Positions 1 to 64,000 of a stretch of DNA of 64,000 nt are shown one piece after another. Both the position numbers and the translations under genes were made by a program. Source of the DNA: Candidatus Schekmanbacteria bacterium RIFCSPLOWO2_02_FULL_38_14 (GTDB taxonomy: Bacteria > Schekmanbacteria > GWA2-38-11); assembly GCA_001790855.1 (NCBI GenBank), contig MGDH01000004.1, positions 20,237-84,236 on the forward strand, written 5' to 3'. The first letter of the stretch is position 1. Each line of letters opens with the position of its first letter. The notes beneath the pieces are model-generated. The model had not been told where the DNA came from and did not search any database. It was given only the letters and a program-made list of their open reading frames with translations.

Positions 1-2233
1 GCATCACCACGTCAAGGACGAGGAAATCTATTTTATCTTTATTCTCAATAAATTTTTTTATTGCATCATTCCCGTCAACTGCCTCAATCACCTTATAACC
101 ATATTCCTCAAGAATACTTTTTACAAACCCCCTGACTCCGCTGTCATCCTCTGCCACAAGCACTGTTTCTTTTCCAAATACTGAAACCGTCTTTTCTGCC
201 GCTTCTGTTTTCTCAACCTTAGATTCAGTTAATGGCAGATATATACTAAACCTTGTTTCCTTCCCGGGCTCGCTGTAGCAATTAATATAACCATTGTGCT
301 TCTTGATTATTCCGTAAGCCATTGACAGTCCAAGCCCTGTCCCTTTGCCAACCTCCTTGGTTGTAAAAAATGGTTCAAATACCTTTCCTATTGTTTCTCT
401 GTCCATACCAACACCTGTATCTGTAACAGAAATGCTGGCATACCTTCCGGTGTTCCCGTAGCCATAGGTTTTTTTGAATTTCTCATCCAGTTCCTTAATA
501 TTTGTGCTTATTGTTAAAACTCCTCCCTTTGGCATTGCATCCCTTGCATTTGTAACAAGATTCATCAATACCTGCTCCATCTGGCCAGAATCTGCCATCA
601 CAATAAGATTTTTATCTGCAAGGGTTAAATTAAGCTCAATATCCTCCCCAATAACCCTTCTAAGAAATTTCTCCATTCCTTTCACACTATCATTGATATT
701 TAACGGCCTCGAATCGGTTAATTGTTTTCTGCTGAAGGCAAGGAGACTCTGAATTAAATCAGCAGCCCTCTTTGAAGATTTAAATATCTGCTCAACATAA
801 TTACTTAACTGTTCATCTCCTCTGGTTTTAGAAGCAAGGATTTCACTATAACCTATTATTGCTGTAAGGATATTGTTAAAGTCATGCGCAATACCTCCTG
901 TAAGATTGCCAATCGCTTCCATCTTCTGCGCCTGACGGAGTTGGTTTTCAAGTTTTCTGTGCTCTGTAATATCTCTGGCAATCTCAAGTATATTCACTAC
1001 CTTCCCTTTTTCATCCTTTACAGGAAATGCCCGTAAATCCCACTTCCTGCCATCAGGGCTTACATTTTCTAAATTTTCTATATTCCCTGTCTGAAAGCTC
1101 ATCAAAACAGGGCATTTAGCACAAGGAATTGAACGTTTATGCCACAATTCATAACAATGCTTTCCCTCTATATCTGAAACCTCTATACCCAAACCCTCTG
1201 CAGCTCCACGATTTGCCCAGATTATTTTCAGGTCAGGATTCTGTAAAACCAGCGTGTCAGGAATAGCATCAAGCAATGTATTAAATTCCTGAAACAGCCT
1301 CCGGTATTTTTTTTCACTTTCAATAAGCACCTCCTCTGCCTCTCTGCGCCTGGTTTCAGCGATATCAATTTCTCTTCCAATCACACGAGATATTTTCGAT
1401 ATGAGGAAAGAGGCAATAATCAACGAAAGGATTGCCACTAATGATGATAGCAATGTATGGCTGGTTACCCGCGATAAAAATATATTTTCCAGCAAATGAC
1501 CAAGCATGATAATGACAAGAACAAATGGAAGGAATGCCCGCATCATACGGGAATAAACTGATGAACCGATGAATAATTTTGTTGGCCAGCAGGCTGAACC
1601 CTGAGAAAAAATAATTCCCAAGCCAAAAAATACAAAAGCGATTCCTGTTGTAAGCGCTACCGGTATTACTTTCCCGCCATATAATAACGGGCTTCCATAC
1701 AAATAACCTATCAATACTATAAAACCTATAAGAACTACAGCAACAGCAAGCTCTCCTGACAGATTTCTGACCCTTTCTCTGTTTTTTGATGAGGCGAAAA
1801 GCATTAACAGAAGCGCCAAACCGGATAGTAAAAAAAGAGAAGCCGTAATTGGCGACATTCTACCTATTAAAACTTCACCAAATCTTTCCGGCTCAGGAAC
1901 AAACAGGTTTTCAATATCAAAACCTGTTAAGCCAAAAAAATTGCCAGCTATAATAGAATTCATAAGTAAAGACAGAAATACGTTAATTCTGGAAATTATC
2001 TTGCCAAAATTACTCAATGGCAGACGTGCATGAAAAAACAATGCGCTGCTCAACAGGATAAACGACATAGCAGTGCTTGGAGCCATTGGAATATATTTAT
2101 TGCTGATTCTTGTAATGATAAGGAAATTAGTCATCCAGCCTGCAATCGCAAGCAAACTGAAGCCTACTGTTACTGCAATGCACAGCAGTGAAAGTTTTTT
2201 TATTGTAGACTCAGAATGGATATCATCGCTCAT
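1..2233 (-). CDS. Membrane-bound hybrid sensor histidine kinase (partial)
   Basis: Hybrid sensor kinase cut by the left edge of the window after about 744 residues. Roughly the first 255 residues are a run of hydrophobic segments (about seven or eight membrane helices) of no sensor type I can name. A PAS-like domain follows (about 290-405, with a CAKCP stretch), then a HisKA domain with the phospho-accepting His450 in GGIAHDFNN, a HATPase domain with DTGVGMD and GKGTGLGLS, and a C-terminal receiver domain whose acceptor Asp741 (VLDVV) is nearly the last visible residue. ATG 2233 is preferred to the in-frame ATG at 2239 because GGAG lies 7 bases before it. Signal and output are unknown; the phosphorelay role is inferred from domain order. 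Confidence 0.93.
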   Translation of the reverse strand, partial: MSDDIHSESTIKKLSLLCIAVTVGFSLLAIAGWMTNFLIITRISNKYIPMAPSTAMSFILLSSALFFHARLPLSNFGKIISRINVFLSLLMNSIIAGNFFGLTGFDIENLFVPEPERFGEVLIGRMSPITASLFLLSGLALLLMLFASSKNRERVRNLSGELAVAVVLIGFIVLIGYLYGSPLLYGGKVIPVALTTGIAFVFFGLGIIFSQGSACWPTKLFIGSSVYSRMMRAFLPFVLVIIMLGHLLENIFLSRVTSHTLLSSLVAILSLIIASFLISKISRVIGREIDIAETRRREAEEVLIESEKKYRRLFQEFNTLLDAIPDTLVLQNPDLKIIWANRGAAEGLGIEVSDIEGKHCYELWHKRSIPCAKCPVLMSFQTGNIENLENVSPDGRKWDLRAFPVKDEKGKVVNILEIARDITEHRKLENQLRQAQKMEAIGNLTGGIAHDFNNILTAIIGYSEILASKTRGDEQLSNYVEQIFKSSKRAADLIQSLLAFSRKQLTDSRPLNINDSVKGMEKFLRRVIGEDIELNLTLADKNLIVMADSGQMEQVLMNLVTNARDAMPKGGVLTISTNIKELDEKFKKTYGYGNTGRYASISVTDTGVGMDRETIGKVFEPFFTTKEVGKGTGLGLSMAYGIIKKHNGYINCYSEPGKETRFSIYLPLTESKVEKTEAAEKTVSVFGKETVLVAEDDSGVRGFVKSILEEYGYKVIEAVDGNDAIKKFIENKDKIDFLVLDVVM

Positions 2234-2328
2234 AAACATTCTCCATTCCCCGGAAGGTTCTCCTGCAACAGGAAGTGTTTCAGAAGTATTATAAAGCAAA
2301 AAAATTTTGAGAATTTTCTTTGGTAGGA

Positions 2329-2357
2329 ATCTTACAACAACATATCCCCGATGTCAA
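2329..2357 (-). promoter_or_regulatory. Sigma70-type promoter for the hybrid kinase
   Basis: On the minus strand a perfect -35 TTGACA (2352-2357) and a -10 TAAGAT (2329-2334) are separated by 17 bases. They point at the kinase start at 2233, leaving a leader of about 90 bases. Prediction from consensus only. Confidence 0.55.
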
Positions 2358-2473
2358 CTACATGCTATCCGCCAACAATTGCCTGTTTTTTAATACCTTT
2401 ATCCAAGACATTCCCTGCCTTTCTTGAAAACCCCTGTATTGAAAACGGTGTTTGAAAAAGAGAATTTCAGAAA

Positions 2474-2656
2474 TCAAAACTCCGCCTTGAACCCAACATC
2501 AAAAACCTGACTGCAGTTAGGACAGATTAGTTTTATTTTATATTTTGACTTTTCACTTCTTCCAGACCTTTCAAACATTATGTGAAAACCGTTTCTATAG
2601 CCGCATTTAGGGCAGACCTTGAAGCTTTTCCCTATTTTTTTCTTAACTGCCTTCAT
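2474..2656 (-). CDS. Small zinc-ribbon protein
   Basis: Sixty-residue basic protein with two Cys pairs, CPKC near residue 15 and CPNC near residue 45, the usual pattern of a one-zinc ribbon fold. The spacer is rich in Lys, Arg and Ser. AAAAGGA lies 7 to 8 bases before the ATG, so the frame looks translated. It sits downstream of the metal-transport cluster on the same strand, with a gap that holds a degenerate transporter tail, so membership of that operon is uncertain. No catalytic domain is present; a nucleic-acid or protein-binding role would be a guess. Confidence 0.6.
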   Translation of the reverse strand: MKAVKKKIGKSFKVCPKCGYRNGFHIMFERSGRSEKSKYKIKLICPNCSQVFDVGFKAEF

Positions 2657-2768
2657 AAAAATATCCTTTTAATAAAATACTAACTACTGTTCACTGACTA
2701 CTTATTTCAAACTCACAGCTTTTTTATCCCCAGCTCCTTCATCTTTCTCCAGTTCGACTTTCGACTTT

Positions 2769-2867
2769 TTAAAGTATCCAGTCCGGTTTCAGATGTTTGA
2801 AGCTTTCAAACTGGACAAGCGCCATGTAGATACCAAAAAGTGTTATTAGAATCCAGGCAATCCAAAT
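2769..2867 (-). pseudogene. C-terminal remnant of a second transporter copy
   Basis: Overlapping the 3' end of the His-rich transporter, another frame encodes 32 residues (ILITLFGIYMALVQFESF in the middle) and stops at 2769. The core LFGIYMAL matches the intact transporter's own tail IFGLYMAL. It has no start and looks like the 3' end of a paralogue fused behind the intact gene by deletion. Confidence 0.45.
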
Positions 2868-3631
2868 CCATAAATATGATTAAGTTCCTCCAACGCCATA
2901 TAAAGGCCAAAAATAGCTATCAGAACCCCACTAATCCTTGTAAACATAACTTCATATTTTTCCTGATTCAACTTCTTCAAAAACATTGAAGCCCTGCCAA
3001 TAAAATAGGTCATTATCAAAACAACAAGCGTAGTAGCTATAGCGTAGGCTAAAAAAATTAACACACTGGAAAGAATGCTATCTGATTTAAGAGCTAATGT
3101 ATACATTGGTAGAGTAGCAGGACACGGGAGAATCATATTGATAAAGCTTAGCGAAAACATTCCCCAGTAGATTCCGTGTTTAAATTTTTTCTTGCCTGGC
3201 TTTGCAGGTTTTTCTCTGTGGTCTTTGCTGTGGCTGTGGCTGGTTTCATGGCTATGGCTATGTCCATGGTCATGGTCGTGGTCATCATGTTCGTGGTCAA
3301 AATGAAGCCACGTCGGCTTAAATATTAGAATAATTCCAAGAATAATCAGAATACCTGCTGTGCCTGCCCCCATGTAAGCACTCCAGTTCATAGGGATGAA
3401 ATCACCTATAACACCAAAAGCTATCCCTAAAAGAATACAGGCAACAGTCGTTCCAGCGCAAAACATTAAACTTATATAGAACAGCTTTTTCATAGTCTTT
3501 GCAGTTATTGCAAAAGGCGCTAATATAGGCCATGAATGTTCACACGGACTTAAGCCATGGAGAAGCCCAAGAAGTATGGGCAGTCCTAACAGCCCCAAAA
3601 TAGAAGTAAAATTAGAAATCACACCGTTCAT
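2846..3631 (-). CDS. His-rich polytopic metal transporter (TauE/SafE-NicO-like)
   Basis: 261-residue inner-membrane protein with about six membrane helices in two halves. The first half opens with LLHGLSPCEHSWPILAPFA and the second contains INMILPCPATLPMY, so each half carries a Pro-Cys or Cys-Pro element, as in the superfamily that holds CcdA/DsbD, UreH and NicO/RcnA proteins. The loop between the halves (about residues 109-150) has 12 His alternating with Asp and Ser, then a Lys-rich stretch, a common metal-buffering feature of Ni, Co or Zn transporters. It is last in the run of metal genes, 104 bases after the P1B-ATPase stop. Substrate and direction are inferred; a thiol-redox role like CcdA is the main alternative. 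Confidence 0.72.
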   Translation of the reverse strand: MNGVISNFTSILGLLGLPILLGLLHGLSPCEHSWPILAPFAITAKTMKKLFYISLMFCAGTTVACILLGIAFGVIGDFIPMNWSAYMGAGTAGILIILGIILIFKPTWLHFDHEHDDHDHDHGHSHSHETSHSHSKDHREKPAKPGKKKFKHGIYWGMFSLSFINMILPCPATLPMYTLALKSDSILSSVLIFLAYAIATTLVVLIMTYFIGRASMFLKKLNQEKYEVMFTRISGVLIAIFGLYMALEELNHIYGFGLPGF

Positions 3632-3651
3632 AAAATTTTCCCTTTCGTAAA

Positions 3652-3734
3652 AAAGGGTTCAAGGGGTCTAGGGTTCTAGGATTTAAGTGAAAATCAAATC
3701 CCAACCCTCGAACCCTTGAATCCTCGAACCCCTG
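3652..3734. repeat. GGGTTCAAGG-type inverted repeat, copy 1
   Basis: Imperfect inverted repeat opening with GGGTTCAAGGGG and closing with CGAACCCCTGA around an AT-rich centre. It fills the gap between the ATPase stop and the transporter start. The same family recurs at 5689, 45988, 51073 and 62690. Confidence 0.7.
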
Positions 3735-3735
3735 A

Positions 3736-5673
3736 TTAATCTTTATACTTGTACCCTATCAGCCTTGATGAATTCCCTACAACAACCAGAGAGCCTATGT
3801 TGTGAACAACTGCCCCTGCAACAGGACCTATTGTTCCAAAAGATGCAAGGAGAAGGGCAAAGGCATTTATGGCTATAGAAATAGCAAGGCTCTGTTTTAT
3901 AATCTGGACAGTCTTCCTGCTAAGAGCGATCCCTTCCGTCACTTTTGCTATATCATCAGAGACAAGTGCAATATGGGCTGCTTCAATTGCTGCATCAGTT
4001 CCGATTGCGCCCATTGCAATGCCAACATCTGCCATCGCAAGGGCCGGAGCATCATTTATTCCGTCTCCAACCATTGCAACCCTCTCTCCGCTATCTTTTA
4101 ATTTTTTGATGTAATCAACCTTTCCTTCAGGCAAAAGGTCAGCTACAATCTCGTCAAACCCGGCACCCCTTGCAGTAGCCTCAGCAGCTTTTTTGTTATC
4201 TCCGGTAAGAAGTATTACCTTTTTTATTCCAAGAGACCTGATATCTTTTACTGTCTGAAAAACTTCTTCCTTTATTTTATCAGCTATGCTTATACCCCCT
4301 ATTATTCTGTTATCTCTTGAAACAAGGACTGATGTTTTCCCATCATCAAGCTCTCTGTTTATGAACTCATTTGCCTCATCAGGAATATCTACTCCCATTT
4401 CTTCATAAAGCCTTGTGTTTCCAACAAGTATTCTTTCTCCAAAAGCCATGGCTTCAACTCCCTTTCCAACAATTGCTCTTGTCTTTTCAGGAGACGGAAC
4501 ACTTATTCCAGACTGCCCTGCTTTTTTAAGAATTGCCCCGCCAAGGGAATGTTCAGAATATTTTTCAGCAGTTGCAGCTATCTCCAGAACTTCAGACTCA
4601 GAAGCACTGTTAAACCCCTTAATATTTTTCACCTCAGGAGTCCCATAAGTAAGAGTCCCTGTTTTATCAAACACAAAGGCTGAAAGCTTTCCCATTGCTT
4701 CAAGTGTTGCCCCGCCCTTAATTAAAATCCCTTTTCTTGCTGCATTGCCTATCCCTGCAACAACTGCTGTTGGAGTAGCTATTACAAGGGCACACGGGCA
4801 GGCAACTACAAGCACAGTAACAGCCCTCAGAACACTCCCTGTCAGCAAATATACCATTATGGCAAGTGTTAACATTGATGGTGTAAACCAGGTTGAGAAC
4901 CTGTCAGCAATTCTTTCAATTGGTGGTTTTGATGCCTGCGCTTTTTTCACAAGCTCAATTATCTTTGAAAGAGTCGTATCCTTTCCAATCTTTGTTGTTT
5001 TAATTATCAGAACCCCTGCCCTGTTTATTGTCCCTCCGAAAACCTCATCACCCATCTTTTTGTAGACTGCCATTGATTCTCCGGTGATTGATGCCTGGTC
5101 AACCTCACCTTCTCCAACATCAATTATACCGTCAACAGGTATCCTTTCACCGGGTTTTACAACCACAAGGTCGCCAACCACGACTTCATCTATATCAACA
5201 ACTGCTTCTTCCCTTCCCCTTATGACTGTTGCTGTTTCAGGAGATAATTCCATCAACTTTCTTATTGCCTGTCCTGTTCTTGCAATGGTTATATCCTCAA
5301 GGAGTTCTCCAACATTCATCATCAGGACAACAATTGCGCCTGCAAGGTATTCGCCAACCCGGATTGATGCAAAAAGAGCACACGCAACAAGAACCTCTGC
5401 ATTGAGCTTTCTGTTTTCTATTGTTGAGATTATTGCATTTTTGACTATTGGATAACCGCTTAAAACAATTGCAACAAAAGAGAGGTTAATCCCAAAAGTG
5501 GTTTTATCAGAGCCTGAAATCCAGCTTGCAATTATAAAAATCACGGAAAGAACCGGGCTTAAAAAATCTTCCCATCTTTTAACAGCCTCTTCGAGCCCTC
5601 TGTGAGATTTATTCTCACGGGAATGCGAAGAAGCTGCCATCTCAATCAGACATTCCCTTGCTACATCATGCAT
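3736..5673 (-). CDS. P1B-type heavy-metal-transporting ATPase
   Basis: 645-residue ATP-driven metal pump of the inner membrane. It has four N-terminal membrane helices (about 35-130), the actuator TGES (197-200), the CPC membrane motif (292-294) in VVACPCALVIATPT, the phosphorylated Asp336 in DKTGT, GDGINDAP, and two last helices. Two features are unusual: the P1B hallmark SEHP is SEHS (373-376), and the last helix has HNIG (from 624) where Zn/Cd pumps have DxG, so the metal is not assignable. There is no N-terminal HMA domain. The ATG at 5673 (MHDVARE) is chosen because GGAG lies 5 bases upstream. The preceding gene begins with the same MHDV and repeats this protein's first membrane domain. 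Confidence 0.93.
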   Translation of the reverse strand: MHDVARECLIEMAASSHSRENKSHRGLEEAVKRWEDFLSPVLSVIFIIASWISGSDKTTFGINLSFVAIVLSGYPIVKNAIISTIENRKLNAEVLVACALFASIRVGEYLAGAIVVLMMNVGELLEDITIARTGQAIRKLMELSPETATVIRGREEAVVDIDEVVVGDLVVVKPGERIPVDGIIDVGEGEVDQASITGESMAVYKKMGDEVFGGTINRAGVLIIKTTKIGKDTTLSKIIELVKKAQASKPPIERIADRFSTWFTPSMLTLAIMVYLLTGSVLRAVTVLVVACPCALVIATPTAVVAGIGNAARKGILIKGGATLEAMGKLSAFVFDKTGTLTYGTPEVKNIKGFNSASESEVLEIAATAEKYSEHSLGGAILKKAGQSGISVPSPEKTRAIVGKGVEAMAFGERILVGNTRLYEEMGVDIPDEANEFINRELDDGKTSVLVSRDNRIIGGISIADKIKEEVFQTVKDIRSLGIKKVILLTGDNKKAAEATARGAGFDEIVADLLPEGKVDYIKKLKDSGERVAMVGDGINDAPALAMADVGIAMGAIGTDAAIEAAHIALVSDDIAKVTEGIALSRKTVQIIKQSLAISIAINAFALLLASFGTIGPVAGAVVHNIGSLVVVGNSSRLIGYKYKD

Positions 5674-5688
5674 ATCTGCTCCAAACAA

Positions 5689-5800
5689 AAGGGTTCAAGG
5701 ATTCGAGGGTTCAAGGAAAATACAAAGTAAAAAAATAAAAATATGGGGTTTGGGTTTATCTCACTTGATCCCTGGAATCCTTGACCCCTTGAACCCTTTT
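5689..5800. repeat. GGGTTCAAGG-type inverted repeat, copy 2
   Basis: Opens with GGGTTCAAGGATTCG and closes with CCTTGAACCC, fills the whole gap between the His-rich protein and the ATPase, and ends almost at both coding boundaries. Confidence 0.7.
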
Positions 5801-5803
5801 ACT

Positions 5804-6508
5804 TCACTTATTCCACGAAAAATCCAATCTCAAAAAACTGCCAAGCAGAATTAAAAACAGAGTCACTGCCACATAGAACATCTGCCCATAAATCATGGCA
5901 ATTATTAAAACAAGACTCACCGCCAAATCAGCATTAAATCTCTTTTCAATAATACCTCTTATAACTGAATTCTTTACCAGAGGGAAAAGTCCAATTACTG
6001 AAGCCATTACAAGAAACCCCCTGCCAAGAGTTCCACCCACCACACCAAGCCCGCTCAAAGCTGTCAGCAATCCGACAACAATAAGGGCAAACCAGTCCCT
6101 TGCAGGGTTATTGAACCATTTGTGTACAACGCTTGCCTCCTCCCTGTGGTGAACATGGTGATGAGAATGTAAAAGCTGGTGGCCATGATCATGAAGATGT
6201 TCAAAAGCCCTGTCAGAAAAAGTATCTCTCGGATGATTGTGATGGTGCTCATCCTCGTCTTCGTGGGCATGGTATTCTTCTTCTTCATGGTTGGAGTCGT
6301 GGTCATGACCTTGGTAATCCTCTTGTTCGCCGTGGTCGTGTTCTTCATCATCCTCATGCACATGCCTGAGTTCATAACCAGGATATTTTGATGCAAGCTT
6401 TTCATCGTGGTCATGCTCGTCTCCATGAGAATGATGAGACTTCTTACTCACATGTTTTTTCTTTGACCCTTTATCTTCAAACAAAGAATCTCTTTTGACA
6501 TCATGCAT
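5804..6508 (-). CDS. His-rich protein carrying a P1B-ATPase N-terminal membrane domain
   Basis: 234 residues in two parts. The first 130 contain 31 His interleaved with Asp and Glu, a strong candidate metal buffer. The last 95 form about four membrane helices and align with helices 1-4 of the neighbouring ATPase: FPLVKNSVIRGIIEKRFNAD here against YPIVKNAIISTIENRKLNAE there, ending LLGSFL against NVGELL. There are no actuator, CPC, DKTGT or nucleotide-binding parts. Both proteins start MHDV followed by a basic and an acidic residue, so they probably arose by duplication and truncation. I chose the ATG at 6508 because AGGAG lies 8 bases upstream; an in-frame ATG at 6538 lacks one. Likely role: metal binding or an accessory subunit of the pump (inference). 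Confidence 0.8.
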   Translation of the reverse strand: MHDVKRDSLFEDKGSKKKHVSKKSHHSHGDEHDHDEKLASKYPGYELRHVHEDDEEHDHGEQEDYQGHDHDSNHEEEEYHAHEDEDEHHHNHPRDTFSDRAFEHLHDHGHQLLHSHHHVHHREEASVVHKWFNNPARDWFALIVVGLLTALSGLGVVGGTLGRGFLVMASVIGLFPLVKNSVIRGIIEKRFNADLAVSLVLIIAMIYGQMFYVAVTLFLILLGSFLRLDFSWNK

Positions 6509-6540
6509 GGCTAATTCTCCTGAATATTTCATTAACATTA

Positions 6541-6616
6541 AAGGACAGCCAAGACGGCTATCCTACATTAGTAAATAATTTATTCTAAACCAGTAGGACA
6601 GGCGTCCCGCCTGTCA
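6541..6616. repeat. Two short REP-like hairpins
   Basis: Two palindromes: one with AGGA and AGCC arms at 6542-6564 and GACAGGCG-TCC-CGCCTGTC near 6597-6615. The second has an 8-bp stem and 3-base loop. Related GC-rich hairpins recur at 58677-58728. Neither is followed by a clear U-run on the minus strand, so I list them as repeats. Confidence 0.5.
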
Positions 6617-6627
6617 TGTTATAATAT

Positions 6628-7821
6628 TTATTTTGCACCTTGAACCTTTGCTTTTTTCTTCGTAGCTTTTGCCTTTACTTTTTCAAGTTTAATTAGCTTC
6701 CCCTTCTTCTTTTCAGCCGCACTCTTTTCTTCCATCTCTTTAGCATATTCCATTACCTGTTTGAATTTCTCAACACCCAGTGCTGCATTTTCAAATGGAG
6801 TCCTTCTCATCCTGAACCCTAAAGTCATCTCACTTGCAAGCCTGATGTCATCTTCGTTGACCTCTGTCCTGCTATCATAGGCAGCCTTTGCCTTTGAACC
6901 TCTTGTTATGATTATGTCAGGCCTGTGACCGTCAACATCAAGTTCTATGCACATCCTTGCTATTATTCTCAGAAAATGCTTATCCATATTAACTTTTGGA
7001 AGCAGTTCCTTTGCATGAATTATACGCTTTGTTATATCCCTGTTTGCAATCTCATATTTTTCTTTAAAAAGAATTGGATCCTTTTCAAACTCCTGAATAT
7101 GCTTTACAATCTGAAGTCTGCTGTTCAAATCATGGACCCCTTTTACCGCAACGTGGAATGCCATGCGGTCATGGAGCTGAGGCCTCAATTCCCCTTCATC
7201 AGGATTCATTGTGCCAACAAGCATAAAACTTGCAGGATGGGAAACCGATACCCCTTCCCTTTCAACAATGTTGACTCCCATTGCCGCAGAATCAAGAAGC
7301 ACATCCATTACATGGTCATCAAGAAGGTTAATGTTGTCAATATAGAGAATCCCGCGGTTTGCTTCAGCAAGTATTCCAACATCAAGGGCTTTAACTCCCT
7401 CTTTGATAGCTCTTTCTATGTTCAGAGTTCCGACAACCCTGTCCTCAGTTGCACCAACAGGAAGCTCTGCTATGTGCATCTTCTGCATCACAGATGGAAG
7501 TTTCTCCCCCTTCTCAAATTTTGACCTGCATATAGAGCACATCTTGCTTATATCCCTTGCGTCACATCTGAATTTGCAGTTCTTCACCACTTCTATTTCA
7601 GGAAGAACATCTGCAAGTCCCCTCACAGCCACTGTCTTGCCGCTCCCTCTCTCCCCTCTTACGAGTACTCCCCCAATCTGTGGATTGATGGCATTAAGGA
7701 TTAAGGCTAACTTCATCTTCTCCTGCCCTATTATTGCTGAAAAGGGAAAATTGGTCCTTCCTGTTGTAAATCTCTTTGATTCAGTTTCATGTTTTTCTAA
7801 AGCTAAGGCTTTCTTTGACAT
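6628..7821 (-). CDS. ChlI/BchI-type AAA+ protein with altered Walker B
   Basis: 397-residue paralogue of the Mg-chelatase I subunit. Walker A is GERGSGKT (56-63), a four-Cys insert follows (Cys82, 86, 95, 98), and the Walker B region reads [12 protein letters not shown], so the catalytic Glu present in both sister proteins of this cluster (YVDEINLL) is Asn163. The arginine-finger region is RPQLHDR rather than RPQLLDR. A Lys-rich tail of about 25 residues ends the protein. I use ATG 7821, not the upstream ATG 7848, because GGAGGAG lies 5 bases before it. It probably binds ATP but hydrolyses it poorly, suggesting a structural ring subunit (inference). It is the third I-type subunit in this run. 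Confidence 0.85.
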
Positions 7822-7874
7822 TACTTCTCCTCCAAATTTCTTGTACATAGAAATTTATTAAAAATTCCCGACTA

Positions 7875-7993
7875 TGTCATTGCGAGGAGCAAAGCGACGA
7901 AGCAATCTCATCTTTTAGCTGTTAGCTGACAGCTGTCAGCTTTTCAATGAGATTGCCACGCCCATTCGGTAAGCTCATGGGCTCGCAATGACA
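7875..7993. repeat. TCATTGCGAG-type inverted repeat, copy 1
   Basis: About 119 bases bounded by TGTCATTGCGAGG and GCTCGCAATGACA, with GCAATCTC/GAGATTGC subterminal elements. Seven relatives occur in the window. It fills most of the gap between two chelatase genes. It encodes nothing; a MITE-like non-autonomous element is possible. Confidence 0.75.
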
Positions 7994-8051
7994 CCATCAA
8001 AAACAAAATTTTTCATTAACCTTGCTAATTTCATAAAATCCTAAATTATAT

Positions 8052-10106
8052 TCACACGGCAGCCTGATGGCTTATTTTATCCAAGACAAAATTCTTCTCC
8101 ATTGTTATCAATGTCCCCAGACTCTGCTGGTCTAACTGGTCAATCCTGAAATACTTTGCCCCCATCTTCTCCGCAATGTCTTTTGCAAATTCAAAGGAAA
8201 AATTCAGAAACCTCATATTCTTTGTAACCTCTGTATCAATAACTATTGAATAGATACCTTCAACATTTATCATCTCTGCCAGTTTTTCTATTTCCTCCAT
8301 TGGGTCAGCACCCGGAATTATTGAAATGTTAGCCCTGCCGTCTGTTAAAAGAACCATGATTGGAATGATTGTTTCATCTTTTTTTCTCTCATTCTTTATA
8401 AGGTTAAGAGCCTTCATAAGCCCGAGGGCAAGGGGTGTTTTCCCGCCTGTTGGCAAATCAGTCAAAAGCTTTTTTGCAAGCTCAACTCCGTTTGTCGGAG
8501 GAAGGATTACCTGCGCATCATTCCCCCTGAAAGCAATCATCGCAATTCTGTCTCTGCTCTGGTAGGCATCCATGAGAAGCGAAAATACCGTTCCCTTTGC
8601 GCACTCCATCCTGTCAAGCGCTCCCATTGTACCGCTTGCATCAACAACCATAACAATAAGAGAGGAAACCTTGCTCTGCCTCACTTTGCCCCTTATGTCT
8701 TCACTGTGTATGATTATTGCGTGGTTTGTTTCTGCCTTTTCTCTTCTGGTTTTCTGATGGGGTGCTGAAGCCCTGACAGTCGCATCAAATGCTATATCAG
8801 TGATAGTTCCCTTGGGAATATTGTGCTTTATATATCTTCCCTTCCTTCCAACAGAGATAGATTTTATTCTTTTCCCGGAGCCTGAACGCATTTTGCGGTC
8901 AGCCTTTCTTTTTGTCATATCCTTTGGTATCTGGACAGGTGTCCCGATTCTGTGAATCTTTCCTTCAACTTTTTCTTTCTGTTCCTCTGTTGGTTCAAGG
9001 TCAGGCTTGTCCTCATTTTCCGGCGGAAAAAAATCATCCATATCCTTGCTGAGTTCATCCACAAGCTGGTCAATTATGTCATCTGATGCAGCATCATTTC
9101 CAAAAGGATTTGCCCTCATCCTGAATGGGAATATCAACTCCCCTGCTCTTTTTATGTCATCCTTTGTAAGCTCTGTTCTTCCGTTGTATGCTGCAAGTGT
9201 GGCAGCTGTTTTGGCAACCATCGTATCAGGCCTGTGCCCTTCAATATCAAGCTCCTTGCACATCTTGCAAATAAGTATCAGGATATTGTCTGATATATTT
9301 ATCTCCCTTAAAATCTTCTGGGCTTTTTCAATCTTTTTTGCAAGCCTCCTGCTTTCACTCTCAAACTTCTCGCTGAAAGCAACAGGGTTTGCTTCAAATT
9401 CATTCCTTAAAGATACAATTTTGACACGCTCATCCACATCATCAATTCCCTTTACATCAATGTGGAGTGCAATCCTGTCAAGAAGCTGAGGCCTGAGCTC
9501 CCCTTCCTCGGGATTCATTGTTCCCACAAGAATAAACCTTGACGGATGAGAGAACGAAATTCCTTCTCTCTCAACAACATTGACACCTGAAGTAGATGCA
9601 TCAAGAATCACATCAATCACATGGTCATCCAGAAGATTAATTTCATCAACGTAGAGTATTCCCTGATTGACTTCTGCAAGTATTCCCGGCTCAAGTTCTT
9701 TTTTCCCTAACTTCACAGCTTTCTCAAGGTCAAGGCTTCCGAGAAGCCTGTCTTCAGTTGAGCCAAGAGGAAGATCAACAACTTTAATCCTTCTCTTTTC
9801 CGCTTCAATTCTTCTTCCCCTTCCGGAAGCCTTTTCCAGAACCCTTTCCTTGCAGTAAGGGCACAGTTCAGTAAAAATATGAGGATTACAGCTAAACGGA
9901 CACCCCCTTACCACATCTACCTTTGGAAGAATCTCAGCAAGGGCTCTGACTGCTGTTGACTTCCCTGTTCCCTTTTCTCCCCTTATCAGAACACCGCCAA
10001 CCTGTGTATTAATGGCATTAAGAATAAGCGCCAATTTCATACTCTCCTGCCCTACAAGGGCTGCAAAGGGATACAGAATCCTTTCTACGCGTTGTATTTT
10101 TTCCAC
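8052..10106 (-). CDS. Chelatase ChlI/ChlD fusion: AAA+ plus VWA domain
   Basis: 684-residue protein joining an ATPase module to an integrin-I-like module, as in ChlID-type subunits of Mg or Co chelatases. Residues 1-345: Walker A GEKGTGKS (43-50), a four-Cys insert (69, 73, 82, 85), intact Walker [13 protein letters not shown] and RPQLLDR. An acidic, Pro-rich linker follows near 370-400, then a basic stretch, then VWA at about 479-684 with the MIDAS sequence DASGT from Asp489 (Thr in the third MIDAS position) and the later TGGKTP and LTDGRAN elements. GTG 10106 is taken as start because AGAAGG lies 6 bases before it; TTG 10112 would touch the Shine-Dalgarno. It should dock ATPase rings on the BchH-like subunit encoded upstream. 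Confidence 0.9.
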   Translation of the reverse strand: MEKIQRVERILYPFAALVGQESMKLALILNAINTQVGGVLIRGEKGTGKSTAVRALAEILPKVDVVRGCPFSCNPHIFTELCPYCKERVLEKASGRGRRIEAEKRRIKVVDLPLGSTEDRLLGSLDLEKAVKLGKKELEPGILAEVNQGILYVDEINLLDDHVIDVILDASTSGVNVVEREGISFSHPSRFILVGTMNPEEGELRPQLLDRIALHIDVKGIDDVDERVKIVSLRNEFEANPVAFSEKFESESRRLAKKIEKAQKILREINISDNILILICKMCKELDIEGHRPDTMVAKTAATLAAYNGRTELTKDDIKRAGELIFPFRMRANPFGNDAASDDIIDQLVDELSKDMDDFFPPENEDKPDLEPTEEQKEKVEGKIHRIGTPVQIPKDMTKRKADRKMRSGSGKRIKSISVGRKGRYIKHNIPKGTITDIAFDATVRASAPHQKTRREKAETNHAIIIHSEDIRGKVRQSKVSSLIVMVVDASGTMGALDRMECAKGTVFSLLMDAYQSRDRIAMIAFRGNDAQVILPPTNGVELAKKLLTDLPTGGKTPLALGLMKALNLIKNERKKDETIIPIMVLLTDGRANISIIPGADPMEEIEKLAEMINVEGIYSIVIDTEVTKNMRFLNFSFEFAKDIAEKMGAKYFRIDQLDQQSLGTLITMEKNFVLDKISHQAAV

Positions 10107-10119
10107 AGACAACCTTCTC

Positions 10120-10240
10120 TGAGTTTAAAATCCAAAGTTCAAAATCCAAATGTCAAATAAATCTCAAATATCAAAATAAAAAAAATAAGTAATTTTTAAA
10201 TTTGACATTCATTTGAAATTTGAAATTTACCTATAGATAA
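10120..10240. repeat. AT-rich AAATCCAAA/TTTGACATT repeat
   Basis: Intergenic stretch with AAAATCCAAAGTTC, AAATCCAAATGTC and, in inverse orientation, TTTGACATTC and GAAATTTGAAATTT. Similar text occurs in the centre of other repeats here (about 46060-46110 and 62730-62800). Non-coding. Confidence 0.4.
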
Positions 10241-10246
10241 TTTAAA

Positions 10247-11323
10247 TCATACCTCTGCATATGTCCTGTTAACAATATCTTCAAAAATATCCACTGTCTT
10301 TTCATCGCTTTTAAACATAGTCTTCCTTGTTCTGAATGGAAGTATCAGTTTTACAGCCTCTTTAACATCATCCCTTGTAATCCTTTTCTTTCCTCTGAAT
10401 GCAGCAAGGGTTTTGACTGTCTTGACAATCATTGCATCAGGCCTGTGCCCTTCAACTTCCAGCTCATTGCAGATATTGCAGATAATTCTTAAAAGGCTTT
10501 CATCTGTCTTAACTTTTTCCATAAGCTTCTGAGTAGTTATTATTTTTTTTCTTAACTCCTCGCTCTGCTTTTCAAATTTTTTGCTGAACGCCATCGGGTC
10601 TTTCTCAAACTCATTCCTGAGAATGGTTATCTTCACCCTCTCATTAACACTCTTTAAACCCTCTACATCTATATGAAGGGCAATCCTGTCAAGAAGCTGA
10701 GGTCTGAGTTCCCCCTCTTCTGGATTCATTGTTCCAACAAGGATAAACCTTGACGGATGGGAAAATGAAATTCCCTCTCTTTCAACAACATTTACTCCGG
10801 AGGTTGCTGTATCAAGAAGCATATCCACAACATGGTCATCAAGAAGATTTATTTCATCAACATAGAGAATCCCGCGGTTAACATCAGCCAGTATTCCCGG
10901 CTCAAGCTCTTTTTTTCCGCTTTTTATGGCTTTCTCGATATCAAGGCTTCCAAGAAGCCTGTCTTCTGTTGAGCCAAGAGGAAGGTCAACGACCTTCATC
11001 TTCCGCTTCTCCGTTGGAACCTTGCCGCCGTTCCACTCGCCTCTTTCAACCTTCTCCATGCAATACGGGCACATCTCCGAAGTCCTTTTTGGATTGCAGT
11101 TAAAAGGGCATCCCTTTATCACTTCAATCTCTGGAAGAACCTCAGCAAGGGCTCTGACAGCAGTAGATTTTCCTGTCCCTTTTTCTCCTCTTACAAGAAC
11201 TCCTCCGACCTGAGGATTAATGGCATTAAGAAGCAGAGCAAGCTTCATCCCCTCCTGTCCAACTATGGCTACAAAAGGGTATAGAATCCGTTTAAAGCGT
11301 TCTTTAGAACTATTACTTCCCAT
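10247..11323 (-). CDS. Mg-chelatase-type ATPase subunit I (ChlI/BchI family)
   Basis: 358-residue AAA+ ATPase, close to the usual ChlI length. Walker A GEKGTGKS (46-53), a Cys4 insert (72, 76, 85, 88), Walker [13 protein letters not shown], sensor [18 protein letters not shown] and the C-terminal EGHRPD element are all intact, so this is the likely motor of the chelatase. It forms rings with the D-type subunit and powers metal insertion by the H subunit. ATG 11323 gives a 10-base spacing from GGAGG; the in-frame TTG at 11332 almost touches that GGAGG and is unlikely. It lies 146 bases after the BchH-like gene, the gap holding GC-rich repeats. Confidence 0.92.
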
Positions 11324-11361
11324 TATCTTCAAACCTCCTAATTTCTCTTCTAAAATCTCTT

Positions 11362-11462
11362 TTCACCCTCCCCTTAATCCCCTCCTGTCAAGGGAGGGGA
11401 AGTAAAGGAATATCACTGCTCACTACCCTCTCCCCTTGCGGGAGAGGGACAGGGTGAGGGGT
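11362..11462. repeat. GC-rich palindromic repeats (CCCCTCCC family)
   Basis: Two inverted units: CCCCTCCTGTCAAGGGAGGGG and CCTCTCCCC-TTGCGG-GAGAGGG followed by ACAGGGTGAGGGG. Related text occurs at 51108-51160 and, translated, inside the membrane protein gene at 44834-44879. Confidence 0.55.
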
Positions 11463-11469
11463 TTCCCCT

Positions 11470-14400
11470 CTATTCCTCCTGCTCTTCAATCTGGGATTCA
11501 ATCTCAAGATATATCTGCTTTAATTTTTCCAGTTCCTCAGGAGATGCCTCCCATTTCCCTCTGTTATAAGCCTCCATCAGGCGGTTAAGGGAATGTTCTA
11601 CAGCCCAGATATTTTCCTGCATCATCTTCTTTCTTACTTCATCATCAAACATATACTTTTCAGCCACACCGCTCCATACCCAGTTATCAACAGAACCCGC
11701 AGTAACAGACCACCCAAGTAAGTGTTCAACCCTCTGGCCAATATTTCTTATTCCTTTGTAACCGCTGTCAATCTGGCCTTTTATCCATTCAGGATTCAAA
11801 AGTTTTGTTTTTGCTTCATAATCAAGGGTTGACCTTATGCTTTTAGTCTTAATTTTATCTCTTGTGCTGTCCGCAACAAGAATTGTAGGCATGGTTTTGC
11901 CTCTTCCAGGATTCTTCTTCCTCACAGTCTCAACAGACTTTGAAAGACCTCCAAGAAATTCATAGTAATGGTCCAAATCTGCCATACCGTATTCCTCACT
12001 GCTTCTTACCTGAGCAACAACATCTACTTTATCAAGCACCTCTTTGAATGTATCAACACTTGAGAAGGCGTGGAATTTGTCACCATAGATATGAGCCATT
12101 TTTGATATGTGCAAATCTGCTATCTGGCTTTCATCCTCCCATTCAGAGGTTTCAATTATCTGTGTTACATCAGTTCCATAATTGGATGAAGAGGGACCGA
12201 AAATTCTTGCCTGTGCAAGGCTTTCTGCCTGTTCTTTTGGCACTCCCTTGCCTTCAAGAACTTTCTGGATTTCAAGCGAGTGCTTCCTCATAAAATTCTG
12301 CCCAGATGGCTCATCAAGAGAGGCAACAATTTTAAATGCCCGGTCAATCATTCTTAAAAGCAGGGGAAAGGTATCCCTGAATATACCGCATATCTCAACA
12401 ACAACATCTACTCTTGGTCTGCCGAGTTCCTTGAGAGGAATTGGAGAGACTCCGACAAAACCACCAACCCCCGACCACCTTGGCTTCACACCAAGGAGCC
12501 TGAAAATCTCAGCCACTGTTTCACCCTGCGTTTTCATTGTTTCAAATCCCCACAGGATGACAGCAACAGTTTCAGGCAAATTATTGTCATTTTCTGCCTT
12601 ATAGTTTTCAATAACCTGATCAGCTATTGCCTCTCCCCTCTCACATGCAAGTGGTGTTGGTATGAGGTCAGGATTGAACTGATATATATTCCTTCCGGTT
12701 GGAACAACACTTGGGCTCCTGATTGGGTCTCCGCCAAGTCCCGGAGGAATATATGAACCCTTCATTGCCTCTATAAGGGCTTCACCCTCTTTATTGGAAG
12801 ATAAACTCTTTGCAAAGGTCTTGGCAAACTCCAGAGTTTTCTCAAATTCTTCCGCATGCTCTGTCTTGAGTTTAAACTTAACATTCTTTTTTATAAGCTT
12901 TTTGACAGGAGAATTATTTTGAATCACCAGAGAAAGAATACTTCTTGCATCCTTATCTATTTCATCTAAAACCGCTCCCATCAGTTTGCCGCCTTTAGTT
13001 ATTTTTGACGGAGTTGTGCGGGCTTCATCCCAGTCTATCCCTCTTGAAGCAGCAATCATCTTGTGAAGCGACACCATATCGCCCCTGTCAAACCTCACGA
13101 CTCCAAGAACATAATTTATTAACTCTTCTCCATTCAGAGAGTCTCCAAGCACATGAACTCCCTTGGTCATCATGCTCCCTTTCATCTCATTAAGGGAATC
13201 ATAGAGCTTATTGATATCAACATCCGCAGCCTCTACATCAACCATGTTTGCTTCCTTTGCCTTATCAAGTATCCCCTCTTTTATTTTCTTAGCCTGCGCA
13301 GGACTCTGCTCCTTCTGTTGGAAAAAATTATGGATATCCATTTCAAGCTCTGCATATTTTCCGTAAAGGTCAGAGATTATCATTGGTGGAGTCATATAAT
13401 CTACCGTCGTGGCATATATTCTCCTTTTCGCTATTGAGGATTCAGATGGATTGCTGCAGGTATAAAAATACAGATTTGGAAGATTTCCTATAAGAATGTC
13501 AGGATAACAGGTCTTGGACATTGCAACATGCTTTCCGGGAAGAAACTCAAGTGTTCCGTGAGTTCCAAAATGCAGTATGGCATCAGCCCTGAAAGTATCT
13601 TCAATCCATCTGTAAAAAGCAAGGTACTGATGGTGCGGAACAATTGCCTGGTCATGGTATGTCTTTGAAGGGTCTTCAAAATATCCGCGGGGTGGCTGGA
13701 AACCTACAAATACATTTCCAAAAGCGATTCCGGGAACGAATATGTTTTTATCATCACACATTATTTTCCCCGGAGGATCACCCCAAGCTCCTATCATCTC
13801 ATCCTGACAGGACTTTGGCACATTTTCAAACCATTTTTTATAATCATCAAGCGACACCTTGAAAGAATTTTCCTTTACCTTTTGTAGCGCTGTCCAGTTG
13901 CTCTGGTTAATTATATTTTTCTTTGTAACAAGCCTGATAAATTCATGCCTTGTTCTTGGATAGCCCGAAACAACATATCCATCATCTTTCATTTTATCCA
14001 AAAGCCTTATAATACTTTCAAATGTATCAAGGTTTCCTGCACTGCCCAGATTATCTTTTCCCGGAGGGTAGTTGAAAAGAACTATTGCAACCTTTTTATC
14101 CTTGTTCTGCTTATGTCTCAGCTTAATCCAGTTAACTGTCCTTGCTACAGCCTTATCAACCCTGTCCTCAATCGGTTCCATTATTCTTACTATGTTTTTC
14201 CCTGTTGATATATCCCTGTGTCCTGCAACCAGCAATCCCTCAATCAAGCCATCAAGCTCAGGAAGAATTACTGTTATTGTGGTCTCAAGCGGAGCCATTC
14301 CCTCTGGCTTTTCCTTCCATTCATCAATGGTTGTATACCCCATGCACAGATAGTGTATGAATGGAATATTCATCTTCTTGCAGAGATTCACAAAACCCTC

Positions 14401-15360
14401 ATAGTCCCCTCCAAGCGGACCTCCCTCTATGCGGAAGAAAAGGAAGCTTATGATGGCGTCAACAGTTGGCCCCTTCTCATTAATGAAATGCCTTTTGATA
14501 TTGCGAACATTTTCAGAGCCTTCTGAGAGCACTGTAACGACTCTAACTCCCTTTTCCTCTAACTTTTCAATAACCATGTTCAGGTCTTTTATGTCTTCAC
14601 TCTGGTAGCGCTGCAGATAAAAAAGTATCCCGATAAGGGGTCTTTTTTTCCATCCATTGTTTTTTACAAGGTTTGTTTTATCATACCATTTCAGGTATTC
14701 ATCAAGCGAGAGAAAAAAGTCCTGGGCTTTTGGATGGTAGATAGCTGTTGGCGGAACTTCTACAGGGTCTTTATAGCTGACTTTGTAGCCATAATATTCT
14801 GCCATTATAAAGTAGAGCATATTTATAATGTTTTCTCTTCCACCCTTGTAAAAATATTTCCACAACCTGACATAGTTGCCGGCATCCTTCCATTTTCCAA
14901 ACCTCAATACCTTTAAAAACACATCAGATATCTCAAGAAGTTTTCTCACTTCCATTGGGCTTTTGCTGCTTACCATAAGCCCTTTCAGAACTGACAACAC
15001 CTTCATTATTTTTGATTCTGCAACAGCATCAACAAGCTCACCAAGTTTGAATTTTCCGAGTTTTGTAAGCTTGATTCCCCTTGGAACCGAGGCAAGAACA
15101 ATGAATGATTTCTCCTTATTGTGGTACTTCTCAAGAATGGCAAGAACAACATCATCAAAAACCATATTAACAATTATTACATCTGCCTTTGAAACATTCT
15201 CCTCCATCTGATCCAGCTGTTTTTTGGAAAACGGCTGATGTCTCAGACAGAACTGATAAGTAAGTTCCACTTCCCCCTTGAACATCTCTTTTAATTTATC
15301 TGATGCATCTGAGAATGATTTGCTGAAGGTATAATCACCAACTATGGCAGTAATATGCAT
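11470..15360 (-). CDS. BchH/CobN-type metallochelatase large subunit
   Basis: 1296-residue protein of the porphyrin-binding chelatase family. It begins with the N-terminal domain typical of BchH/ChlH (about 1-160), then the long CobN/Mg-chelatase body with the conserved blocks HFGTHGTLEFLPGKH and FYTCSNPSESSIAKRR, GYPRTRHE, and WGFETMKTQGET with DVVVEICGIFRDTFP. Length and N-terminal domain fit BchH better than aerobic CobN. The start is supported by GAGGAGG 6 bases before ATG 15360. It is the first structural gene after marR (30-base gap). No protoporphyrin, chlorophyll or cobalamin synthesis gene lies in the window, so metal and tetrapyrrole are open; Mg, Co or Ni are all conceivable. Confidence 0.9.
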   Translation of the reverse strand: MHITAIVGDYTFSKSFSDASDKLKEMFKGEVELTYQFCLRHQPFSKKQLDQMEENVSKADVIIVNMVFDDVVLAILEKYHNKEKSFIVLASVPRGIKLTKLGKFKLGELVDAVAESKIMKVLSVLKGLMVSSKSPMEVRKLLEISDVFLKVLRFGKWKDAGNYVRLWKYFYKGGRENIINMLYFIMAEYYGYKVSYKDPVEVPPTAIYHPKAQDFFLSLDEYLKWYDKTNLVKNNGWKKRPLIGILFYLQRYQSEDIKDLNMVIEKLEEKGVRVVTVLSEGSENVRNIKRHFINEKGPTVDAIISFLFFRIEGGPLGGDYEGFVNLCKKMNIPFIHYLCMGYTTIDEWKEKPEGMAPLETTITVILPELDGLIEGLLVAGHRDISTGKNIVRIMEPIEDRVDKAVARTVNWIKLRHKQNKDKKVAIVLFNYPPGKDNLGSAGNLDTFESIIRLLDKMKDDGYVVSGYPRTRHEFIRLVTKKNIINQSNWTALQKVKENSFKVSLDDYKKWFENVPKSCQDEMIGAWGDPPGKIMCDDKNIFVPGIAFGNVFVGFQPPRGYFEDPSKTYHDQAIVPHHQYLAFYRWIEDTFRADAILHFGTHGTLEFLPGKHVAMSKTCYPDILIGNLPNLYFYTCSNPSESSIAKRRIYATTVDYMTPPMIISDLYGKYAELEMDIHNFFQQKEQSPAQAKKIKEGILDKAKEANMVDVEAADVDINKLYDSLNEMKGSMMTKGVHVLGDSLNGEELINYVLGVVRFDRGDMVSLHKMIAASRGIDWDEARTTPSKITKGGKLMGAVLDEIDKDARSILSLVIQNNSPVKKLIKKNVKFKLKTEHAEEFEKTLEFAKTFAKSLSSNKEGEALIEAMKGSYIPPGLGGDPIRSPSVVPTGRNIYQFNPDLIPTPLACERGEAIADQVIENYKAENDNNLPETVAVILWGFETMKTQGETVAEIFRLLGVKPRWSGVGGFVGVSPIPLKELGRPRVDVVVEICGIFRDTFPLLLRMIDRAFKIVASLDEPSGQNFMRKHSLEIQKVLEGKGVPKEQAESLAQARIFGPSSSNYGTDVTQIIETSEWEDESQIADLHISKMAHIYGDKFHAFSSVDTFKEVLDKVDVVAQVRSSEEYGMADLDHYYEFLGGLSKSVETVRKKNPGRGKTMPTILVADSTRDKIKTKSIRSTLDYEAKTKLLNPEWIKGQIDSGYKGIRNIGQRVEHLLGWSVTAGSVDNWVWSGVAEKYMFDDEVRKKMMQENIWAVEHSLNRLMEAYNRGKWEASPEELEKLKQIYLEIESQIEEQEE

Positions 15361-15390
15361 ACTTTCCTCCTCAAGAAATTAACTTATAAC

Positions 15391-15867
15391 CTATCCAATT
15401 TTTTTAAGTATCTGGCTTGCCTTCTCAAGATTCTTTATGAGCTCATCCCAATCCTCACTGCTAAGTTTGCTGAAGATATTTTCAAGCTCTTCCCTTCTTC
15501 GTTCCATAAATTCCTTTCGCATCTTCTTACCCTTTTCTGTCAATTTAACCCGCACAACCCTTCTATCATCAGGGTCTCTCCATCTTTCCACTATACCAAC
15601 CTCTTCTAAACCATCTATCATCTCGGTCATACTCGGCATTGCTACCTGAATATTTCTGCTCAACTCTCCCATGGTGTAGTCTTTATCTTCTTTAAAGGCT
15701 GATAAGGCTTTAAGCTGTGAAAGGTTGAAATCAAACTTTAGCTTTTCCTTGTCAATGCTTATTACACGATTGGTAAACTCAACAAAAAACTCCCTGACTT
15801 TTGATATCTGGCTTTCTAATTTGTCAATTTGCTGTATTGTCGCAAAGGCTTTATTTGAATCACCCAT
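15391..15867 (-). CDS. MarR-family transcriptional regulator
   Basis: 158-residue winged-helix repressor type. The HTH and wing lie at about residues 50-105, with MGELSRNIQVAMPSMTEMID as recognition region and ERWRDPDDRRVVRVKLTEKG as the beta wing, typical of MarR; coiled dimerisation helices flank it. GGAG precedes ATG 15867 by 8 bases. It is first in the same-strand run that continues with the BchH-like gene 30 bases downstream. Three 15-bp repeats overlapping its promoter are the obvious operator, so autoregulation and control of the chelatase genes are likely (inference). The ligand is unknown; a metal or a tetrapyrrole would fit. Confidence 0.9.
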   Translation of the reverse strand: MGDSNKAFATIQQIDKLESQISKVREFFVEFTNRVISIDKEKLKFDFNLSQLKALSAFKEDKDYTMGELSRNIQVAMPSMTEMIDGLEEVGIVERWRDPDDRRVVRVKLTEKGKKMRKEFMERRREELENIFSKLSSEDWDELIKNLEKASQILKKIG

Positions 15868-15885
15868 TTTTTTATCTCCACAAAG

Positions 15886-15930
15886 TAATTAGATTTTGAA
15901 TAATTAGTTTTATAATAATTAGTTTACTAA
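15886..15930. promoter_or_regulatory. Three tandem 15-bp repeats, candidate MarR operator
   Basis: TAATTAGATTTTGAA, TAATTAGTTTTATAA and TAATTAGTTTACTAA follow each other without gaps at 15886, 15901 and 15916. A related TAATTAAATTCTTGT lies at 15943, inside the promoter spacer. They sit between the -10 box and the marR start codon, a classic repressor position. Confidence 0.55.
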
Positions 15931-15932
15931 AT

Positions 15933-15960
15933 ATTATATACCTAATTAAATTCTTGTCAA
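15933..15960 (-). promoter_or_regulatory. Consensus sigma70 promoter of marR and the chelatase genes
   Basis: On the minus strand TTGACA (15955-15960) and TATAAT (15933-15938), both perfect consensus, are 16 bases apart. Transcription would start near 15926, within the tandem 15-bp repeats, and run into marR. Confidence 0.7.
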
Positions 15961-16383
15961 GTAGATTTTAAAATTTTTTTTTAAAATAATTTAGTTTTTA
16001 CAATCACATAAACATTAAGATATGACAGCAAAATTTATTAATTTTTAAATACAACTTAACTATATGATATATTGTATTATTTTAAATATTATGCCAATTA
16101 TATGACAATATTGATGTCAATCTATTGGCACATATTATATATTTAACATATTGATTTATAATATAGTTTATGGAAAGAAATTTTATTTCAACTTTTTTTT
16201 CTGTAAAAAATTAAACTATAAACAACTAACTATTATAGTAGAAAATATAATTATAATTAAAATACAAAGAGTTATTCCTCTTGTTAAAAAGATGGCACAT
16301 CTTTTGCTATTTATATAAATCTAAGTTATACAAGATTTTATTAAATTTTCATTTAACCCTCTTCTTTAATAAGGAGATCTTTT
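15961..16383. other. AT-rich intergenic region, no gene seen
   Basis: About 420 bases of extremely AT-rich DNA between marR and the small zinc-ribbon gene. It has many TATATT and AATTTA runs, no open frame with a ribosome site and no convincing hairpin. It may simply be the divergent control region. Confidence 0.6.
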
Positions 16384-16530
16384 ATGAGATGTCCAAGATG
16401 TAGTGGAGTTATGGTAATTCAGAAATTTTTTGATATGTATTACAGCTTTGAGGGTTGGCGATGTGTAAACTGTGGGTCCATTATAGACAATTTAATTCTG
16501 GAAAACAGAAGAAGGAAAATAAAGAACTAG
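16384..16530 (+). CDS. 48-residue zinc-ribbon microprotein
   Basis: Short frame starting ATG 16384, with AAGGAG 6 bases upstream, that encodes two Cys pairs: CPRC at residues 3-6 and CVNC near 27-30, ending in a basic ENRRRKIKN tail. The start, the spacing and the two CxxC knuckles argue for a real gene. It is divergent from marR and convergent with rsmI, whose stop is only 1 base away. The fold would bind one zinc; a nucleic-acid-binding role is possible, but nothing in the context fixes it. Confidence 0.65.
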   Translation: MRCPRCSGVMVIQKFFDMYYSFEGWRCVNCGSIIDNLILENRRRKIKN

Positions 16531-16531
16531 C

Positions 16532-17281
16532 CTAAAAATATGTTGCAGACCGGAGAGGTTCTTCTGTAATGGAGTTTACTCCTCCTACTACAAGAGTAAA
16601 TTCTCCTTTAATCTGTTTTCTTTTTAAAAACTCCTTGATTCCATCTGAAATTTGTCCTCTGAAAATCTCTTCATACATTTTTGTAAGTTCCCTGCATATA
16701 GCGACCTTCCTGTCTCCCATCACTTCTTTGATATCCTCCAGTGTCTTTATCAATCGATAGGGAGATTCGAATATGATTATTGTCTCTTCGCTCTCCTTGA
16801 ATTTTTCAAGATAAGTTTTTTTTTTGTTCCTTTTTACCGGTAGAAATCCTGAAAAATAAAATCTGCTTGTTGGAAGTCCTGATACAGACAGGGCTGCATT
16901 TAAGGCAGAAACCCCGCAGACAGGAACTATATTAATACCCTGCTCGAGAGACTGCTTTATCAAAAGATATCCCGGGTCTGAAATCCCGGGGGTTCCTGCA
17001 TCTGAAACAAGAGCAACATTTTTCCCATTCAAAAGCTCTTTTACAATTAACTTCCCTTTGTATATTTTATTGTGTTCAAAATAGCTAATCAGGGGGTTTT
17101 TAATTTGGTAGTGGTTTAGAAGAATCCTTGTCCGTCTTGTATCTTCTGCTGCGATAATATCTGCTTCTTTTAAAATTCGTATTGCTCTTAGAGTTATATC
17201 TTCAAGATTTCCTATTGGAGTGCTGACAATGAAAAGGCTGCCCTTCCCTCCATTCATTTTATTATTTTCCATCACTTGCAT
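16532..17281 (-). CDS. rsmI: 16S rRNA (cytidine1402-2'-O)-methyltransferase
   Basis: About 250 residues of the tetrapyrrole-methylase fold. The signature FIVSTPIGNLEDITLRAIRIL near the N-terminus, AAEDTRRTRILLNHY, LVSDAGTPGISDPGYLL and PVCGVSALNAALSVSGLPTS are the RsmI blocks. The enzyme methylates the ribose of C1402 in 16S rRNA using SAM in the cytoplasm. The start is uncertain: in-frame ATGs at 17281, 17272 and 17257 and a TTG at 17290 all lack a strong ribosome site; 17257 would give the usual short N-terminus. It follows the PfkB-kinase gene by about 40 bases on the same strand. Confidence 0.93.
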   Translation of the reverse strand: MQVMENNKMNGGKGSLFIVSTPIGNLEDITLRAIRILKEADIIAAEDTRRTRILLNHYQIKNPLISYFEHNKIYKGKLIVKELLNGKNVALVSDAGTPGISDPGYLLIKQSLEQGINIVPVCGVSALNAALSVSGLPTSRFYFSGFLPVKRNKKKTYLEKFKESEETIIIFESPYRLIKTLEDIKEVMGDRKVAICRELTKMYEEIFRGQISDGIKEFLKRKQIKGEFTLVVGGVNSITEEPLRSATYF

Positions 17282-17322
17282 TTCAACCAATAAACAATAA
17301 ACAGATTAAATATAATCATAAC

Positions 17323-18249
17323 CTAAATTCCAAATGTCTCATGGAAGTCATCAAAATGAGAAAGTTTTTTAAACTCTTTAAACCTTTTCCTTATTTCATC
17401 TTTTTCAAGTCTCATCAGACGGTTCAGGCTGAAATCCTCAACTGCAAAGGATGCCATTACACTCCCAAAAATTATCCCCTGTCTTATTGCAGGTTCATCA
17501 AACCTGTCTATGGAAGCTATGTAACCCATAAAACCACCGGCAAAGGTATCACCTGCTCCTGTGGGGTCATTTATTGTATGAAGAGGGTATGCCGGTGTTG
17601 CAAAAACTGAGTTGTCTGAAAACATCATTGCACCATATTCTCCTCTCTTCACAATAATCATTTTGGGACCGTATTTAAGAATCTTCTGTGCAGCCCTGAC
17701 TATATTTGGCTCCTTTGCGAACTCTCTTGTTTCACCATCATTTATAATCAGAATGTCAATGTTTGCCATTGCCTTTTTTAATTCATTTGGCTTGCCTTCA
17801 ATCCAGAAGTTCATTGTATCAAGCGCAATAAGTTTGGGCTTTTCAACTGATTTTAATACCTTTGATTGGAGGTCGGGGTCAATATTTGCAAGAAAAACAT
17901 ATTCTGCATTTCTGTAACTATCAGGAATAACAGGGGTGAAGTTTTCAAATACGTTAAGCTTTGTATCAAGGGTAATAGCCTCGTTTAAGTCATATCCGTA
18001 TTTCCCTTTCCACCTGAAAGTTTTTCCGGGTCTTTTCTGAAGCCCTGATAAATCTATTGACCTGGATTCAAGCAACTTTATGTGAGTCTCAGGAAAATCT
18101 TCGCCAACAACAGCAACAAGTTTTACATCAGTGAAAAAAGACGCTGAAACAGAGAAATATGTTGCTGAGCCTCCCAAAACCTCCTGCACTTCACCAAATG
18201 GTGTTTTAACTGAATCCAGAGCAACAGAACCAACAACGACAATACTCAT
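17323..18249 (-). CDS. PfkB-family sugar/nucleoside kinase
   Basis: 308-residue ribokinase-fold enzyme that transfers phosphate from ATP to a sugar or nucleoside hydroxyl. It has the N-terminal GSVALDSVKTPFG and the GGSATYFSVSAS motif, and the C-terminal signature DPTGAGDTFAGGFMGY, with Asp234 the expected catalytic base. AAGGAG precedes ATG 18249 by 6 bases. The substrate cannot be read from the sequence; ribokinase, adenosine-kinase and fructokinase-like functions are possible. It lies between a Yip1-like membrane protein and rsmI, spaced as if co-transcribed with both. Confidence 0.88.
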   Translation of the reverse strand: MSIVVVGSVALDSVKTPFGEVQEVLGGSATYFSVSASFFTDVKLVAVVGEDFPETHIKLLESRSIDLSGLQKRPGKTFRWKGKYGYDLNEAITLDTKLNVFENFTPVIPDSYRNAEYVFLANIDPDLQSKVLKSVEKPKLIALDTMNFWIEGKPNELKKAMANIDILIINDGETREFAKEPNIVRAAQKILKYGPKMIIVKRGEYGAMMFSDNSVFATPAYPLHTINDPTGAGDTFAGGFMGYIASIDRFDEPAIRQGIIFGSVMASFAVEDFSLNRLMRLEKDEIRKRFKEFKKLSHFDDFHETFGI

Positions 18250-18282
18250 AAGTTCTCCTTAAATTAAGCTATAAGTTATCAG

Positions 18283-18870
18283 TTAAATGAAAATCCTCAC
18301 TGTATTGAAGGCTAAAAAGATTAAGATTATCAGAGCAAATAATAAAGTCATAAGAATCATGAAAAGAAGAGGAAATAAATAAACTGCCAAGGTGCGGAAC
18401 AGAGAAAATTCATAAATTCTCTTTATGAGAAAAACCTGCAACCCAATAATCCAGAACACTAATATCAATCCAGAAAAAGCATATAAACTTTCAAGGTTAA
18501 AACCATTACAGATTAATGAAAGAGGCGTCTTAAATATCCACGGAACAAATGAAAATCCCAAAAGGGTTAAAACTCTGGTCACTTTCTCCTTACGCCCGAA
18601 AATTTCAGCAATGAAATTATAGAGCAAAGAGATTGGAAACAGGAATAAATATAAAAGAAAAAACCTTACAAAAATTCCTGCAGCAAGACTTGCAGTGAAA
18701 ATTTCTGATGACACACCAATACTGCTTCCAATGAAACTGCTCGTTAAAGATAAAGCTGCTATGAATAAGGACAGGAAAAAGAAATTTTTCTCCCTTACAG
18801 CCTCAACTCCTTCTTTTGGTGAGGCAATGATGTAATAAACCATGTCTGTATTTGTAGTGTCTCTTACCAT
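18283..18870 (-). CDS. Yip1-family integral membrane protein
   Basis: 195 residues with about five membrane helices (roughly 25-50, 60-95, 100-120, 128-150 and 160-190). The pattern of an N-terminal cytosolic stretch with SPKEGVEAVREK, then FNFIAEIFGRKEKVTRVLTLLG-like text and SFVPWIF, resembles Yip1/YIPF-domain proteins of bacteria. Its ATG lies one base after the sppA stop (TAAGATG), so translation is probably coupled to sppA. Function unknown; it may assist the envelope protease. Confidence 0.6.
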   Translation of the reverse strand: MVRDTTNTDMVYYIIASPKEGVEAVREKNFFFLSLFIAALSLTSSFIGSSIGVSSEIFTASLAAGIFVRFFLLYLFLFPISLLYNFIAEIFGRKEKVTRVLTLLGFSFVPWIFKTPLSLICNGFNLESLYAFSGLILVFWIIGLQVFLIKRIYEFSLFRTLAVYLFPLLFMILMTLLFALIILIFLAFNTVRIFI

Positions 18871-18871
18871 C

Positions 18872-19873
18872 TTACCTGACAGGAGAAAACATTCTTTCTA
18901 AATCATTTATATAAGCAAATTGGGGAAGGTACTGGTATTTGACAGGAGATTCCTGTTCAATCTGAAAAGGGTTTGTTTTGAGATTTGCCATATTGGATAA
19001 AAGTTCGAAAATCTGTTCAAGAGGCTTGACTGGTTCCTTAATAATCAAAGGTTCTCCTTTTATCCCTGCAAGCTTTCCGGCAATCAATTTTGCATCTTCA
19101 AAACCACCAAGCTCATCGACAAATTTAATCTTTTTCGCCTGTTCTCCGCTGAAGATTCTTCCATCAGCAAACCTCTTTACCTCTTCCGGACTAATATGTC
19201 TTCCTTCTGAAACTGCACCCAAAAACTGGGAATAGACATTATCAACAGTATCCTGAAGAATCTCTTTTTCTTCTTTTGATAACTCTTTCCAGACAGAAAG
19301 TATATCCTTGTATTGTCCGCTTTTAACTATATTGTATTTAATACCATACTTATCCATAAAATCCTTAATGTTTAAAGAACCTATATAAACCCCTACGCTT
19401 CCTGTAATTGTTCCACGGTTGGCAACTATTTTATCAGCTCCGCAGGCAATATAATATGCCCCTGAAGCAGCTATGTCACCAAAGGATGCAACTACCTTTA
19501 TCCCTTTTTTTCTCGCCTTTTTAACCTCATCATATATCTCCTGGGTTGCACCAACAGTCCCGCCAGGACTGTTAATCCTGAGTATGATTGCTTTAACTCT
19601 TGGGTTTTTGGCGCAGGTTCTTATTCTGTCAACAACAGCATCAGCTCCTCTAAATCTTACTCCAAAAGGGATAGAGGTTGGCTGGAAGGAAATCTCACCG
19701 TAAATATCAACCACAGCAATTCCTTCTTTGGATGGCATTCTGCTAAAGAAACCGCTGCTATTCTCCTCATTATCCTTTTCATTAACTCCTTTTCTGAGAA
19801 GCAAAGCGCCAATAATTACAGATAAAATGCAGAGGATTAATATGATTGAAGTTAGAACTCTCTCTTTTCTCAT
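18872..19873 (-). CDS. sppA: Signal peptide peptidase SppA, short form
   Basis: 333-residue S49-family serine protease anchored by one N-terminal helix (about 6-26) with its active domain outside the cytoplasm. ILRINSPGGTVGATQEIYD, ASFGDIAASGAYYIA with nucleophile Ser137, GTITGSVGVY and the SGQYKD segment with the expected general-base Lys189 are all present. It degrades signal peptides left in the membrane. I take ATG 19873 (MRKERVLTSI) since GGAGG lies upstream, though at a long 12-base spacing; an upstream TTG would add 19 implausible residues before the signal anchor. The length matches the Bacillus-type enzyme, not the 67-kDa duplicated form. Confidence 0.92.
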   Translation of the reverse strand: MRKERVLTSIILILCILSVIIGALLLRKGVNEKDNEENSSGFFSRMPSKEGIAVVDIYGEISFQPTSIPFGVRFRGADAVVDRIRTCAKNPRVKAIILRINSPGGTVGATQEIYDEVKKARKKGIKVVASFGDIAASGAYYIACGADKIVANRGTITGSVGVYIGSLNIKDFMDKYGIKYNIVKSGQYKDILSVWKELSKEEKEILQDTVDNVYSQFLGAVSEGRHISPEEVKRFADGRIFSGEQAKKIKFVDELGGFEDAKLIAGKLAGIKGEPLIIKEPVKPLEQIFELLSNMANLKTNPFQIEQESPVKYQYLPQFAYINDLERMFSPVR

Positions 19874-19976
19874 TATTTTTCCAAACCTCCAATATTGTTG
19901 TGAGTATAATTTAAGAACCTCCCTTGTCAATTAAAAACTATGGTCTTTTTTATGTCTGTTATATAAAATATTGTTT

Positions 19977-20429
19977 ATGAAAAAAGTTTTTTGCCACATT
20001 TCTGAAAACATAGAAGAGATTTCCGAATGCTACAGGATACGCAGAGAAGTCTTTGTCAGAGAACAGAAGCTTTTTAAAAACTCTGACAGAGACAAATTTG
20101 ACAAAAACGCCATTCACATTTGCGCTGAATATAATGGTGAAATAGTTGGAACAGTGAGAGTATTTGAAATAAAGGATGGGGTATGGTTTGGCGGAAGGCT
20201 CGCAGTTTTGAAAAAAGCAAGAAGAGGAGATACTGCAAAGCTTCTTGTTAAAAAAGCAGTTCAAACAGCTAAAAGCAAAGCTGCAAAGAAATTTCTTGCA
20301 TGGGTTCAGGAGGCAAATGTGAATTTTTTTTTAAGACTTGGATGGAAAAAAACTGGCAGAGAAAAAATTTATTTAGGTAAATCTCATCAGCTAATGGAGG
20401 CAAACCTTTCTTTATCCTCTGAAAAATAA
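19977..20429 (+). CDS. GNAT-family N-acyltransferase
   Basis: About 150 residues of the acetyl-CoA-dependent N-acyltransferase fold. IRREVFVREQKLF near the start is typical of the GNAT branch that includes autoinducer-synthase-like and ElaA-like proteins. GTVRVFEI is the central strand, LAVLKKARRGDTAKLLV the CoA pyrophosphate loop, with GRLAVLKKARRGD in place of the usual LAV.xxxRGxGIG, and FFLRLGWKKTGRE the last motif. ATG 19977 is used; no ribosome site is clear. It is a single plus-strand gene between minus-strand genes. The acceptor is unknown. Confidence 0.82.
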   Translation: MKKVFCHISENIEEISECYRIRREVFVREQKLFKNSDRDKFDKNAIHICAEYNGEIVGTVRVFEIKDGVWFGGRLAVLKKARRGDTAKLLVKKAVQTAKSKAAKKFLAWVQEANVNFFLRLGWKKTGREKIYLGKSHQLMEANLSLSSEK

Positions 20430-20456
20430 AGCGGAGATCTCTAAATTACACTAAAC

Positions 20457-20825
20457 TCAGAGCCCTAATATTTTATCAACCACTGCAGAAAGCTCATTGA
20501 TGTCAACCGGCTTATGAAGGTAATCAAATGCACCCAAGTTTAGCACTTTTACATACGAATTCATTTCACCATATGCTGTTAAAACAACAACTTTAGGGGT
20601 TTTGTTATTATCTTTTAATTTTTTCAAAAACTCGATGCCATCCATTACTGGCATCCTTATATCAGTCAGTACCAAATCAAATTCTTTTTTCTCAACCTCA
20701 TTGAAACCTTCAAGCCCGTTTTGAACTGCTGTAACTTCAAAAGATCGCTTGGTAAAATACTTGATCAGGAAATCTCTGTAGAGGTCATCATCCTCAACAA
20801 TTAGAACAGATTTTTTTTCTTCCAT
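20457..20825 (-). CDS. Stand-alone response regulator receiver protein
   Basis: 122-residue CheY-like protein with no output domain. The acidic pair is in VEDDDLY near residues 10-13, the phospho-acceptor Asp is in LVLTDIRMPVMDG (about residue 54), the switch Thr in VVLTAYGE and the conserved Lys in HKPVDINEL. It probably relays a signal by protein contact, or serves in a phosphorelay with a hybrid kinase such as that at the left edge (inference). No kinase gene adjoins it. It ends 28 bases from the convergent GNAT stop. Confidence 0.9.
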   Translation of the reverse strand: MEEKKSVLIVEDDDLYRDFLIKYFTKRSFEVTAVQNGLEGFNEVEKKEFDLVLTDIRMPVMDGIEFLKKLKDNNKTPKVVVLTAYGEMNSYVKVLNLGAFDYLHKPVDINELSAVVDKILGL

Positions 20826-21192
20826 TTATGCCAATATTTAGATTTAAAACAGTTGAAAAACTAATATATTAACCAAAGCTTACCATCAAAAGTCAAGGTA
20901 TTAATAAATAGATACCTTTTGTTTAGACACCTTGAATTCTCCAGTCTATATGACAAACCTATTTTGTCATTGCCTGCCTGCGGTAGGCAGGCGAGCGACC
21001 CCTTCGACATGCTCAGGATAAATTTTGGGAGCGTGGCAATCTCGTCTTTTAGCTGAAAGCTATCAGCTTTATAATTCGAGATTACTTCGTCGCTCCTGCC
21101 TGCCGGCAGGTTGCTCCTCGTAATGACAATTGTAGGACAACTTCTATCTGTCGCGGTGGTAGTTAGTTTTCTAAGTTTTCAAACCTGCTCTT
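20826..21192. other. Intergenic region with a TCATTGCGAG repeat
   Basis: No gene is seen. The middle (20965-21127) is a diverged copy of the TCATTGCGAG inverted repeat, interrupted by CTGCCTGCGGTAGGCAGGCG and CCTGCCGGCAGG palindromes and by AGCTGAAAGCTATCAGCTTT text. Confidence 0.6.
20965..21127. repeat. TCATTGCGAG-type inverted repeat, copy 2 (composite)
   Basis: Outer ends TGTCATTGC and TAATGACA with several nested short palindromes. It is longer than the other copies, consistent with repeat-in-repeat insertion. Confidence 0.6.
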
Positions 21193-22386
21193 CTAAGACA
21201 GCTTTCCTACAAACTCTTCTATTCTGTCCAGCCCTTTTTTAATGTTATCCATTGAGGTAGCATAAGAAAGCCTGATATAGGCATCATCTCCAAATGCAAC
21301 TCCTGGAACTACAGCTACTTTTACTTCTGTCAAGAGAAGTTCAGAAAGGTCTGATGAGGAATTAATTGTTCTGTCATTCAATTTTTTACCATAAAGTTTT
21401 GAGAAATTAGGGAAGGCATAGAAAGCCCCCTGAGGGTTAAAACAGGATACCCCCTTTATTGAGTTTAATCTCTTTACAATATATTTTCTTCTCTCATCAA
21501 AAGCCTTAACCATTTCTTCAACCGCTTTCTGGTCTCCGCGAAGAGCTTCAACGCTTGCCTTCTGTGAAATTGAGGTTGGATTTGATGTGCTCTGGCTTTG
21601 TATGTTTACAATTGCAGAAATCACATCCTTATTCCCTGCAACATAGCCAATTCTCCATCCGGTCATTGAATATGTTTTTGAAACACCATTCACTACAAGT
21701 GTGTTTTCTTTTATCTTATCTGACAAAGAGGCAATGCTTACATGTTTGAATCCATCATAAACCATTCTTTCATAGATTTCATCAGAAATTATAATAAGAT
21801 TGCTTTTTAGTGCGATCTCTGCAATTTCCTCAAGATGCTTTGCCTCATAACTTCCTCCGGTTGGATTTGATGGGCTATTAATTACAACTGCTTTTGTTTT
21901 TGAAGTAATATGCTTTTTGAAGTCATCACCTGTCATTCTGAAGCCATTTTCTTCTTTTGTTGGAACAATTACAGGAGTTCCGCCTGCAAGAATTACCTGG
22001 TCAGGATAGGAGACCCAGTAAGGGGCAGGGATTATAACCTCGTCTCCCCCTTCAAACAAAACCTGAGCTATATTATAAAGAACATCCTTTGCTCCGGCAC
22101 AGATTACAACCTGGCTCCTCTCATATTTTAAATTATTATCCTTTTTAAACTTCTCTACGACCGCATCCCTCAGGTCATCTATTCCTGCAGATGGCGTATA
22201 TTTTGTAAATCCTGATTTTATGGCTTTTATTCCAGCTTCTTTAATATTCTCTGGAGTATCAAAATCAGGTTCTCCAGCACCAAATCCTACCACATCAATC
22301 CCTTCTGCCTTCATTTTGTTAGCCTTTGCTGTAATAGCCAATGTTGGTGAAGGCTTAATACTCATCGCTCTCTTTGTAAGCTTCAT
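21193..22386 (-). CDS. Class I PLP aminotransferase (aspartate type)
   Basis: 397-residue fold-type I aminotransferase of the prokaryotic I-gamma aspartate aminotransferase branch. Key blocks are GAGEPDFDTPENI, YTPSAGIDDLRDAV, INSPSNPTGG, IISDEIYERMVYDG, and the PLP Schiff-base Lys237 in VNGVSKTYSMTGWRIGY; the C-terminal RLSYATS carries the substrate-binding Arg. It interconverts aspartate and oxaloacetate, though related enzymes act on aromatic or branched substrates. ATG 22386 is chosen because AAGGAG lies 7 bases before it; the in-frame GTG at 22392 nearly touches it. Monocistronic. Confidence 0.92.
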   Translation of the reverse strand: MKLTKRAMSIKPSPTLAITAKANKMKAEGIDVVGFGAGEPDFDTPENIKEAGIKAIKSGFTKYTPSAGIDDLRDAVVEKFKKDNNLKYERSQVVICAGAKDVLYNIAQVLFEGGDEVIIPAPYWVSYPDQVILAGGTPVIVPTKEENGFRMTGDDFKKHITSKTKAVVINSPSNPTGGSYEAKHLEEIAEIALKSNLIIISDEIYERMVYDGFKHVSIASLSDKIKENTLVVNGVSKTYSMTGWRIGYVAGNKDVISAIVNIQSQSTSNPTSISQKASVEALRGDQKAVEEMVKAFDERRKYIVKRLNSIKGVSCFNPQGAFYAFPNFSKLYGKKLNDRTINSSSDLSELLLTEVKVAVVPGVAFGDDAYIRLSYATSMDNIKKGLDRIEEFVGKLS

Positions 22387-22499
22387 TTCCACACTCCTTA
22401 AAATAAAAAATACTTACTTTTTGAAACGGAAATGATAATAAGAAAAAGAGAATTTTTAGTCAATGAATTTTTGGAAGGTTTTTAAACTATTTCACAAAC

Positions 22500-22596
22500 G
22501 TCATTGCGAGAAGCGATAGCGACGAAGCAATCTCATTTTCAAACTTTCGGCTAAAAGATTAGGAAGGGAGATTGCTTCGCTTCGCTCGCAATGACA
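22500..22596. repeat. TCATTGCGAG-type inverted repeat, copy 3
   Basis: 97 bases from GTCATTGCGAGAAG to CTCGCAATGACA, with the subterminal GCAATCTC and GAGATTGC arms. It sits in the divergent promoter region between the aminotransferase and menG and ends 18 bases before the menG start. Confidence 0.8.
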
Positions 22597-22614
22597 CTGA
22601 CCTGGAGCTAAGTT

Positions 22615-23358
22615 TTGGAAAAGAATAAAGAGTTCATAAGAAAGATGTTTTCCTCTATATCCTCAAGGTATGACTTCTTAAACCATCTTTTAAGCCTTGG
22701 GTTTGACAGGAAATGGAGAGAAAATACTGCAAAATCCATTCTGTCTGATGGCTCAAGCAGAGTTCTTGATGTATGCGCCGGTACTCTTGACTTATCAATA
22801 GCTGTCTCATCATACAATGGTTTTAATGGTATGGTAGTTGGAACTGATTTCTGTAAGGAGATGATAGAGATTGGGAAAAAGAAAATATCAGAAAGCAATC
22901 AGCTTTCAGCTATCAGCAGTCAGACCTCAGAACTCAAAACTCAAAACTCAAAGCTTATACCTCTCTGCGCTGACACACTGCATCTGCCCTTCAAAGACAA
23001 CTCCTTTGATGCCATTACCTCTGCTTTCGGGATAAGGAACATTCAGAACCTAAGAAATGCTCTGATTGAGATGCGAAGGGTTATAAGAAATGGCGGGAAA
23101 GCTGTCATACTTGAATTCTACCGCCCCAAAAACTCTCTCCTTTTTTCCCTATATCTTTTTTATTTCAGAAACATTCTTCCTTCATTGGGAAGAATAATCT
23201 CAGGAGATAAGAAAGCCTACTCTTACCTCAGGGATTCAGTAACAGCATTCCTTACACAGGAAGAGATGAAAAAAGAAATGGAACTTGCCGGGTTTAAAAA
23301 TGTAGGTTATGAAAATTTAACTTTTGGAATAGTGACTATCCATATTGGAAGAAAATGA
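22615..23358 (+). CDS. ubiE: Demethylmenaquinone/ubiquinone C-methyltransferase
   Basis: 247-residue SAM methyltransferase of the MenG/UbiE family; it methylates the quinone ring in the last step of menaquinone synthesis. Family hallmarks are FIRKMFSSISSRYDFLNHLLSLG near the N-terminus, TDFCKEMIEIG, AFGIRNIQNLRNAL and the SYLRDSV tail. TTG 22615 is the likely start: GGAG lies 7 bases before it and keeps the conserved IRKMF segment. Two oddities: the SAM motif reads DVCAGTLD where GTGD is usual, and residues about 94-113 (NQLSAISSQTSELKTQNSK) look like an intergenic repeat inserted in frame. It overlaps the next gene by ATGA. Confidence 0.9.
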   Translation: MEKNKEFIRKMFSSISSRYDFLNHLLSLGFDRKWRENTAKSILSDGSSRVLDVCAGTLDLSIAVSSYNGFNGMVVGTDFCKEMIEIGKKKISESNQLSAISSQTSELKTQNSKLIPLCADTLHLPFKDNSFDAITSAFGIRNIQNLRNALIEMRRVIRNGGKAVILEFYRPKNSLLFSLYLFYFRNILPSLGRIISGDKKAYSYLRDSVTAFLTQEEMKKEMELAGFKNVGYENLTFGIVTIHIGRK

Positions 23359-24218
23359 GCTTTTTGAAAGAAATTAAAACTTTTTTTACAGACATAAAAA
23401 TTGAGCATACTGTCTTTGCCCTTCCCTTTGCGGTAATGAGCGCCTTCATAGCCTCAGAAGGGATTCCTCAGAAAGAGAAAATCTTCTGGATAATAATTGC
23501 AATGATTGGAGCAAGAAGCTGGGCAATGGCATTTAACAGGGTTGCTGATTCAGGGCTTGATGCTGTAAATCCGCGAACAAAAAACAGGGCAATCCCTTCA
23601 GGGCTGTTGAGCAAGCAGAAAATGTGGGTATTCGGGATATTTTCAATCCTGATTTTTGAGTTTGCAGCCTACAGTCTTAACAGGTTAGCCTTTATTCTTT
23701 CACCATTAGCTCTTCTTATTATTTCTTTCTATTCCTACACCAAACGTTTTACCTCGCTATCTCACCTTTTTTTAGGACTCTCTCTGAGCATTGCCCCTGT
23801 TGGCGCATGGGTTGCAATTAGAGAAGAGATTTCCATTGTATCAGCAGAGCTTGCCCTTGCAGTAATGCTCTGGACAGCAGGGTTTGACATACTATATTCA
23901 CTTCAAGACCTTGACTTTGACAGAACCTATGGACTTTATTCCATACCAAAAAAAATCGGTGTTAAAAATTCACTCACCCTTTCAAAATCCCTTCATATCC
24001 TGACTGTCCTGATACTCTTTTCCGTCATCTTTTTTTCTTTTCTTGGAAAAATCTATCTCCTTGGAGTTATTCTCTCTTCTTTTTTCCTTATCTATGAACA
24101 CCTCTTAATTAAAGAAAATGACCTCTCAAAAATCAACAAAGCCTTCTTCAATATGAATGGTATTGTAAGCTTAACTTTGATGTTTTTTACCATTGTAGAT
24201 TGTTTGTTTGGAAAGTAA
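23355..24218 (+). CDS. UbiA-family prenyltransferase, MqnP-like
   Basis: 287-residue polytopic prenyltransferase with about eight or nine helices. The opening DIKIEHTVFALPFAVMSA and MAFNRVADSGLDAVNPRTKNRAIPSG are characteristic of MqnP, the futalosine-pathway enzyme that attaches the polyprenyl chain; the second Asp-rich site is YSLQDLDFDRTYGLYSIPKK. It starts ATG 23355 overlapping the ubiE stop (ATGA), so the pair is translationally coupled and would perform the last two steps of menaquinone synthesis. 4-hydroxybenzoate polyprenyltransferase (UbiA) is the alternative, but no ubiquinone gene is seen. Confidence 0.87.
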   Translation: MSFLKEIKTFFTDIKIEHTVFALPFAVMSAFIASEGIPQKEKIFWIIIAMIGARSWAMAFNRVADSGLDAVNPRTKNRAIPSGLLSKQKMWVFGIFSILIFEFAAYSLNRLAFILSPLALLIISFYSYTKRFTSLSHLFLGLSLSIAPVGAWVAIREEISIVSAELALAVMLWTAGFDILYSLQDLDFDRTYGLYSIPKKIGVKNSLTLSKSLHILTVLILFSVIFFSFLGKIYLLGVILSSFFLIYEHLLIKENDLSKINKAFFNMNGIVSLTLMFFTIVDCLFGK

Positions 24219-24315
24219 ATTTTTTAATTGGCTGGAGTTGAGGAAAGAGTTATACTCTTTAAAAAATGATCATTATCATCTTTAATCTTTAGAAAAAAGC
24301 TTATAGGTATAAAAT

Positions 24316-24488
24316 TTACCCTTCTGAATCTCTTCCTCTTGAAGCAATACTCTTTTTGAATTTTATCTTTCCACTGTCATCTTTCTCTTCTCTTGTGATG
24401 TAAAATCCCTTTATCCCGTATTTCGGGGCTTGTCTGCCATGTCAAAATTGCCTTCTTCCCATCTAATTTCGCATTAAAGGATATAACC
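24316..24488 (-). pseudogene. Frame-broken C-terminal beta-sandwich domain remnant
   Basis: Immediately after the LVIVD protein stop, minus-strand frames read LEVISFNAKLDGKKAILTWQ and SPEIRDK, then, after one more shift, GFYITREEKDDSGKIKF and a stop at 24316. The text resembles the FnIII-like tail of many secreted proteins (SFxAxxxGxxxxLxWxTxxEixNxGFxxxR). One shift separates it from the preceding gene and a second lies inside it. Confidence 0.6.
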
Positions 24489-26030
24489 TCAAGATCCTAC
24501 TTGAAGACCTGTTAACTTAAAGATTTCAAAAACGGTCCCGAGTGGATCGTTAATAATAGAATGAGACCCCCCTTCAACAATTAAATAGTTATCTATGAAA
24601 TCTGAAAGCATATATCTTATCGCTACAGATGAGGGTTTAACCTTTAATGGCCAGGAAAAGTAAAAATCATTCATTAACTTAATATTTGATGGTTCGCTTA
24701 TATCAAACACATATAATTTAAATTCATTCTTAATCCCTTTCTTAATTTCATTTAGAATAAACACATATTTATTATATTTATCATTTGATAAAAAACTAAA
24801 ATTTCCATCTATATCCAGCAAATCGTGGGAATCAGTTATATAAATTTCAGAGGGATTTTTTAAATCTAAAATAATAAGCTTGGAATTTTTCGATATTAAA
24901 TAAGCATAATCATTTCTTATGAATAATTTGTCATAAGATAATACTTCATTTATTCCTAAAATTTCTTCAAGTATATATTCTTTTATCAGTTGAAGATTTA
25001 ATGGGTTCGAAATATCAAAAATAGCTAAACCAGATTTACCAGGATTAAAATCTGAATTATAAGCAAAGGGGATATAAAAATATTTATCAGAAACAAAAGG
25101 ATAAATAAGGTTATATGGAGCAAGACCTATTATAAAATCCTTTATCCTATAGCTTGCTATTTGTTTAATATTATTTGAGTCTGCTATATCTATTATAATT
25201 AATGATGAAGAAAATGGGTCAGAGTTATCAATCCAGCTATTGATATCAATTAGATAAAGGTAATTTCCATTTATCAAACGCAAGGAACGAATACCATATG
25301 TATGATAGGTTGAATCTAAAAATATATCGTATGGATTCTTTATATCAAATCTTGTGATTCTAAGCTGAGAAGGGTCATCTTTATATCCGGGGCTGAAAAA
25401 GTAGGAAAAAATATAATCACCATATATCTCAAAATCTTGTGAAATATCTGTAGTATTCCAGAATTTAATATGAGTAATTTTTGGCAATTTAGATATATCA
25501 AAAACCCATAATCCTTTATGAAAATTACTTGTTTTTCCAGTCAGAATTTTTGTATCAGTATTTGTATTTGCAATAGAAACAGAATTGCCACCATTTTCAT
25601 TTTCTGTTTCTGCATACGCATAGGCTATATTTCCTTTAATTTTGAGGGTTGTTATCCTTTTAATATTATAATTAGAATAACTATCAATAATCTTGCCAGG
25701 TTTAGCCAACCTTTTTATATCAATATCTGTGAAAATATAGTTCCCCTTAATGGTTATTACCTTTGCTGGAAAGCAAAAGTATTTTTTACAGCTTACACCA
25801 TAAATTTTTTTAATTTCAATCTGAGAATTATTATATGGGGTGTTATATACCTTGCTGCTCAGAGCAGGAGTTTTTAAACTTATTTGCTCAGGTGATTTTT
25901 CTATATCAGCATCAAGAGAAAGGGGGTGGCCTGCAAAAGAAGAAGACGTTAGAAGAAAGAAGAAAAATATTATTATAAAAAAAAATTTTCTAGGTGAAGA
26001 AGGATGTAGATGAATGGATTTTATTGCCAT
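24489..26030 (-). CDS. Secreted LVIVD-repeat beta-propeller protein
   Basis: 513 residues with a signal peptide (basic start, hydrophobic FFFIIIFFFFLLTSSSFAG, cleavage after about residue 34). The body repeats the LVIVD-type unit: GNYIFTDIDI, GLWVFDISKL, SSLIIIDIAD, SGLAIFDISNP, KLIILDLKNP, LYVFDISEPS, each about 40-60 residues, predicting a propeller outside the cytoplasm. No catalytic site is apparent. It stops at LQVGS, exactly where the frame of a C-terminal sandwich domain continues one base out of register, so the present protein is probably C-terminally truncated by frameshift. Function unknown; surface binding is usual for such proteins. Confidence 0.75.
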   Translation of the reverse strand: MAIKSIHLHPSSPRKFFFIIIFFFFLLTSSSFAGHPLSLDADIEKSPEQISLKTPALSSKVYNTPYNNSQIEIKKIYGVSCKKYFCFPAKVITIKGNYIFTDIDIKRLAKPGKIIDSYSNYNIKRITTLKIKGNIAYAYAETENENGGNSVSIANTNTDTKILTGKTSNFHKGLWVFDISKLPKITHIKFWNTTDISQDFEIYGDYIFSYFFSPGYKDDPSQLRITRFDIKNPYDIFLDSTYHTYGIRSLRLINGNYLYLIDINSWIDNSDPFSSSLIIIDIADSNNIKQIASYRIKDFIIGLAPYNLIYPFVSDKYFYIPFAYNSDFNPGKSGLAIFDISNPLNLQLIKEYILEEILGINEVLSYDKLFIRNDYAYLISKNSKLIILDLKNPSEIYITDSHDLLDIDGNFSFLSNDKYNKYVFILNEIKKGIKNEFKLYVFDISEPSNIKLMNDFYFSWPLKVKPSSVAIRYMLSDFIDNYLIVEGGSHSIINDPLGTVFEIFKLTGLQVGS

Positions 26031-26263
26031 CTTTTATCCCAAATAATGACAGTTTTTAATGCACAAAATTATATAGTTAATATAATATCATACTGGGAAA
26101 CTGTCAATTGAATACTTCTTCTCTCATTTTAAATTTTTTATAGACATTTTTTTTCAATTTATGTATTCCCATAAAATAGATATTAGGATTTACCCTTGAC
26201 TTTATTAATATATTTAAGCATGAAAGAGCAAAATTGTTAAGTTTTTGTAGGAGGAGTTGAAAA

Positions 26264-28192
26264 GTGGCACTGAATTTAACGCAGAAGATATTGAAAGCGC
26301 ATTTGGTTTCAGGGGAGTTAAAAGCAGGAACAGAAATAGCAATTAAAATAGACCAGACCCTTACTCAGGATGCAACAGGGACAATGGCTTATCTTCAGTT
26401 TGAGGCAATGGGAATCCCGAGGGTCAAGACAAAGCTTTCGGTAAGCTATGTTGACCACAACACCCTTCAGACAGGTTTTGAAAATGCTGATGACCACCGC
26501 TATCTTCAGAGCGTGGCAGCAAAGTACGGGATATATTTTTCAAGACCCGGAAACGGAATCTGCCATCAGGTTCATTTAGAACGGTTCGGAGTTCCAGGAC
26601 AAACACTCCTTGGTTCTGACAGCCACACGCCAACAGGCGGGGGCTTGGGAATGATAGCAATAGGTGCAGGAGGACTTGATGTTGCTGTTGCAATGGGCGG
26701 CGGACCATTCTATCTGACAAATCCTAAAGTTGTTCTTGTGGAGTTAAAAGGCGCTTTAAAACCCTGGGTTTCAGGAAAAGACATAATCCTTGAACTTTTA
26801 AGAAGGCTGACTGTAAAAGGCGGAGTAGAAAAAATTATTGAATATGGAGGAGAGGGAGTCAAGTCGCTGACAGTCCCTGAAAGGGCTACCATTACAAACA
26901 TGGGAGCAGAGCTTGGAGCAACAACATCAATATTCCCGAGCGATGAGCAGACAAGGAAATTTCTGAAAGCCCAGAAAAGAGAGAAGATATGGAAAGAGTT
27001 TTCCTCTGACAAAGGGGCGACTTACTATGAAGTTATTACCATTGACCTTGATAAACTTGAGCCAATGATAGCAAAGCCTCACAGCCCTGATAATGTCTGC
27101 AAGGTTAAGGAAATCCAAGGAGAAAAGGTAAACCAGATATTGATTGGAAGTTGTACAAATTCATCCTACAGGGATTTGATGCTTGTGGCATCCGCCTTAA
27201 AAGGCAAAAAAGTACACCCCGATGTAAGCCTTGGAATCTCACCCGGGTCAAAACAGGTTTTTCAGATGATAGCCAAAAACGGAGCCCTTGCTGATATAAT
27301 AGCATCAGGCGCAAGGATTCTTGAATCCGCCTGCGGTCCATGCATCGGGATGGGGCAATCACCCTGTAGCAAAGGAGCCTCCATTAGAACCTTTAACAGA
27401 AACTTTGAAGGCAGGTCAGGAACAAAAGATGGACTCATCTATCTCGCAAGTCCTGAAGTAGCAGTCGCGGCAGCAATAAAGGGAGTAATAACTGACCCAA
27501 AAAAACTTGGAAAATATCCGAAGATAAAATCCCCTGACAAATTTCTCATAGACGACAACATGGTAATTCCTCCGTCAAAAAATCCTGATAAGGTTGAAAT
27601 AATAAGAGGACCGAATATTGCACCACTTCCAGTAAAAGAACCTCTTCCGTACACACTTGAAGGAAAAGTATTATTAAAAGTCGGTGACAATATCACAACA
27701 GACCACATAATGCCTGCCGGAGCCAAGATTCTGCCGCTGCGCTCCAACATACCACGAATTTCAGAGTATGTATTTGAAGTGGTAGACCCTGAATTTCCCA
27801 AAAGGGCAAAAGCAGAACACGGAGGTTTTATAATAGGCGGCGAAAACTATGGACAGGGGTCAAGCCGTGAACACGCTGCGCTTGCGCCAATGTATCTTGG
27901 AATAAAATTTGTGCTTACAAAATCCTTTGCAAGGATACACAGGGCAAACCTGATTAACTTCGGAATTCTTCCTCTGACCTTCTCAAACCCTGATGATTAC
28001 AACCGTCTTGAGCAGGGTAACAGGCTTGAGATAAAAGATGTCCACAAATTACTTAAAGAAAACAATAAGCTGACAATAATAAATATTTCCAAAGGAAGCG
28101 AATTCAAAGCCTCTTATGACTTAACCAAACGGCAGAAAGAAATAATTCTGGCAGGAGGCTTATTAAATTATACTAAAAGAAATTCAATCTGA
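26264..28192 (+). CDS. Aconitate hydratase, monomeric short type
   Basis: 642-residue [4Fe-4S] hydratase converting citrate and isocitrate via cis-aconitate. Cluster ligands are Cys297 in IGSCTNSSYRDL and Cys357 and Cys360 in ACGPCIGMG; DSHTPTGGGLGM, the swivel domain GENYGQGSSREHAAL and KSFARIHRANLINFGILPL complete the fold. The length fits the anaerobe-type enzyme close to mitochondrial aconitase and homoaconitase rather than the 890-residue AcnA. Start GTG 26264, with AGGAGG 9 bases upstream. No other TCA gene adjoins it. Homoaconitase or isopropylmalate isomerase is less likely because both domains are fused. Confidence 0.92.
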   Translation: MALNLTQKILKAHLVSGELKAGTEIAIKIDQTLTQDATGTMAYLQFEAMGIPRVKTKLSVSYVDHNTLQTGFENADDHRYLQSVAAKYGIYFSRPGNGICHQVHLERFGVPGQTLLGSDSHTPTGGGLGMIAIGAGGLDVAVAMGGGPFYLTNPKVVLVELKGALKPWVSGKDIILELLRRLTVKGGVEKIIEYGGEGVKSLTVPERATITNMGAELGATTSIFPSDEQTRKFLKAQKREKIWKEFSSDKGATYYEVITIDLDKLEPMIAKPHSPDNVCKVKEIQGEKVNQILIGSCTNSSYRDLMLVASALKGKKVHPDVSLGISPGSKQVFQMIAKNGALADIIASGARILESACGPCIGMGQSPCSKGASIRTFNRNFEGRSGTKDGLIYLASPEVAVAAAIKGVITDPKKLGKYPKIKSPDKFLIDDNMVIPPSKNPDKVEIIRGPNIAPLPVKEPLPYTLEGKVLLKVGDNITTDHIMPAGAKILPLRSNIPRISEYVFEVVDPEFPKRAKAEHGGFIIGGENYGQGSSREHAALAPMYLGIKFVLTKSFARIHRANLINFGILPLTFSNPDDYNRLEQGNRLEIKDVHKLLKENNKLTIINISKGSEFKASYDLTKRQKEIILAGGLLNYTKRNSI

Positions 28193-28335
28193 AATTTATT
28201 TAGAAAAAAACAAAATTCCACTTGATAAATATTTCAGTATTTAATATATAAAAATGCAAGCAAATAATATAAAAAAACTAAGTTTTCTTTTATAAGACAA
28301 CAGAGAAAAAAAACTTTTTTAAAAGGGTGAAAAAA

Positions 28336-28551
28336 ATGAAGATATTAACAATCAGGGAGGCAGCAAAAATATTAAAAATCAATCCACATACTGCTTACAG
28401 GTATGCCAAAGAAGGAAAAATACCTGCTGTAAGAGTTGGAAGAAACTGGAGAGTCATGGAAGAAGTTTTGGAAGAATGGCTTGTTAAAAAAGCAGGAAAA
28501 GACATTGGTGCCTGGCACAGGAAAAAACCTGAAAAAAAAGGCAAGAATTAA
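28336..28551 (+). CDS. Small excisionase-type HTH DNA-binding protein
   Basis: 71-residue protein of the MerR-like HTH_17/excisionase class. LTIREAAKILKINPHTAYRYAKEGKIPAVRVGRNWR is split by the usual helix-turn-helix and wing, and EVLEEWLVKK closes the domain; a Lys-rich tail follows. ATG 28336 is used since AAGGG lies about 8 bases upstream; a GTG at 28327 is in frame but has none. Such proteins act as small DNA-binding adaptors or excisionases. No integrase is nearby, so an excisionase role is not supported. Confidence 0.8.
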   Translation: MKILTIREAAKILKINPHTAYRYAKEGKIPAVRVGRNWRVMEEVLEEWLVKKAGKDIGAWHRKKPEKKGKN

Positions 28552-28832
28552 TTAATCCAAGTTCTCGAATCGAGTTATTTTCATAAACCTGTCATTTTCC
28601 GGTTTTAGCTGCAAAGTCGTCTTGTTAAGAACTGTTTTTGTATTTAAAAAGTCCTAATTTTTCTTAATTTGCTTATCCCATTTTCTGATACCACTCTATA
28701 AAAAATATCGGAATCTGTCTTCACTACTTTTTTTTTCTTAACAAACGATTAAAAAACCTGCTATAAATTTTAGAAATTTTATTGAAATAGATTTCTATTC
28801 AATATATCAATATCAAAAGAAAAGGAGGATTT
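28552..28832. other. AT-rich intergenic stretch
   Basis: About 280 AT-rich bases between the HTH gene and the NHL gene. A weak CTCG-AAT-CGAG hairpin followed by TTATTTT lies near 28565-28585 and could be a poor terminator. No promoter of consensus quality was found. Confidence 0.4.
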
Positions 28833-29927
28833 ATAAAAATTTTAAAATCTGGAATATTCTTTTTTCTGCTTTTTCTTTTTATTGCTACAGGAATACACGC
28901 TGAGGTTGCGATTGTTTCTCTGGCAGGAAAGGGAGAATTTGGTTTTTCTGATGGAGAAGGCAATAATGCAAGATTCAATATTCCCATACGTCTTGCCTGT
29001 GATAAGGAAGGTAATATAATAGTAGCAGATATATTTAATAATTGCATAAGGAAGGTCACCCCAAACGGTTCTGTCAGCACAATTGCCGGAACAAAAGAAG
29101 GTGGTTACATAGACGGAGATTTGGGAAAGGCTAAATTTGGCGCTCCCCATGGTGTTGGCGTGGACAGCAAAGGGAATATCTTTGTTGCTGACCTTGGAAG
29201 TTCTACCATAAGAAAGATATCAACTGATAAAACAGTAACCACATTTGCAGGTTCAGGAAAACCAGGATTTAAAGATGGCAAAGGGAAAGAGGCTGAATTT
29301 TCATTCCCCCATGCAATAGCAATTGATAGCGAAGATAATCTTTTCATTGCAGATATCTCAAATAACAGAATCAGAAAAATAACTCCTGATGGAACCGTCT
29401 CAACATATGCAGGCAGCGGAGAAAAAGGATTCCGCGACGGCAATGCAAGCTCTGCGCAGTTCAATATGCCAATTGATGTGGCTGTTGACAAGAATGGAAA
29501 TTTATATGTTGCTGATATAGGAAACCAGAGAATTCGCAAAATCCAAGCGTCTCCATCGAATTTCTGGGATGCTCTTTTAAGGTTTTTTGGTATAAAAAAA
29601 ATTAATGTATATACTCTTGCTGGCAATGGAAGAACCGGATACAAAAATGGTAAAGGGAATGAAGCAAAGTTTAACGGACCCCACGGAATTGCAGTAGACA
29701 ATAATGGAAATTTAATTGTAGCAGAACTTTATAACCATGTTATCCGCAGCATAAGCCAGGACGGAAAAGTATCAACGCTTTGCGGAAATGGAGAGAAAGG
29801 CGATATTGATGGAGATGGAATCAAAGCACAGTTTAACCAGCCCGGAGGTGTTACAATAGATAAGGATGGGAATATAATCATTGCAGACCTTTATAACCAT
29901 AAGGTTAAGAAAATCATACTTAAATAG
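28833..29927 (+). CDS. Secreted NHL-repeat beta-propeller protein, ATA start
   Basis: About 364 residues. The frame is open from a stop at 28788 but contains no ATG, GTG or TTG until 29121, which lies inside the repeats. A signal peptide (KILKSGIFFFLLFLFIATG, cleavage after IHA) and GGAGG place initiation at ATA 28833, or less likely ATT 28839; ATA may be a mutated or miscalled ATG. At least six NHL units follow, each with GxxxxARFNxPxGVAVDxxGNIxVADxxNxxIRKI and a GSVSTIAG-type link, forming a propeller in the periplasm or outside the cell. One loop (about 225-250) contains an insert, PSNFWDALLRFFGIKKINV. Function unknown. Confidence 0.75.
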   Translation: MKILKSGIFFFLLFLFIATGIHAEVAIVSLAGKGEFGFSDGEGNNARFNIPIRLACDKEGNIIVADIFNNCIRKVTPNGSVSTIAGTKEGGYIDGDLGKAKFGAPHGVGVDSKGNIFVADLGSSTIRKISTDKTVTTFAGSGKPGFKDGKGKEAEFSFPHAIAIDSEDNLFIADISNNRIRKITPDGTVSTYAGSGEKGFRDGNASSAQFNMPIDVAVDKNGNLYVADIGNQRIRKIQASPSNFWDALLRFFGIKKINVYTLAGNGRTGYKNGKGNEAKFNGPHGIAVDNNGNLIVAELYNHVIRSISQDGKVSTLCGNGEKGDIDGDGIKAQFNQPGGVTIDKDGNIIIADLYNHKVKKIILK

Positions 29928-29991
29928 GGTTCAAGGATTCGAGGGGTTAGCTGACAGCCGGGAAAATTTTTTTTTACCAGGAGGACCTTTA

Positions 29992-30423
29992 ATGCGTGAT
30001 ATGACAAGAGAAGAAATAAACCAGTTAATTAACGAATGGACATGGGGAACCCTGATGGTTGTTGATGAAAATAAACCCTACGGGGTTGAAGTTGCTTACT
30101 ACACTGATGGTGAATATATCTATATGATTTCAAGCCCTATGGGAAGAACAGCAAAATGTTTTACCATTAATCCAAAAGTAGCCTTCAAAATCTGTGACAC
30201 TGATTTAAAATTCAAGCGCTGGAAAGCCGTTATAGTTGAAGGAAAACTTGAAAAGGTAACTAATAAGGAAGATATTCTGAAAGCGTTCAAACTGTTAGCA
30301 AAAAAAATGGGAAGGCGTAAAGACATATACGAAGAAATTGCTGAAAAGCATTCAAAAAATTCTGAAAAGTCCCCTGTGCACCGCATCCGCATTGAAACAG
30401 TTGGAGGTAGATGTAATTTCTGA
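29992..30423 (+). CDS. PNPOx-like flavin-binding split-barrel protein
   Basis: 143 residues of the pyridoxamine 5'-phosphate oxidase-like fold: WGTLMVVDENKPYGVEVAYY, YIYMISSPMGRTAKCFTINPKVAF and WKAVIVEGKLEKV are the strands that usually hold FMN or heme. ATG 29992 is chosen because AGGAGG lies 7 bases before it; a longer frame from 29881 would overlap the NHL gene. It has no nitroimidazole-reductase His in the usual place that I can identify, so the activity is not assigned. It reads in the same direction as the AsmA-like gene, 40 bases downstream. Confidence 0.78.
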   Translation: MRDMTREEINQLINEWTWGTLMVVDENKPYGVEVAYYTDGEYIYMISSPMGRTAKCFTINPKVAFKICDTDLKFKRWKAVIVEGKLEKVTNKEDILKAFKLLAKKMGRRKDIYEEIAEKHSKNSEKSPVHRIRIETVGGRCNF

Positions 30424-30463
30424 AGAGATACTTCTTGCCTTTTGAGGAGAATTTTAAAATCTA

Positions 30464-33400
30464 ATGTCTTTAGCAATAAAAATATTTGCCATTTTTCTGT
30501 TAGTTGTTATCCTCTCAGTAACAGCGCTTTACCTGTTAATCCCCTATTTTATTGACATTAACCAGATTAAATCAACCGTTGCACAGGGACTGGAAAAATC
30601 TACAAACCGCAAAACATCAATAGATAAAATTACTCCGTCATTTGTCCGCGGTCCGGGGATAAAACTGGAAGGACTGAAAATTTTTGAAGAAAACGGAAAA
30701 GATGTTTTTCTTTCTGTTGACAGCCTGTACATAACTATTCGTATCACTTCGCTTTTTTCAGGCAAATTCAATCCAAAAAATATAATCATCAAAAACCCCG
30801 ACATAAAGATAAAAAGAAATGAAAACGGTGAATTCAATATTAAAGGTATTATAGAAGCTTTAAAGAAAATAAAAAGAGATCCTGAGCTTCTTTCAAAAAT
30901 CCTTCTTAGAAATATCTTAATAAAAAAAGGGGAAATTAGTTTTGATGACTTTTTCAATTTAAAAAAGCCATTTGAATCTCAGTATGAGGAGCTTGAAATA
31001 AATATTAAAAATTTTTCCTTTGTTAAACCTGTCAGCATCTTTTTTCTGTCGAATTTTCAGAACGAAAAAGGAGGAACAAGCTCGATTGAAGTTAAAGGGA
31101 TGGTTGAAAAAATCCCGATGGATTTTGACCCGAGCAAAATCAAGATCACAGCAAGACTTGAAATAAATTCATTCAATCTTATTCAGTTTTTTCATTACTA
31201 TAAAAACTTCTCACCATTTTCAAATCTTGACGGGATAACAAACATAAAAGCAGAATTGTCAGGAAATCTTCTGGGCAATTTTACTCTTAAAGGAGATGTA
31301 CAGTTCAAGTCGCTGTTAGTTGCTTACCCAAAATTCTACACCAAACCGCTCCAGTCAAACTCTGGAAATTTAAGGTTTGATATGAAATCAGACAAAGACT
31401 CAGTTAATATTAAGGATTATCAGATTAAAATGGATAATTTAATCCTTAACGGATCCTTTTACCTGAAAAACCTTAAAGCAGAAGACAAGAGTATAAATTT
31501 AAATATAAGTTCCAACTCTTTTCCCTATGATGAATACAAGAAATATCTCCCTGAAAAAGTAATGCCCCAATCAGTTATAAGTTTTTTAAAAGAAAAACTC
31601 AAAGGAGGAGAAACAAAGTTAAACTCCTTAAGATTTGAAGGAAAAACAGAAGATTTTAAAAACCATAAATATCCTGAAAATCCAAATTTGATAACCCTTG
31701 ATGCTGATGTTAACAATGTAGATATGCTTTTAAGAAACAACCTGAGTCCAATTAAAATTGTAAAAGGAAATATTTCCATGAAAGACGGAGAATTAATATT
31801 TGCAAACTTGAATGGAACCTTTGGGAAATCTCCATTGCAATTAACTTCAGGGAAAATTTTGAGCATATATAAATCTCCTGAACTGATTCTCAATTTAAAA
31901 GGTAATACAAGAATCTATGAAATAACAGAATTTTTTAAAGCAGGCTTTATGCCTAAATCTGTCAGTGCTGAAGCAAGAAAAATTCAGTCGTCAAACGGTT
32001 TTGCAAATTTAAACCTTTCAATTGGAAAACTTTTAAAAGAAAATTCTCCATTCAGTTATAGCGGTGAATTGGTTTTAAACGGAGGGAGTTTTCTTTACCA
32101 AAAATTGAATTTCCCTTTTTATAACCTGAATGGAATCGTTAAATTCAACAGCGATGAGATAAATATCAATAATCTGGCTGCAAAGATAAAAGACTCACGC
32201 ATTACATTGAAAGGAACAATAAAAGATTACAGGAAAAACTCCTCTTCAGTCTCTTTATCTTTTAACGGAAATATATCCTCCGCAGTAATCAAACCGTTTT
32301 TTGGAAAAAACTCTGAAAAAATCAAGCCTGACGGTTTTCTGGAACTCAGCATAAAAGCTAAAGGAAAAACCATCAGCCCAAATCTTATTGGCAAAATTGA
32401 TTTATCTGAAATGGGCTATAAGATTGGAGAGGGATTCAGCAAACAGAAGTTTCATCCAAATGAGTTAAGCATTGAAGGTCATCTGTTTGAAAAGAATACC
32501 CTTCATATTGACAAATCAACAATAATCCTGGGAACAAATGAACTCACAGCCACAGGAGATATTTATGATTTTAAAAGCCCCTCTCTTAGCATCTCCTTAA
32601 AATCAAAAGGATTTGATTTAAAAGAAGCACAGCAATCATTCCCGTTTCTTTTCAGACACGATACCACAGGAAAACTCGCTGGGGAAATTAAAATACTGGG
32701 AAAAGTTTCTGATGTAAAGGAATTAAAGCTTTCACCAAACTTTGGCTTGGAAGATGTGACTTTTAAAATAGGAAAATTCAGGGAAACACTGAATAAAATA
32801 GACGGCAACATTACATTTGATAAAGATTCCCTTTCTCTTTCCAACACAGACATAACTATTGGCAAAAGCAGGTTAATTCTGAATGGCAGGATATCAAATT
32901 TTAAAACCCCAAAGATGGATTTTGATATAAAATCGCCATCATTAAATCTTAATGACTTTTTCACGAAAGAAACTGCAGATAAAGATAAACGTGAAGGATT
33001 TAAATTCAGCAATCTTGAATTATCAGACCTCGCTGGAAGGCTTGATTACAATAACGGACTGGTTAGTATTGAAAACTTAAAATCCAAATGCTGGGATGGA
33101 AATATTATTTTAAACGGTATGTTTGATTTCAGCAGGAAGAATGAATACCGTTTCCAGTTCTCTAATGAAACAAAAAATAACGACATAAAAAAAATTCTTG
33201 GTTACCTTGGTATTAAGGATTCTGATATGCGTGGGAAAATAGACATCAAGGGAAATTTAGGAAGTTTAGGAGAAAACGGTGAAGAAATTAAAAATAATCT
33301 CAACGGAAATATATCCATAGATTCAAAGAATGGAAAAATTAAGAAAACAGGGCTTAATATTTTTTCAAAGGTTCTGACATTTTTCAATGTTTTTAAATGG

Positions 33401-33805
33401 CACGAATTCTGGATCAAGGACGTTCAGGTTAACGGAATGCCATATAAAAACCTCACAGGAGATTTTTTAATAAAAAATGGAATTGTATCTACTGAAAACC
33501 TTTTCCTTGACGGAAATGCAATGAAAATATCTGCAATTGGCAGTATTGACATACCTAAGGGTACAATAGATATGAAATTAGGGGTTCAGCCTTTAAGCAC
33601 AGTAGATACCATAGTAAGCAATATCCCTGTAATCGGGTATATTCTCGGAGGTGAAAACAAGAGCATTGTAATTGCACATTTTAAAGTAACAGGGGATTTA
33701 AAAAATCCTGATGTTGAATCAATACCTATCCAGAGTCTTGGCACTGGAATTCTTGGAATATTTAAGAGGATCTTTACCTATCCAAAATATCTTATATCAC
33801 CATAG
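30464..33805 (+). CDS. AsmA-family envelope protein
   Basis: 1113 residues with an N-terminal membrane anchor (about 5-28) followed by a very long beta-rich periplasmic region. The N-terminal AsmA module is recognisable in KSTVAQGLEKSTNRKTSIDKI and in LKIFEENGKDVFLSVDSLYI; repeated GNISMKDGELIF, LNGSFYL and ITLKGTIKD-like units fill the middle; the C-terminal AsmA_2-type block includes RGKIDIKGNL, NGNISIDSKNGKIKKTGLNI and MKLGVQPLSTVDTIVSNIPVIGYILGG. Such proteins are proposed bridges for phospholipid transport to the outer membrane, so it supports a diderm envelope. Its last 14 bases overlap the convergent rlmN gene. Confidence 0.85.
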   Translation: MSLAIKIFAIFLLVVILSVTALYLLIPYFIDINQIKSTVAQGLEKSTNRKTSIDKITPSFVRGPGIKLEGLKIFEENGKDVFLSVDSLYITIRITSLFSGKFNPKNIIIKNPDIKIKRNENGEFNIKGIIEALKKIKRDPELLSKILLRNILIKKGEISFDDFFNLKKPFESQYEELEINIKNFSFVKPVSIFFLSNFQNEKGGTSSIEVKGMVEKIPMDFDPSKIKITARLEINSFNLIQFFHYYKNFSPFSNLDGITNIKAELSGNLLGNFTLKGDVQFKSLLVAYPKFYTKPLQSNSGNLRFDMKSDKDSVNIKDYQIKMDNLILNGSFYLKNLKAEDKSINLNISSNSFPYDEYKKYLPEKVMPQSVISFLKEKLKGGETKLNSLRFEGKTEDFKNHKYPENPNLITLDADVNNVDMLLRNNLSPIKIVKGNISMKDGELIFANLNGTFGKSPLQLTSGKILSIYKSPELILNLKGNTRIYEITEFFKAGFMPKSVSAEARKIQSSNGFANLNLSIGKLLKENSPFSYSGELVLNGGSFLYQKLNFPFYNLNGIVKFNSDEININNLAAKIKDSRITLKGTIKDYRKNSSSVSLSFNGNISSAVIKPFFGKNSEKIKPDGFLELSIKAKGKTISPNLIGKIDLSEMGYKIGEGFSKQKFHPNELSIEGHLFEKNTLHIDKSTIILGTNELTATGDIYDFKSPSLSISLKSKGFDLKEAQQSFPFLFRHDTTGKLAGEIKILGKVSDVKELKLSPNFGLEDVTFKIGKFRETLNKIDGNITFDKDSLSLSNTDITIGKSRLILNGRISNFKTPKMDFDIKSPSLNLNDFFTKETADKDKREGFKFSNLELSDLAGRLDYNNGLVSIENLKSKCWDGNIILNGMFDFSRKNEYRFQFSNETKNNDIKKILGYLGIKDSDMRGKIDIKGNLGSLGENGEEIKNNLNGNISIDSKNGKIKKTGLNIFSKVLTFFNVFKWHEFWIKDVQVNGMPYKNLTGDFLIKNGIVSTENLFLDGNAMKISAIGSIDIPKGTIDMKLGVQPLSTVDTIVSNIPVIGYILGGENKSIVIAHFKVTGDLKNPDVESIPIQSLGTGILGIFKRIFTYPKYLISP

Positions 33806-34832
33806 AAGCAGTATTTCCCAGTTGTCCGCATGCAGCAAGAATATCAGTTCCTCTGCTTTTCCTTAAGTTCACAGTGATTTTTTTTGACTTCAGAAAGCTC
33901 TGAAATTCCAAAACCCTTTCAGGAGGAGATGGCAGGAACTCTGAATCAGGGAAAATATTGAAATTAAGCAGGTTAATCTTTGCTTTTATTCCTTTAAGAA
34001 TCCGCACAAGTTCTTTTGCGTCTTCTATGCTGTCATTGAAATCCTTTATTAAGATATACTCAAAAGTAATCATGCTTTTTTTCTGCAAAGGATAAGTTCT
34101 AATCGCTTCCATCAACTCTTTGAGAGGAAAAAATCTGTTAACAGGCATTAGTTTTCTTCTTTTTGCATCATTTGGAGCATTTAATGAAACAGCAATGCTT
34201 ATGTTTAAACCGGACTCCATCAGCTTTTTTATCCCCGGGATAACTCCGCAGGTTGAAAGGGTAATGCGGCGCGATGAAAAATCAAATCCACCCCTGTCAA
34301 TCATTATCTCCACAGCTTTTTTAACATTTTCAAAATTATCAAGCGGCTCTCCCATCCCCATTATTACAAGATTTGTTAGCTCGTTGCTCTTTTCCAAATC
34401 TCTTTTTACTTCCAGAATCTGGTTTAAAATTTCTGCGCTGGTGAGGTTTCGTTTAAATCCTTTTTTCCCTGTAAGGCAAAACCTGCATCCTCTTGCGCAT
34501 CCGACCTGAGTCGAAATACAAAGCGTAATCCTCTTCTTGTTAGGAATCAGGACACTCTCAATAAAATTCTTGTCAGCAAGAGCAAATATATATTTCCTTG
34601 TGTTGTCAGAGGAGGATAAGATTTTTTTAATTGCCAACCTGCTTAAAAAAGCCTTTTCAGAAATCAGTGACCTGTTGCTCTTGGAAGCATTGCTCATCTG
34701 GCTGAAACAGGTGATTCCTTCCTTGAAAACCCATTTTTTTATCTGGGAAGCCCTGTAACCCTCAAGTCCAAGTTCAGCAAGAAAGATATCAATTTCAGGC
34801 AGACTCAGATTCAATAAGTCAGTTTTTTCCAT
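33792..34832 (-). CDS. rlmN: 23S rRNA/tRNA adenine-C2 methyltransferase
   Basis: 346-residue radical-SAM enzyme that methylates A2503 of 23S rRNA and A37 of some tRNAs. The cluster motif CARGCRFC gives Cys112, 116 and 119; the methyl-carrying and resolving Cys lies in GTDILAACGQL (Cys335). GMGEPLDNFENV, LSTCGVIPGI and SLNAPNDAKRRKLMPVNR are the RlmN blocks. It overlaps the 3' end of the AsmA-like gene by 14 bases in convergent orientation. No neighbour suggests Cfr-type resistance; RlmN is favoured by the complete housekeeping pattern. Confidence 0.94.
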   Translation of the reverse strand: MEKTDLLNLSLPEIDIFLAELGLEGYRASQIKKWVFKEGITCFSQMSNASKSNRSLISEKAFLSRLAIKKILSSSDNTRKYIFALADKNFIESVLIPNKKRITLCISTQVGCARGCRFCLTGKKGFKRNLTSAEILNQILEVKRDLEKSNELTNLVIMGMGEPLDNFENVKKAVEIMIDRGGFDFSSRRITLSTCGVIPGIKKLMESGLNISIAVSLNAPNDAKRRKLMPVNRFFPLKELMEAIRTYPLQKKSMITFEYILIKDFNDSIEDAKELVRILKGIKAKINLLNFNIFPDSEFLPSPPERVLEFQSFLKSKKITVNLRKSRGTDILAACGQLGNTASMVI

Positions 34833-34904
34833 AATTATATATCAAATCCAAATGACGAAGGAATTTCAAAATTTTAGTATGCTGTCATAATTAGTTCTTT
34901 GTAT

Positions 34905-34974
34905 TGTCATTGCGAGGGACGAAGTCCCGAAGCAATCTCAAAAGGAGATTCCTTCGCTTCGCTCGGAATGACAA
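34905..34974. repeat. TCATTGCGAG-type inverted repeat, copy 4
   Basis: Short 70-base copy from TGTCATTGCGAGGGAC to GCTCGGAATGACA, with GCAATCTC and GAGATTCC arms nearly abutting. Confidence 0.8.
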
Positions 34975-35049
34975 TAGGGTAAAGTTATTTACAGGACAGG
35001 ACAATAGCTTACAGCTATCAAAGCTATTTTGACCTTAGAGCTTTAAACT

Positions 35050-35741
35050 TTATCTATGGTATAAATCTTCAGCTATATCCTCTAACTCCAGTTCCAGCAA
35101 TTTTTCCTTTTTAGGAGCCGTAGTTTCTTTGTCCCAACCGCGGCAGTCATAATAGTCGTCAAGCATTTTTTCAATACCCTCTTTTTTAAACGTTTTTCCC
35201 CTCCATTTATCACCATCAGCTGGTTTTTCAAAAAACATTGACGGCACTCTGTCATTCTTTCTGCTAAAGCCGCCAACTCTGAGATTAAACGCCTGCTCAA
35301 CAGGCAAAACATCATCTATTATCAATCCCCGCAAATGGTCTGTTCAAATTCCTCGCTCCCTTTCCCGATTCTTGATGCTGCAACCTTCTGCCCATCACAC
35401 AGAATTTCTCCAAATCCCTTTTTATGAGCCATCTGCTCAATAAGCGAATAGACTGTTTTAAAATTTCCCCATTCAAGCTTTATCCCTTCTGTATCCTCGC
35501 TTTTTGAAATTGCATTAACAGGGCATGCTTTCTGGCACGGAGGGTTTTTGCAGAGCTTGCAGGTTACAGGGTAATCTATGAGATGTTCAACTGTAACAAC
35601 CCTTATTCTTGAAAGCCAGGGGGCAAAAATTCCTTCATGCCTGAATGAACAGACTATCTCGCATAGCCTGCAACCAGAGCAAACAGCAGGGAATTTACCT
35701 TCTTCAAGAATTATTTTTTTATCTTTAACCATAATTTTCAT
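35050..35741 (-). pseudogene. Decayed ferredoxin-aldehyde:ferredoxin oxidoreductase locus
   Basis: Two overlapping frames hold pieces of two genes. The first (35322-35741) starts as an AOR-type ferredoxin with CSGCRLCEIVC and CKLCKNPPCQKACPVNA, loses the rest of that protein, and continues as an internal AOR segment (LEWGNFKTVYSLIEQ, GFGEILCDG, AASRIGKGSEEF). The second (35050-35334), shifted by one frame, is the AOR C-terminal tail (AFNLRVGGFSRKNDRVPS, EKMLDDYYDCRGWDKE). At least two deletions and a frame change separate them, so no working enzyme remains. An intact homologous pair lies at 51246-53688. Confidence 0.75.
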
Positions 35742-35802
35742 TTGAATTTATAAACAAAAACTGTAATGTCAAATGAAATATGGCAAACAAACTTGATTCA
35801 AC

Positions 35803-36145
35803 TTTGGGTAGTGGCAGGTCTCCTGACCTGCCATCAAGAAATATGAAATATAGTGAAGGCTATCACTTTATTACAATAGTGACAAACAATCGTATCAAGG
35901 CATTTAAATACAAAGAAATAGCTATGATAGCTATAAAGGTAATTTCATTTTATGAAAAGAGGTTTGATTACAAACTTATAGGATTTATTATTATGCCATA
36001 TCATATTCACTTTATCTGTGAACCAATTAAAAATATTTCTAGTTATGAAAATCCTCTTAGGAAAGGTTTATGCAATGATATATTTGATTACGAGTTCTCA
36101 GATATTAGACGGTATTTCGGGTCAGGAGACCCGAAGCTACCCTGA
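35803..36145. mobile_element. REP-flanked fragment of a REP-associated transposase unit
   Basis: Left palindrome GGCAGGTCTCCTGACCTGCC at 35813-35832 preceded by TTTGGGTAGT; right palindrome CGGGTCAGGAGACCCG at 36118-36134 followed by AAGCTACCC. A truncated Y1-type transposase lies between. The two palindromes recur joined together at 44905-44955 and 59577-59630, as expected for a transposase and its non-autonomous REP units. Confidence 0.65.
35843..36145 (+). pseudogene. Truncated REP-associated tyrosine (Y1) transposase
   Basis: The frame encodes YHFITIVTNNRIKAF, a central FDYKLIGFIIMPYHIHFICE with the HUH metal site (His-Ile-His), and then ends after about 100 residues in text that is the translated right REP (RRYFGSGDPKLP). 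The C-terminal half with the nucleophilic Tyr and the usual FxRxFW helix is missing. The first natural residue is probably the ATG at 35843; further upstream the frame only reads through the left REP. Not expected to be active. Confidence 0.7.
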
Positions 36146-36166
36146 CTTATAAACAATTTCATATTC

Positions 36167-37321
36167 ATGGCACAAACTGCTGACTGCATAATAATTGGTG
36201 GCGGGATTATAGGAATAAGCATTGCCTATAATCTTGTTAAATGCGGATTAAAAAATGTAATCCTTCTTGAAAAGAAGGAATTTCTTGGAACAGGCTCAAC
36301 TGCAAAATCTGCAGGAGGAATAAGGCACCAGCATTCAACTGAAATAAATATCAGAATGACTCTTGAAAGCGTTAAAATCTTAAAAACCTTTGAAGATGAG
36401 ATGGAAGTTAATATTGATTTCCGGCAACACGGTTATCTGCTCCTTGCTGCAAGTGAAATAACCCTTTCAGAATTAAAAAAAAATGCAAAACTTCAGAAAT
36501 CGCTCGGAGTAGAAGTAAGCCTCTTGTCTCCAATAGAAATAAAAACTATTGTTCCTCAATTAAATATTGATGATATCCTTGGCGGAACATTCTGCCATCA
36601 GGATGGTTATCTTGACCCCAATGGACTTATGTACGGCTATTCCAAAAATTTTAAAAAACTCGGAGGAGAAATTCTTACTTCAACTGAAGTGACAGGAATA
36701 AAGGTAAAAAATGGAAAAGTTTTTTCAGCAGTGACCAACAAGGGGGAAATCCAGTCAGATATAATTATCAACGCCGCAGGTCCCTATGGCGGCAAAATCG
36801 CAGAAATGTCCGGACTGAAACTCCCTCTCACGCCTCTTAAACGGCAGGTCTTTGTTACTGATGTCTTCAAAGAAATCAGCCCGACTACGCCAATGGTAAT
36901 AGACCTTGATGCCCCGTTTTACTTTAGACCCGAACAAAGCGGAGCAATTCTTATGAGCATGGCGGACAAACAGGAAACTTCCGGATTTGACACAACCCTT
37001 GACTGGAGTCTTCTTGAAAAGGTTGTAGAAAAAGCAATCCACAGGGTCCCTGTTTTAGAAAACGCAAAGATTATAACAGGCTGGGCAGGATTGAGGACGC
37101 TTACTCCTGACCAGAATGCAATTCTCGGAGAGGTTGCCGCCTTAAAAGGTTTTATCTGCGCTGCCGGATTCAGCGGTCACGGCATAACACACGCCCCGAT
37201 AGCAGGGAAACTAATCTCCGAGCTTATTATTGATGGAAAAACAGAAACCCTTCCAATCATTGAAATGAGCCCTGAAAGGTTTGCAGACGGAAAATCAGGT
37301 TATGCAAATGGCGTGATTTAA
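36167..37321 (+). CDS. FAD-dependent oxidoreductase, DAO family
   Basis: 384-residue flavoenzyme of the D-amino-acid oxidase/sarcosine oxidase type. The FAD site is IIIGGGIIGISIAYNL with the acidic ribose ligand in LLEKKEF; KSAGGIRHQHSTEINIRM and the C-terminal GWAGLRTLTPDQNAILGE and AAGFSGHGITHAPIAGKL are the family blocks. The closest general types are glycine/sarcosine oxidase beta-like and proline-dehydrogenase-associated subunits. ATG 36167 has no clear ribosome site. It stands alone beside a REP element. The substrate is an amine or amino acid by family; in an anaerobe the acceptor is probably not oxygen. Confidence 0.87.
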   Translation: MAQTADCIIIGGGIIGISIAYNLVKCGLKNVILLEKKEFLGTGSTAKSAGGIRHQHSTEINIRMTLESVKILKTFEDEMEVNIDFRQHGYLLLAASEITLSELKKNAKLQKSLGVEVSLLSPIEIKTIVPQLNIDDILGGTFCHQDGYLDPNGLMYGYSKNFKKLGGEILTSTEVTGIKVKNGKVFSAVTNKGEIQSDIIINAAGPYGGKIAEMSGLKLPLTPLKRQVFVTDVFKEISPTTPMVIDLDAPFYFRPEQSGAILMSMADKQETSGFDTTLDWSLLEKVVEKAIHRVPVLENAKIITGWAGLRTLTPDQNAILGEVAALKGFICAAGFSGHGITHAPIAGKLISELIIDGKTETLPIIEMSPERFADGKSGYANGVI

Positions 37322-37477
37322 TTTATAAAAATTTCCCTTTACAGATTTTTTTAATCTGTGATAATGAAAAAAATAGTCAGAAGGGTTTAATGGTTTAATG
37401 ATTGAAGATTTTAGATTTTAAAAATTAAAAAGCTGAGAGCTGTATGGTGACAGCTTATATCAAACTTTTGCCTTTTG

Positions 37478-37522
37478 ATTTTCACTTGAATCCTTGAACC
37501 CTCAAACCCTTGAAACCTTTTT
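37478..37522. repeat. Half copy of the CCTTGAACCC repeat
   Basis: Right half of the GGGTTCAAGG family (CACTTGAATCCTTGAACCCTC, then CAAACCCTTG) immediately before the recA ribosome site. Confidence 0.6.
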
Positions 37523-37537
37523 TACAGGAGACAAACC

Positions 37538-38551
37538 ATGGCTGGAGAACGCAAGGAAAAGGAAAAAGCTATTGATTTAGCCTTTGCCCAGATTGAAAAG
37601 CAGTTTGGCAAGGGTTCAATAATGAGGCTTGGTGCTGAACACGTTGTGCAGGATATTCCTGTTATCTCAACAGGTTCTTTAAGCCTTGACATTGCCCTTG
37701 GTGTTGGAGGTCTGCCTCGGGGAAGAATAATAGAAATCTTTGGTCCTGAATCATCAGGTAAAACAACCCTTGCCCTTCACGCTGCTGCAGAAGCGCAGAA
37801 AATCGGAGGAATAACTGCCTTCATAGATGCTGAACACGCACTGGATGTCTCCTATGCAAAGAGGCTTGGCGTAAGGACAGATGACCTTTTAATCTCCCAG
37901 CCTGATACAGGTGAACAGGCGCTTGAAATAGCAGAAGTCCTTGTAAGAAGCGGTGCAATTGACCTGATAATAATTGACTCTGTTGCAGCATTGGTCCCAA
38001 AAGCCGAGATTGAAGGTGAGATGGGGGATGCCCATATGGGCTTACAGGCAAGGCTGATGTCTCAGGCTCTCAGAAAGCTTACAGGCATTGTGAGCAAGTC
38101 AAACAACATACTAATATTCACAAACCAGATAAGACATAAAATTGGTATCTTTTTTGGTAATCCTGAAACAACATCAGGCGGAAATGCTCTCAAATTTTAT
38201 GCCTCTGTGCGGCTTGACATCAGGAGAATTGCCTCAATAAAAGAAGGACAGGATATTGTTGGAAACAGGACAAAAGTAAAGGTTGTCAAAAACAAAGTCT
38301 GCCCGCCCTTTAAAGAGGCTGAGTTTGATATAATGTATGGAGAGGGTATTTCCTCTGAAGGAGACATTCTTGATAAGGGAGTTGAATTGGGAATAGTAGA
38401 AAAAGGCGGTGCTTGGTTTTCCTACGATGGCGACAGGATTGGTCAGGGCAGGGAAAATGCAAAACTCTTTCTCAAGGAACACAAGGATACCTGTCTTGAG
38501 ATAAAGAAAAAGGTTTTGGAAAAAAAGGACTTGTTGAAAACTAGTAAATAA
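37538..38551 (+). CDS. recA: RecA recombinase
   Basis: 337-residue DNA recombinase that forms filaments on single-stranded DNA and drives strand exchange and LexA self-cleavage. Walker A GPESSGKT is at 69-76; [54 protein letters not shown] (loop L1 region) and [22 protein letters not shown] (loop L2) follow. In the L2 block the usual RMKIG is RHKIG, an uncommon change. AGGAG lies 6 to 8 bases before ATG 37538. No recX or LexA-type box was recognised near it. Confidence 0.97.
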
Positions 38552-38674
38552 CCCCACGCTTTCGCACAGGGTATTCAGGTTGTGTTTTTCATAAACAAAA
38601 ATTCGGTTAGATTATTTTGAGTAAGCGTTAAGAAGCTTGATTGGTAGTCAGGCTAAGATAAGCCTATACCTGTT

Positions 38675-39433
38675 TTATACAATACCAACAAACCCCTTCT
38701 CCACCCATCCCCTCATATCCTTTGAACCATGGGGAAGTTTTATTTTTAACCACCCATCGCTCTCATCAAGAATTTCAATTTCTGTCCCTTCATGGAGTTT
38801 AAACAGGATTGTATCATTACTGCTATTTCCGGACCTCACCGAAACCTCTTCTGCAAGCACAACTCCATCCTTAAGGTTTTCCATCACGTAAAACTTTGTT
38901 GCTGCTGAAATTCCGCTTGAAAGCATTATAAAGAGTGAAACAAAGAAAACGGCTCTTAAGAGAGGCAAGGGTTTAAAAATCTTCAAAATAGCTGAAATCC
39001 AGAATATTCCATTGAAGACAAGAAATATCATGAAAAGCTCTTTAAGATTTAAACTGTAATACCAGAAAAAAATTCTTCTGCGAATTTCCGGGTCTTTTAT
39101 TTCTGTTCTATCTTTAATATTCTGCCTTGCATAATTAAGATTTGCAGTTAAATCCTCATCCCGAGGACTATATAACTTACCATTCTTGTAATTGAAAATA
39201 GCCCTTCCTGTTTCTCCTTTTCTGAAATAGCAGTTCCCAAGGTTATAATAGAGCAAACCATTTCTGATTCCTGAGTTTAAAAGCTTCTCGTATAATGAAA
39301 TAGCCCCGTCATAGTCGCCTTTATTGTATGCCTGGTTTGCTTCAAGAAAAATATTAGAGGGTTCATCTGAAGAAAAAACCGGAAGGGAAATCAGCATTAT
39401 GGAAAACAGGAAAAAAAGAACAAAAACTTTCAT
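38675..39433 (-). CDS. batE: BatE-like TPR and SH3 membrane protein
   Basis: 252 residues: signal peptide (1-21), three TPR-type units (about 30-110: NKGDYDGAISLYEKLL, GLLYYNLGNCYFRKG, GRAIFNYKNGKLYSP), two membrane helices (about 130-180) and a C-terminal bacterial SH3 domain (EVSVRSGNSSNDTILFKLHEG, DGWLKIKLPHG). This order is that of BatE in Bat aerotolerance operons. Its start overlaps the stop of batD (ATGA type), so it is translationally coupled. Role: part of an envelope complex linked to oxidative stress tolerance in Bacteroides and Leptospira; molecular function unknown. Confidence 0.8.
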   Translation of the reverse strand: MKVFVLFFLFSIMLISLPVFSSDEPSNIFLEANQAYNKGDYDGAISLYEKLLNSGIRNGLLYYNLGNCYFRKGETGRAIFNYKNGKLYSPRDEDLTANLNYARQNIKDRTEIKDPEIRRRIFFWYYSLNLKELFMIFLVFNGIFWISAILKIFKPLPLLRAVFFVSLFIMLSSGISAATKFYVMENLKDGVVLAEEVSVRSGNSSNDTILFKLHEGTEIEILDESDGWLKIKLPHGSKDMRGWVEKGFVGIV

Positions 39434-41229
39434 ATAGGAAATCTCCTGAAATCCCTTTCAAGAACATTCAACAGCTCTTCACCGGATATCAAAAGCTCTT
39501 TTTTCTCCTCAGGAGATAAGCCTCCGGAAACAAACTTTTTATACTCAAGGTTCTCAAGGAAACTTTTAACTTTTTCAACAGTCTTCTCATTTATTCCTGC
39601 AGTTCCAAGCCTTTCCCCTATTTCAGCAGGGGTAAGAGCAGAACCTGCAACATTCAGTTTATCTCCAAGATATTCCCTGACAGTCTTGGACAGAATAGTA
39701 AAGAAGGCATCTTTATAATTCTCCCTGCACTTCCTGGCTTCTTTAAGTCTTTTTTTTGCCTCCCCGATGGCTCTCCTGTTTCTTGCAAATTTTATGTCCT
39801 TCATGTAACGGTCACTTCTTTTTTTATACACAAGACATGACAGATAGGACAGAAAAGGGATTATTGAAAAAGCAATATAAAGAGGGTCTGACAAATTTAG
39901 CCTCTGGTCTTTCAAAGATGAAATTGATGTGTTTATTGGAAGGATATCTCTTTTTAAAACCTTAATTGACTCCTGCAAACTTTGTCCTTTAAAACCTTCT
40001 GCAATACGCAATCTTTCATCCTCGCCTCCGGGCAATCCTGTGAAAACAATCTTCTTAGAGCTTATAGTTTCATATTTTCCGGTTTCAGGATTAAAAAATG
40101 AAATTGTTACAGGAGGAATATTCAGAATTTCTGTTTTTAAAGGAATAATTGCTTTCTTGAAAATTTTTTCCCCGATTAAAGAATCCCCGTCAATACCAAT
40201 TTCAACCCTTGGCTGGTCATTATAGATTTTAAATTCAGAAGATTCTTTTAAAAAAGGTTCAGGAATATTTCTGATATTCCCTTTTCCTGAAATTTCCAGA
40301 TCAAGAGTAGCTGATTCTCCAACCTTAATCTCATTTTTGCTTAAGCTTGCAGCGATTTTAAAATTTCCAACAAGGTTGTTAAAGTCTTTAGGTCTGTTTT
40401 CTTTTGGCAGAGGCTTTACATTTACAATAATCGGTTTTGTGCTGAGTATTTTTTGTTCAATTCTTCCGCTACCGAAAAAAGGGTCATCAAAAAAACCTCT
40501 GCTTTTTGATCTCCTGACAATTCCAAACTTAATTCTTGAAGAAAAAATCTCAAGCTTGCCTGCTTTTAATGGAAAAAGAACTGTTCTGATTTCATATACA
40601 AGGTACTGTTCTCCGTTAATTACCTTGCTAAGTTCTCTCTCTTTTCCAAGCTCCTCAGCGATAAAACCCTCAAAGGCAGGTTTTTCAATACTTGCTTCCG
40701 AGACAGGAATTTTTCTGAAAAAGCGGATTGTATAAACTATCTGCTCATTCATATAGGGGTTTGGGTTGTTTATCTCCGCGGTCAGGAAAAACTCCTTTGA
40801 ATCTGAATCTTTTCTTGATTCACCTGACAAAGACAGAACTTTTATCTTTATTGGTGCTGTTCTGTAAACCTTTCCTTGGACTTCAACCTGTACCTGACCA
40901 ATAGTGAAATCTCCCTCTTTCTGAGGAACCAGAATGTAGTTAAAAGACTTAGAGGCGCTTAAAGTGCCATTGATTATTTTCACTTCAGAAGATGTTCCGC
41001 TTGACATGACCTGAAAGCCCTGAAGAGACGGAAGAACCGGATCTCCCATTCTCTGTGCCCCGTTCACAGCCACAGACAGGGTTATCTGGTCATCCATTGT
41101 CGCCTCTGTTTTGTCAACTGTTGCTGTAACAGTAATCTCAGAAGCTGATGCTGGAAAGATAAAAAATAAAAAAATAAATATTGATGCTAATATAATTGGT
41201 TTCAGCTTTACCATAATCTTATCAGTCAT
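39430..41229 (-). CDS. batD: BatD-like oxygen tolerance protein
   Basis: 599 residues with signal peptide (about 1-29), a long extracytoplasmic part of repeated beta domains (EITVTATVDKTEATMDDQIT, FFLTAEINNPNPYMNEQIVYTI, FKIAASLSKNEIKVGESATL), one membrane helix (about 440-465, LYIAFSIIPFLSYLSCLVY) and a cytoplasmic helical tail with YLGDKLNVAGSALTPAEIGE. This is the BatD layout. It follows batC by 158 bases and overlaps batE by 4 bases. Possibly a membrane scaffold for the VWA proteins BatA and BatB (inference). Confidence 0.88.
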   Translation of the reverse strand: MTDKIMVKLKPIILASIFIFLFFIFPASASEITVTATVDKTEATMDDQITLSVAVNGAQRMGDPVLPSLQGFQVMSSGTSSEVKIINGTLSASKSFNYILVPQKEGDFTIGQVQVEVQGKVYRTAPIKIKVLSLSGESRKDSDSKEFFLTAEINNPNPYMNEQIVYTIRFFRKIPVSEASIEKPAFEGFIAEELGKERELSKVINGEQYLVYEIRTVLFPLKAGKLEIFSSRIKFGIVRRSKSRGFFDDPFFGSGRIEQKILSTKPIIVNVKPLPKENRPKDFNNLVGNFKIAASLSKNEIKVGESATLDLEISGKGNIRNIPEPFLKESSEFKIYNDQPRVEIGIDGDSLIGEKIFKKAIIPLKTEILNIPPVTISFFNPETGKYETISSKKIVFTGLPGGEDERLRIAEGFKGQSLQESIKVLKRDILPINTSISSLKDQRLNLSDPLYIAFSIIPFLSYLSCLVYKKRSDRYMKDIKFARNRRAIGEAKKRLKEARKCRENYKDAFFTILSKTVREYLGDKLNVAGSALTPAEIGERLGTAGINEKTVEKVKSFLENLEYKKFVSGGLSPEEKKELLISGEELLNVLERDFRRFPI

Positions 41230-41387
41230 AATAAATTATCACGTGCTTTCGCGCGTGGCTTTTGAGTTTATTTTGTTTGTTTGTCATTGACCCAAAAATT
41301 CCATCGGACAGGCGGGAATGATAAACTTTGACTCTTTCTATCCACTAACTACTCTTTATTCCCTACTATTACAGCTTATAGCTGAAA

Positions 41388-42197
41388 TCACCAGTCCCTT
41401 GATGGAGTGTAAGGCATTACTCTTCTTTTCATCGCATCTCCCAAAACAGGGTTTTTCTTCTCCTCCTTAAGGCTGTTTAACAGCATTTCAGCTTCTTCTT
41501 TTGAAAGCTGCCTTGTATTCATTTTGGATTTCCCTTCATCCTTGGGTTTCTCGTTTTCCTTTTCTCCTTGTTGTTGACCACTCTGATTCTGTTTATCTTT
41601 CTGCTTGTCCTGCTGAGCAGAATTCTTTAAATCCTCTCCCTCCTTCTTATTCTCTTTTCCTCCATCTTTTTTATCTTCACCCTTCTTGTTTTCATCCTTT
41701 CCTTTCTCATTCTTATCTTTACCAGCCTCCTTTTGCTCATCCATCTCTTTTTCCAATTTCTCCATTACAAGTTCCAGATTATGCCTGGCATCTTTATCCT
41801 CAGGGTCAAGTTCCAGAGCTTTTTTATAATATTCAGCTGATTTATTTAAATTCCCTTTTCTGTAGAAGCAGTTTCCAATATTATAATAAGCGTTTTCCTT
41901 AAGTGGTTTCAAATGAGTATCCTTGCTGTTATTTACTACATCAAGATATCCCTTTATTGCTTCATTATAGTTTTTAGTCTTATACTGAGCATTTGATACA
42001 TTATACTTCACTCTGATATCCTTAGGATTTTCAACCTGAGCTTTAAAAAAGGTATTTAATGCCTCCTTATAATTTTTTTTATCAAAATGCTCTTTTCCTT
42101 CTTTGAAATAGCCATATATTGATTTTGCAGAAGCAATAGACGGATTAAAAAATATTGCAAAAAACAACAGGCAGATTATTCCGTAATTAAATACCAT
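41388..42197 (-). CDS. batC: BatC-like TPR protein
   Basis: 269 residues: signal peptide (1-24), three or four TPR units (about 28-140; ENAYYNIGNCFYRKGNLNKS is the best), then a low-complexity Lys/Glu/Asp/Gln-rich stretch (about 150-225) and a short conserved tail with QLSKEEAEMLLNSLKEEK. ATG 42197 shares a base with the batB stop (TAATG), and the signal peptide begins right there; an in-frame ATG further upstream would bury it inside batB. It belongs to the Bat operon and should act in the periplasm as an adaptor. Confidence 0.85.
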   Translation of the reverse strand: MVFNYGIICLLFFAIFFNPSIASAKSIYGYFKEGKEHFDKKNYKEALNTFFKAQVENPKDIRVKYNVSNAQYKTKNYNEAIKGYLDVVNNSKDTHLKPLKENAYYNIGNCFYRKGNLNKSAEYYKKALELDPEDKDARHNLELVMEKLEKEMDEQKEAGKDKNEKGKDENKKGEDKKDGGKENKKEGEDLKNSAQQDKQKDKQNQSGQQQGEKENEKPKDEGKSKMNTRQLSKEEAEMLLNSLKEEKKNPVLGDAMKRRVMPYTPSRDW

Positions 42198-43198
42198 TAT
42201 AATGCCTTTCTTCTCTCTCTGATAAAAAACTCTCCAACCACAAAACATAACCCTGCAAAAACAAACCACTGGAATCTCTCTTCCCAAACCTTTTCTCTTG
42301 TTGCTTTAAAAACCTTCTTTTCTGTTTTCTCTTTTATTTCCTCTCTGTAGATTTTTTCAAGGTCCAAATCCCCTGCCACAGACCTTACATAGCTTCCGTC
42401 TGTTTCAAGCGCAATTTTCTCCAGAGTCGACTCATCAAGCCTTGAAATTACAATATCGCCTTCAGGATTTTTCTTAAAACCTCCCTGAGAACCCTTTAAT
42501 GGAATTGGAGAACCTCTGGCATTTCCTATCCCTATGCAGAAAATCTTAACCCCCTGTTTTTTTGCTTCTGATACAGCATTTATAACTTCTCCTTCCTGGT
42601 CTTCTCCGTCAGTAATAAGGATTAATGCTTTTGACCTGCTTTTTGCGCTTCCAAAAGCCTGAACTGATTTAATTATTGCATCAGCAATTGCTGTTCCTTT
42701 AACAGGAATTAAATCAGGGCTTAAAAAGTCCAGAAAAATCTGGCACGCACCGTAATCAAGAGTGAGAGGACAGAAGACAAAGCTTATCCCAGAAAATGCC
42801 ACAAGCCCTATCCTGTCTCCTTCAAGCATCCTGAGAAGATCTGAAACCTTTCTCTTGGCTCTTTCAAGCCTGTTTGGTTTTATATCTTCAGCTAACATAC
42901 TGTCAGATACATCAATGGCAATTATAATATCAATCCCCTCCCTTTTTATTTCTTCCCAGTGAAACCCCCAGAGCGGTCTTATTAGCGCAAAAATCAAAAA
43001 AACAGATCCGAAGATGAGAAGGCTTTTTTTCAGGATATATCTGCTCTTCTTTATCCCCGGAGCAAGTTTTTCAAGAAGAACCTTCCCGCAAAACTTTTCA
43101 AGAAGCCTCTCCCTTTTGCGGTAAGAATAGACAAAAAACCCGAGCATCAAAGGAATTATCCAAAACATATATAAAAATGAAAGGTTGCCAAATTTCAT
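42197..43198 (-). CDS. batB: BatB-like VWA membrane protein
   Basis: 333 residues. N-terminal helices (about 9-27 and 55-75), a VWA domain (about 88-280) with the MIDAS sequence DVSDSM and LITDGEDQEGE, and a C-terminal helix (about 308-325). The central VAFSGISFVFCPLTLDYGA block is shared with BatA. It binds divalent metal at the MIDAS and probably a partner of the Bat complex. Spacing of 38 bases from batA and overlap with batC indicate one operon. Confidence 0.9.
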   Translation of the reverse strand: MKFGNLSFLYMFWIIPLMLGFFVYSYRKRERLLEKFCGKVLLEKLAPGIKKSRYILKKSLLIFGSVFLIFALIRPLWGFHWEEIKREGIDIIIAIDVSDSMLAEDIKPNRLERAKRKVSDLLRMLEGDRIGLVAFSGISFVFCPLTLDYGACQIFLDFLSPDLIPVKGTAIADAIIKSVQAFGSAKSRSKALILITDGEDQEGEVINAVSEAKKQGVKIFCIGIGNARGSPIPLKGSQGGFKKNPEGDIVISRLDESTLEKIALETDGSYVRSVAGDLDLEKIYREEIKEKTEKKVFKATREKVWEERFQWFVFAGLCFVVGEFFIRERRKAL

Positions 43199-43236
43199 AG
43201 TATTAACTCAAAGGTATAAATCCTAAATTCTCCTTT

Positions 43237-44232
43237 TCACGGTATCTTTCTCAGCCACGTATTGCTGAAAATCATCTCCATTAGTATTGCAATTATCCCA
43301 ATAACTAAAAAATAATAAAATAGTTCATTATATTCATAAAAAGTTTTTATTTCCACTTTGGTTTTTTCCATCGCATCTATCTGCCTGTAAATCTTAATCA
43401 AAGCCTCTGAGTCCACAGCCTTGAAATACTGGCCTCCGGTAATCTTTGCTATGTCCTGAAGTGTCTCTTCATCAATGTCAACGCTCTGATAGATGTACCT
43501 TTTGCCAAAGAATGTATCCACAAGAAACGGAACTTCTCCATGCGTTCCAACTCCTATTGTATATACCTTAATCCCGTAGGTACGGGCAATTTCCGCAGCC
43601 GTCTGAGGGAAAAGGCTTCCAAAATTGTTTCTTCCATCTGTAAGAAGAATAATCACTTTTGATTTGCTCTTGATGTTTTTTATTCTTTGTACTGCTATAC
43701 CCAGCGCAGAACCGATGGCAGTACCATCCCCTGCAACTCCAATCTTTACATTCTGAAGAAAGCTCAGCAATATGTTGTAATCAAGCGTTAGAGGGCACTG
43801 GGTAAAAGCATGTTCAGCGAATACTACCATTCCGATTCTGTCATTCACTCTCTTGTTTATGAATTCTCGTACCACCCTTTTTGCAATTTCAAGTCTGTTG
43901 ACCCTCTCACCGTTAATCTCAAAATCCATTGCCTGCATGCTTCCTGAAGTGTCAAGGACTAACATTATATCTATCCCCTCTGAAGTTACTTCTGTGAACT
44001 TGTTCCCGCTCTGAGGTCTTGCAAGACTGACTATTATCAGCATAATTCCGGCAATCCGCAGCAATACCAGAATGTATCTGAATCTTACAGTCCTTGGAAT
44101 CCTGAGCCTTTTAAACCTCTCAATTGAAGAATACTGAATCCTTCCGCTTCTGCTTCCCTTTTTGTAATCATAAATGATAAAAGAAATTATTAATAGCAGG
44201 AGAAGAAACCATGGGTCATGGAATTTAAACAT
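43237..44232 (-). CDS. batA: BatA-like VWA membrane protein
   Basis: 331 residues with the same plan as BatB: helices near 6-22 and 54-74, VWA domain (about 85-285) with MIDAS DTSGSM and LLTDGRNNFGSL, FAEHAFTQCPLTLDYNIL, and a last helix (about 305-322). BatA and BatB are paralogues adjacent in order, as usual. The MIDAS is complete, so metal-dependent binding should be possible. It follows the repeat-containing membrane protein by 40 bases. Confidence 0.9.
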   Translation of the reverse strand: MFKFHDPWFLLLLLIISFIIYDYKKGSRSGRIQYSSIERFKRLRIPRTVRFRYILVLLRIAGIMLIIVSLARPQSGNKFTEVTSEGIDIMLVLDTSGSMQAMDFEINGERVNRLEIAKRVVREFINKRVNDRIGMVVFAEHAFTQCPLTLDYNILLSFLQNVKIGVAGDGTAIGSALGIAVQRIKNIKSKSKVIILLTDGRNNFGSLFPQTAAEIARTYGIKVYTIGVGTHGEVPFLVDTFFGKRYIYQSVDIDEETLQDIAKITGGQYFKAVDSEALIKIYRQIDAMEKTKVEIKTFYEYNELFYYFLVIGIIAILMEMIFSNTWLRKIP

Positions 44233-44272
44233 AATTAATCTCTGTGAAATATCTTCTTAAAAATTCTTATGT

Positions 44273-45064
44273 CTAGAACTGTTTTGAATTTGGAATTTGT
44301 GATTTGGAATTTAATGCTTCCCCTTCCTCTTTTGTTCCTTCAATGAACTTCAAAAAATCCTCTTCAATTCTTTCTGTTTCTTCTTTTAAAGGAAAATGCT
44401 TGGCAAATTTTACCAAATCAGTTGTCAGAAGAAAATCCCTGCCAATCAAAAAATGGCTTTCTGGAAAAATTCCTGTTTTCTGAATTAATGGAATAATCTC
44501 TTCCGAGGTTCGCTCAGTGGCAGGGAATAAAAACCTTTTTTCAAGGTATCTTCTGAAAATTTCAGAAAAGGCAAAATAAAACTTTTGGTATTCCCCGTTC
44601 TCTAAGAATCTTTTTTCCTTTAGCTGAGTAAGCTCCCTGAAAGCAATCTCATGTGGAGGTATGAAAATCTGAGCCTCAGTTTTTTTCTTCCTGTTCTTAA
44701 AATAAAAATAACCCAACAGGACAAGGCATATAAGGATTATTATTATTGCGGCAATTAATAAAATTTTTCTGTAGTCTCTTTCTATTTTCTCAAGTGGTTT
44801 AATATCAATAATATCCCTTTCCCTGCCTTCTGATAATCCCCCTGAATCCCCCTTTGTCAAAGAGGGACTAAGGGGGATTTTTTCTTTTTCAAAGGAAGAT
44901 GATAGCAGGTCAGGAGACCTGCCACTACCCTGGGTAGAATCGGGTCTCCTGACCCTATTTTCATTAATCCCTAAACTGTTCTGCGAAAAAAATGCTCCCA
45001 TTGAAAGAGAATAGACTAACAGGATAAATATTAATGAAAACAACAGAACCTTTTTTGAAATCAT
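44273..45064 (-). CDS. Bat-operon membrane protein carrying two repeat-derived inserts
   Basis: 263 residues: signal peptide (about 1-27), a short outer segment, one membrane helix (about 100-121) and a cytoplasmic domain (130-255) with EIAFRELTQLKEKRFLENGE and YFAFSEIFRRYLEKRF, like the small unnamed protein (DUF4381 type) between DUF58 and BatA in Bat operons. Residues about 37-57 (PDSTQGSGRSPDLLSS) are a translated REP pair, and 61-80 (IPLSPSLTKGDSGGLSEG) are a translated CCCCTTTGTCAAAGGGG-type repeat. Both lie in the outer loop and keep the frame. The start abuts the DUF58 stop. Confidence 0.8.
   Translation of the reverse strand: MISKKVLLFSLIFILLVYSLSMGAFFSQNSLGINENRVRRPDSTQGSGRSPDLLSSSFEKEKIPLSPSLTKGDSGGLSEGRERDIIDIKPLEKIERDYRKILLIAAIIIILICLVLLGYFYFKNRKKKTEAQIFIPPHEIAFRELTQLKEKRFLENGEYQKFYFAFSEIFRRYLEKRFLFPATERTSEEIIPLIQKTGIFPESHFLIGRDFLLTTDLVKFAKHFPLKEETERIEEDFLKFIEGTKEEGEALNSKSQIPNSKQF
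44834..44879. repeat. AATCCCCC/GGGGGATT repeat inside a gene
   Basis: Inverted repeat with AATCCCCCTG and AAGGGGGATT arms, within the coding sequence of the Bat-operon membrane protein. Related text lies at 51108-51160. Confidence 0.6.
44905..44955. repeat. REP palindrome pair inside a gene
   Basis: GCAGGTCAGGAGACCTGC, then CACTACCC, then CGGGTCTCCTGACCC: the same two palindromes that flank the transposase fragment at 35803-36145, here joined and translated in frame. Confidence 0.7.
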
Positions 45065-45943
45065 CTATATCATCCTCTTTTCTCTCATCTTGAAAAACTT
45101 TATTATCGGGTGCACATAGGGGGCATCAGTTCTTATATCTATGCTGTCAAGATTTATTGCTCTAAAGAAACTTTTCCTCTGGGCAAGCTCGCTTTTCACC
45201 AAAAAATCAAATCCTTTTCTGAACATGTAATCTCCTGTATCAACTAAAATATTCTCCCCTGTTTCAGCATCTTCTATTTCCATTAAACCGACTTCCGGAA
45301 GTTCTGTTTCCTTGGGGTCGGTTACAGTTATTGCTATCAAGTCATGCTCCTTGTTTGTAATCTTAAGAGGTTTTTCATAGCCTGCAGTTAAAAAATCAGA
45401 TATTAAAAAACATATGGCTTTTCTGTTCAGAACTCTGTTCAAGAAATCAAGGGCAACCCCTATATCAGTTCCCTTATGCTTTGGAGTATAACTCAGTACC
45501 TCTCTTATTACTCTCCATACATAGCTTTTTCCTTTTTTGGGAGGGAGGAACTTTTCGACCCTGTCAGAAAAAATCAGAAGCCCGACCTTATCATTGTTCC
45601 TGATGGCAAGGCATGCAAGAACTGCAGCTATTTCAGCAGAAAGCTCATTTTTAAAACGGCTGACTGTTCCAAACCTTCCTGAATAAGATACATCAACAAG
45701 GAGCATTACAGTCAGTTCTCTTTCTTCCCTGTAAACTTTTACAAAAGGTGTCCCCATCCGGGCTGTAACATTCCAGTCAATTGACCTTATATCATCACCT
45801 GGCTGGTATTCCCTGACCTCCTCAAACTCCATCCCTCTCCCCCTGAAAGCAGACTCATATTCACCAGCCATAACTGCATTTACAAGGTGTTTTGTCCGGA
45901 TATGGATACTCTTTATTTTCTTTAGAATTTCAGAAGAAAGCAT
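45065..45943 (-). CDS. DUF58 VWA-like protein of the Bat operon
   Basis: 292 residues of the DUF58 family. GEYESAFRGRGMEFEEVREYQPGDDIRSIDWNVTAR is the family signature; LLVDVSYSGRFG is a VWA-like start with a changed MIDAS (DVSYS), followed by HKGTDIGVALDFLNRVL and a C-terminal RKSFFRAINLDSIDIRTD. It is cytoplasmic. Usual partner of MoxR ATPases, encoded 220 bases upstream. Likely a substrate or adaptor of MoxR in assembling the Bat complex (family knowledge). AGGT precedes the ATG by 6 to 7 bases. Confidence 0.9.
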   Translation of the reverse strand: MLSSEILKKIKSIHIRTKHLVNAVMAGEYESAFRGRGMEFEEVREYQPGDDIRSIDWNVTARMGTPFVKVYREERELTVMLLVDVSYSGRFGTVSRFKNELSAEIAAVLACLAIRNNDKVGLLIFSDRVEKFLPPKKGKSYVWRVIREVLSYTPKHKGTDIGVALDFLNRVLNRKAICFLISDFLTAGYEKPLKITNKEHDLIAITVTDPKETELPEVGLMEIEDAETGENILVDTGDYMFRKGFDFLVKSELAQRKSFFRAINLDSIDIRTDAPYVHPIIKFFKMREKRMI

Positions 45944-45987
45944 AAATTAACCTATAACTTATGACTCATAACTTATGACTCATAATA

Positions 45988-46162
45988 AAAAGGGTTCAAG
46001 GAGTCCAGGTGTCAAGGGTTCAAGTTAAAATCAAAGTGCCTGCCTACCGTCAGGCAGGCAAAATGACAAATTAAAATTTAAAGATTCAATTCAAAAATTT
46101 TGATATTTTATTTTTTCTTTTATTACACTTGACCCTACACCCTATGACCCTTTGACCCTCGT
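45988..46162. repeat. GGGTTCAAGG-type inverted repeat, copy 3
   Basis: Opens AAAAGGGTTCAAGGAG, contains an embedded TGCCTGCC...GGCAGGCA palindrome and AT-rich centre, and closes with CCTATGACCC and TTTGACCC. It fills the space between moxR and the DUF58 gene. Confidence 0.6.
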
Positions 46163-46163
46163 C

Positions 46164-47150
46164 CTAAGGTACGTCAATCTTCTCTAAGATTGTCCTGATT
46201 ATATCATCAGTGGTTAAATTCTCTGCCTCTGCCTCATAGGAAAGAATGATTCTGTGGCGCAGTATGTCAGGGCAGATTAGCTTCACATCCTGTGGAGTAA
46301 CATATCCTCTTCCCTGAATAAATGCATAAGCCTTTGCTGCCTGATTTAAATATATTGATGCCCTCGGAGAAGCACCGTACTGTATCAGGTTGCCGATATT
46401 CAGACCATATTGGCTCGGATTCCTTGTGGCAAAAACTATTGCCACAATATAGTCCTGAATTTTTTCATCTATGTAAACCTGTTCTATCATCTTTCTTGCC
46501 TCAAGTATTTCTGATGGCTCTATGACAGCTTCAGTCTTTATTTCTGTTAGCGATGAAACCCTTTTCATAATCTCTTTCTCTTCAGCCTTATTCGGGTAAC
46601 TCACCCTTAGTTTCAGCATAAAGCGGTCAACCTGTGCCTCTGGAAGAGGGTATGTTCCTTCCTGCTCTATCGGGTTCTGCGTAGCCATTACAAGAAAAGG
46701 CTCTTCAAGCTTAAAAGTCTGCTCCGCCAGAGTAACCTGTCTCTCCTGCATTGCCTCAAGAAGCGCAGACTGTACCTTTGCAGGAGCCCTGTTTATTTCA
46801 TCAGCCAGGATTATATTGCTGAAAATAGGTCCCTTTTTTATTGTAAAGATTCCATCCTTTGGAAGGTAAATCTGTGTTCCAAGAAGGTCAGCAGGCAGGA
46901 GGTCTGGCGTGAACTGGATTCTCTGAAACTTGGTGTTGATTGCCTTGGCAAGTGTTTTTACTGCTGTTGTCTTTGCAAGGCCCGGAACCCCTTCTACCAG
47001 TATATGCCCGTTTGAAAGAATCCCGAGCAAAAGCCTTTCAATCAAATACTGCTGTCCCACAATCACCCTGCTTATTTCAGAAATTAATTTTGCAATAAAC
47101 CTGCTCTTTTCTTTGACCTTTTCGGTAATCTCAGGAATAGTAAGTGCCAT
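46164..47150 (-). CDS. MoxR-family AAA+ ATPase
   Basis: 328-residue AAA+ chaperone-like ATPase at the head of the Bat operon. Walker A is in LVEGVPGLAKTTAVK, Walker B in NIILADEINRAPAKVQSALLEAMQE, sensor 1 in VMATQNPIEQEGTYPLPEAQVDRFM, and the lid GASPRASIYLNQAAKA is the MoxR signature. ATG 47150 is used because GGAGG lies 5 bases upstream; an in-frame TTG at 47162 precedes that site. MoxR proteins activate or assemble VWA-containing partners; here DUF58, BatA and BatB follow. Confidence 0.93.
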   Translation of the reverse strand: MALTIPEITEKVKEKSRFIAKLISEISRVIVGQQYLIERLLLGILSNGHILVEGVPGLAKTTAVKTLAKAINTKFQRIQFTPDLLPADLLGTQIYLPKDGIFTIKKGPIFSNIILADEINRAPAKVQSALLEAMQERQVTLAEQTFKLEEPFLVMATQNPIEQEGTYPLPEAQVDRFMLKLRVSYPNKAEEKEIMKRVSSLTEIKTEAVIEPSEILEARKMIEQVYIDEKIQDYIVAIVFATRNPSQYGLNIGNLIQYGASPRASIYLNQAAKAYAFIQGRGYVTPQDVKLICPDILRHRIILSYEAEAENLTTDDIIRTILEKIDVP

Positions 47151-47162
47151 AATACCCTCCAA

Positions 47163-47714
47163 TGATTCTGTTTATATGCGCTGCTGTAACATCTGCTGAA
47201 ATTTTGATTTTCAGCAGGCACAGGCTCTGCCTTTACCAATCTGTTTTGAAACAAAAATAATTTTATAATTTTAAATATCAAAACATAGATGTCAAATCAA
47301 TGTTAAAATTATTCATGGTAGGGAAGAACAAAGAATTAACCAATTTTACACCCAAAAAACATTATTATGGTGAGACAGGGTTTTCAAAAAAACGTTCCTT
47401 TCTCACAAATTAACCCTTCAAGGGAGATTGAAAAACCCATTTATATTTATCTGTTTTACAAATCCAAATTATCTGTCTAATGAGATTTTCTGTGGAATAA
47501 CTCTGCTGGCTGGATGAGGTTAAAATCTGTTTGATGGGCAAAATGGCATAAATTTACCCCACTTTACTACTCACTATATATTTGTTAAATTACTATAAAT
47601 TCTTGACTTTAAAACAGATAAGTTTTATTAAATAAAAAAAATAATTTTCATTGATGGGATTGTAGGGTAGGTTCGTCTACTGTCAGGATATATAGAAAGT
47701 GAGGTAAAATAAAT
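47163..47714. other. AT-rich divergent intergenic region
   Basis: About 550 bases between moxR and the rubrerythrin-like gene, on opposite strands. It holds no open frame with a ribosome site, no member of the repeat families, and no consensus promoter I trust. AGTGAGG precedes ATG 47715 and marks the translation start. Confidence 0.55.
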
Positions 47715-48203
47715 ATGCCGGTAAAAGATGAGAAAAAAATAACAGAAGCCTTAATAATTGCAATGAAGAATGAACTCAGAGTCATAGAACTTTACTCCAA
47801 TTGCGCAAAAAGAGAACTTGCCGAGGATAGCAAAAAGAATCTCAAGGTTTTAATAAAAGATGAAGAAAGGCACATGCATCTTCTGAAAGAAGCCTTTGAA
47901 AAAACTCTCGACAAGAAACTTGATACCTCAAAACTCAAGAATGTCTCTTTGAAAACAGTAAAAGTAATCAAGGATGACCCCTCATATCTTCATATTGTTG
48001 ACATAGCCATCGGATACGAGAAAACAGAAAAAGAACATTTTGAAAAATCCGAGGCAGCGCTTAATATTAAAGAGCTTAAAGACCTTTTTAAATCCCTCAT
48101 AATAGATGAGCAGAATCACCTTGACATTTTAGAAAAGGAACGCAAATCAATCCTTGGACAACCATTTGATGAGTATGAACTTGATTTCTATGTTAGAGAA
48201 TAA
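47715..48203 (+). CDS. Rubrerythrin-like ferritin-fold diiron protein
   Basis: 162 residues forming a four-helix ferritin-like domain. Iron ligands appear in the expected pattern: KNELRVIELY (Glu), DEERHMHLLKEAF (Glu and His), YEKTEKEHFEKS (Glu) and DEQNHLDILEKE (Glu and His). There is no C-terminal rubredoxin domain, so it is the short erythrin type. Such proteins reduce peroxide or store iron; location beside the Bat genes fits oxidative stress defence. GAGG precedes the ATG by about 8 bases. Followed 9 bases later by the QueG-like gene. Confidence 0.82.
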   Translation: MPVKDEKKITEALIIAMKNELRVIELYSNCAKRELAEDSKKNLKVLIKDEERHMHLLKEAFEKTLDKKLDTSKLKNVSLKTVKVIKDDPSYLHIVDIAIGYEKTEKEHFEKSEAALNIKELKDLFKSLIIDEQNHLDILEKERKSILGQPFDEYELDFYVRE

Positions 48204-48212
48204 GGATAAATC

Positions 48213-49328
48213 ATGCTTACAAAAGAAAAGGTAAAAAGCTTCATTCAGGAAAACTGCAACCCCTCTCTCACAGGAATCTCAAGCGCTTCACCTTTCAGCA
48301 GTGCTGACAAAGAACGCTTCAGGAATTGCATGAGAGCCCTTAAAGAAGGAAATCCGATCCACTCCAATGAAGAGCTTTTCAACTGCACTGATTTTATGGA
48401 AGACGCAAAGGCAGTAATTGTACTTGCAACTAATTCCTATTTTGGGGAAATAGCTCCAAGAGCTAATGAGAAAATAAATCCTGTTGGAGAGATAGGCGAT
48501 TTTTATATGAATGATAATATTATTAACTCCGGAATGGAAAAATCCGGCAAGATAGTAAATTTCCTGAAAAGCAACGGATTTGAAGCAGAAGTGCCTTTTG
48601 TCGGATTTTCCCAGAAAGCTAAAGCAGCAGAGGCAGGAATAGGAAAGATAGGGAAGAATACCCTTGTAATAAATGAAAAATACGGGTCATGGCTTACACT
48701 TTCAACTATAATCACAAATGCCCCTCTTGAGCCTGACAGTCCTGCAAAAGATGACTGCGGTAAATGCAACATCTGCGTTGAAGCCTGCCCGACAGACGCC
48801 CTGTCAAAACCCTATAACCTGAATGTTGGCAAATGCATAACCTATTTTCTATGCCATCTGAAAACAGAGATTCCAAGGCAGTACAGGGAAGCAATTGGTG
48901 TCAATATAGGCAACTGCACAATCTGCAGCGATGTATGTCCCTATAACAAACAAGACCTCGCAATTAACAAAAAAGACAAAATGCCTGATGAGGTAATCTA
49001 TCCTGAGTTGATTCCTTCTTTAAATATAACTGAAGAAAAGTATCAGGAAAAATACGGAGTAAAATTTTTTGATTTCATAATGGGAGGCAGAAGATATTTC
49101 AGAAGAAATGTCGCTGTTGCCCTTGGAAACTCAAAATGCGAAAAAGCTGTTCCGGAACTTTTGAAAGCCCTTGTGGACGAAGATAAACTTGTCCGCTCAC
49201 ATACCGCCTGGGCTTTAGGGAAAATCAGCGGAGAAAAGACTAAGAAGGGGCTTGAAAAGGCTCTTTTGCTGGAAACAAACCAGAGTGTAAAAGAAGAAAT
49301 AGAATCAGCTCTTAAATCAAATTATTAG
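48213..49328 (+). CDS. QueG-like epoxyqueuosine reductase-type Fe-S protein
   Basis: 371 residues. The N-terminal cobalamin-binding-type domain has AKAVIVLATNSYFG and AAEAGIGKIGKNTLVINEKYGSWLTLSTIITNAPL, then two [4Fe-4S] sites (CGKCNICVEACP and CTICSDVCP), then C-terminal HEAT-type repeats (VPELLKALVDEDKLVRSHTAWALGKI). This is the order of QueG, which reduces epoxyqueuosine in tRNA with cobalamin. Several spots differ from canonical QueG (VNIGNCTICSDVCPYN for GxDxCQxVCPWN), so a QueG-related reductase of other substrate is possible. Its 3' end overlaps the convergent phosphatase gene by 12 bases. Confidence 0.78.
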   Translation: MLTKEKVKSFIQENCNPSLTGISSASPFSSADKERFRNCMRALKEGNPIHSNEELFNCTDFMEDAKAVIVLATNSYFGEIAPRANEKINPVGEIGDFYMNDNIINSGMEKSGKIVNFLKSNGFEAEVPFVGFSQKAKAAEAGIGKIGKNTLVINEKYGSWLTLSTIITNAPLEPDSPAKDDCGKCNICVEACPTDALSKPYNLNVGKCITYFLCHLKTEIPRQYREAIGVNIGNCTICSDVCPYNKQDLAINKKDKMPDEVIYPELIPSLNITEEKYQEKYGVKFFDFIMGGRRYFRRNVAVALGNSKCEKAVPELLKALVDEDKLVRSHTAWALGKISGEKTKKGLEKALLLETNQSVKEEIESALKSNY

Positions 49329-49961
49329 ATTCTTCAAATCTCTTAAATCGTTTATAACAAAATCAGGATTGGCTTTTTCAATATCTTCCTTTTTACAAAA
49401 CCCATAAGTGACGCCGCAGGTAAAAACCCCTGCAGACTTTCCTGCCTCAATGTCAATCGGATTGTCACCAATCATCAGAGTCTTTGACTGATTGATATTT
49501 AATCTCGCAAGAACATTCAGAATCGGTTCAGGAGACGGCTTCCTCTGCAATGTATCCTCAGGTCCAAGAACCACATCAAAATAATCTTCTGCCCCAAGCC
49601 CTTTAAGAATGGCAACAGAAAATTCCCTGTTCTTGTTTGAAATTACTGCCTTCTTCTTTGGACTGAAGAACTGAAGGGTTTCTCTCACTCCAGGATATAA
49701 AACTGTGTTATCAAGAAGGTGTTTCTCATGGTGTTCCCTGAAGAAATCAATCATCTCTGGTGCTCTGCTGTCTTTATCTGAACCAAGCACATCTTCCATC
49801 AGTTTCTTTATCCCTGAGCCAATGTAGCTTTTTACCTTTTCTTCATCAAGCCTTTCAAGCCCAAGCCTTTCAATGGTAAAATTCAAAGAGATGGCAATAT
49901 CTTTTAAAGAATTTATCAAAGTTCCATCAAGGTCAAAAATTATGAGGTCAATCTGTTTCAT
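49317..49961 (-). CDS. HAD-family phosphatase, phosphoglycolate phosphatase type
   Basis: 214-residue HAD hydrolase. Motif I is FDLDGTLINS with the nucleophile and acid Asp, motif II AVISNKNREF (Ser), motif III the Lys in LQRKPSPEP and motif IV MIGDNPIDIEAGKSAG. The helical cap between residues about 18 and 85 is of the Gph/PGP class. It probably dephosphorylates 2-phosphoglycolate or a similar small phosphate; a pyrophosphatase (PpaX) is an alternative. Ends in a 12-base convergent overlap with the QueG-like gene. Confidence 0.87.
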   Translation of the reverse strand: MKQIDLIIFDLDGTLINSLKDIAISLNFTIERLGLERLDEEKVKSYIGSGIKKLMEDVLGSDKDSRAPEMIDFFREHHEKHLLDNTVLYPGVRETLQFFSPKKKAVISNKNREFSVAILKGLGAEDYFDVVLGPEDTLQRKPSPEPILNVLARLNINQSKTLMIGDNPIDIEAGKSAGVFTCGVTYGFCKKEDIEKANPDFVINDLRDLKNLII

Positions 49962-50335
49962 GCTATAGCTCTCAGCTTTCAGTATTATTAACTATGTCGC
50001 AATGTCATTGCAACTGTCTCATAATCCTCGCCCGTCCTTGCGAGGAGCGATAGCGACGAAGCAATCCAGACGAAATTACCACAAACCGATAAATCGGCTC
50101 TCGTAATAACCCTTTGGGTCAGATTGCAGGACTAAAGCCCTTCGCAATGGCAGGCGAGGGACCTGCTTGCAATGACGAAAACACGAGTTTTTTGACAATC
50201 TGTAAAAACCTGTTTCTACAGTTTTTAAAAAAGTTTTTTTGCTTTAACATTAAAACAAGGGATTTAAAATTTCCAAGGGAAAATTATCTTAACTGCAGAA
50301 TTGTAATAGGAAAGAAACAATATTAACAACCTCTG
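49962..50335. other. Intergenic region with a diverged TCATTGCGAG repeat
   Basis: Non-coding. 50003-50177 is a composite repeat with AATGTCATTGC, CGAGGAGCGATAGCGACGAAG and TTGCAATGACG elements plus a CTCTCAGCTTTCAG fragment. The rest, 50178-50335, is AT-rich with nothing recognised. Confidence 0.55.
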
Positions 50336-50524
50336 CTAAGTCTTAATCAATCCTTTTCTAATCTTTTCACGAAATACCTTCTCTCTTTTATTCAGCACTT
50401 TAGAGGAAAGAATGTTAATTTCTTCTAACCAGTTGAGCTTCCATTCAGCAGAAGAATCCCTGAATTTTCGCAATACCTCAATCGGATAGATATAAGCAGG
50501 ATGCTTTTTAGTTTTTCGCGGCAT
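50336..50524 (-). CDS. Small basic hypothetical protein of a remnant cassette
   Basis: 62 residues, MPRKTKKHPAYIYPIEVLRK at the start and then RDSSAEWKLNWLEEIN and NKREKVFREKIRKG: mostly helical and Lys-rich, of no family I can name. ATG 50524 is taken since it lies 4 bases after the stop of the fragment upstream (translational coupling); an ATG at 50563 would overlap that frame. Its partner is a nucleotidyltransferase-like tail, so the pair may be what is left of a two-gene cassette, perhaps toxin-antitoxin-like. Whether it is still functional is unclear. Confidence 0.5.
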   Translation of the reverse strand: MPRKTKKHPAYIYPIEVLRKFRDSSAEWKLNWLEEINILSSKVLNKREKVFREKIRKGLIKT

Positions 50525-50528
50525 ATTT

Positions 50529-50663
50529 TTACTCTTCTTTTTGCAATATTTTAAGCATTGCAATATCAGACAAATCTTTATCCCGTCCAGCCTTCTTTTT
50601 CATCTTAATAATGTCATTAATAGACACTAAATGAATAACAAAATCCCCTGCACAACAATAATT
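50529..50663 (-). pseudogene. C-terminal fragment of a nucleotidyltransferase-like protein
   Basis: A 44-residue frame ending at 50529 reads HLVSINDIIKMKKKAGRDKD then LSDIAMLKIL. The pattern (I/L)xxLIxMKxxAGRxKDLxDIxxLxxI closes many stand-alone nucleotidyltransferases of the MNT/DUF6036 kind. A stop at 50664-50666 precedes it and no start is available, so the N-terminal part is gone. Confidence 0.5.
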
Positions 50664-50707
50664 CTATTTTAGCAGAACATCTTGGAAAATATCAGGCTGG
50701 AATTTTC

Positions 50708-51040
50708 TTAATGAACTAACAGTGTTGCCTTAGAAGCCCCTCCCCCAATCAGCGAGCCAAAGGAAATCGAGTCGCCGTCTTTAAGGACAGTATTTAATTT
50801 CTGGGGATAGTTGGCTTCATAGTCAACAGGATGGTTATTAAGATAAACATTTGCTCTTGTAACTTTCCCCTGCATTGAATCCATTGTCAGGATTGCCCGC
50901 TTCTGGAACATGTAGCCGTATTTATTAATAAGAAAGGTAATAGCATCATTTACGGTTGAACCGTCTTTTATCTCTATTTCCTCTTCAACTTTTTTTGTAA
51001 CATCAAGAGTCAGGTTGTAGTATCTTACCTTTATTTTCAT
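50708..51040 (-). CDS. MoaD/ThiS-like ubiquitin-fold protein
   Basis: 110 residues of the beta-grasp sulfur-carrier fold: MKIKVRYYNLTLDVTK at the start, IKDGSTVNDAITFLINKYG in the middle and LKDGDSISFGSLIGGG near the end. In MoaD and ThiS the protein ends at Gly-Gly; here GGG is followed by ASKATLLVH, so processing or a different role must be assumed. It lies about 200 bases after the AOR gene on the same strand, and such proteins often accompany AOR genes, probably for the tungstopterin cofactor. Confidence 0.8.
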   Translation of the reverse strand: MKIKVRYYNLTLDVTKKVEEEIEIKDGSTVNDAITFLINKYGYMFQKRAILTMDSMQGKVTRANVYLNNHPVDYEANYPQKLNTVLKDGDSISFGSLIGGGASKATLLVH

Positions 51041-51072
51041 AACATTTATTTCTTAGAATTAGTTTCTGTAAG

Positions 51073-51176
51073 TATTATAGGATTCAAGGAGCAAGGGGTC
51101 AAGTAAAAATCAAATCCCCCTTTTCCCCCTTTTCTAAAGGGGGGTTGGGGGAATTTTTAACTCTCGAATCCTCAGT
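51073..51176. repeat. Repeat cluster between AOR and MoaD-like genes
   Basis: A diverged GGATTCAAGGAGCAAGGGG unit, then AATCCCCCTTTTCCCCC, AAAGGGGGGTTGGGGG and TCTCGAATCCTC. It combines the CAAGG and CCCCC repeat types seen elsewhere. Confidence 0.55.
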
Positions 51177-51245
51177 AGTCACCAACAACCTGCCTGCACC
51201 TCATGATTTAAGAAGCAGGCAGATGTCGGCAATTTCAAAAAGTTG

Positions 51246-53201
51246 TTATTCTTTATCTTTCTTCTTAGCCTTTTTCGCTTTTTCCCTTGCAATATATTTT
51301 TCCCTGTACGGTTTCAGTTCATCCGCAACATATTCAAGCCCCAATTCCCTCAGGCGTTTGTCTCCGGGAAAACCGGTCTCAGGTTCATACTGTCTGAGCT
51401 TGTAATATTCAGGCAGCATATCATCAATTGGCAGAACTTTTCCTGAACTTGCAGTCGGGTTCTCTGGCATCGGCTCGTGTGTGAACCTTCTTGGAACCAC
51501 ATCATCGTTCTTGCCGCTTAACTGTCTTGACCAGTAAGCCCTTTCAAGGTTGTAGATTCTTTCTCCAATTAACAGAACCTCTTCCTCTGTAAAGTCAAGC
51601 CCTGTAACATAATTCAGCATTGGAACCAGATGCTCATTTCTGCATCCGTATGACCAGTGGGTGTTGAAACAGCAGACCTGCAGGCAATCAACAAATGCCT
51701 TGTGATGCTCTTCCCACCAGACCATCTTTGGTTTTCCTGCTGTTGTCAGAGGTTTTGAACATTCCTCAGTTCCTACAATTTTTTCATTCAGCCCTGGATA
51801 TAGATATCCGGAAAGTTCAAGGCAGCACAGTGACCTCAAGTGGTCACAGCCTCCGCGTGTTCCCATTGCAAAGCTTAAACCATAGCCAAAACCCAAACCT
51901 CTTGGGTCGTCACCGGGCAGAGACATACCTCTTGTTGAAACAAGGCAGTCTTCGCCAACACCGAGTTTTTTAGCAGCAATTGTCGGTCCCTCTGCAAGGA
52001 TATCTCCAAATCCTTCCCTGTAGGTCATCATTCTGAGGAGTTTGTCAACAATCTCTGCATCTCCCCAGTTAAGCTCAAGCCCTCCAGTATCCTTTGCAGT
52101 CAGGTAACCCTTTTCCCAACATTCCATTGCCCAGCTTATTGAAGCTCCTGCCTCGATGGCATCCATTCCAAAATTATTTGTAAGGACTGCCCCGTGCAGG
52201 CATTCGTTGGAATCAATTATTCCGACCCTTGGTCCTGTTGGCACACAGGCTTCATACTCAGGCCCGCCTGTGTATTCACCGGCATATTTTCCATCCCTGA
52301 TTTCGCTGTGTATTCCGCACACAATCGCGCAGGAAAAACATCCCTCTTTGCCTTTCAGATGCTTTTTTGTCCATACTTCTCCGGAGATGTTTCTTGCATC
52401 AGGGTGGTAACCGTATTTCAGGTTCTTCCATGGAAACCACCCCATTTCATAGTTACATGGCATAATGAGAACCAAGCTTCCATAGGCATACAAACCCTGT
52501 GCCATCGGGTCATTTCTCATGGTCTTACGCCATTCGCTTGTTATTTCATAAAACTTTTCAGGATTGGCAATTTTTACCCCGCCTGTTCCCCTCACAGCAA
52601 TCGCTTTTATGTTCTTTGAGCCGATTACTGCACCGTGTCCTGTTCTTCCTGCTGCCCTGTAGCAGTCATTGAAGGTACAGGCAAAGCGGACAAGATTTTC
52701 TCCTGCAGGACCAATGGTAACAATATGGATATCCTTATCCCCCAGCTCTTCCTTGATTATCCTGTCAGCATCCCTTGGGTATTTTCCCCATATATGGGCT
52801 CCATCCCTTATCTCAATCTTGTCATCATCAATCCAGATGTATGATGGTTTTGGCGCTTTCCCTTTAAGAATTATCTGTTCATAGCCTGCAAATTTCAGCT
52901 CTGCTCCCCAATGGCCACCCATGTTGGAGTCACCAAAACCGCCTGTTAAAGGAGATTTTGCAGTAACAGTAACCCTTCCCGTTGAAGGTCCGAATGTTCC
53001 AGACATTGGACCAACGCCAAGGCACACTACGTTGTCAGGAGAAAACGGGTCCACATCAGGACCAACCTCGTTATAAAGAACTTCTGAGTTGTATCCCCTT
53101 CCGCCAAGCCATTTACGCCGGTATTCATAGGGAGTCTCTTCAATCTCCCATTTACCCTTAGTAAGGTCAAACCGGATTCTTTTTCCTCTCCATCCGTACA
53201 T
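51246..53201 (-). CDS. aor: Tungsten-type aldehyde:ferredoxin oxidoreductase
   Basis: 651 residues of the AOR family, which oxidises aldehydes to acids, or the reverse, with a tungsto-bispterin and one [4Fe-4S] cluster. Domain 1 starts MYGWRGKRIRFDLTKG and carries GPMSGTFGPSTGRVTVTAKS; Cys288, 291 and 295 (CFSCAIVC) and the later VCCFNTHW supply the cluster ligands; GRTGHGAVIGSKNIKAIAVRG and LPGDDPRGLG contact pterin. A Lys-rich tail ends it. AAAGGAG precedes ATG 53201. The next gene upstream is its ferredoxin, only 1 base away. The benzoyl-CoA reductase BamB is more distant. Confidence 0.92.
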   Translation of the reverse strand: MYGWRGKRIRFDLTKGKWEIEETPYEYRRKWLGGRGYNSEVLYNEVGPDVDPFSPDNVVCLGVGPMSGTFGPSTGRVTVTAKSPLTGGFGDSNMGGHWGAELKFAGYEQIILKGKAPKPSYIWIDDDKIEIRDGAHIWGKYPRDADRIIKEELGDKDIHIVTIGPAGENLVRFACTFNDCYRAAGRTGHGAVIGSKNIKAIAVRGTGGVKIANPEKFYEITSEWRKTMRNDPMAQGLYAYGSLVLIMPCNYEMGWFPWKNLKYGYHPDARNISGEVWTKKHLKGKEGCFSCAIVCGIHSEIRDGKYAGEYTGGPEYEACVPTGPRVGIIDSNECLHGAVLTNNFGMDAIEAGASISWAMECWEKGYLTAKDTGGLELNWGDAEIVDKLLRMMTYREGFGDILAEGPTIAAKKLGVGEDCLVSTRGMSLPGDDPRGLGFGYGLSFAMGTRGGCDHLRSLCCLELSGYLYPGLNEKIVGTEECSKPLTTAGKPKMVWWEEHHKAFVDCLQVCCFNTHWSYGCRNEHLVPMLNYVTGLDFTEEEVLLIGERIYNLERAYWSRQLSGKNDDVVPRRFTHEPMPENPTASSGKVLPIDDMLPEYYKLRQYEPETGFPGDKRLRELGLEYVADELKPYREKYIAREKAKKAKKKDKE

Positions 53202-53202
53202 A

Positions 53203-53688
53203 TTATGCTTCTCCTTTCAGTTTAGATATCACATCATCTGCAAGTGCTCTTCTGCGATGACGGATTGTTAATTCAGCCGGTGCATATTCCAGACAGTTTG
53301 TCGGGCAGTGAAGAACGCACTGCGGGTCGCCGTTACACACATTGCATTTAAAGGCTTTGCCTGTCTTGTAACTGATTCCCGCGGCTCCAAAAGGACAGGC
53401 CCTTACACAAGCCCTGCATCCTACGCATTTCTCTTCAATAATAACCCCTGTACCTGTATTTGGGTCTATCTGGTTTGCTCCTGTGGGGCAGACTTCAACA
53501 CAAACTGCTTTTGTGCATAAAGCACACCCGACAGGAAAACTATCGCCTTCTGCCTCATTTCTCACGACTCTGATTCTGGAGAGGGACGGACTGCACTCCT
53601 TCTCGTTATAAAGAGCGCAAGCCATTTCACATACTCTGCACCCGCAACATTTGTCCGCATTGATCATTATAACTTTTTGCTGACTCAT
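53203..53688 (-). CDS. Four-cluster ferredoxin, AOR electron-transfer subunit
   Basis: 161 residues with Cys groups for up to four [4Fe-4S] clusters: CCGCRVCEMAC, CALCTKAVCVEVCP, CVGCRACVRACP and CNVCNGDPQCVLHCP. The arrangement is that of the DMSO-reductase electron-transfer subunit family (HycB/DmsB type) and of AorA-like subunits. It is translated just before the AOR gene with a 1-base gap and should carry electrons from AOR to an acceptor. Start ATG 53688 has GGGGGAAG before it. The truncated ferredoxin at 35.7 kb is its decayed relative. Confidence 0.9.
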   Translation of the reverse strand: MSQQKVIMINADKCCGCRVCEMACALYNEKECSPSLSRIRVVRNEAEGDSFPVGCALCTKAVCVEVCPTGANQIDPNTGTGVIIEEKCVGCRACVRACPFGAAGISYKTGKAFKCNVCNGDPQCVLHCPTNCLEYAPAELTIRHRRRALADDVISKLKGEA

Positions 53689-53892
53689 ACTTCCCCCTTT
53701 ATAAGATTAACCTTGTTTAAAACCACAAAACATTTTGATAATCTTTCAGGGACTCACCTCCTTCCAGTTATTTTTTTTAATCTTTCTCCTTTCCTGACGG
53801 GAGGCATTCTGATTTCTCAGAATACCCTAATAGCGACCATTCCCCATATCTTTTATTTCAAGATTTAGGCGAAATGGTTCGGAGACAGAAAT

Positions 53893-56304
53893 CTAAAAAT
53901 TTGCCATTTTTTTTATTTTCTCAGTTATATTTCTTGCTTTGTCAAGAAATTTTCTGCTATCAGCAATTGCAGTTACAAAAAAGTCAAGCCTGCCTTTGTC
54001 AATACCAACCAAGTCCATTACAGACTTGGTCAACTCTACCTGCGTTATCATCAACTCTTTCCCGTTTTTAAAATGGCATGTCTGGCACCCTCCGACAAGT
54101 ACGCCATCCGCTCCAAGCTCAAATGACTTTAGGATATCAAGCATTGTTGTTTTGCCTGCGCATGGAAGCCCTATAGGCAAAATACTTGCAGGGTACTGTA
54201 GCTTCTGAAGCCCTGCAATGTCCATGGCAGCATAAGCACATTCAAGACATAAGAACGTGACAATTTTTGGAGTAATGAAATTATTTTTAAGTATTCCTTC
54301 AATCTGCGCAAAAACAGACTCGCGATTATAATTCTTTGCCTGAATTGCGCCAGTCGGGCAATAAGCTGAACACTGGCCGCAATTAACACAGACAAGTTCA
54401 TTTACCTTTGGAGGTTTAGTGAGAAGAACCGGAGACTCATCCGAAAATATTCCCTCAACCGCATGGAAGGGGCAAATTTTCATACAGATTTCACATTTTA
54501 TGCAAAGGTCATCGTTCACACTCGCAACCTTAAGCCTCCTGTGTGCCTGCTGCCTTTTTATCTCAATCAAAGCCTTTGTTGCTGCTGCTCCTGCATGAGC
54601 AACAGATGATGGTATGTTTTTGGGCCCTGAAGCCCCTCCTGCAACATATATTCCAATGCTCTCTGTTTCACTGGAGCGGTTCTTTCCATAATACTCTTTT
54701 ATAAATCCATAATTGTTCAAATTCAGGTTTGATGTCTTTGAAATCTCCTGTGTCCCCTCTGACGGAATAAGCGCAGCAGAAAGAACCACAAGGTCAGCAG
54801 AAAGCCTTAAATCCTGGTTAAGCAATGCATCTTCAACCTGTACACAGAGTTCGCGGGTCTGCGGGTTTTCTGTAATCTCAGAAGGTCTTCCCTTTATAAA
54901 ATTCACCCATTTATCACGGGCTTCAAGGTAATACCTCTCATAAAAACCATGGCTTCTTATGTCGATGTAACAAACAGTTACCTCTGCATCAGTTCTCTCT
55001 TTAATCACATTCGCGTGTTTGAGTGCAAATATGCAGCAAAGCTCAGAGCAGTACTCGTGGTATTTATCCCTTGAGCCAACACACTGAACCATGACTATTT
55101 TTTTTGCAGGCTTGCCCGTTGATGGAGCAACCACTGAACCTCTTGTTGGACCGTCAGGGTCAAGCATCCTTGCAAGCTCAACCTGATTTATCACATTTGG
55201 AAATCTTCCGTAACCGTATTCTTTTAATGGTGAGGGATTAAACATTTCTATCCCTGTTGCTACAATAACTGAGCCGCACCTGATTTCTCTTTTCTCTTCT
55301 TTCTGGTTTAAATCAATTGCCCTTGTTGGACATATATCCTCACACCTCCTGCACTCAGGAGGACAAAGGCTTCTCTCAACCATGTATCCCCTTGGGATTG
55401 CCTGCGGTATTGGAAGGTAAATCGCCTTTCTTGAGTTTGTGGCGTAAGGAAACTCCTTAATGCCGTCAACAGGGCAAACCTCCTCGCATTTCTTGCAGAG
55501 GATGCATTTTTTTATATCTACAAATCTTGGAGAAGCTTCAAATGTAACTGAAAAGTCTCCCGGAGAGCCTTTCAGCTTCTTCACATCTGCCTGGGTGATT
55601 ATCTCAAGGTTGTCATTTGCGTCAATCCTGCTTCTGTAGATGCACTTTCTGCATATTTCAAGGTTATTGCTGTCCATAAAAGCTGTGCACATCGCACAGT
55701 CATCAGTTGGAACCACTTTCCCGATTTTTGCAGCAATGCCTCCAAGATAAGGTTTCTTTTCAAGCAGATATGTTTTTACTCCTGCCTCAGCAAGTTCAAA
55801 AGCAGCTGCAACACCTGCAGTCCCTCCGCCTATCACAACAGCCTTGGTTTCTATCCCTATTTTGCGGGAAAGAACTTTTTCATTCCTTCTTGCCCTCTCC
55901 AGAGATACCTGAATCAAAGCCTTTGTTTTATTTAAAGCATCAGAGGGGTTATCTATGTGAACCCACGCACACCCCTCCCTGATATTCACTATTTCAAAAT
56001 ACTCAAGTGTTACGAGTTTTTCCAGAAAGGATTTTTCAAAAATTTTTGTTATGTATTGCGGGGAACATGCAGCAATGATTACCTTTTGATACTTGTTTTT
56101 TTCAATTTCCTCTGCAAGAAAGGTCAAATCAGGCTCCTGGCAAAGAAGATGGCGGACAAGCTCGACTTTAACATCAGGTATTGAGCCAAGAAACTCGGCA
56201 AGATTATCAAAATTTATTGTTTTGGAAATCTCTTCACTGCAGGAGCAAAGAAAAATTCCTGTAGATTTATCCAAACTCTTTTTAGTCCCTTCACTCTTTT
56301 TCAT
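53893..56304 (-). CDS. HdrA-MvhD fusion, flavin and iron-sulfur electron transfer protein
   Basis: 803 residues. The N-terminal HdrA-specific part (GIFLCSCSEEISKTI, then a GCAWVH helper), the FAD domain (GGGTAGVAAAFELAEAGVKT), CAMCTAFMDS, ferredoxin clusters (CILCKKCEEVCP, CPPECRRCEDICP, CIKCEICMKICP, CVNCGQCSAYCP), and a C-terminal MvhD-like delta domain (FLCLECAYAAMD, ILPIGLPCAGKTTML, GVLVGGCQTCHFKNGKE). HdrA flavoproteins carry out electron bifurcation or confurcation. Here it lies between AOR-ferredoxin and a small ferredoxin protein, without HdrB or HdrC, so it may couple AOR or ferredoxin to a second acceptor. Confidence 0.9.
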   Translation of the reverse strand: MKKSEGTKKSLDKSTGIFLCSCSEEISKTINFDNLAEFLGSIPDVKVELVRHLLCQEPDLTFLAEEIEKNKYQKVIIAACSPQYITKIFEKSFLEKLVTLEYFEIVNIREGCAWVHIDNPSDALNKTKALIQVSLERARRNEKVLSRKIGIETKAVVIGGGTAGVAAAFELAEAGVKTYLLEKKPYLGGIAAKIGKVVPTDDCAMCTAFMDSNNLEICRKCIYRSRIDANDNLEIITQADVKKLKGSPGDFSVTFEASPRFVDIKKCILCKKCEEVCPVDGIKEFPYATNSRKAIYLPIPQAIPRGYMVERSLCPPECRRCEDICPTRAIDLNQKEEKREIRCGSVIVATGIEMFNPSPLKEYGYGRFPNVINQVELARMLDPDGPTRGSVVAPSTGKPAKKIVMVQCVGSRDKYHEYCSELCCIFALKHANVIKERTDAEVTVCYIDIRSHGFYERYYLEARDKWVNFIKGRPSEITENPQTRELCVQVEDALLNQDLRLSADLVVLSAALIPSEGTQEISKTSNLNLNNYGFIKEYYGKNRSSETESIGIYVAGGASGPKNIPSSVAHAGAAATKALIEIKRQQAHRRLKVASVNDDLCIKCEICMKICPFHAVEGIFSDESPVLLTKPPKVNELVCVNCGQCSAYCPTGAIQAKNYNRESVFAQIEGILKNNFITPKIVTFLCLECAYAAMDIAGLQKLQYPASILPIGLPCAGKTTMLDILKSFELGADGVLVGGCQTCHFKNGKELMITQVELTKSVMDLVGIDKGRLDFFVTAIADSRKFLDKARNITEKIKKMANF

Positions 56305-56316
56305 ATAGGGCTTTAT

Positions 56317-56907
56317 TTATTTTTCCCCATCAGGATAGCTCCTCTGCAGGTAGATTGAAAGCTTGGGAACTGATTCATATGCTGTTCTCCACTTCCTGCA
56401 CTTCTGGCAATAATCTAACTCAGATAACTCTATACCTTCTTCTTTAAGCTTCTCTGCTATCCTCGCAATAGATGCAACAGGACCAACAGGTTTTTTGCAT
56501 TCTTTGCAGAGTTTAAGCTCTGCACTCTTTTTTTTCCTTAAATTTCCCTCAATAAAATCCTTTAGATTAAGTTCAACTTCAATCTTTATTGCCTTATCCT
56601 CGCAGCTTGTTTCACATCTTTTACAGGCAATACATAGCTGGTGAGTATGGCTTATTGTTCTTATATTCTCGTCATCCCTGATTGATAAGGCGCCTGTTGG
56701 ACAGGTTTCAGCACATGCGCCACAGGCAATACATTTTTCATCATCTATAATTGCCCTTCCGGCAAAGAATATTTCATGGAGGGGCTTAACGGCATTTCCT
56801 TCTTTTAATTCCTTGCCACCGGAAGAAGAGAATTTTTTGATAAGTTCAATGAGAAGCTTTCGATTCTCTAAATTTATTTCATCAAATTTTTTTACTAGGG
56901 TGTCCAT
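56317..56907 (-). CDS. Small two-cluster ferredoxin with Cys-rich tail
   Basis: 196 residues: an N-terminal helical part, a 2[4Fe-4S] ferredoxin (CIACGACAETCPTGALSI and CIACKRCETSCEDKAIKI), then a C-terminal region with CKECKKP and CQKCRKW (two CxxC pairs, likely a zinc or extra cluster site). It reads into the HdrA-MvhD gene 12 bases later. Likely electron shuttle between that flavoprotein and a partner; resemblance to NuoE/HdrC-like accessory proteins is general only. Confidence 0.75.
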   Translation of the reverse strand: MDTLVKKFDEINLENRKLLIELIKKFSSSGGKELKEGNAVKPLHEIFFAGRAIIDDEKCIACGACAETCPTGALSIRDDENIRTISHTHQLCIACKRCETSCEDKAIKIEVELNLKDFIEGNLRKKKSAELKLCKECKKPVGPVASIARIAEKLKEEGIELSELDYCQKCRKWRTAYESVPKLSIYLQRSYPDGEK

Positions 56908-56933
56908 AAGATTTTCTTATATTGATTTTACCT

Positions 56934-57040
56934 ATCATTGCGAGCCCATGAGCTTTTTGAATGGGCGTGGCAATCTCGTATATTAGCGGTCAGTGTTCAG
57001 CATTCAGCTAAAAGCTGATGGCTGATAGCTTATAGCTATT
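56934..57040. repeat. TCATTGCGAG half repeat plus AGCTGA repeats
   Basis: TATCATTGCGAGCCCATG through GGCAATCTCG (56934-56979), then GTCAGTGTTCAGCATTCAGC, AAAGCTGATGGCTGATAGC and TTATAGC. The latter AGCTGA text is the one found inserted in ubiE. Confidence 0.6.
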
Positions 57041-58619
57041 AACTCTTCTTAAGTTTTTCAAGCTCCTGTGCCTTTAAAATATTCTTTTGAATTTTCCCGA
57101 TTGATGTCTTTGGAAAGCCTGTGACAAAATCTATATACTGCGGAATCTTAAATTTAGCAAGTTTTGTCCCGCAGTACTGCTGGAGTGTCTCAACAGTTAT
57201 TGACTGGCCCTCCTTTAACATGACAAAGGCTTTTACAGCCTCATCCCTCATCTCATCAGGAACTCCAATCACAGCCGCTTCAAGTACAGCAGGATGCTCG
57301 GTCAGAACCCTTTCCACTTCATTGGCAGCAACATTCTCACCTGCCCTTTTAATCACATCTTTTTTCCGGTCAATGAAATATACATGCCCGTCTTCATCCA
57401 TCTTCCCAAAATCACCTGTATAGAACCAGTTATCCTTGTCAAGAACAGCAGCAGTTGCTTCAGGGTTTTTGTAATAACCCTTCATCAGCTGCACACCCGG
57501 AATCCCTTTTACAGCAATCTCTCCAACCCCACCGTAAGGGAGTTCCTTCCTCTCATCATCAACAATCTTAATCTCATCACCAAATATGGGAAACCCAACT
57601 GAGCCTCTTTTTCGTTTTGCATGCATTGCAGTAAAAGTGCAAGGTGCAAGAGTTTCAGTCAACCCGTAGAGGTCGTAGAGGGTGCAGTCAAACCTTGCCT
57701 CAAACTCATCCCACTGCTCGTCTGTTATTGCAATCGCAAAGCAGATTCTTCTCATCTTGTTGTTTGCATCGTCAGGGTGCCTTGGCTGAAGAAGAAGCTG
57801 CCTGACATTTGTGGCAACAAGGCTTGTTATTGTAGCGCAAAACCTTCTCACAAAATCAAAGTATCTTGATGCAGAAAAACGCTCGCAGACTATTATGCTT
57901 GCACCTGCTGTAAGGGTTGGCATAAATGAAATGTACATGGCATTCACATGGAAAAGCGGGAGCACGCATATATGCCTGTCCTCGCTTGTCAGCTTCTGCT
58001 CGCATGCCATTGCCTCACCTATCCACAGAGAATTTGCATGTGTCAGAAGCACTCCCTTGGGACGTGCGGTGGTTCCCGATGTATAGAGCATGGTTGAAAC
58101 ATCCATCGGGTCAACCTTGGTTGGTGCAAGCTCAGGAGATGAGTTTTTAATTACATCAGAAAGGAGCATGTACCCTTTTTGCGCCTCTTCAGCCCTGTAG
58201 AGAATCAGGTTTTTAAGCTTGGGGCATTTCCCTTTTATGCCATCAATCATGCTTGCATATTCAGGGTCTGTTATAAGGGTGCTGCTTTCAGAGTGGTTGA
58301 GCATATATTTCATTTCATCTGCCTGAGACATTGTATTGGTTGGAATCATTATGGCGCCAATCTTTGAAGTTGCAAACCATGTAAGGCAGAATCCTGTGGA
58401 GTTTGGCAGATTGCAGGTTACAAAATCACCTTTTTTTACTCCGAGAGAAAGAAGACCGTTTGCAAGGCGGTTAACTTTTTCATTAAACTCTTTATATGTT
58501 ACTGTTTCAACATTATCATTGCGGTCAATAAAAATTAAAAATATCTTATTTGGATAGGTCTCTGCCTGAAACTCAAGGAGTTTTCTCAGATTTTTATTGC
58601 GCCCTATGATTGTGCTCAT
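57039..58619 (-). CDS. AMP-forming acyl-CoA synthetase
   Basis: 526-residue ANL-superfamily ligase that activates a carboxylic acid with ATP and CoA. The P-loop is MLYTSGTTARPKGVLLTHAN; YDLYGLTETLAPC, WFYTGDFGKMDEDGHVYFIDRKKD and the catalytic Lys of KTSIGKIQKN complete the signature. General similarity is to the CaiC/medium-chain group, so carnitine, crotonobetaine or aromatic acids are candidates. GGAGG precedes ATG 58619. It follows the SDR gene and precedes the ferredoxin/HdrA genes, suggesting that acids made or used by AOR and the dehydrogenase complex are activated here. Confidence 0.9.
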   Translation of the reverse strand: MSTIIGRNKNLRKLLEFQAETYPNKIFLIFIDRNDNVETVTYKEFNEKVNRLANGLLSLGVKKGDFVTCNLPNSTGFCLTWFATSKIGAIMIPTNTMSQADEMKYMLNHSESSTLITDPEYASMIDGIKGKCPKLKNLILYRAEEAQKGYMLLSDVIKNSSPELAPTKVDPMDVSTMLYTSGTTARPKGVLLTHANSLWIGEAMACEQKLTSEDRHICVLPLFHVNAMYISFMPTLTAGASIIVCERFSASRYFDFVRRFCATITSLVATNVRQLLLQPRHPDDANNKMRRICFAIAITDEQWDEFEARFDCTLYDLYGLTETLAPCTFTAMHAKRKRGSVGFPIFGDEIKIVDDERKELPYGGVGEIAVKGIPGVQLMKGYYKNPEATAAVLDKDNWFYTGDFGKMDEDGHVYFIDRKKDVIKRAGENVAANEVERVLTEHPAVLEAAVIGVPDEMRDEAVKAFVMLKEGQSITVETLQQYCGTKLAKFKIPQYIDFVTGFPKTSIGKIQKNILKAQELEKLKKS

Positions 58620-58676
58620 CTAAATCCTCCGAAAAATGATATATTATGATAAAAATTTCTAAATTTTCCTACGATA

Positions 58677-58728
58677 GGCAGGACATTCCTGTCCTGCCTA
58701 ATAGGCGGGGTTAGAAAACCCCGCCTAT
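58677..58728. repeat. Two perfect GC-rich hairpins
   Basis: AGGCAGGACA-TTCC-TGTCCTGCCT (58677-58700) and ATAGGCGGGG-TTAGAAAA-CCCCGCCTAT (58702-58728). Stems of ten base pairs. No U-run follows on either side, so a terminator is unlikely; REP-like. Confidence 0.6.
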
Positions 58729-58772
58729 CTCTTGTGATATTATTTTGTACAAATCAGTAATAAAATATAAAT

Positions 58773-59540
58773 TCACTTCCCTAATATCTGTCCTCCATCA
58801 ACTACAAGGACAGCCCCAGTAATAAAATTCGATGCATCAGAAGCAAGGAAAACTACTGAACCTACCAGTTCTTCTGGTTCGCCAAGGCGTTTAAAAGGAA
58901 GTGTCTGCTCGATTATTTTTTTGCCTGCATCTGTTGAAAAAAACTTTTCATTCATCGGAGTCCTGAAATATCCGGGACAGATTGCATTTACCTGTATATT
59001 ATACCTTGCCCATTCAAGAGCAAGGGCTTTTGTGAACTGAACCACTCCTGCCTTTGATGCGCAGTAGGATGTCATGTTTGGGATTGCCATATAAAAAGTA
59101 ATGGAGGAAATATTGATTATCTTCCCCTTCTTTCTCTTTACCATCTCAGCCCCAACAGCCTTTGAACAGAGAAAGGGAGCTTTCAAGTTTACTGACATTA
59201 CATAATCCCAGTATTCCTCTTCCATCTTAAGAACCGGTTTGTCACCGCTTATTCCTGTATTGTTTACAAGAATATCTATTTTCCCGAATTTCCCCATTGC
59301 TTCCTTAACCATCCGCTCTATATCAGCATTCTTTGAAACATCAGCCGGCACAGGGAGCGCCTTTCTTCCCTTTGCCCTTATCTCCTCTGCAACAACTTCA
59401 AGGTCCTTCAATGTCCTGCTTACAAGAACAATATCAGCTCCGGCATCTGCCATTCCAAGCGACATGGCTTTACCAAGCCCCTTGCTTGCGCCTGTTACAA
59501 TTGCAATTTTTCCGGTTAGATCAAATAATTTTAAGCTCAT
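58773..59540 (-). CDS. Short-chain dehydrogenase/reductase, FabG-like
   Basis: 255-residue NAD(P)-dependent SDR. TGASKGLG (16-23) binds the cofactor, NNTG (93-96) follows, Ser145 or 146 with Tyr159 and Lys163 (YCASK) form the catalytic set, and NAICPGYFRTPMNEKF and GAVLVVDGGQIL close it. The Asp/Arg after strand 2 (VSRTLKDLE) suggests NADP. Substrate unknown; a beta-hydroxyacyl-CoA or ketone in the acid-degradation pathway is likely. No ribosome site is evident at ATG 59540. Confidence 0.88.
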   Translation of the reverse strand: MSLKLFDLTGKIAIVTGASKGLGKAMSLGMADAGADIVLVSRTLKDLEVVAEEIRAKGRKALPVPADVSKNADIERMVKEAMGKFGKIDILVNNTGISGDKPVLKMEEEYWDYVMSVNLKAPFLCSKAVGAEMVKRKKGKIINISSITFYMAIPNMTSYCASKAGVVQFTKALALEWARYNIQVNAICPGYFRTPMNEKFFSTDAGKKIIEQTLPFKRLGEPEELVGSVVFLASDASNFITGAVLVVDGGQILGK

Positions 59541-59576
59541 ATAAGCTAACTATTTTATTTCCTTTCCTTTGAAAAT

Positions 59577-59630
59577 GGCAGGTCAGGAGACCTGCCACTA
59601 TCCGGGTGGCATCTGGTCTCCAAACCCGAT
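59577..59630. repeat. REP palindrome pair
   Basis: GGCAGGTCAGGAGACCTGCC, CACTATCCGGGT, TCTGGTCTCC-AA-ACCCGA: the pair also found at 44905 and around the transposase fragment. It lies between the SDR and E2 genes. Confidence 0.65.
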
Positions 59631-59655
59631 GCTTATTTTCATACCTGTTAATTGT

Positions 59656-60330
59656 TTATAACCCTTCAGGTTTTTCCAAAAACTCCTTTATCTGATTCAA
59701 AAACCTTGCAGCCGGTGCTCCGTCTATAATCCTGTGGTCAAATACAAAGCTGAGATAAACAGTAAGCCGCGCAACCACACTGCCATTCTCAACAATTGCT
59801 CTCTCTTTCATTGCTCCAATTCCAAGGATTCCGCACTGGGGATGGTTGATGATAGGAGTAAAAAACTCTATTCCCAAACCCCCAAGGTTTGTGATTGTAA
59901 AAGTACCGCCAGTTAATATCTCAGGGCTTCTTGCTCCGCCTTTCACTTTCTCAATTATCTCAATCCTTTTCTTTGCAATATCCTCAAGGCTCAAGTTTCC
60001 TGCATCCCTGATAACAGGAACTATTAACCCCTGGTCAAGCGCAACTGCAAGTCCTATGTTTATATCTTCAAAAACTAATATTTCATCATTGATTAATGCG
60101 GAGTTAAATATTGGATGAAGCTTTAATGCAGATGCTGTAGCTTTTACAAGTATATCATTAAAATTCACATTGTCAGCCTTTTTCCCTTCTGCAAACTTCT
60201 GCGCTTTACCAGCATCAACAAGGACGATTTCTGCAACGCGAGGCGCTTCATTCCAGCTCTGAGCCATTCTCTTTGCAATTGTAGCCCTAATTCCCTTTAC
60301 AGGGATTTTTTCTTTTACTTTTAATTCCAT
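59656..60330 (-). CDS. Stand-alone E2 acyltransferase catalytic domain
   Basis: 224 residues comprising only the catalytic core of dihydrolipoamide acyltransferase: IRATIAKRMAQSWNEAPRV, LAVALDQGLIVPVIRDAG, TFTITNLGGLGIEFFTPIIN, PQCGILGIGAMKERA, and FDHRIIDGAPAARFL with His199 and Asp203 of the HxxxD site. There is no lipoyl domain and no subunit-binding domain. Its ATG directly follows the stop of the 275-residue protein. The missing lipoyl part is supplied as a separate protein at 61413-61652. It should form the core of the 2-oxoacid or acetoin dehydrogenase complex with the E1 genes upstream. Confidence 0.9.
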   Translation of the reverse strand: MELKVKEKIPVKGIRATIAKRMAQSWNEAPRVAEIVLVDAGKAQKFAEGKKADNVNFNDILVKATASALKLHPIFNSALINDEILVFEDINIGLAVALDQGLIVPVIRDAGNLSLEDIAKKRIEIIEKVKGGARSPEILTGGTFTITNLGGLGIEFFTPIINHPQCGILGIGAMKERAIVENGSVVARLTVYLSFVFDHRIIDGAPAARFLNQIKEFLEKPEGL

Positions 60331-61158
60331 TTAAGACTTCTTTTCCTTTCCAACCTGCTTAAAATATTTTTCAGGAATTTTTTTTGGGTCTTTATAGATG
60401 TGAAATTTACATGGCTCATCAGGAGAGTTTGGCGCCTCATGTACCCACTGAGGATGTCCAAACCACTCAATTGCCTGTATATTGTTCCATACAGCGCAAT
60501 GGGAACAGTAACCGGGAAAATTCTCTTTGTTAAAACCTATTGGCTGTGATTTTTTTACCTTGTAATAATTTTTCGGAGCATCATAAGCCCCCTCTCTCAT
60601 AAGCTTTCCACCACTGCCACACGGGTCATGAATAAAGGTAAATTTCTCATCATCTTCCAGTATTTTCATTTTTCCCATATGGGTTTTCATAAGATGGGCT
60701 GTTGCTCTGACAAAGTCCTCAACAGGCATATTCTCCCATGATATAAACCCCTGCTTCTGCATCTCTCCTGAATGTCGCAACACCCCTTCCAACCCTTTAT
60801 CACCATAAACCTTCCCCATGTAGCTGAAGCATGAAACCATCATCTCTATATAGATGTCATGTATAAGGAGATGCTGTTTCTCTCTTTGCTCAAGTAGCCT
60901 TTTAGTTTTTTCATCATCTTTTCCTCTTATTGACTCCTCTATCTCTTTTGCGATTTTTTCCTGTTCATCCCTGAAATACTGCTCAATGTATTGCATAATA
61001 AACTCAATAACCTTTCTCAGTCCTTTATGTACAAGAATAAACTCCTTTGAAAGCGCCTCGCACTCCTTAAGCGCCTTTTCTCTGTCACCTGACTTCAGGG
61101 CATTTAAAATTTTATCAGACTGCTTTAAACTCAGTTCTTCTAATTCTTTTGGATCCAT
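60331..61158 (-). CDS. Unknown Cys- and Trp-containing protein in the E1-E2 operon
   Basis: 275 residues that I cannot assign. The first half is a charged, helical region (about 1-100, EKIAKEIEESIRGKDDEKTK) likely coiled. The second half has conserved-looking Cys and His: IHDPCGSGGKLMREGAYDAP, FPGYCSHCAVWNNIQAIEWF, QWVHEAPNSPDEPCKFHIYK. These could be metal or thiol sites. It lies between the lipoyl protein and E2 core of one operon, translated with E2 by direct adjacency, so it may belong to the complex or handle its substrate or product. No membrane or signal segment. Confidence 0.75.
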   Translation of the reverse strand: MDPKELEELSLKQSDKILNALKSGDREKALKECEALSKEFILVHKGLRKVIEFIMQYIEQYFRDEQEKIAKEIEESIRGKDDEKTKRLLEQREKQHLLIHDIYIEMMVSCFSYMGKVYGDKGLEGVLRHSGEMQKQGFISWENMPVEDFVRATAHLMKTHMGKMKILEDDEKFTFIHDPCGSGGKLMREGAYDAPKNYYKVKKSQPIGFNKENFPGYCSHCAVWNNIQAIEWFGHPQWVHEAPNSPDEPCKFHIYKDPKKIPEKYFKQVGKEKKS

Positions 61159-61218
61159 GTATTACGATCTTTCCTTAGAAACAGATCTTTATTTGCCTGC
61201 TGAAAAAGGGTCTGTTTG

Positions 61219-61309
61219 GTGTCATTGCGAGGAGCGATAGCGACGTGGCAATCTCTACTCAATTGATTTACATAAAACTGAGATTGCTTCGCTTCGCTCG
61301 CAATGACAA
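61219..61309. repeat. TCATTGCGAG-type inverted repeat, copy 5
   Basis: 91 bases from GTGTCATTGCGAGGAGC to CGCTCGCAATGACA, with GCAATCTC and GAGATTGC near the ends. It lies between the lipoyl-domain gene and the 275-residue gene. Confidence 0.8.
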
Positions 61310-61412
61310 TGAAGCGATTTTTAAACACCCTGTTTAGACCCGTTAAACAGCAGATTTAAAGGTCTATTTCTGTAAAATTAATTTAGATTATTTGAAATTT
61401 ATATTTCCCCCT

Positions 61413-61652
61413 TTATCCTTCTTCTATAATCGCCAGCACTCCACCAACAGGGAAAACCTGTTCCACCTGCCCTATTACCTGTTTTACAACCCCTGTAGCA
61501 GGTGACTCAACTTCATATTCCACTTTTTCTGTTTCAACTACAAGTATTGGCTCTCCCTTTTCAATTCTATCCCCTTCATTCTTAAGCCACCTGACAACGC
61601 TTCCCTCTTCCATGGTTAAGCCAAGCTTTGGCATCACAAGTTCAACAGCCAT
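61413..61652 (-). CDS. Free-standing lipoyl carrier domain
   Basis: 79 residues, exactly one biotinyl/lipoyl domain: VMPKLGLTMEEGSVVRWLKN, GEPILVVETEKVEYEV with the modifiable Lys43 in ETEK, SPATGVVKQV, FPVGGVLAIIEE. The swinging arm is normally fused to E2; here it is separate from the E2 core. Lys43 sits in ETEKV rather than the more usual ETDKA, still compatible with lipoylation. AAGGAG lies 6 bases before the ATG. It follows E1 beta by 31 bases. Confidence 0.92.
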   Translation of the reverse strand: MAVELVMPKLGLTMEEGSVVRWLKNEGDRIEKGEPILVVETEKVEYEVESPATGVVKQVIGQVEQVFPVGGVLAIIEEG

Positions 61653-61683
61653 CTATTTCTCCTTGTTCTTAAAACTTGATCAG

Positions 61684-62661
61684 TCAGTTATGCACTATCT
61701 CTTTCACTGCCTGGACTATGTCAGTCTCTTTTGGCAAATAGAATTGCTCTAAAGGTTTGCTAAAGGGGACTGGTGTAAAAGGGGCTGCAACCCTCTTTAT
61801 GGGAGCCTTAAGAAACTTGAAGGCTTCTTCACTCACAATTGCAGCAATCTCAGCACCAAATCCACAGAATTTAACTGCTTCGTAAGCTACAACAAGCCTT
61901 CCAGTCTTTTTGACTGAATTTATAATAAGATTTTTATCCAAGGGGGTTAATGTCCTTGGATCAATTACCTCAGCCTCTATCTTTTCAGACGATAGAGCCT
62001 GGGCTGCTTTTAAGGCTTTATGCACCATCTGGGATGTTGCAACAATGGTAACATCCTTCCCTTCTCTTTTCACTTCGCCAACCCCTAAAGGAATTGTATA
62101 ATCCCCTTCTGGAACATCCCCCTTCATGCTGTACAGGATTTTATTTTCAATAAATATGACTGGATTATCATCCCTAATTGATGATTTCAAAAGCCCTTTG
62201 ACATCATAAACTGTGCTCGGCATAACCACTTTTAAGCCAGGCACATGGGTAAACCATGCCTCCAGGCTCTGAGAGTGCTGTGGCCCTGCATTCATCCCCG
62301 CACCACAGGGCATCCTGATTACAAGCGGAAGCTTTGGCTTGCCACCAAACATATATCTTATCTTTGCAGTCTGATTAACTATCTGGTCCATTGCACAGGT
62401 TACAAAATCATTAAACATTATCTCAACAACAGGCCTTAAACCTGTGAGAGCTGCTCCAATGGCAAGTCCTACAATAGCTGACTCAGCAATCGGCGTGTCA
62501 ACGACTCTCTCTTTTCCAAATTGCTCATAGAGCCCTCGTGTTGCACTAAAGGAACCCCCTGCAATTGCCACATCCTCACCGGCAATAAAAACATTTTTAT
62601 CTCTTTCCATTTCTTCCTTAAGGGCATCGTTAACTGCTCTTATATATCTTGTCTCAGGCAT
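61684..62661 (-). CDS. 2-oxoacid/acetoin dehydrogenase E1 beta subunit
   Basis: 325-residue transketolase-like beta subunit. The Pyr-domain blocks GEDVAIAGGSFSATRGL, FGKERVVDTPIAESAIVGLAIGAALTGLRPVVEIMFNDF, the region GGKPKLPLVIRMPCGAG and the C-terminal TGRLVVAYEAVKFCGFGAEIAAIV are those of PdhB/AcoB. With E1 alpha it decarboxylates a 2-oxo acid (or cleaves acetoin) using thiamine diphosphate and passes the acyl group to the lipoyl protein. TAGGAGAT precedes the ATG. Substrate undetermined. Confidence 0.93.
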   Translation of the reverse strand: MPETRYIRAVNDALKEEMERDKNVFIAGEDVAIAGGSFSATRGLYEQFGKERVVDTPIAESAIVGLAIGAALTGLRPVVEIMFNDFVTCAMDQIVNQTAKIRYMFGGKPKLPLVIRMPCGAGMNAGPQHSQSLEAWFTHVPGLKVVMPSTVYDVKGLLKSSIRDDNPVIFIENKILYSMKGDVPEGDYTIPLGVGEVKREGKDVTIVATSQMVHKALKAAQALSSEKIEAEVIDPRTLTPLDKNLIINSVKKTGRLVVAYEAVKFCGFGAEIAAIVSEEAFKFLKAPIKRVAAPFTPVPFSKPLEQFYLPKETDIVQAVKEIVHN

Positions 62662-62689
62662 TTTAATCTCCTAATTTAGTTTTCTCTTT

Positions 62690-62830
62690 TAAAAGGATTC
62701 AAGGGGTCCAGGGTTCAAGGATTCAAGTGAAACTCAAAACTCAAAAGTCAAAAACTAAATTCCTTAATTTTGATATTTGCTTTTTGATTTTTTATTTTCC
62801 CCACTTGAACCATAGAATCCTTGAACCCTT
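62690..62830. repeat. GGGTTCAAGG-type inverted repeat, copy 4
   Basis: Starts AAAAGGATTCAAGGGG, has an AAACTCAAAACTCAAAAGTC centre and closes with ATCCTTGAACCCTT one base before the E1 alpha stop. It separates E1 alpha and beta. Confidence 0.65.
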
Positions 62831-63796
62831 CTACTCACAATACACATCCCTCATTGTCTCTTCAGGATTAGGCAATGGAGATTCCTCTGCAAATTTCAGC
62901 GCCTCATCAACCTCTGCCTTTACAATGCTCTCAATCCCTTGAACATCTTTATCAGTAATAATATTTTTCTCCATTAAAGAGACTTTTAATCTTTCAATAG
63001 TGTCATTCTTCCTGGCTGTATCAAGCTCCTCTTTTGGTCTGTATTTCTGTGGATCTCCCTCGTAATGTCCCCTGAACCTTGTTGTTTTGCATTCAAGCAA
63101 GGTTGGACCATCTCCTTTTCTTGCCCTCTCTATTGCCCTTGTCATTGCCTCATGTACAACAGCAACATCATTGCCGTCAATTGTCTCTCCCTTAAGATTC
63201 CCGAAAGCAAGCGCCCTTTGAGCAACATTCTGTATATCCATATGAACAGACTGTGGAGAGAATTCCGCCCACGAATTGTTCTCGCATACGAATACGATTG
63301 GAAGCTTCATAACAGAGGATATGTTCAGGGATTCGTAAAATGCCCCTTCTCCTGTTGCCCCATCTCCGAAAAAGCATGCAACAACCTGGTCCGTTTTCCT
63401 GTATTTTGCGCTGAATGCAGCTCCAACTGCAATAGGTATTCCTCCTGCAACTATCCCGTTTGCTCCGAGTATCCCGATATCAAGCGTAGCCATGTGCATT
63501 GACCCGCCCTTACCCTTGCAGTATCCTGTTGCCCTTCCAAATATCTCAGCCATGAGGAGCTTTACATCGGCCCCCTTTGCAATGCACTGTCCATGCCCCC
63601 TGTGGGTATTTGCAATATAATCATCTTTTCTCAAGGGAAAACATGCCCCTGCCGCAACTGCCTCCTGTCCTATGCTTAAATGAATAAAACCCGGAATTTT
63701 CCCTCCGAGGAAAAGTTCCGAAACCCTTTCCTCAAAACGCCTGATTCTAAGCATTGTAGTATAAAGCCTTATCAGATCATCCTTTGTAAGTGCCAT
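62831..63796 (-). CDS. 2-oxoacid/acetoin dehydrogenase E1 alpha subunit
   Basis: 321 residues of the thiamine-diphosphate-binding alpha subunit. IPGFIHLSIGQEAVAAGA, NTHRGHGQCIAKG, GKGGSMHMATLDIGILGANGIVAGG, the ThDP motif GDGATGEGAFYESLN (Gly144-Asp145, with Asn-Asn at 173-174 in CENNSWAEF) and RFRGHYEGDP are present. Length and EFSPQ after the ThDP motif fit the AcoA/PdhA group. It opens the visible part of the operon; the upstream partial gene looks like a crotonase. No E3 is in the window. Confidence 0.93.
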   Translation of the reverse strand: MALTKDDLIRLYTTMLRIRRFEERVSELFLGGKIPGFIHLSIGQEAVAAGACFPLRKDDYIANTHRGHGQCIAKGADVKLLMAEIFGRATGYCKGKGGSMHMATLDIGILGANGIVAGGIPIAVGAAFSAKYRKTDQVVACFFGDGATGEGAFYESLNISSVMKLPIVFVCENNSWAEFSPQSVHMDIQNVAQRALAFGNLKGETIDGNDVAVVHEAMTRAIERARKGDGPTLLECKTTRFRGHYEGDPQKYRPKEELDTARKNDTIERLKVSLMEKNIITDKDVQGIESIVKAEVDEALKFAEESPLPNPEETMRDVYCE

Positions 63797-63821
63797 TATT
63801 ATACCCCCTTCTCTTCTTTAT

Positions 63822-63927
63822 TGTCATTGCGAGCGTAGCGAAGCAATCTCGTCCTTAGCTGTAAGTAATCAGTTGTCAACTATTAGCTTTATTGAGATTG
63901 CTTCGGGACATTGTCCCTCGCAATGAC
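63822..63927. repeat. TCATTGCGAG-type inverted repeat, copy 6
   Basis: 106 bases from TTGTCATTGCGAGCG to CCTCGCAATGACG with AGCTGTAAGTAATCAGTTG in the centre; between E1 alpha and the partial crotonase. Confidence 0.75.
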
Positions 63928-63967
63928 GCCAAAAAACCTTTTATCATAAAACAGGCTATCTTCTATG

Positions 63968-64000
63968 CTATTTCCCCTTAAACACCGGCTTTCTTTTCTC
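63968..64000 (-). CDS. Probable enoyl-CoA hydratase/isomerase C-terminus (partial)
   Basis: Last ten codons and stop of a minus-strand gene running off the right edge: EKRKPVFKGK. That ending is typical of crotonase-family proteins (FLEKRKPxFxGx). The identification rests on ten residues only. A crotonase would fit the acyl-CoA ligase, SDR and dehydrogenase genes downstream. Confidence 0.45.
   Translation of the reverse strand, partial: EKRKPVFKGK

Follow-up and report, generated by a model that had tools for sequence, protein, structure and literature searches.

Why should an operon join a chelatase of the BchH/CobN type to metal pumps, in a stretch of DNA that has no gene for making a tetrapyrrole? 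To our knowledge the known metallo-tetrapyrroles are few, and dedicated chelatases insert their metals. Here we ask what such a chelatase might be doing in Candidatus Schekmanbacteria bacterium RIFCSPLOWO2_02_FULL_38_14, within a stretch of 64,000 nucleotides (the window, to which all coordinates refer).

Gene content and layout

Eight genes on the minus strand (2846-15867) encode a MarR-family regulator, the large subunit of a chelatase (H), two ChlI-type proteins (I_a and I_b) on either side of a ChlI-ChlD fusion (ID), a His-rich membrane protein, a P1B-type ATPase, and a NicO-like protein. The first-pass annotation had described such a set, and all eight ORFs are indeed found on that strand, with coordinates and families as it gave them. 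Profile searches agree with the named families for seven of the proteins, the His-rich membrane protein being the exception. ChlI-type AAA+ domains occur in three of the proteins, one of which also carries a VWA (ChlD) domain. A scan of the genome's contigs returned a single locus.

The set had also been described as one without tetrapyrrole genes. This is true of the window, where a Pfam scan of nearly all other ORFs of at least 110 aa found no gene for the synthesis of heme, chlorophyll, F430, or cobalamin, but it is not true of the genome, which has pathway genes on other contigs. An adjoining gene with a TP_methylase fold (16532-17290) was considered as a tetrapyrrole gene and rejected, as it encodes the rRNA methyltransferase RsmI (TIGR00096, 247 bits against a cut-off of 168). 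A UbiA/UbiE pair (22615-24218) was set aside as well, its model scores being of the menaquinone type and not those of chlorophyll synthase.

Conservation in related genera

Two more genera within the order (G002 and G003) keep the arrangement MarR-H-I-ID-I-HisRich-P1B, with intergenic gaps of -8 to 61 bp. The conserved unit thus extends over three genera and two families, and its recurrence in two other genera excludes a chance grouping. In neither of them does the set lie inside a chlorophyll or cobalamin operon, and in both the P1B gene stays next to the chelatase genes. The proposed coupling of chelatase to metal pumps is borne out to this extent. It does not extend to the NicO-like gene, which is present only in the window copy and is missing beside the operon in G002 and G003, nor to a more distant relative, CALJBY, which has H-I-ID without adjoining pumps. 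Since the pumps do not adjoin H-I-ID there, chelatase and pumps may have been coupled recently and only locally. The G002 copy includes a gene for a MATE exporter, and G002 also has a solo H at another site.

Perhaps, then, chelatase and pumps share an operon and not a pathway. The MarR regulon would be of a stress type, its pumps dealing with a toxic metal while the job of the chelatase is unrelated. The arrangement in CALJBY, the solo H of G002, and the variation of the NicO-like and MATE genes between copies are all what one might expect from this. The fixed order from H through P1B in three genera and two families is not, nor are the gaps between the last genes (1-34 bp in G002, 16-28 bp in G003), and we consider a merely shared operon improbable.

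Promoter and regulator

The gene encoding MarR (15391-15867, minus strand; 158 aa; PF01047, 4.6e-10) is preceded by a sigma-70-type promoter, TTGACA-16-TATAAT (15933-15960, minus strand). It matches the consensus at 12 of 12 positions and begins at 15960, where the first-pass annotation had placed the end of the island. A 22-bp palindrome (15914-15935, unstranded), AATATTTAG-N4-CTAAATATT with one mismatch, overlaps the -10 box and is the sole match in the window, against 0.15 expected. In alignments with G002 and G003, both the TTGACA and the -10 region line up, and the palindrome is common to the marR promoters of all three genera, standing at the same position with no mismatches in G003 and two in G002. 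An orthologue of the regulator is found in both (57% identical in G003). We propose that the palindrome is the MarR operator, and the operon is apparently under the control of its own MarR. The PefR regulon (PMC2858704) is similar in having a MarR-type gene first, export genes, and an inverted-repeat operator (putative here), but the PefR system has no chelatase.

No riboswitch was found upstream of the operon at the gathering threshold. The window's sole riboswitch match, at 53770-53897, is of the molybdenum/tungsten type.

Metal pumps

The P1B-type heavy-metal ATPase (3736-5688, minus strand; 650 aa, likely start 5673) scores 603 bits with TIGR01525 and 502 bits with TIGR01512. Its CPC motif and the HNIGS of its last helix are invariant across the three genera. 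CPC and HN motifs are found in CtpC, a zinc exporter partnered by a small metal-binding membrane protein (PMC9374683), and the operon's ATPase may be termed CtpC-like (P1B6-like), zinc export being a prediction only. The first-pass annotation had suggested both supply and export of metal; the motifs of the pump favor export over supply.

The His-rich membrane protein (5804-6538, minus strand; 244 aa, or 234 aa from the likely start at 6508) has membrane helices and a tail of about 105 residues rich in histidine and acidic residues. The window copy matches no family, DUF1490 (PacL) has no match in the window, G002, or G003 copies, and the membrane part gave no match by tblastn against plasmids. 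The helices resemble the N-terminal half of the P1B ATPase (hhalign 94.9%, E 4.5e-8, 72 columns), and the two proteins share the start MHD[IV]xR[DE]. A match of the profile to zinc transporter 7 in the PDB was discounted as probably an effect of His-rich composition, and the AlphaFold model is poor (pLDDT 52). As in the PacL1-CtpC zinc efflux platform (PMC9374683), the gene for an ATPase with CPC and HN directly follows one for a small membrane protein with a metal-binding tail; here, however, the partner lacks a DUF1490 match, resembles the N-terminal half of its ATPase, and is linked to a chelatase.

The last gene encodes a DsbD_2/NicO-like membrane protein with a His-rich loop (2846-3631, minus strand; 261 aa). 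It passes the cut-off of PF13386 (54 bits) and falls under those of NicO PF03824 (21.5 bits) and PRK10019 (41.5 bits). It is possibly a transporter of the Ni/Co type.

Subunits of the chelatase

An H with PF02514 and the HGxLE motif, ChlI-type AAA+ domains, and a ChlD-type VWA domain are the sequence features by which a class I H/I/D chelatase is recognized, and the operon has each of them. H (11470-15360, minus strand; 1296 aa) scores 1186 bits with PF02514, carries an N-terminal DUF3479, and keeps the HGxLE motif of the CobN-Mg_chel family as HGTLE. It exceeds the cut-off of the NCBIfam BchH model TIGR02025 (1064 bits against 829) and falls short of that of the CobN model TIGR02257 (724 bits against 822). 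The best solved relative is ChlH (4zhj), and the HmuS structure 9d26 also matches. In the tree, H forms a clade of its own, outside phototroph BchH, CobN, and HmuS. Nesting within BchH was rejected (AU p 1.3e-5), as was grouping with the main CobN rows (AU p 1.4e-6), and the HmuS rows make up a separate, starred clade without H. With regard to the methionine-rich insertion of HmuS, a simple count of Met per 60 residues gave no separation between the annotated HmuS rows and other rows. Judged by its sequence, the chelatase of the operon is a branch distinct from those that make chlorophyll or vitamin B12.

I_a (10247-11332, minus strand; 361 aa; TIGR02442/TIGR02030) has intact Walker A and B motifs. 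ID (8052-10112, minus strand; 686 aa; TIGR02442, 731 bits; VWA_2) has intact AAA+ motifs and a VWA domain with MIDAS (DASGT) in the window, G002, and G003 copies. The intact ATPase motifs of both proteins and the MIDAS of ID argue for a working insertion motor. I_b (6628-7848, minus strand; 406 aa) differs: its Walker B reads DN, not DE, in all four orthologues, and Walker A is GxAK in two of the four (alignment A3). It is probably a conserved degenerate ATPase, that is, a pseudo-ATPase.

Must the motor put metal in? Perhaps the operon clears metal-loaded tetrapyrroles, with the chelatase stripping imported or misloaded rings, the P1B pair exporting the metal, the MATE protein of G002 exporting the ring, and MarR sensing porphyrin as PefR does. 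There are precedents: HmuS, of the same large-subunit superfamily, takes iron out of heme (PMC12583661), and PefR is a MarR-family sensor of heme and protoporphyrin that controls efflux through an inverted-repeat operator (PMC2858704). The conserved partners of the chelatase, moreover, are metal exporters, to which G002 adds its MATE gene. However, HmuS uses NADH, and its paper (PMC12583661) sets it against CobN and ChlH, which are driven by ATP and have I/D subunits encoded alongside; the operon encodes the full I/D motor. Its H lies outside the HmuS clade and adjoins I, ID, I, HisRich, and P1B, whereas the plasmid relatives adjoin HmuY and ExbB-type genes; no gene for a TonB receptor or HmuY was seen among the identified neighbors. 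Clearance is thus an unlikely function, and insertion may be the likelier direction of the reaction.

Ring synthesis in the genome

HemB, HemC, CobA-HemD, precorrin-2 dehydrogenase, and a CbiX/CfbA-type chelatase are encoded on other contigs. UROD, the AhbA/B domain, and an AhbD-level match were not found in the genome, there is no convincing ferrochelatase in it (only a weak partial match to PF00762), and corrin methylases are absent, its TP_methylases being CobA-HemD and RsmI only. These searches covered the families named here, taken one at a time, so that each absence depends on a single model. With UROD missing, no route to protoporphyrin was found, and ring synthesis seems to reach siroheme and stop there. 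Sirohydrochlorin or a close relative is accordingly the likeliest home-made substrate. G002 and G003 have matches to UROD, and G003 one like AhbD; they may have other tetrapyrrole branches, which limits the argument about substrate to the window's genome.

This inventory bears on the two familiar roles of such chelatases. One is that of a CobN-like cobalt chelatase, acting in the salvage or remodeling of an imported or partly made corrinoid. The Cys-containing I and ID proteins do score best with TIGR02442 ("putative cobaltochelatase"), the model of the ChlI/ChlD-type partners of CobN, and the window copy has its NicO-like transporter, which bears a weak similarity to nickel/cobalt exporters. 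But all these proteins are under the TIGR02442 cut-off, H is under that of CobN and outside its group, and the lack of corrin methylases also led us to reject a cobalamin operon; this role is very unlikely. The operon shares with BchHID/ChlHID an H with DUF3479 and PF02514 that passes the BchH model, along with I- and D-type subunits, but differs in its fused ID with intact AAA+, its second, degenerate I, its pumps, and its MarR. A magnesium chelatase left over from, or part of, a chlorophyll pathway is least credible of all, despite the BchH score and the structural kinship to ChlH, given that neither UROD nor a protoporphyrin route was found, the window has no bch gene, and H lies outside the phototroph clade.

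A proposed function

The explanation that we favor, tentatively and as something short of probable, is that a MarR-autoregulated class I chelatase puts a metal other than iron into a sirohydrochlorin-like ring and is paired with metal efflux. H would hold the tetrapyrrole, ATP hydrolysis would fall to I_a and the AAA+ part of ID, and the VWA part of ID would link this motor to H, with I_b, a pseudo-ATPase, as regulator. The substrate would be home-made sirohydrochlorin or a near relative, the metal most likely zinc, cobalt, or nickel, and the product a metallo-isobacteriochlorin to which no use is assigned. The His-rich protein and the CtpC-like ATPase would form a buffering and export pair that keeps the free ion low. 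MarR would repress at the promoter palindrome until released by a tetrapyrrole or a metal.

Several points count against this scheme: the genome already has a CbiX/CfbA-type chelatase for sirohydrochlorin, an imported ring could serve as the substrate, and in CALJBY the three chelatase genes stand apart from pumps. A bolder version, that the operon represents a fourth branch of class I chelatases, making an undescribed metallo-isobacteriochlorin from sirohydrochlorin with an efflux platform and a tetrapyrrole-sensing MarR in the same operon, is doubtful.

We regard the locus as a new form of predicted class I chelatase, linked in one operon to metal efflux, in an order of bacteria about which little is known. 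In this operon a class I chelatase is tied directly, at the genetic level, to metal export, and the subunit plan sets an apparently inactive ATPase apart as a separate protein. A conserved three-part chelatase in an organism whose own pathway seems to end at siroheme would point to a new cofactor or to a novel means of dealing with metal-loaded rings.

Gene set and conservation of the operon

Eight genes follow one another on the minus strand (15867-2846), and Pfam and NCBIfam bear out the families that the first-pass annotation had assigned to them: MarR; a BchH/CobN-type large subunit (H; PF02514, 1186 bits); a ChlI-type protein (I_a); a ChlI-ChlD fusion bearing a VWA domain (ID); a second ChlI-type protein (I_b); a His-rich membrane protein (HisRich), which matches no family in either database; a P1B ATPase; and a DsbD_2/NicO-like protein carrying a His-rich loop. 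H, the sole copy in its genome, scores above the NCBIfam cut-off for BchH (1064 against 829 bits) and below that for CobN (724 against 822). The gap between I_b and HisRich contains a minus-strand hairpin with a 10-bp stem (6542-6564; AGGATAGCCGTCTTGGCTGTCCT).

Among 116 genomes searched, close homologues of H (65-66% identity) were found in G002 and G003, genera of the same order but another family. Both keep the order and strand of MarR-H-I_a-ID-I_b-HisRich-P1B, the MarR of G002, obscured by a longer antisense ORF, having been read directly from the sequence. Intergenic gaps are -8 to 61 bp in these two genera and wider in the window (30 to 203 bp); the G002 copy has a MATE gene inserted 3' of H, and the NicO-like gene is confined to the window copy. 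The only genome of the same family, G001, is just 70% complete and gave no H match. In the more distant CALJBY (63% identity in H), H-I_b-ID is followed by unrelated genes. A wider survey of 386 genomes yielded no further member of the H clade at E 1e-190; the two new genomes from it group with the ChlH-like G049a. The proposed coupling of chelatase to metal pumps is supported within the order but not beyond it.

G002 also carries a second, solo H (G002:C3:420609-424502; L014, L039; 52% identity), whose neighbours include no I or D subunit and no pump. The H of G017, a deep relative of the clade (L041 2458-7874), is accompanied by a single fused ID protein and no pumps, and the neighbours examined gave no clue to function.

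Chelatase subunits

The window's H groups with those of G002, G003, CALJBY and, deeper, G017, outside the annotated phototroph BchH, CobN and HmuS groups (starred branches). A second tree, built without HmuS rows, again placed it outside BchH and CobN. Nesting within BchH (AU p about 1e-5) or within the main CobN group (AU p about 1e-6) was rejected. The HGxLE motif is retained. At residue 1199 of the window's H, this clade has serine where every BchH and CobN row in the comparison has histidine. Walker A and B are intact in I_a and ID; in I_b, each of the four orthologues carries DN rather than DE, and two of them have GxAK. In Mg chelatase, the AAA+ domain of ChlD is the inactive partner. 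In this operon, that role may have moved to a separate protein.

Metal pumps

CPC is present in the P1B ATPase, whose last membrane helix contains an invariant HNIGS. CtpC, a mycobacterial zinc exporter with CPC plus HN, has been termed 'P1B6-like', and its co-encoded partner is PacL1, a small metal-binding membrane protein (PMC9374683). HisRich occupies the same place relative to its ATPase as PacL1 does to CtpC. Unlike the PacL family, however, it has no DUF1490 match, its tail is long, acidic and His-rich, and its membrane part aligns with the N-terminal half of the P1B ATPase (hhalign 94.9%, E 4.5e-8). Both proteins begin with MHD[IV]xR[DE], and HisRich looks like a duplicated, truncated P1B ATPase. 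Its AlphaFold model is of poor quality.

Promoter and regulation

The sequence at 15960-15933 (minus strand) matches a sigma-70 promoter perfectly, in a region where promoter-like sites are commoner than chance (50 found, 33 expected). A palindrome, AATATTTAG-N4-CTAAATATT, overlaps the -10 box with one mismatch and recurs at the marR promoters of G003 (no mismatches) and G002 (two). Because these same promoters supplied the motif, its single match in the window against 0.15 expected is partly circular, and the common position is stronger evidence than match counts. No copy was found in the trunk locus or in the stretch scanned around the G002 solo H. We infer that MarR autorepresses the operon.

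Elsewhere in the window, a molybdenum/tungsten riboswitch (53770-53897, minus strand; 70.5 bits, gathering 36) is flanked by an HdrA/FlpD-like multi-domain gene (53893-56304) and, on the other side, by a ferredoxin-type gene and then an aldehyde ferredoxin oxidoreductase gene (51246-53688). A 139-aa minus-strand ORF (35322-35741), whose sole match is to part of domains 2 and 3 of aldehyde ferredoxin oxidoreductase, is possibly a gene remnant.

Tetrapyrrole genes in the genome

Genes for HemB, CobA-HemD, HemC and a precorrin-2 dehydrogenase-type protein lie on contig 22, and contig 21 has one for a CbiX/CfbA-type chelatase that scores below the CfbA cut-off. Two NIR_SIR proteins suggest that the organism uses siroheme. 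With one model apiece, the 99% complete assembly gave no match to UROD, the AhbA/B domain or corrin methylases, and for AhbD only scores at background level (at most 141 bits, against 475 in G003 and 413 in G001). Within the families covered, the inventory thus ends at siroheme.

The sole PF00762 (ferrochelatase) match, partial and low-scoring, is in a protein of about 480 residues conserved across the order's four genomes (L084 1339-2775, L085 901-2346), with a membrane helix-like stretch at its start.

Function of the operon

The main rival to metal insertion is that the chelatase removes metal from rings, for which HmuS (PMC12583661) and the PefR porphyrin efflux system (PMC2858704) are precedents and with which the MATE exporter in the G002 copy would agree. 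The ATP motor and the H tree, however, point the other way, and on these we favour insertion. Our best reading from sequence is that an ATP-driven chelatase would insert a metal other than iron into sirohydrochlorin or a near relative, and that the pump pair would control that same metal. A literature search of partial coverage found no published description of this operon. We would place it among the class I chelatases, as a variant form.
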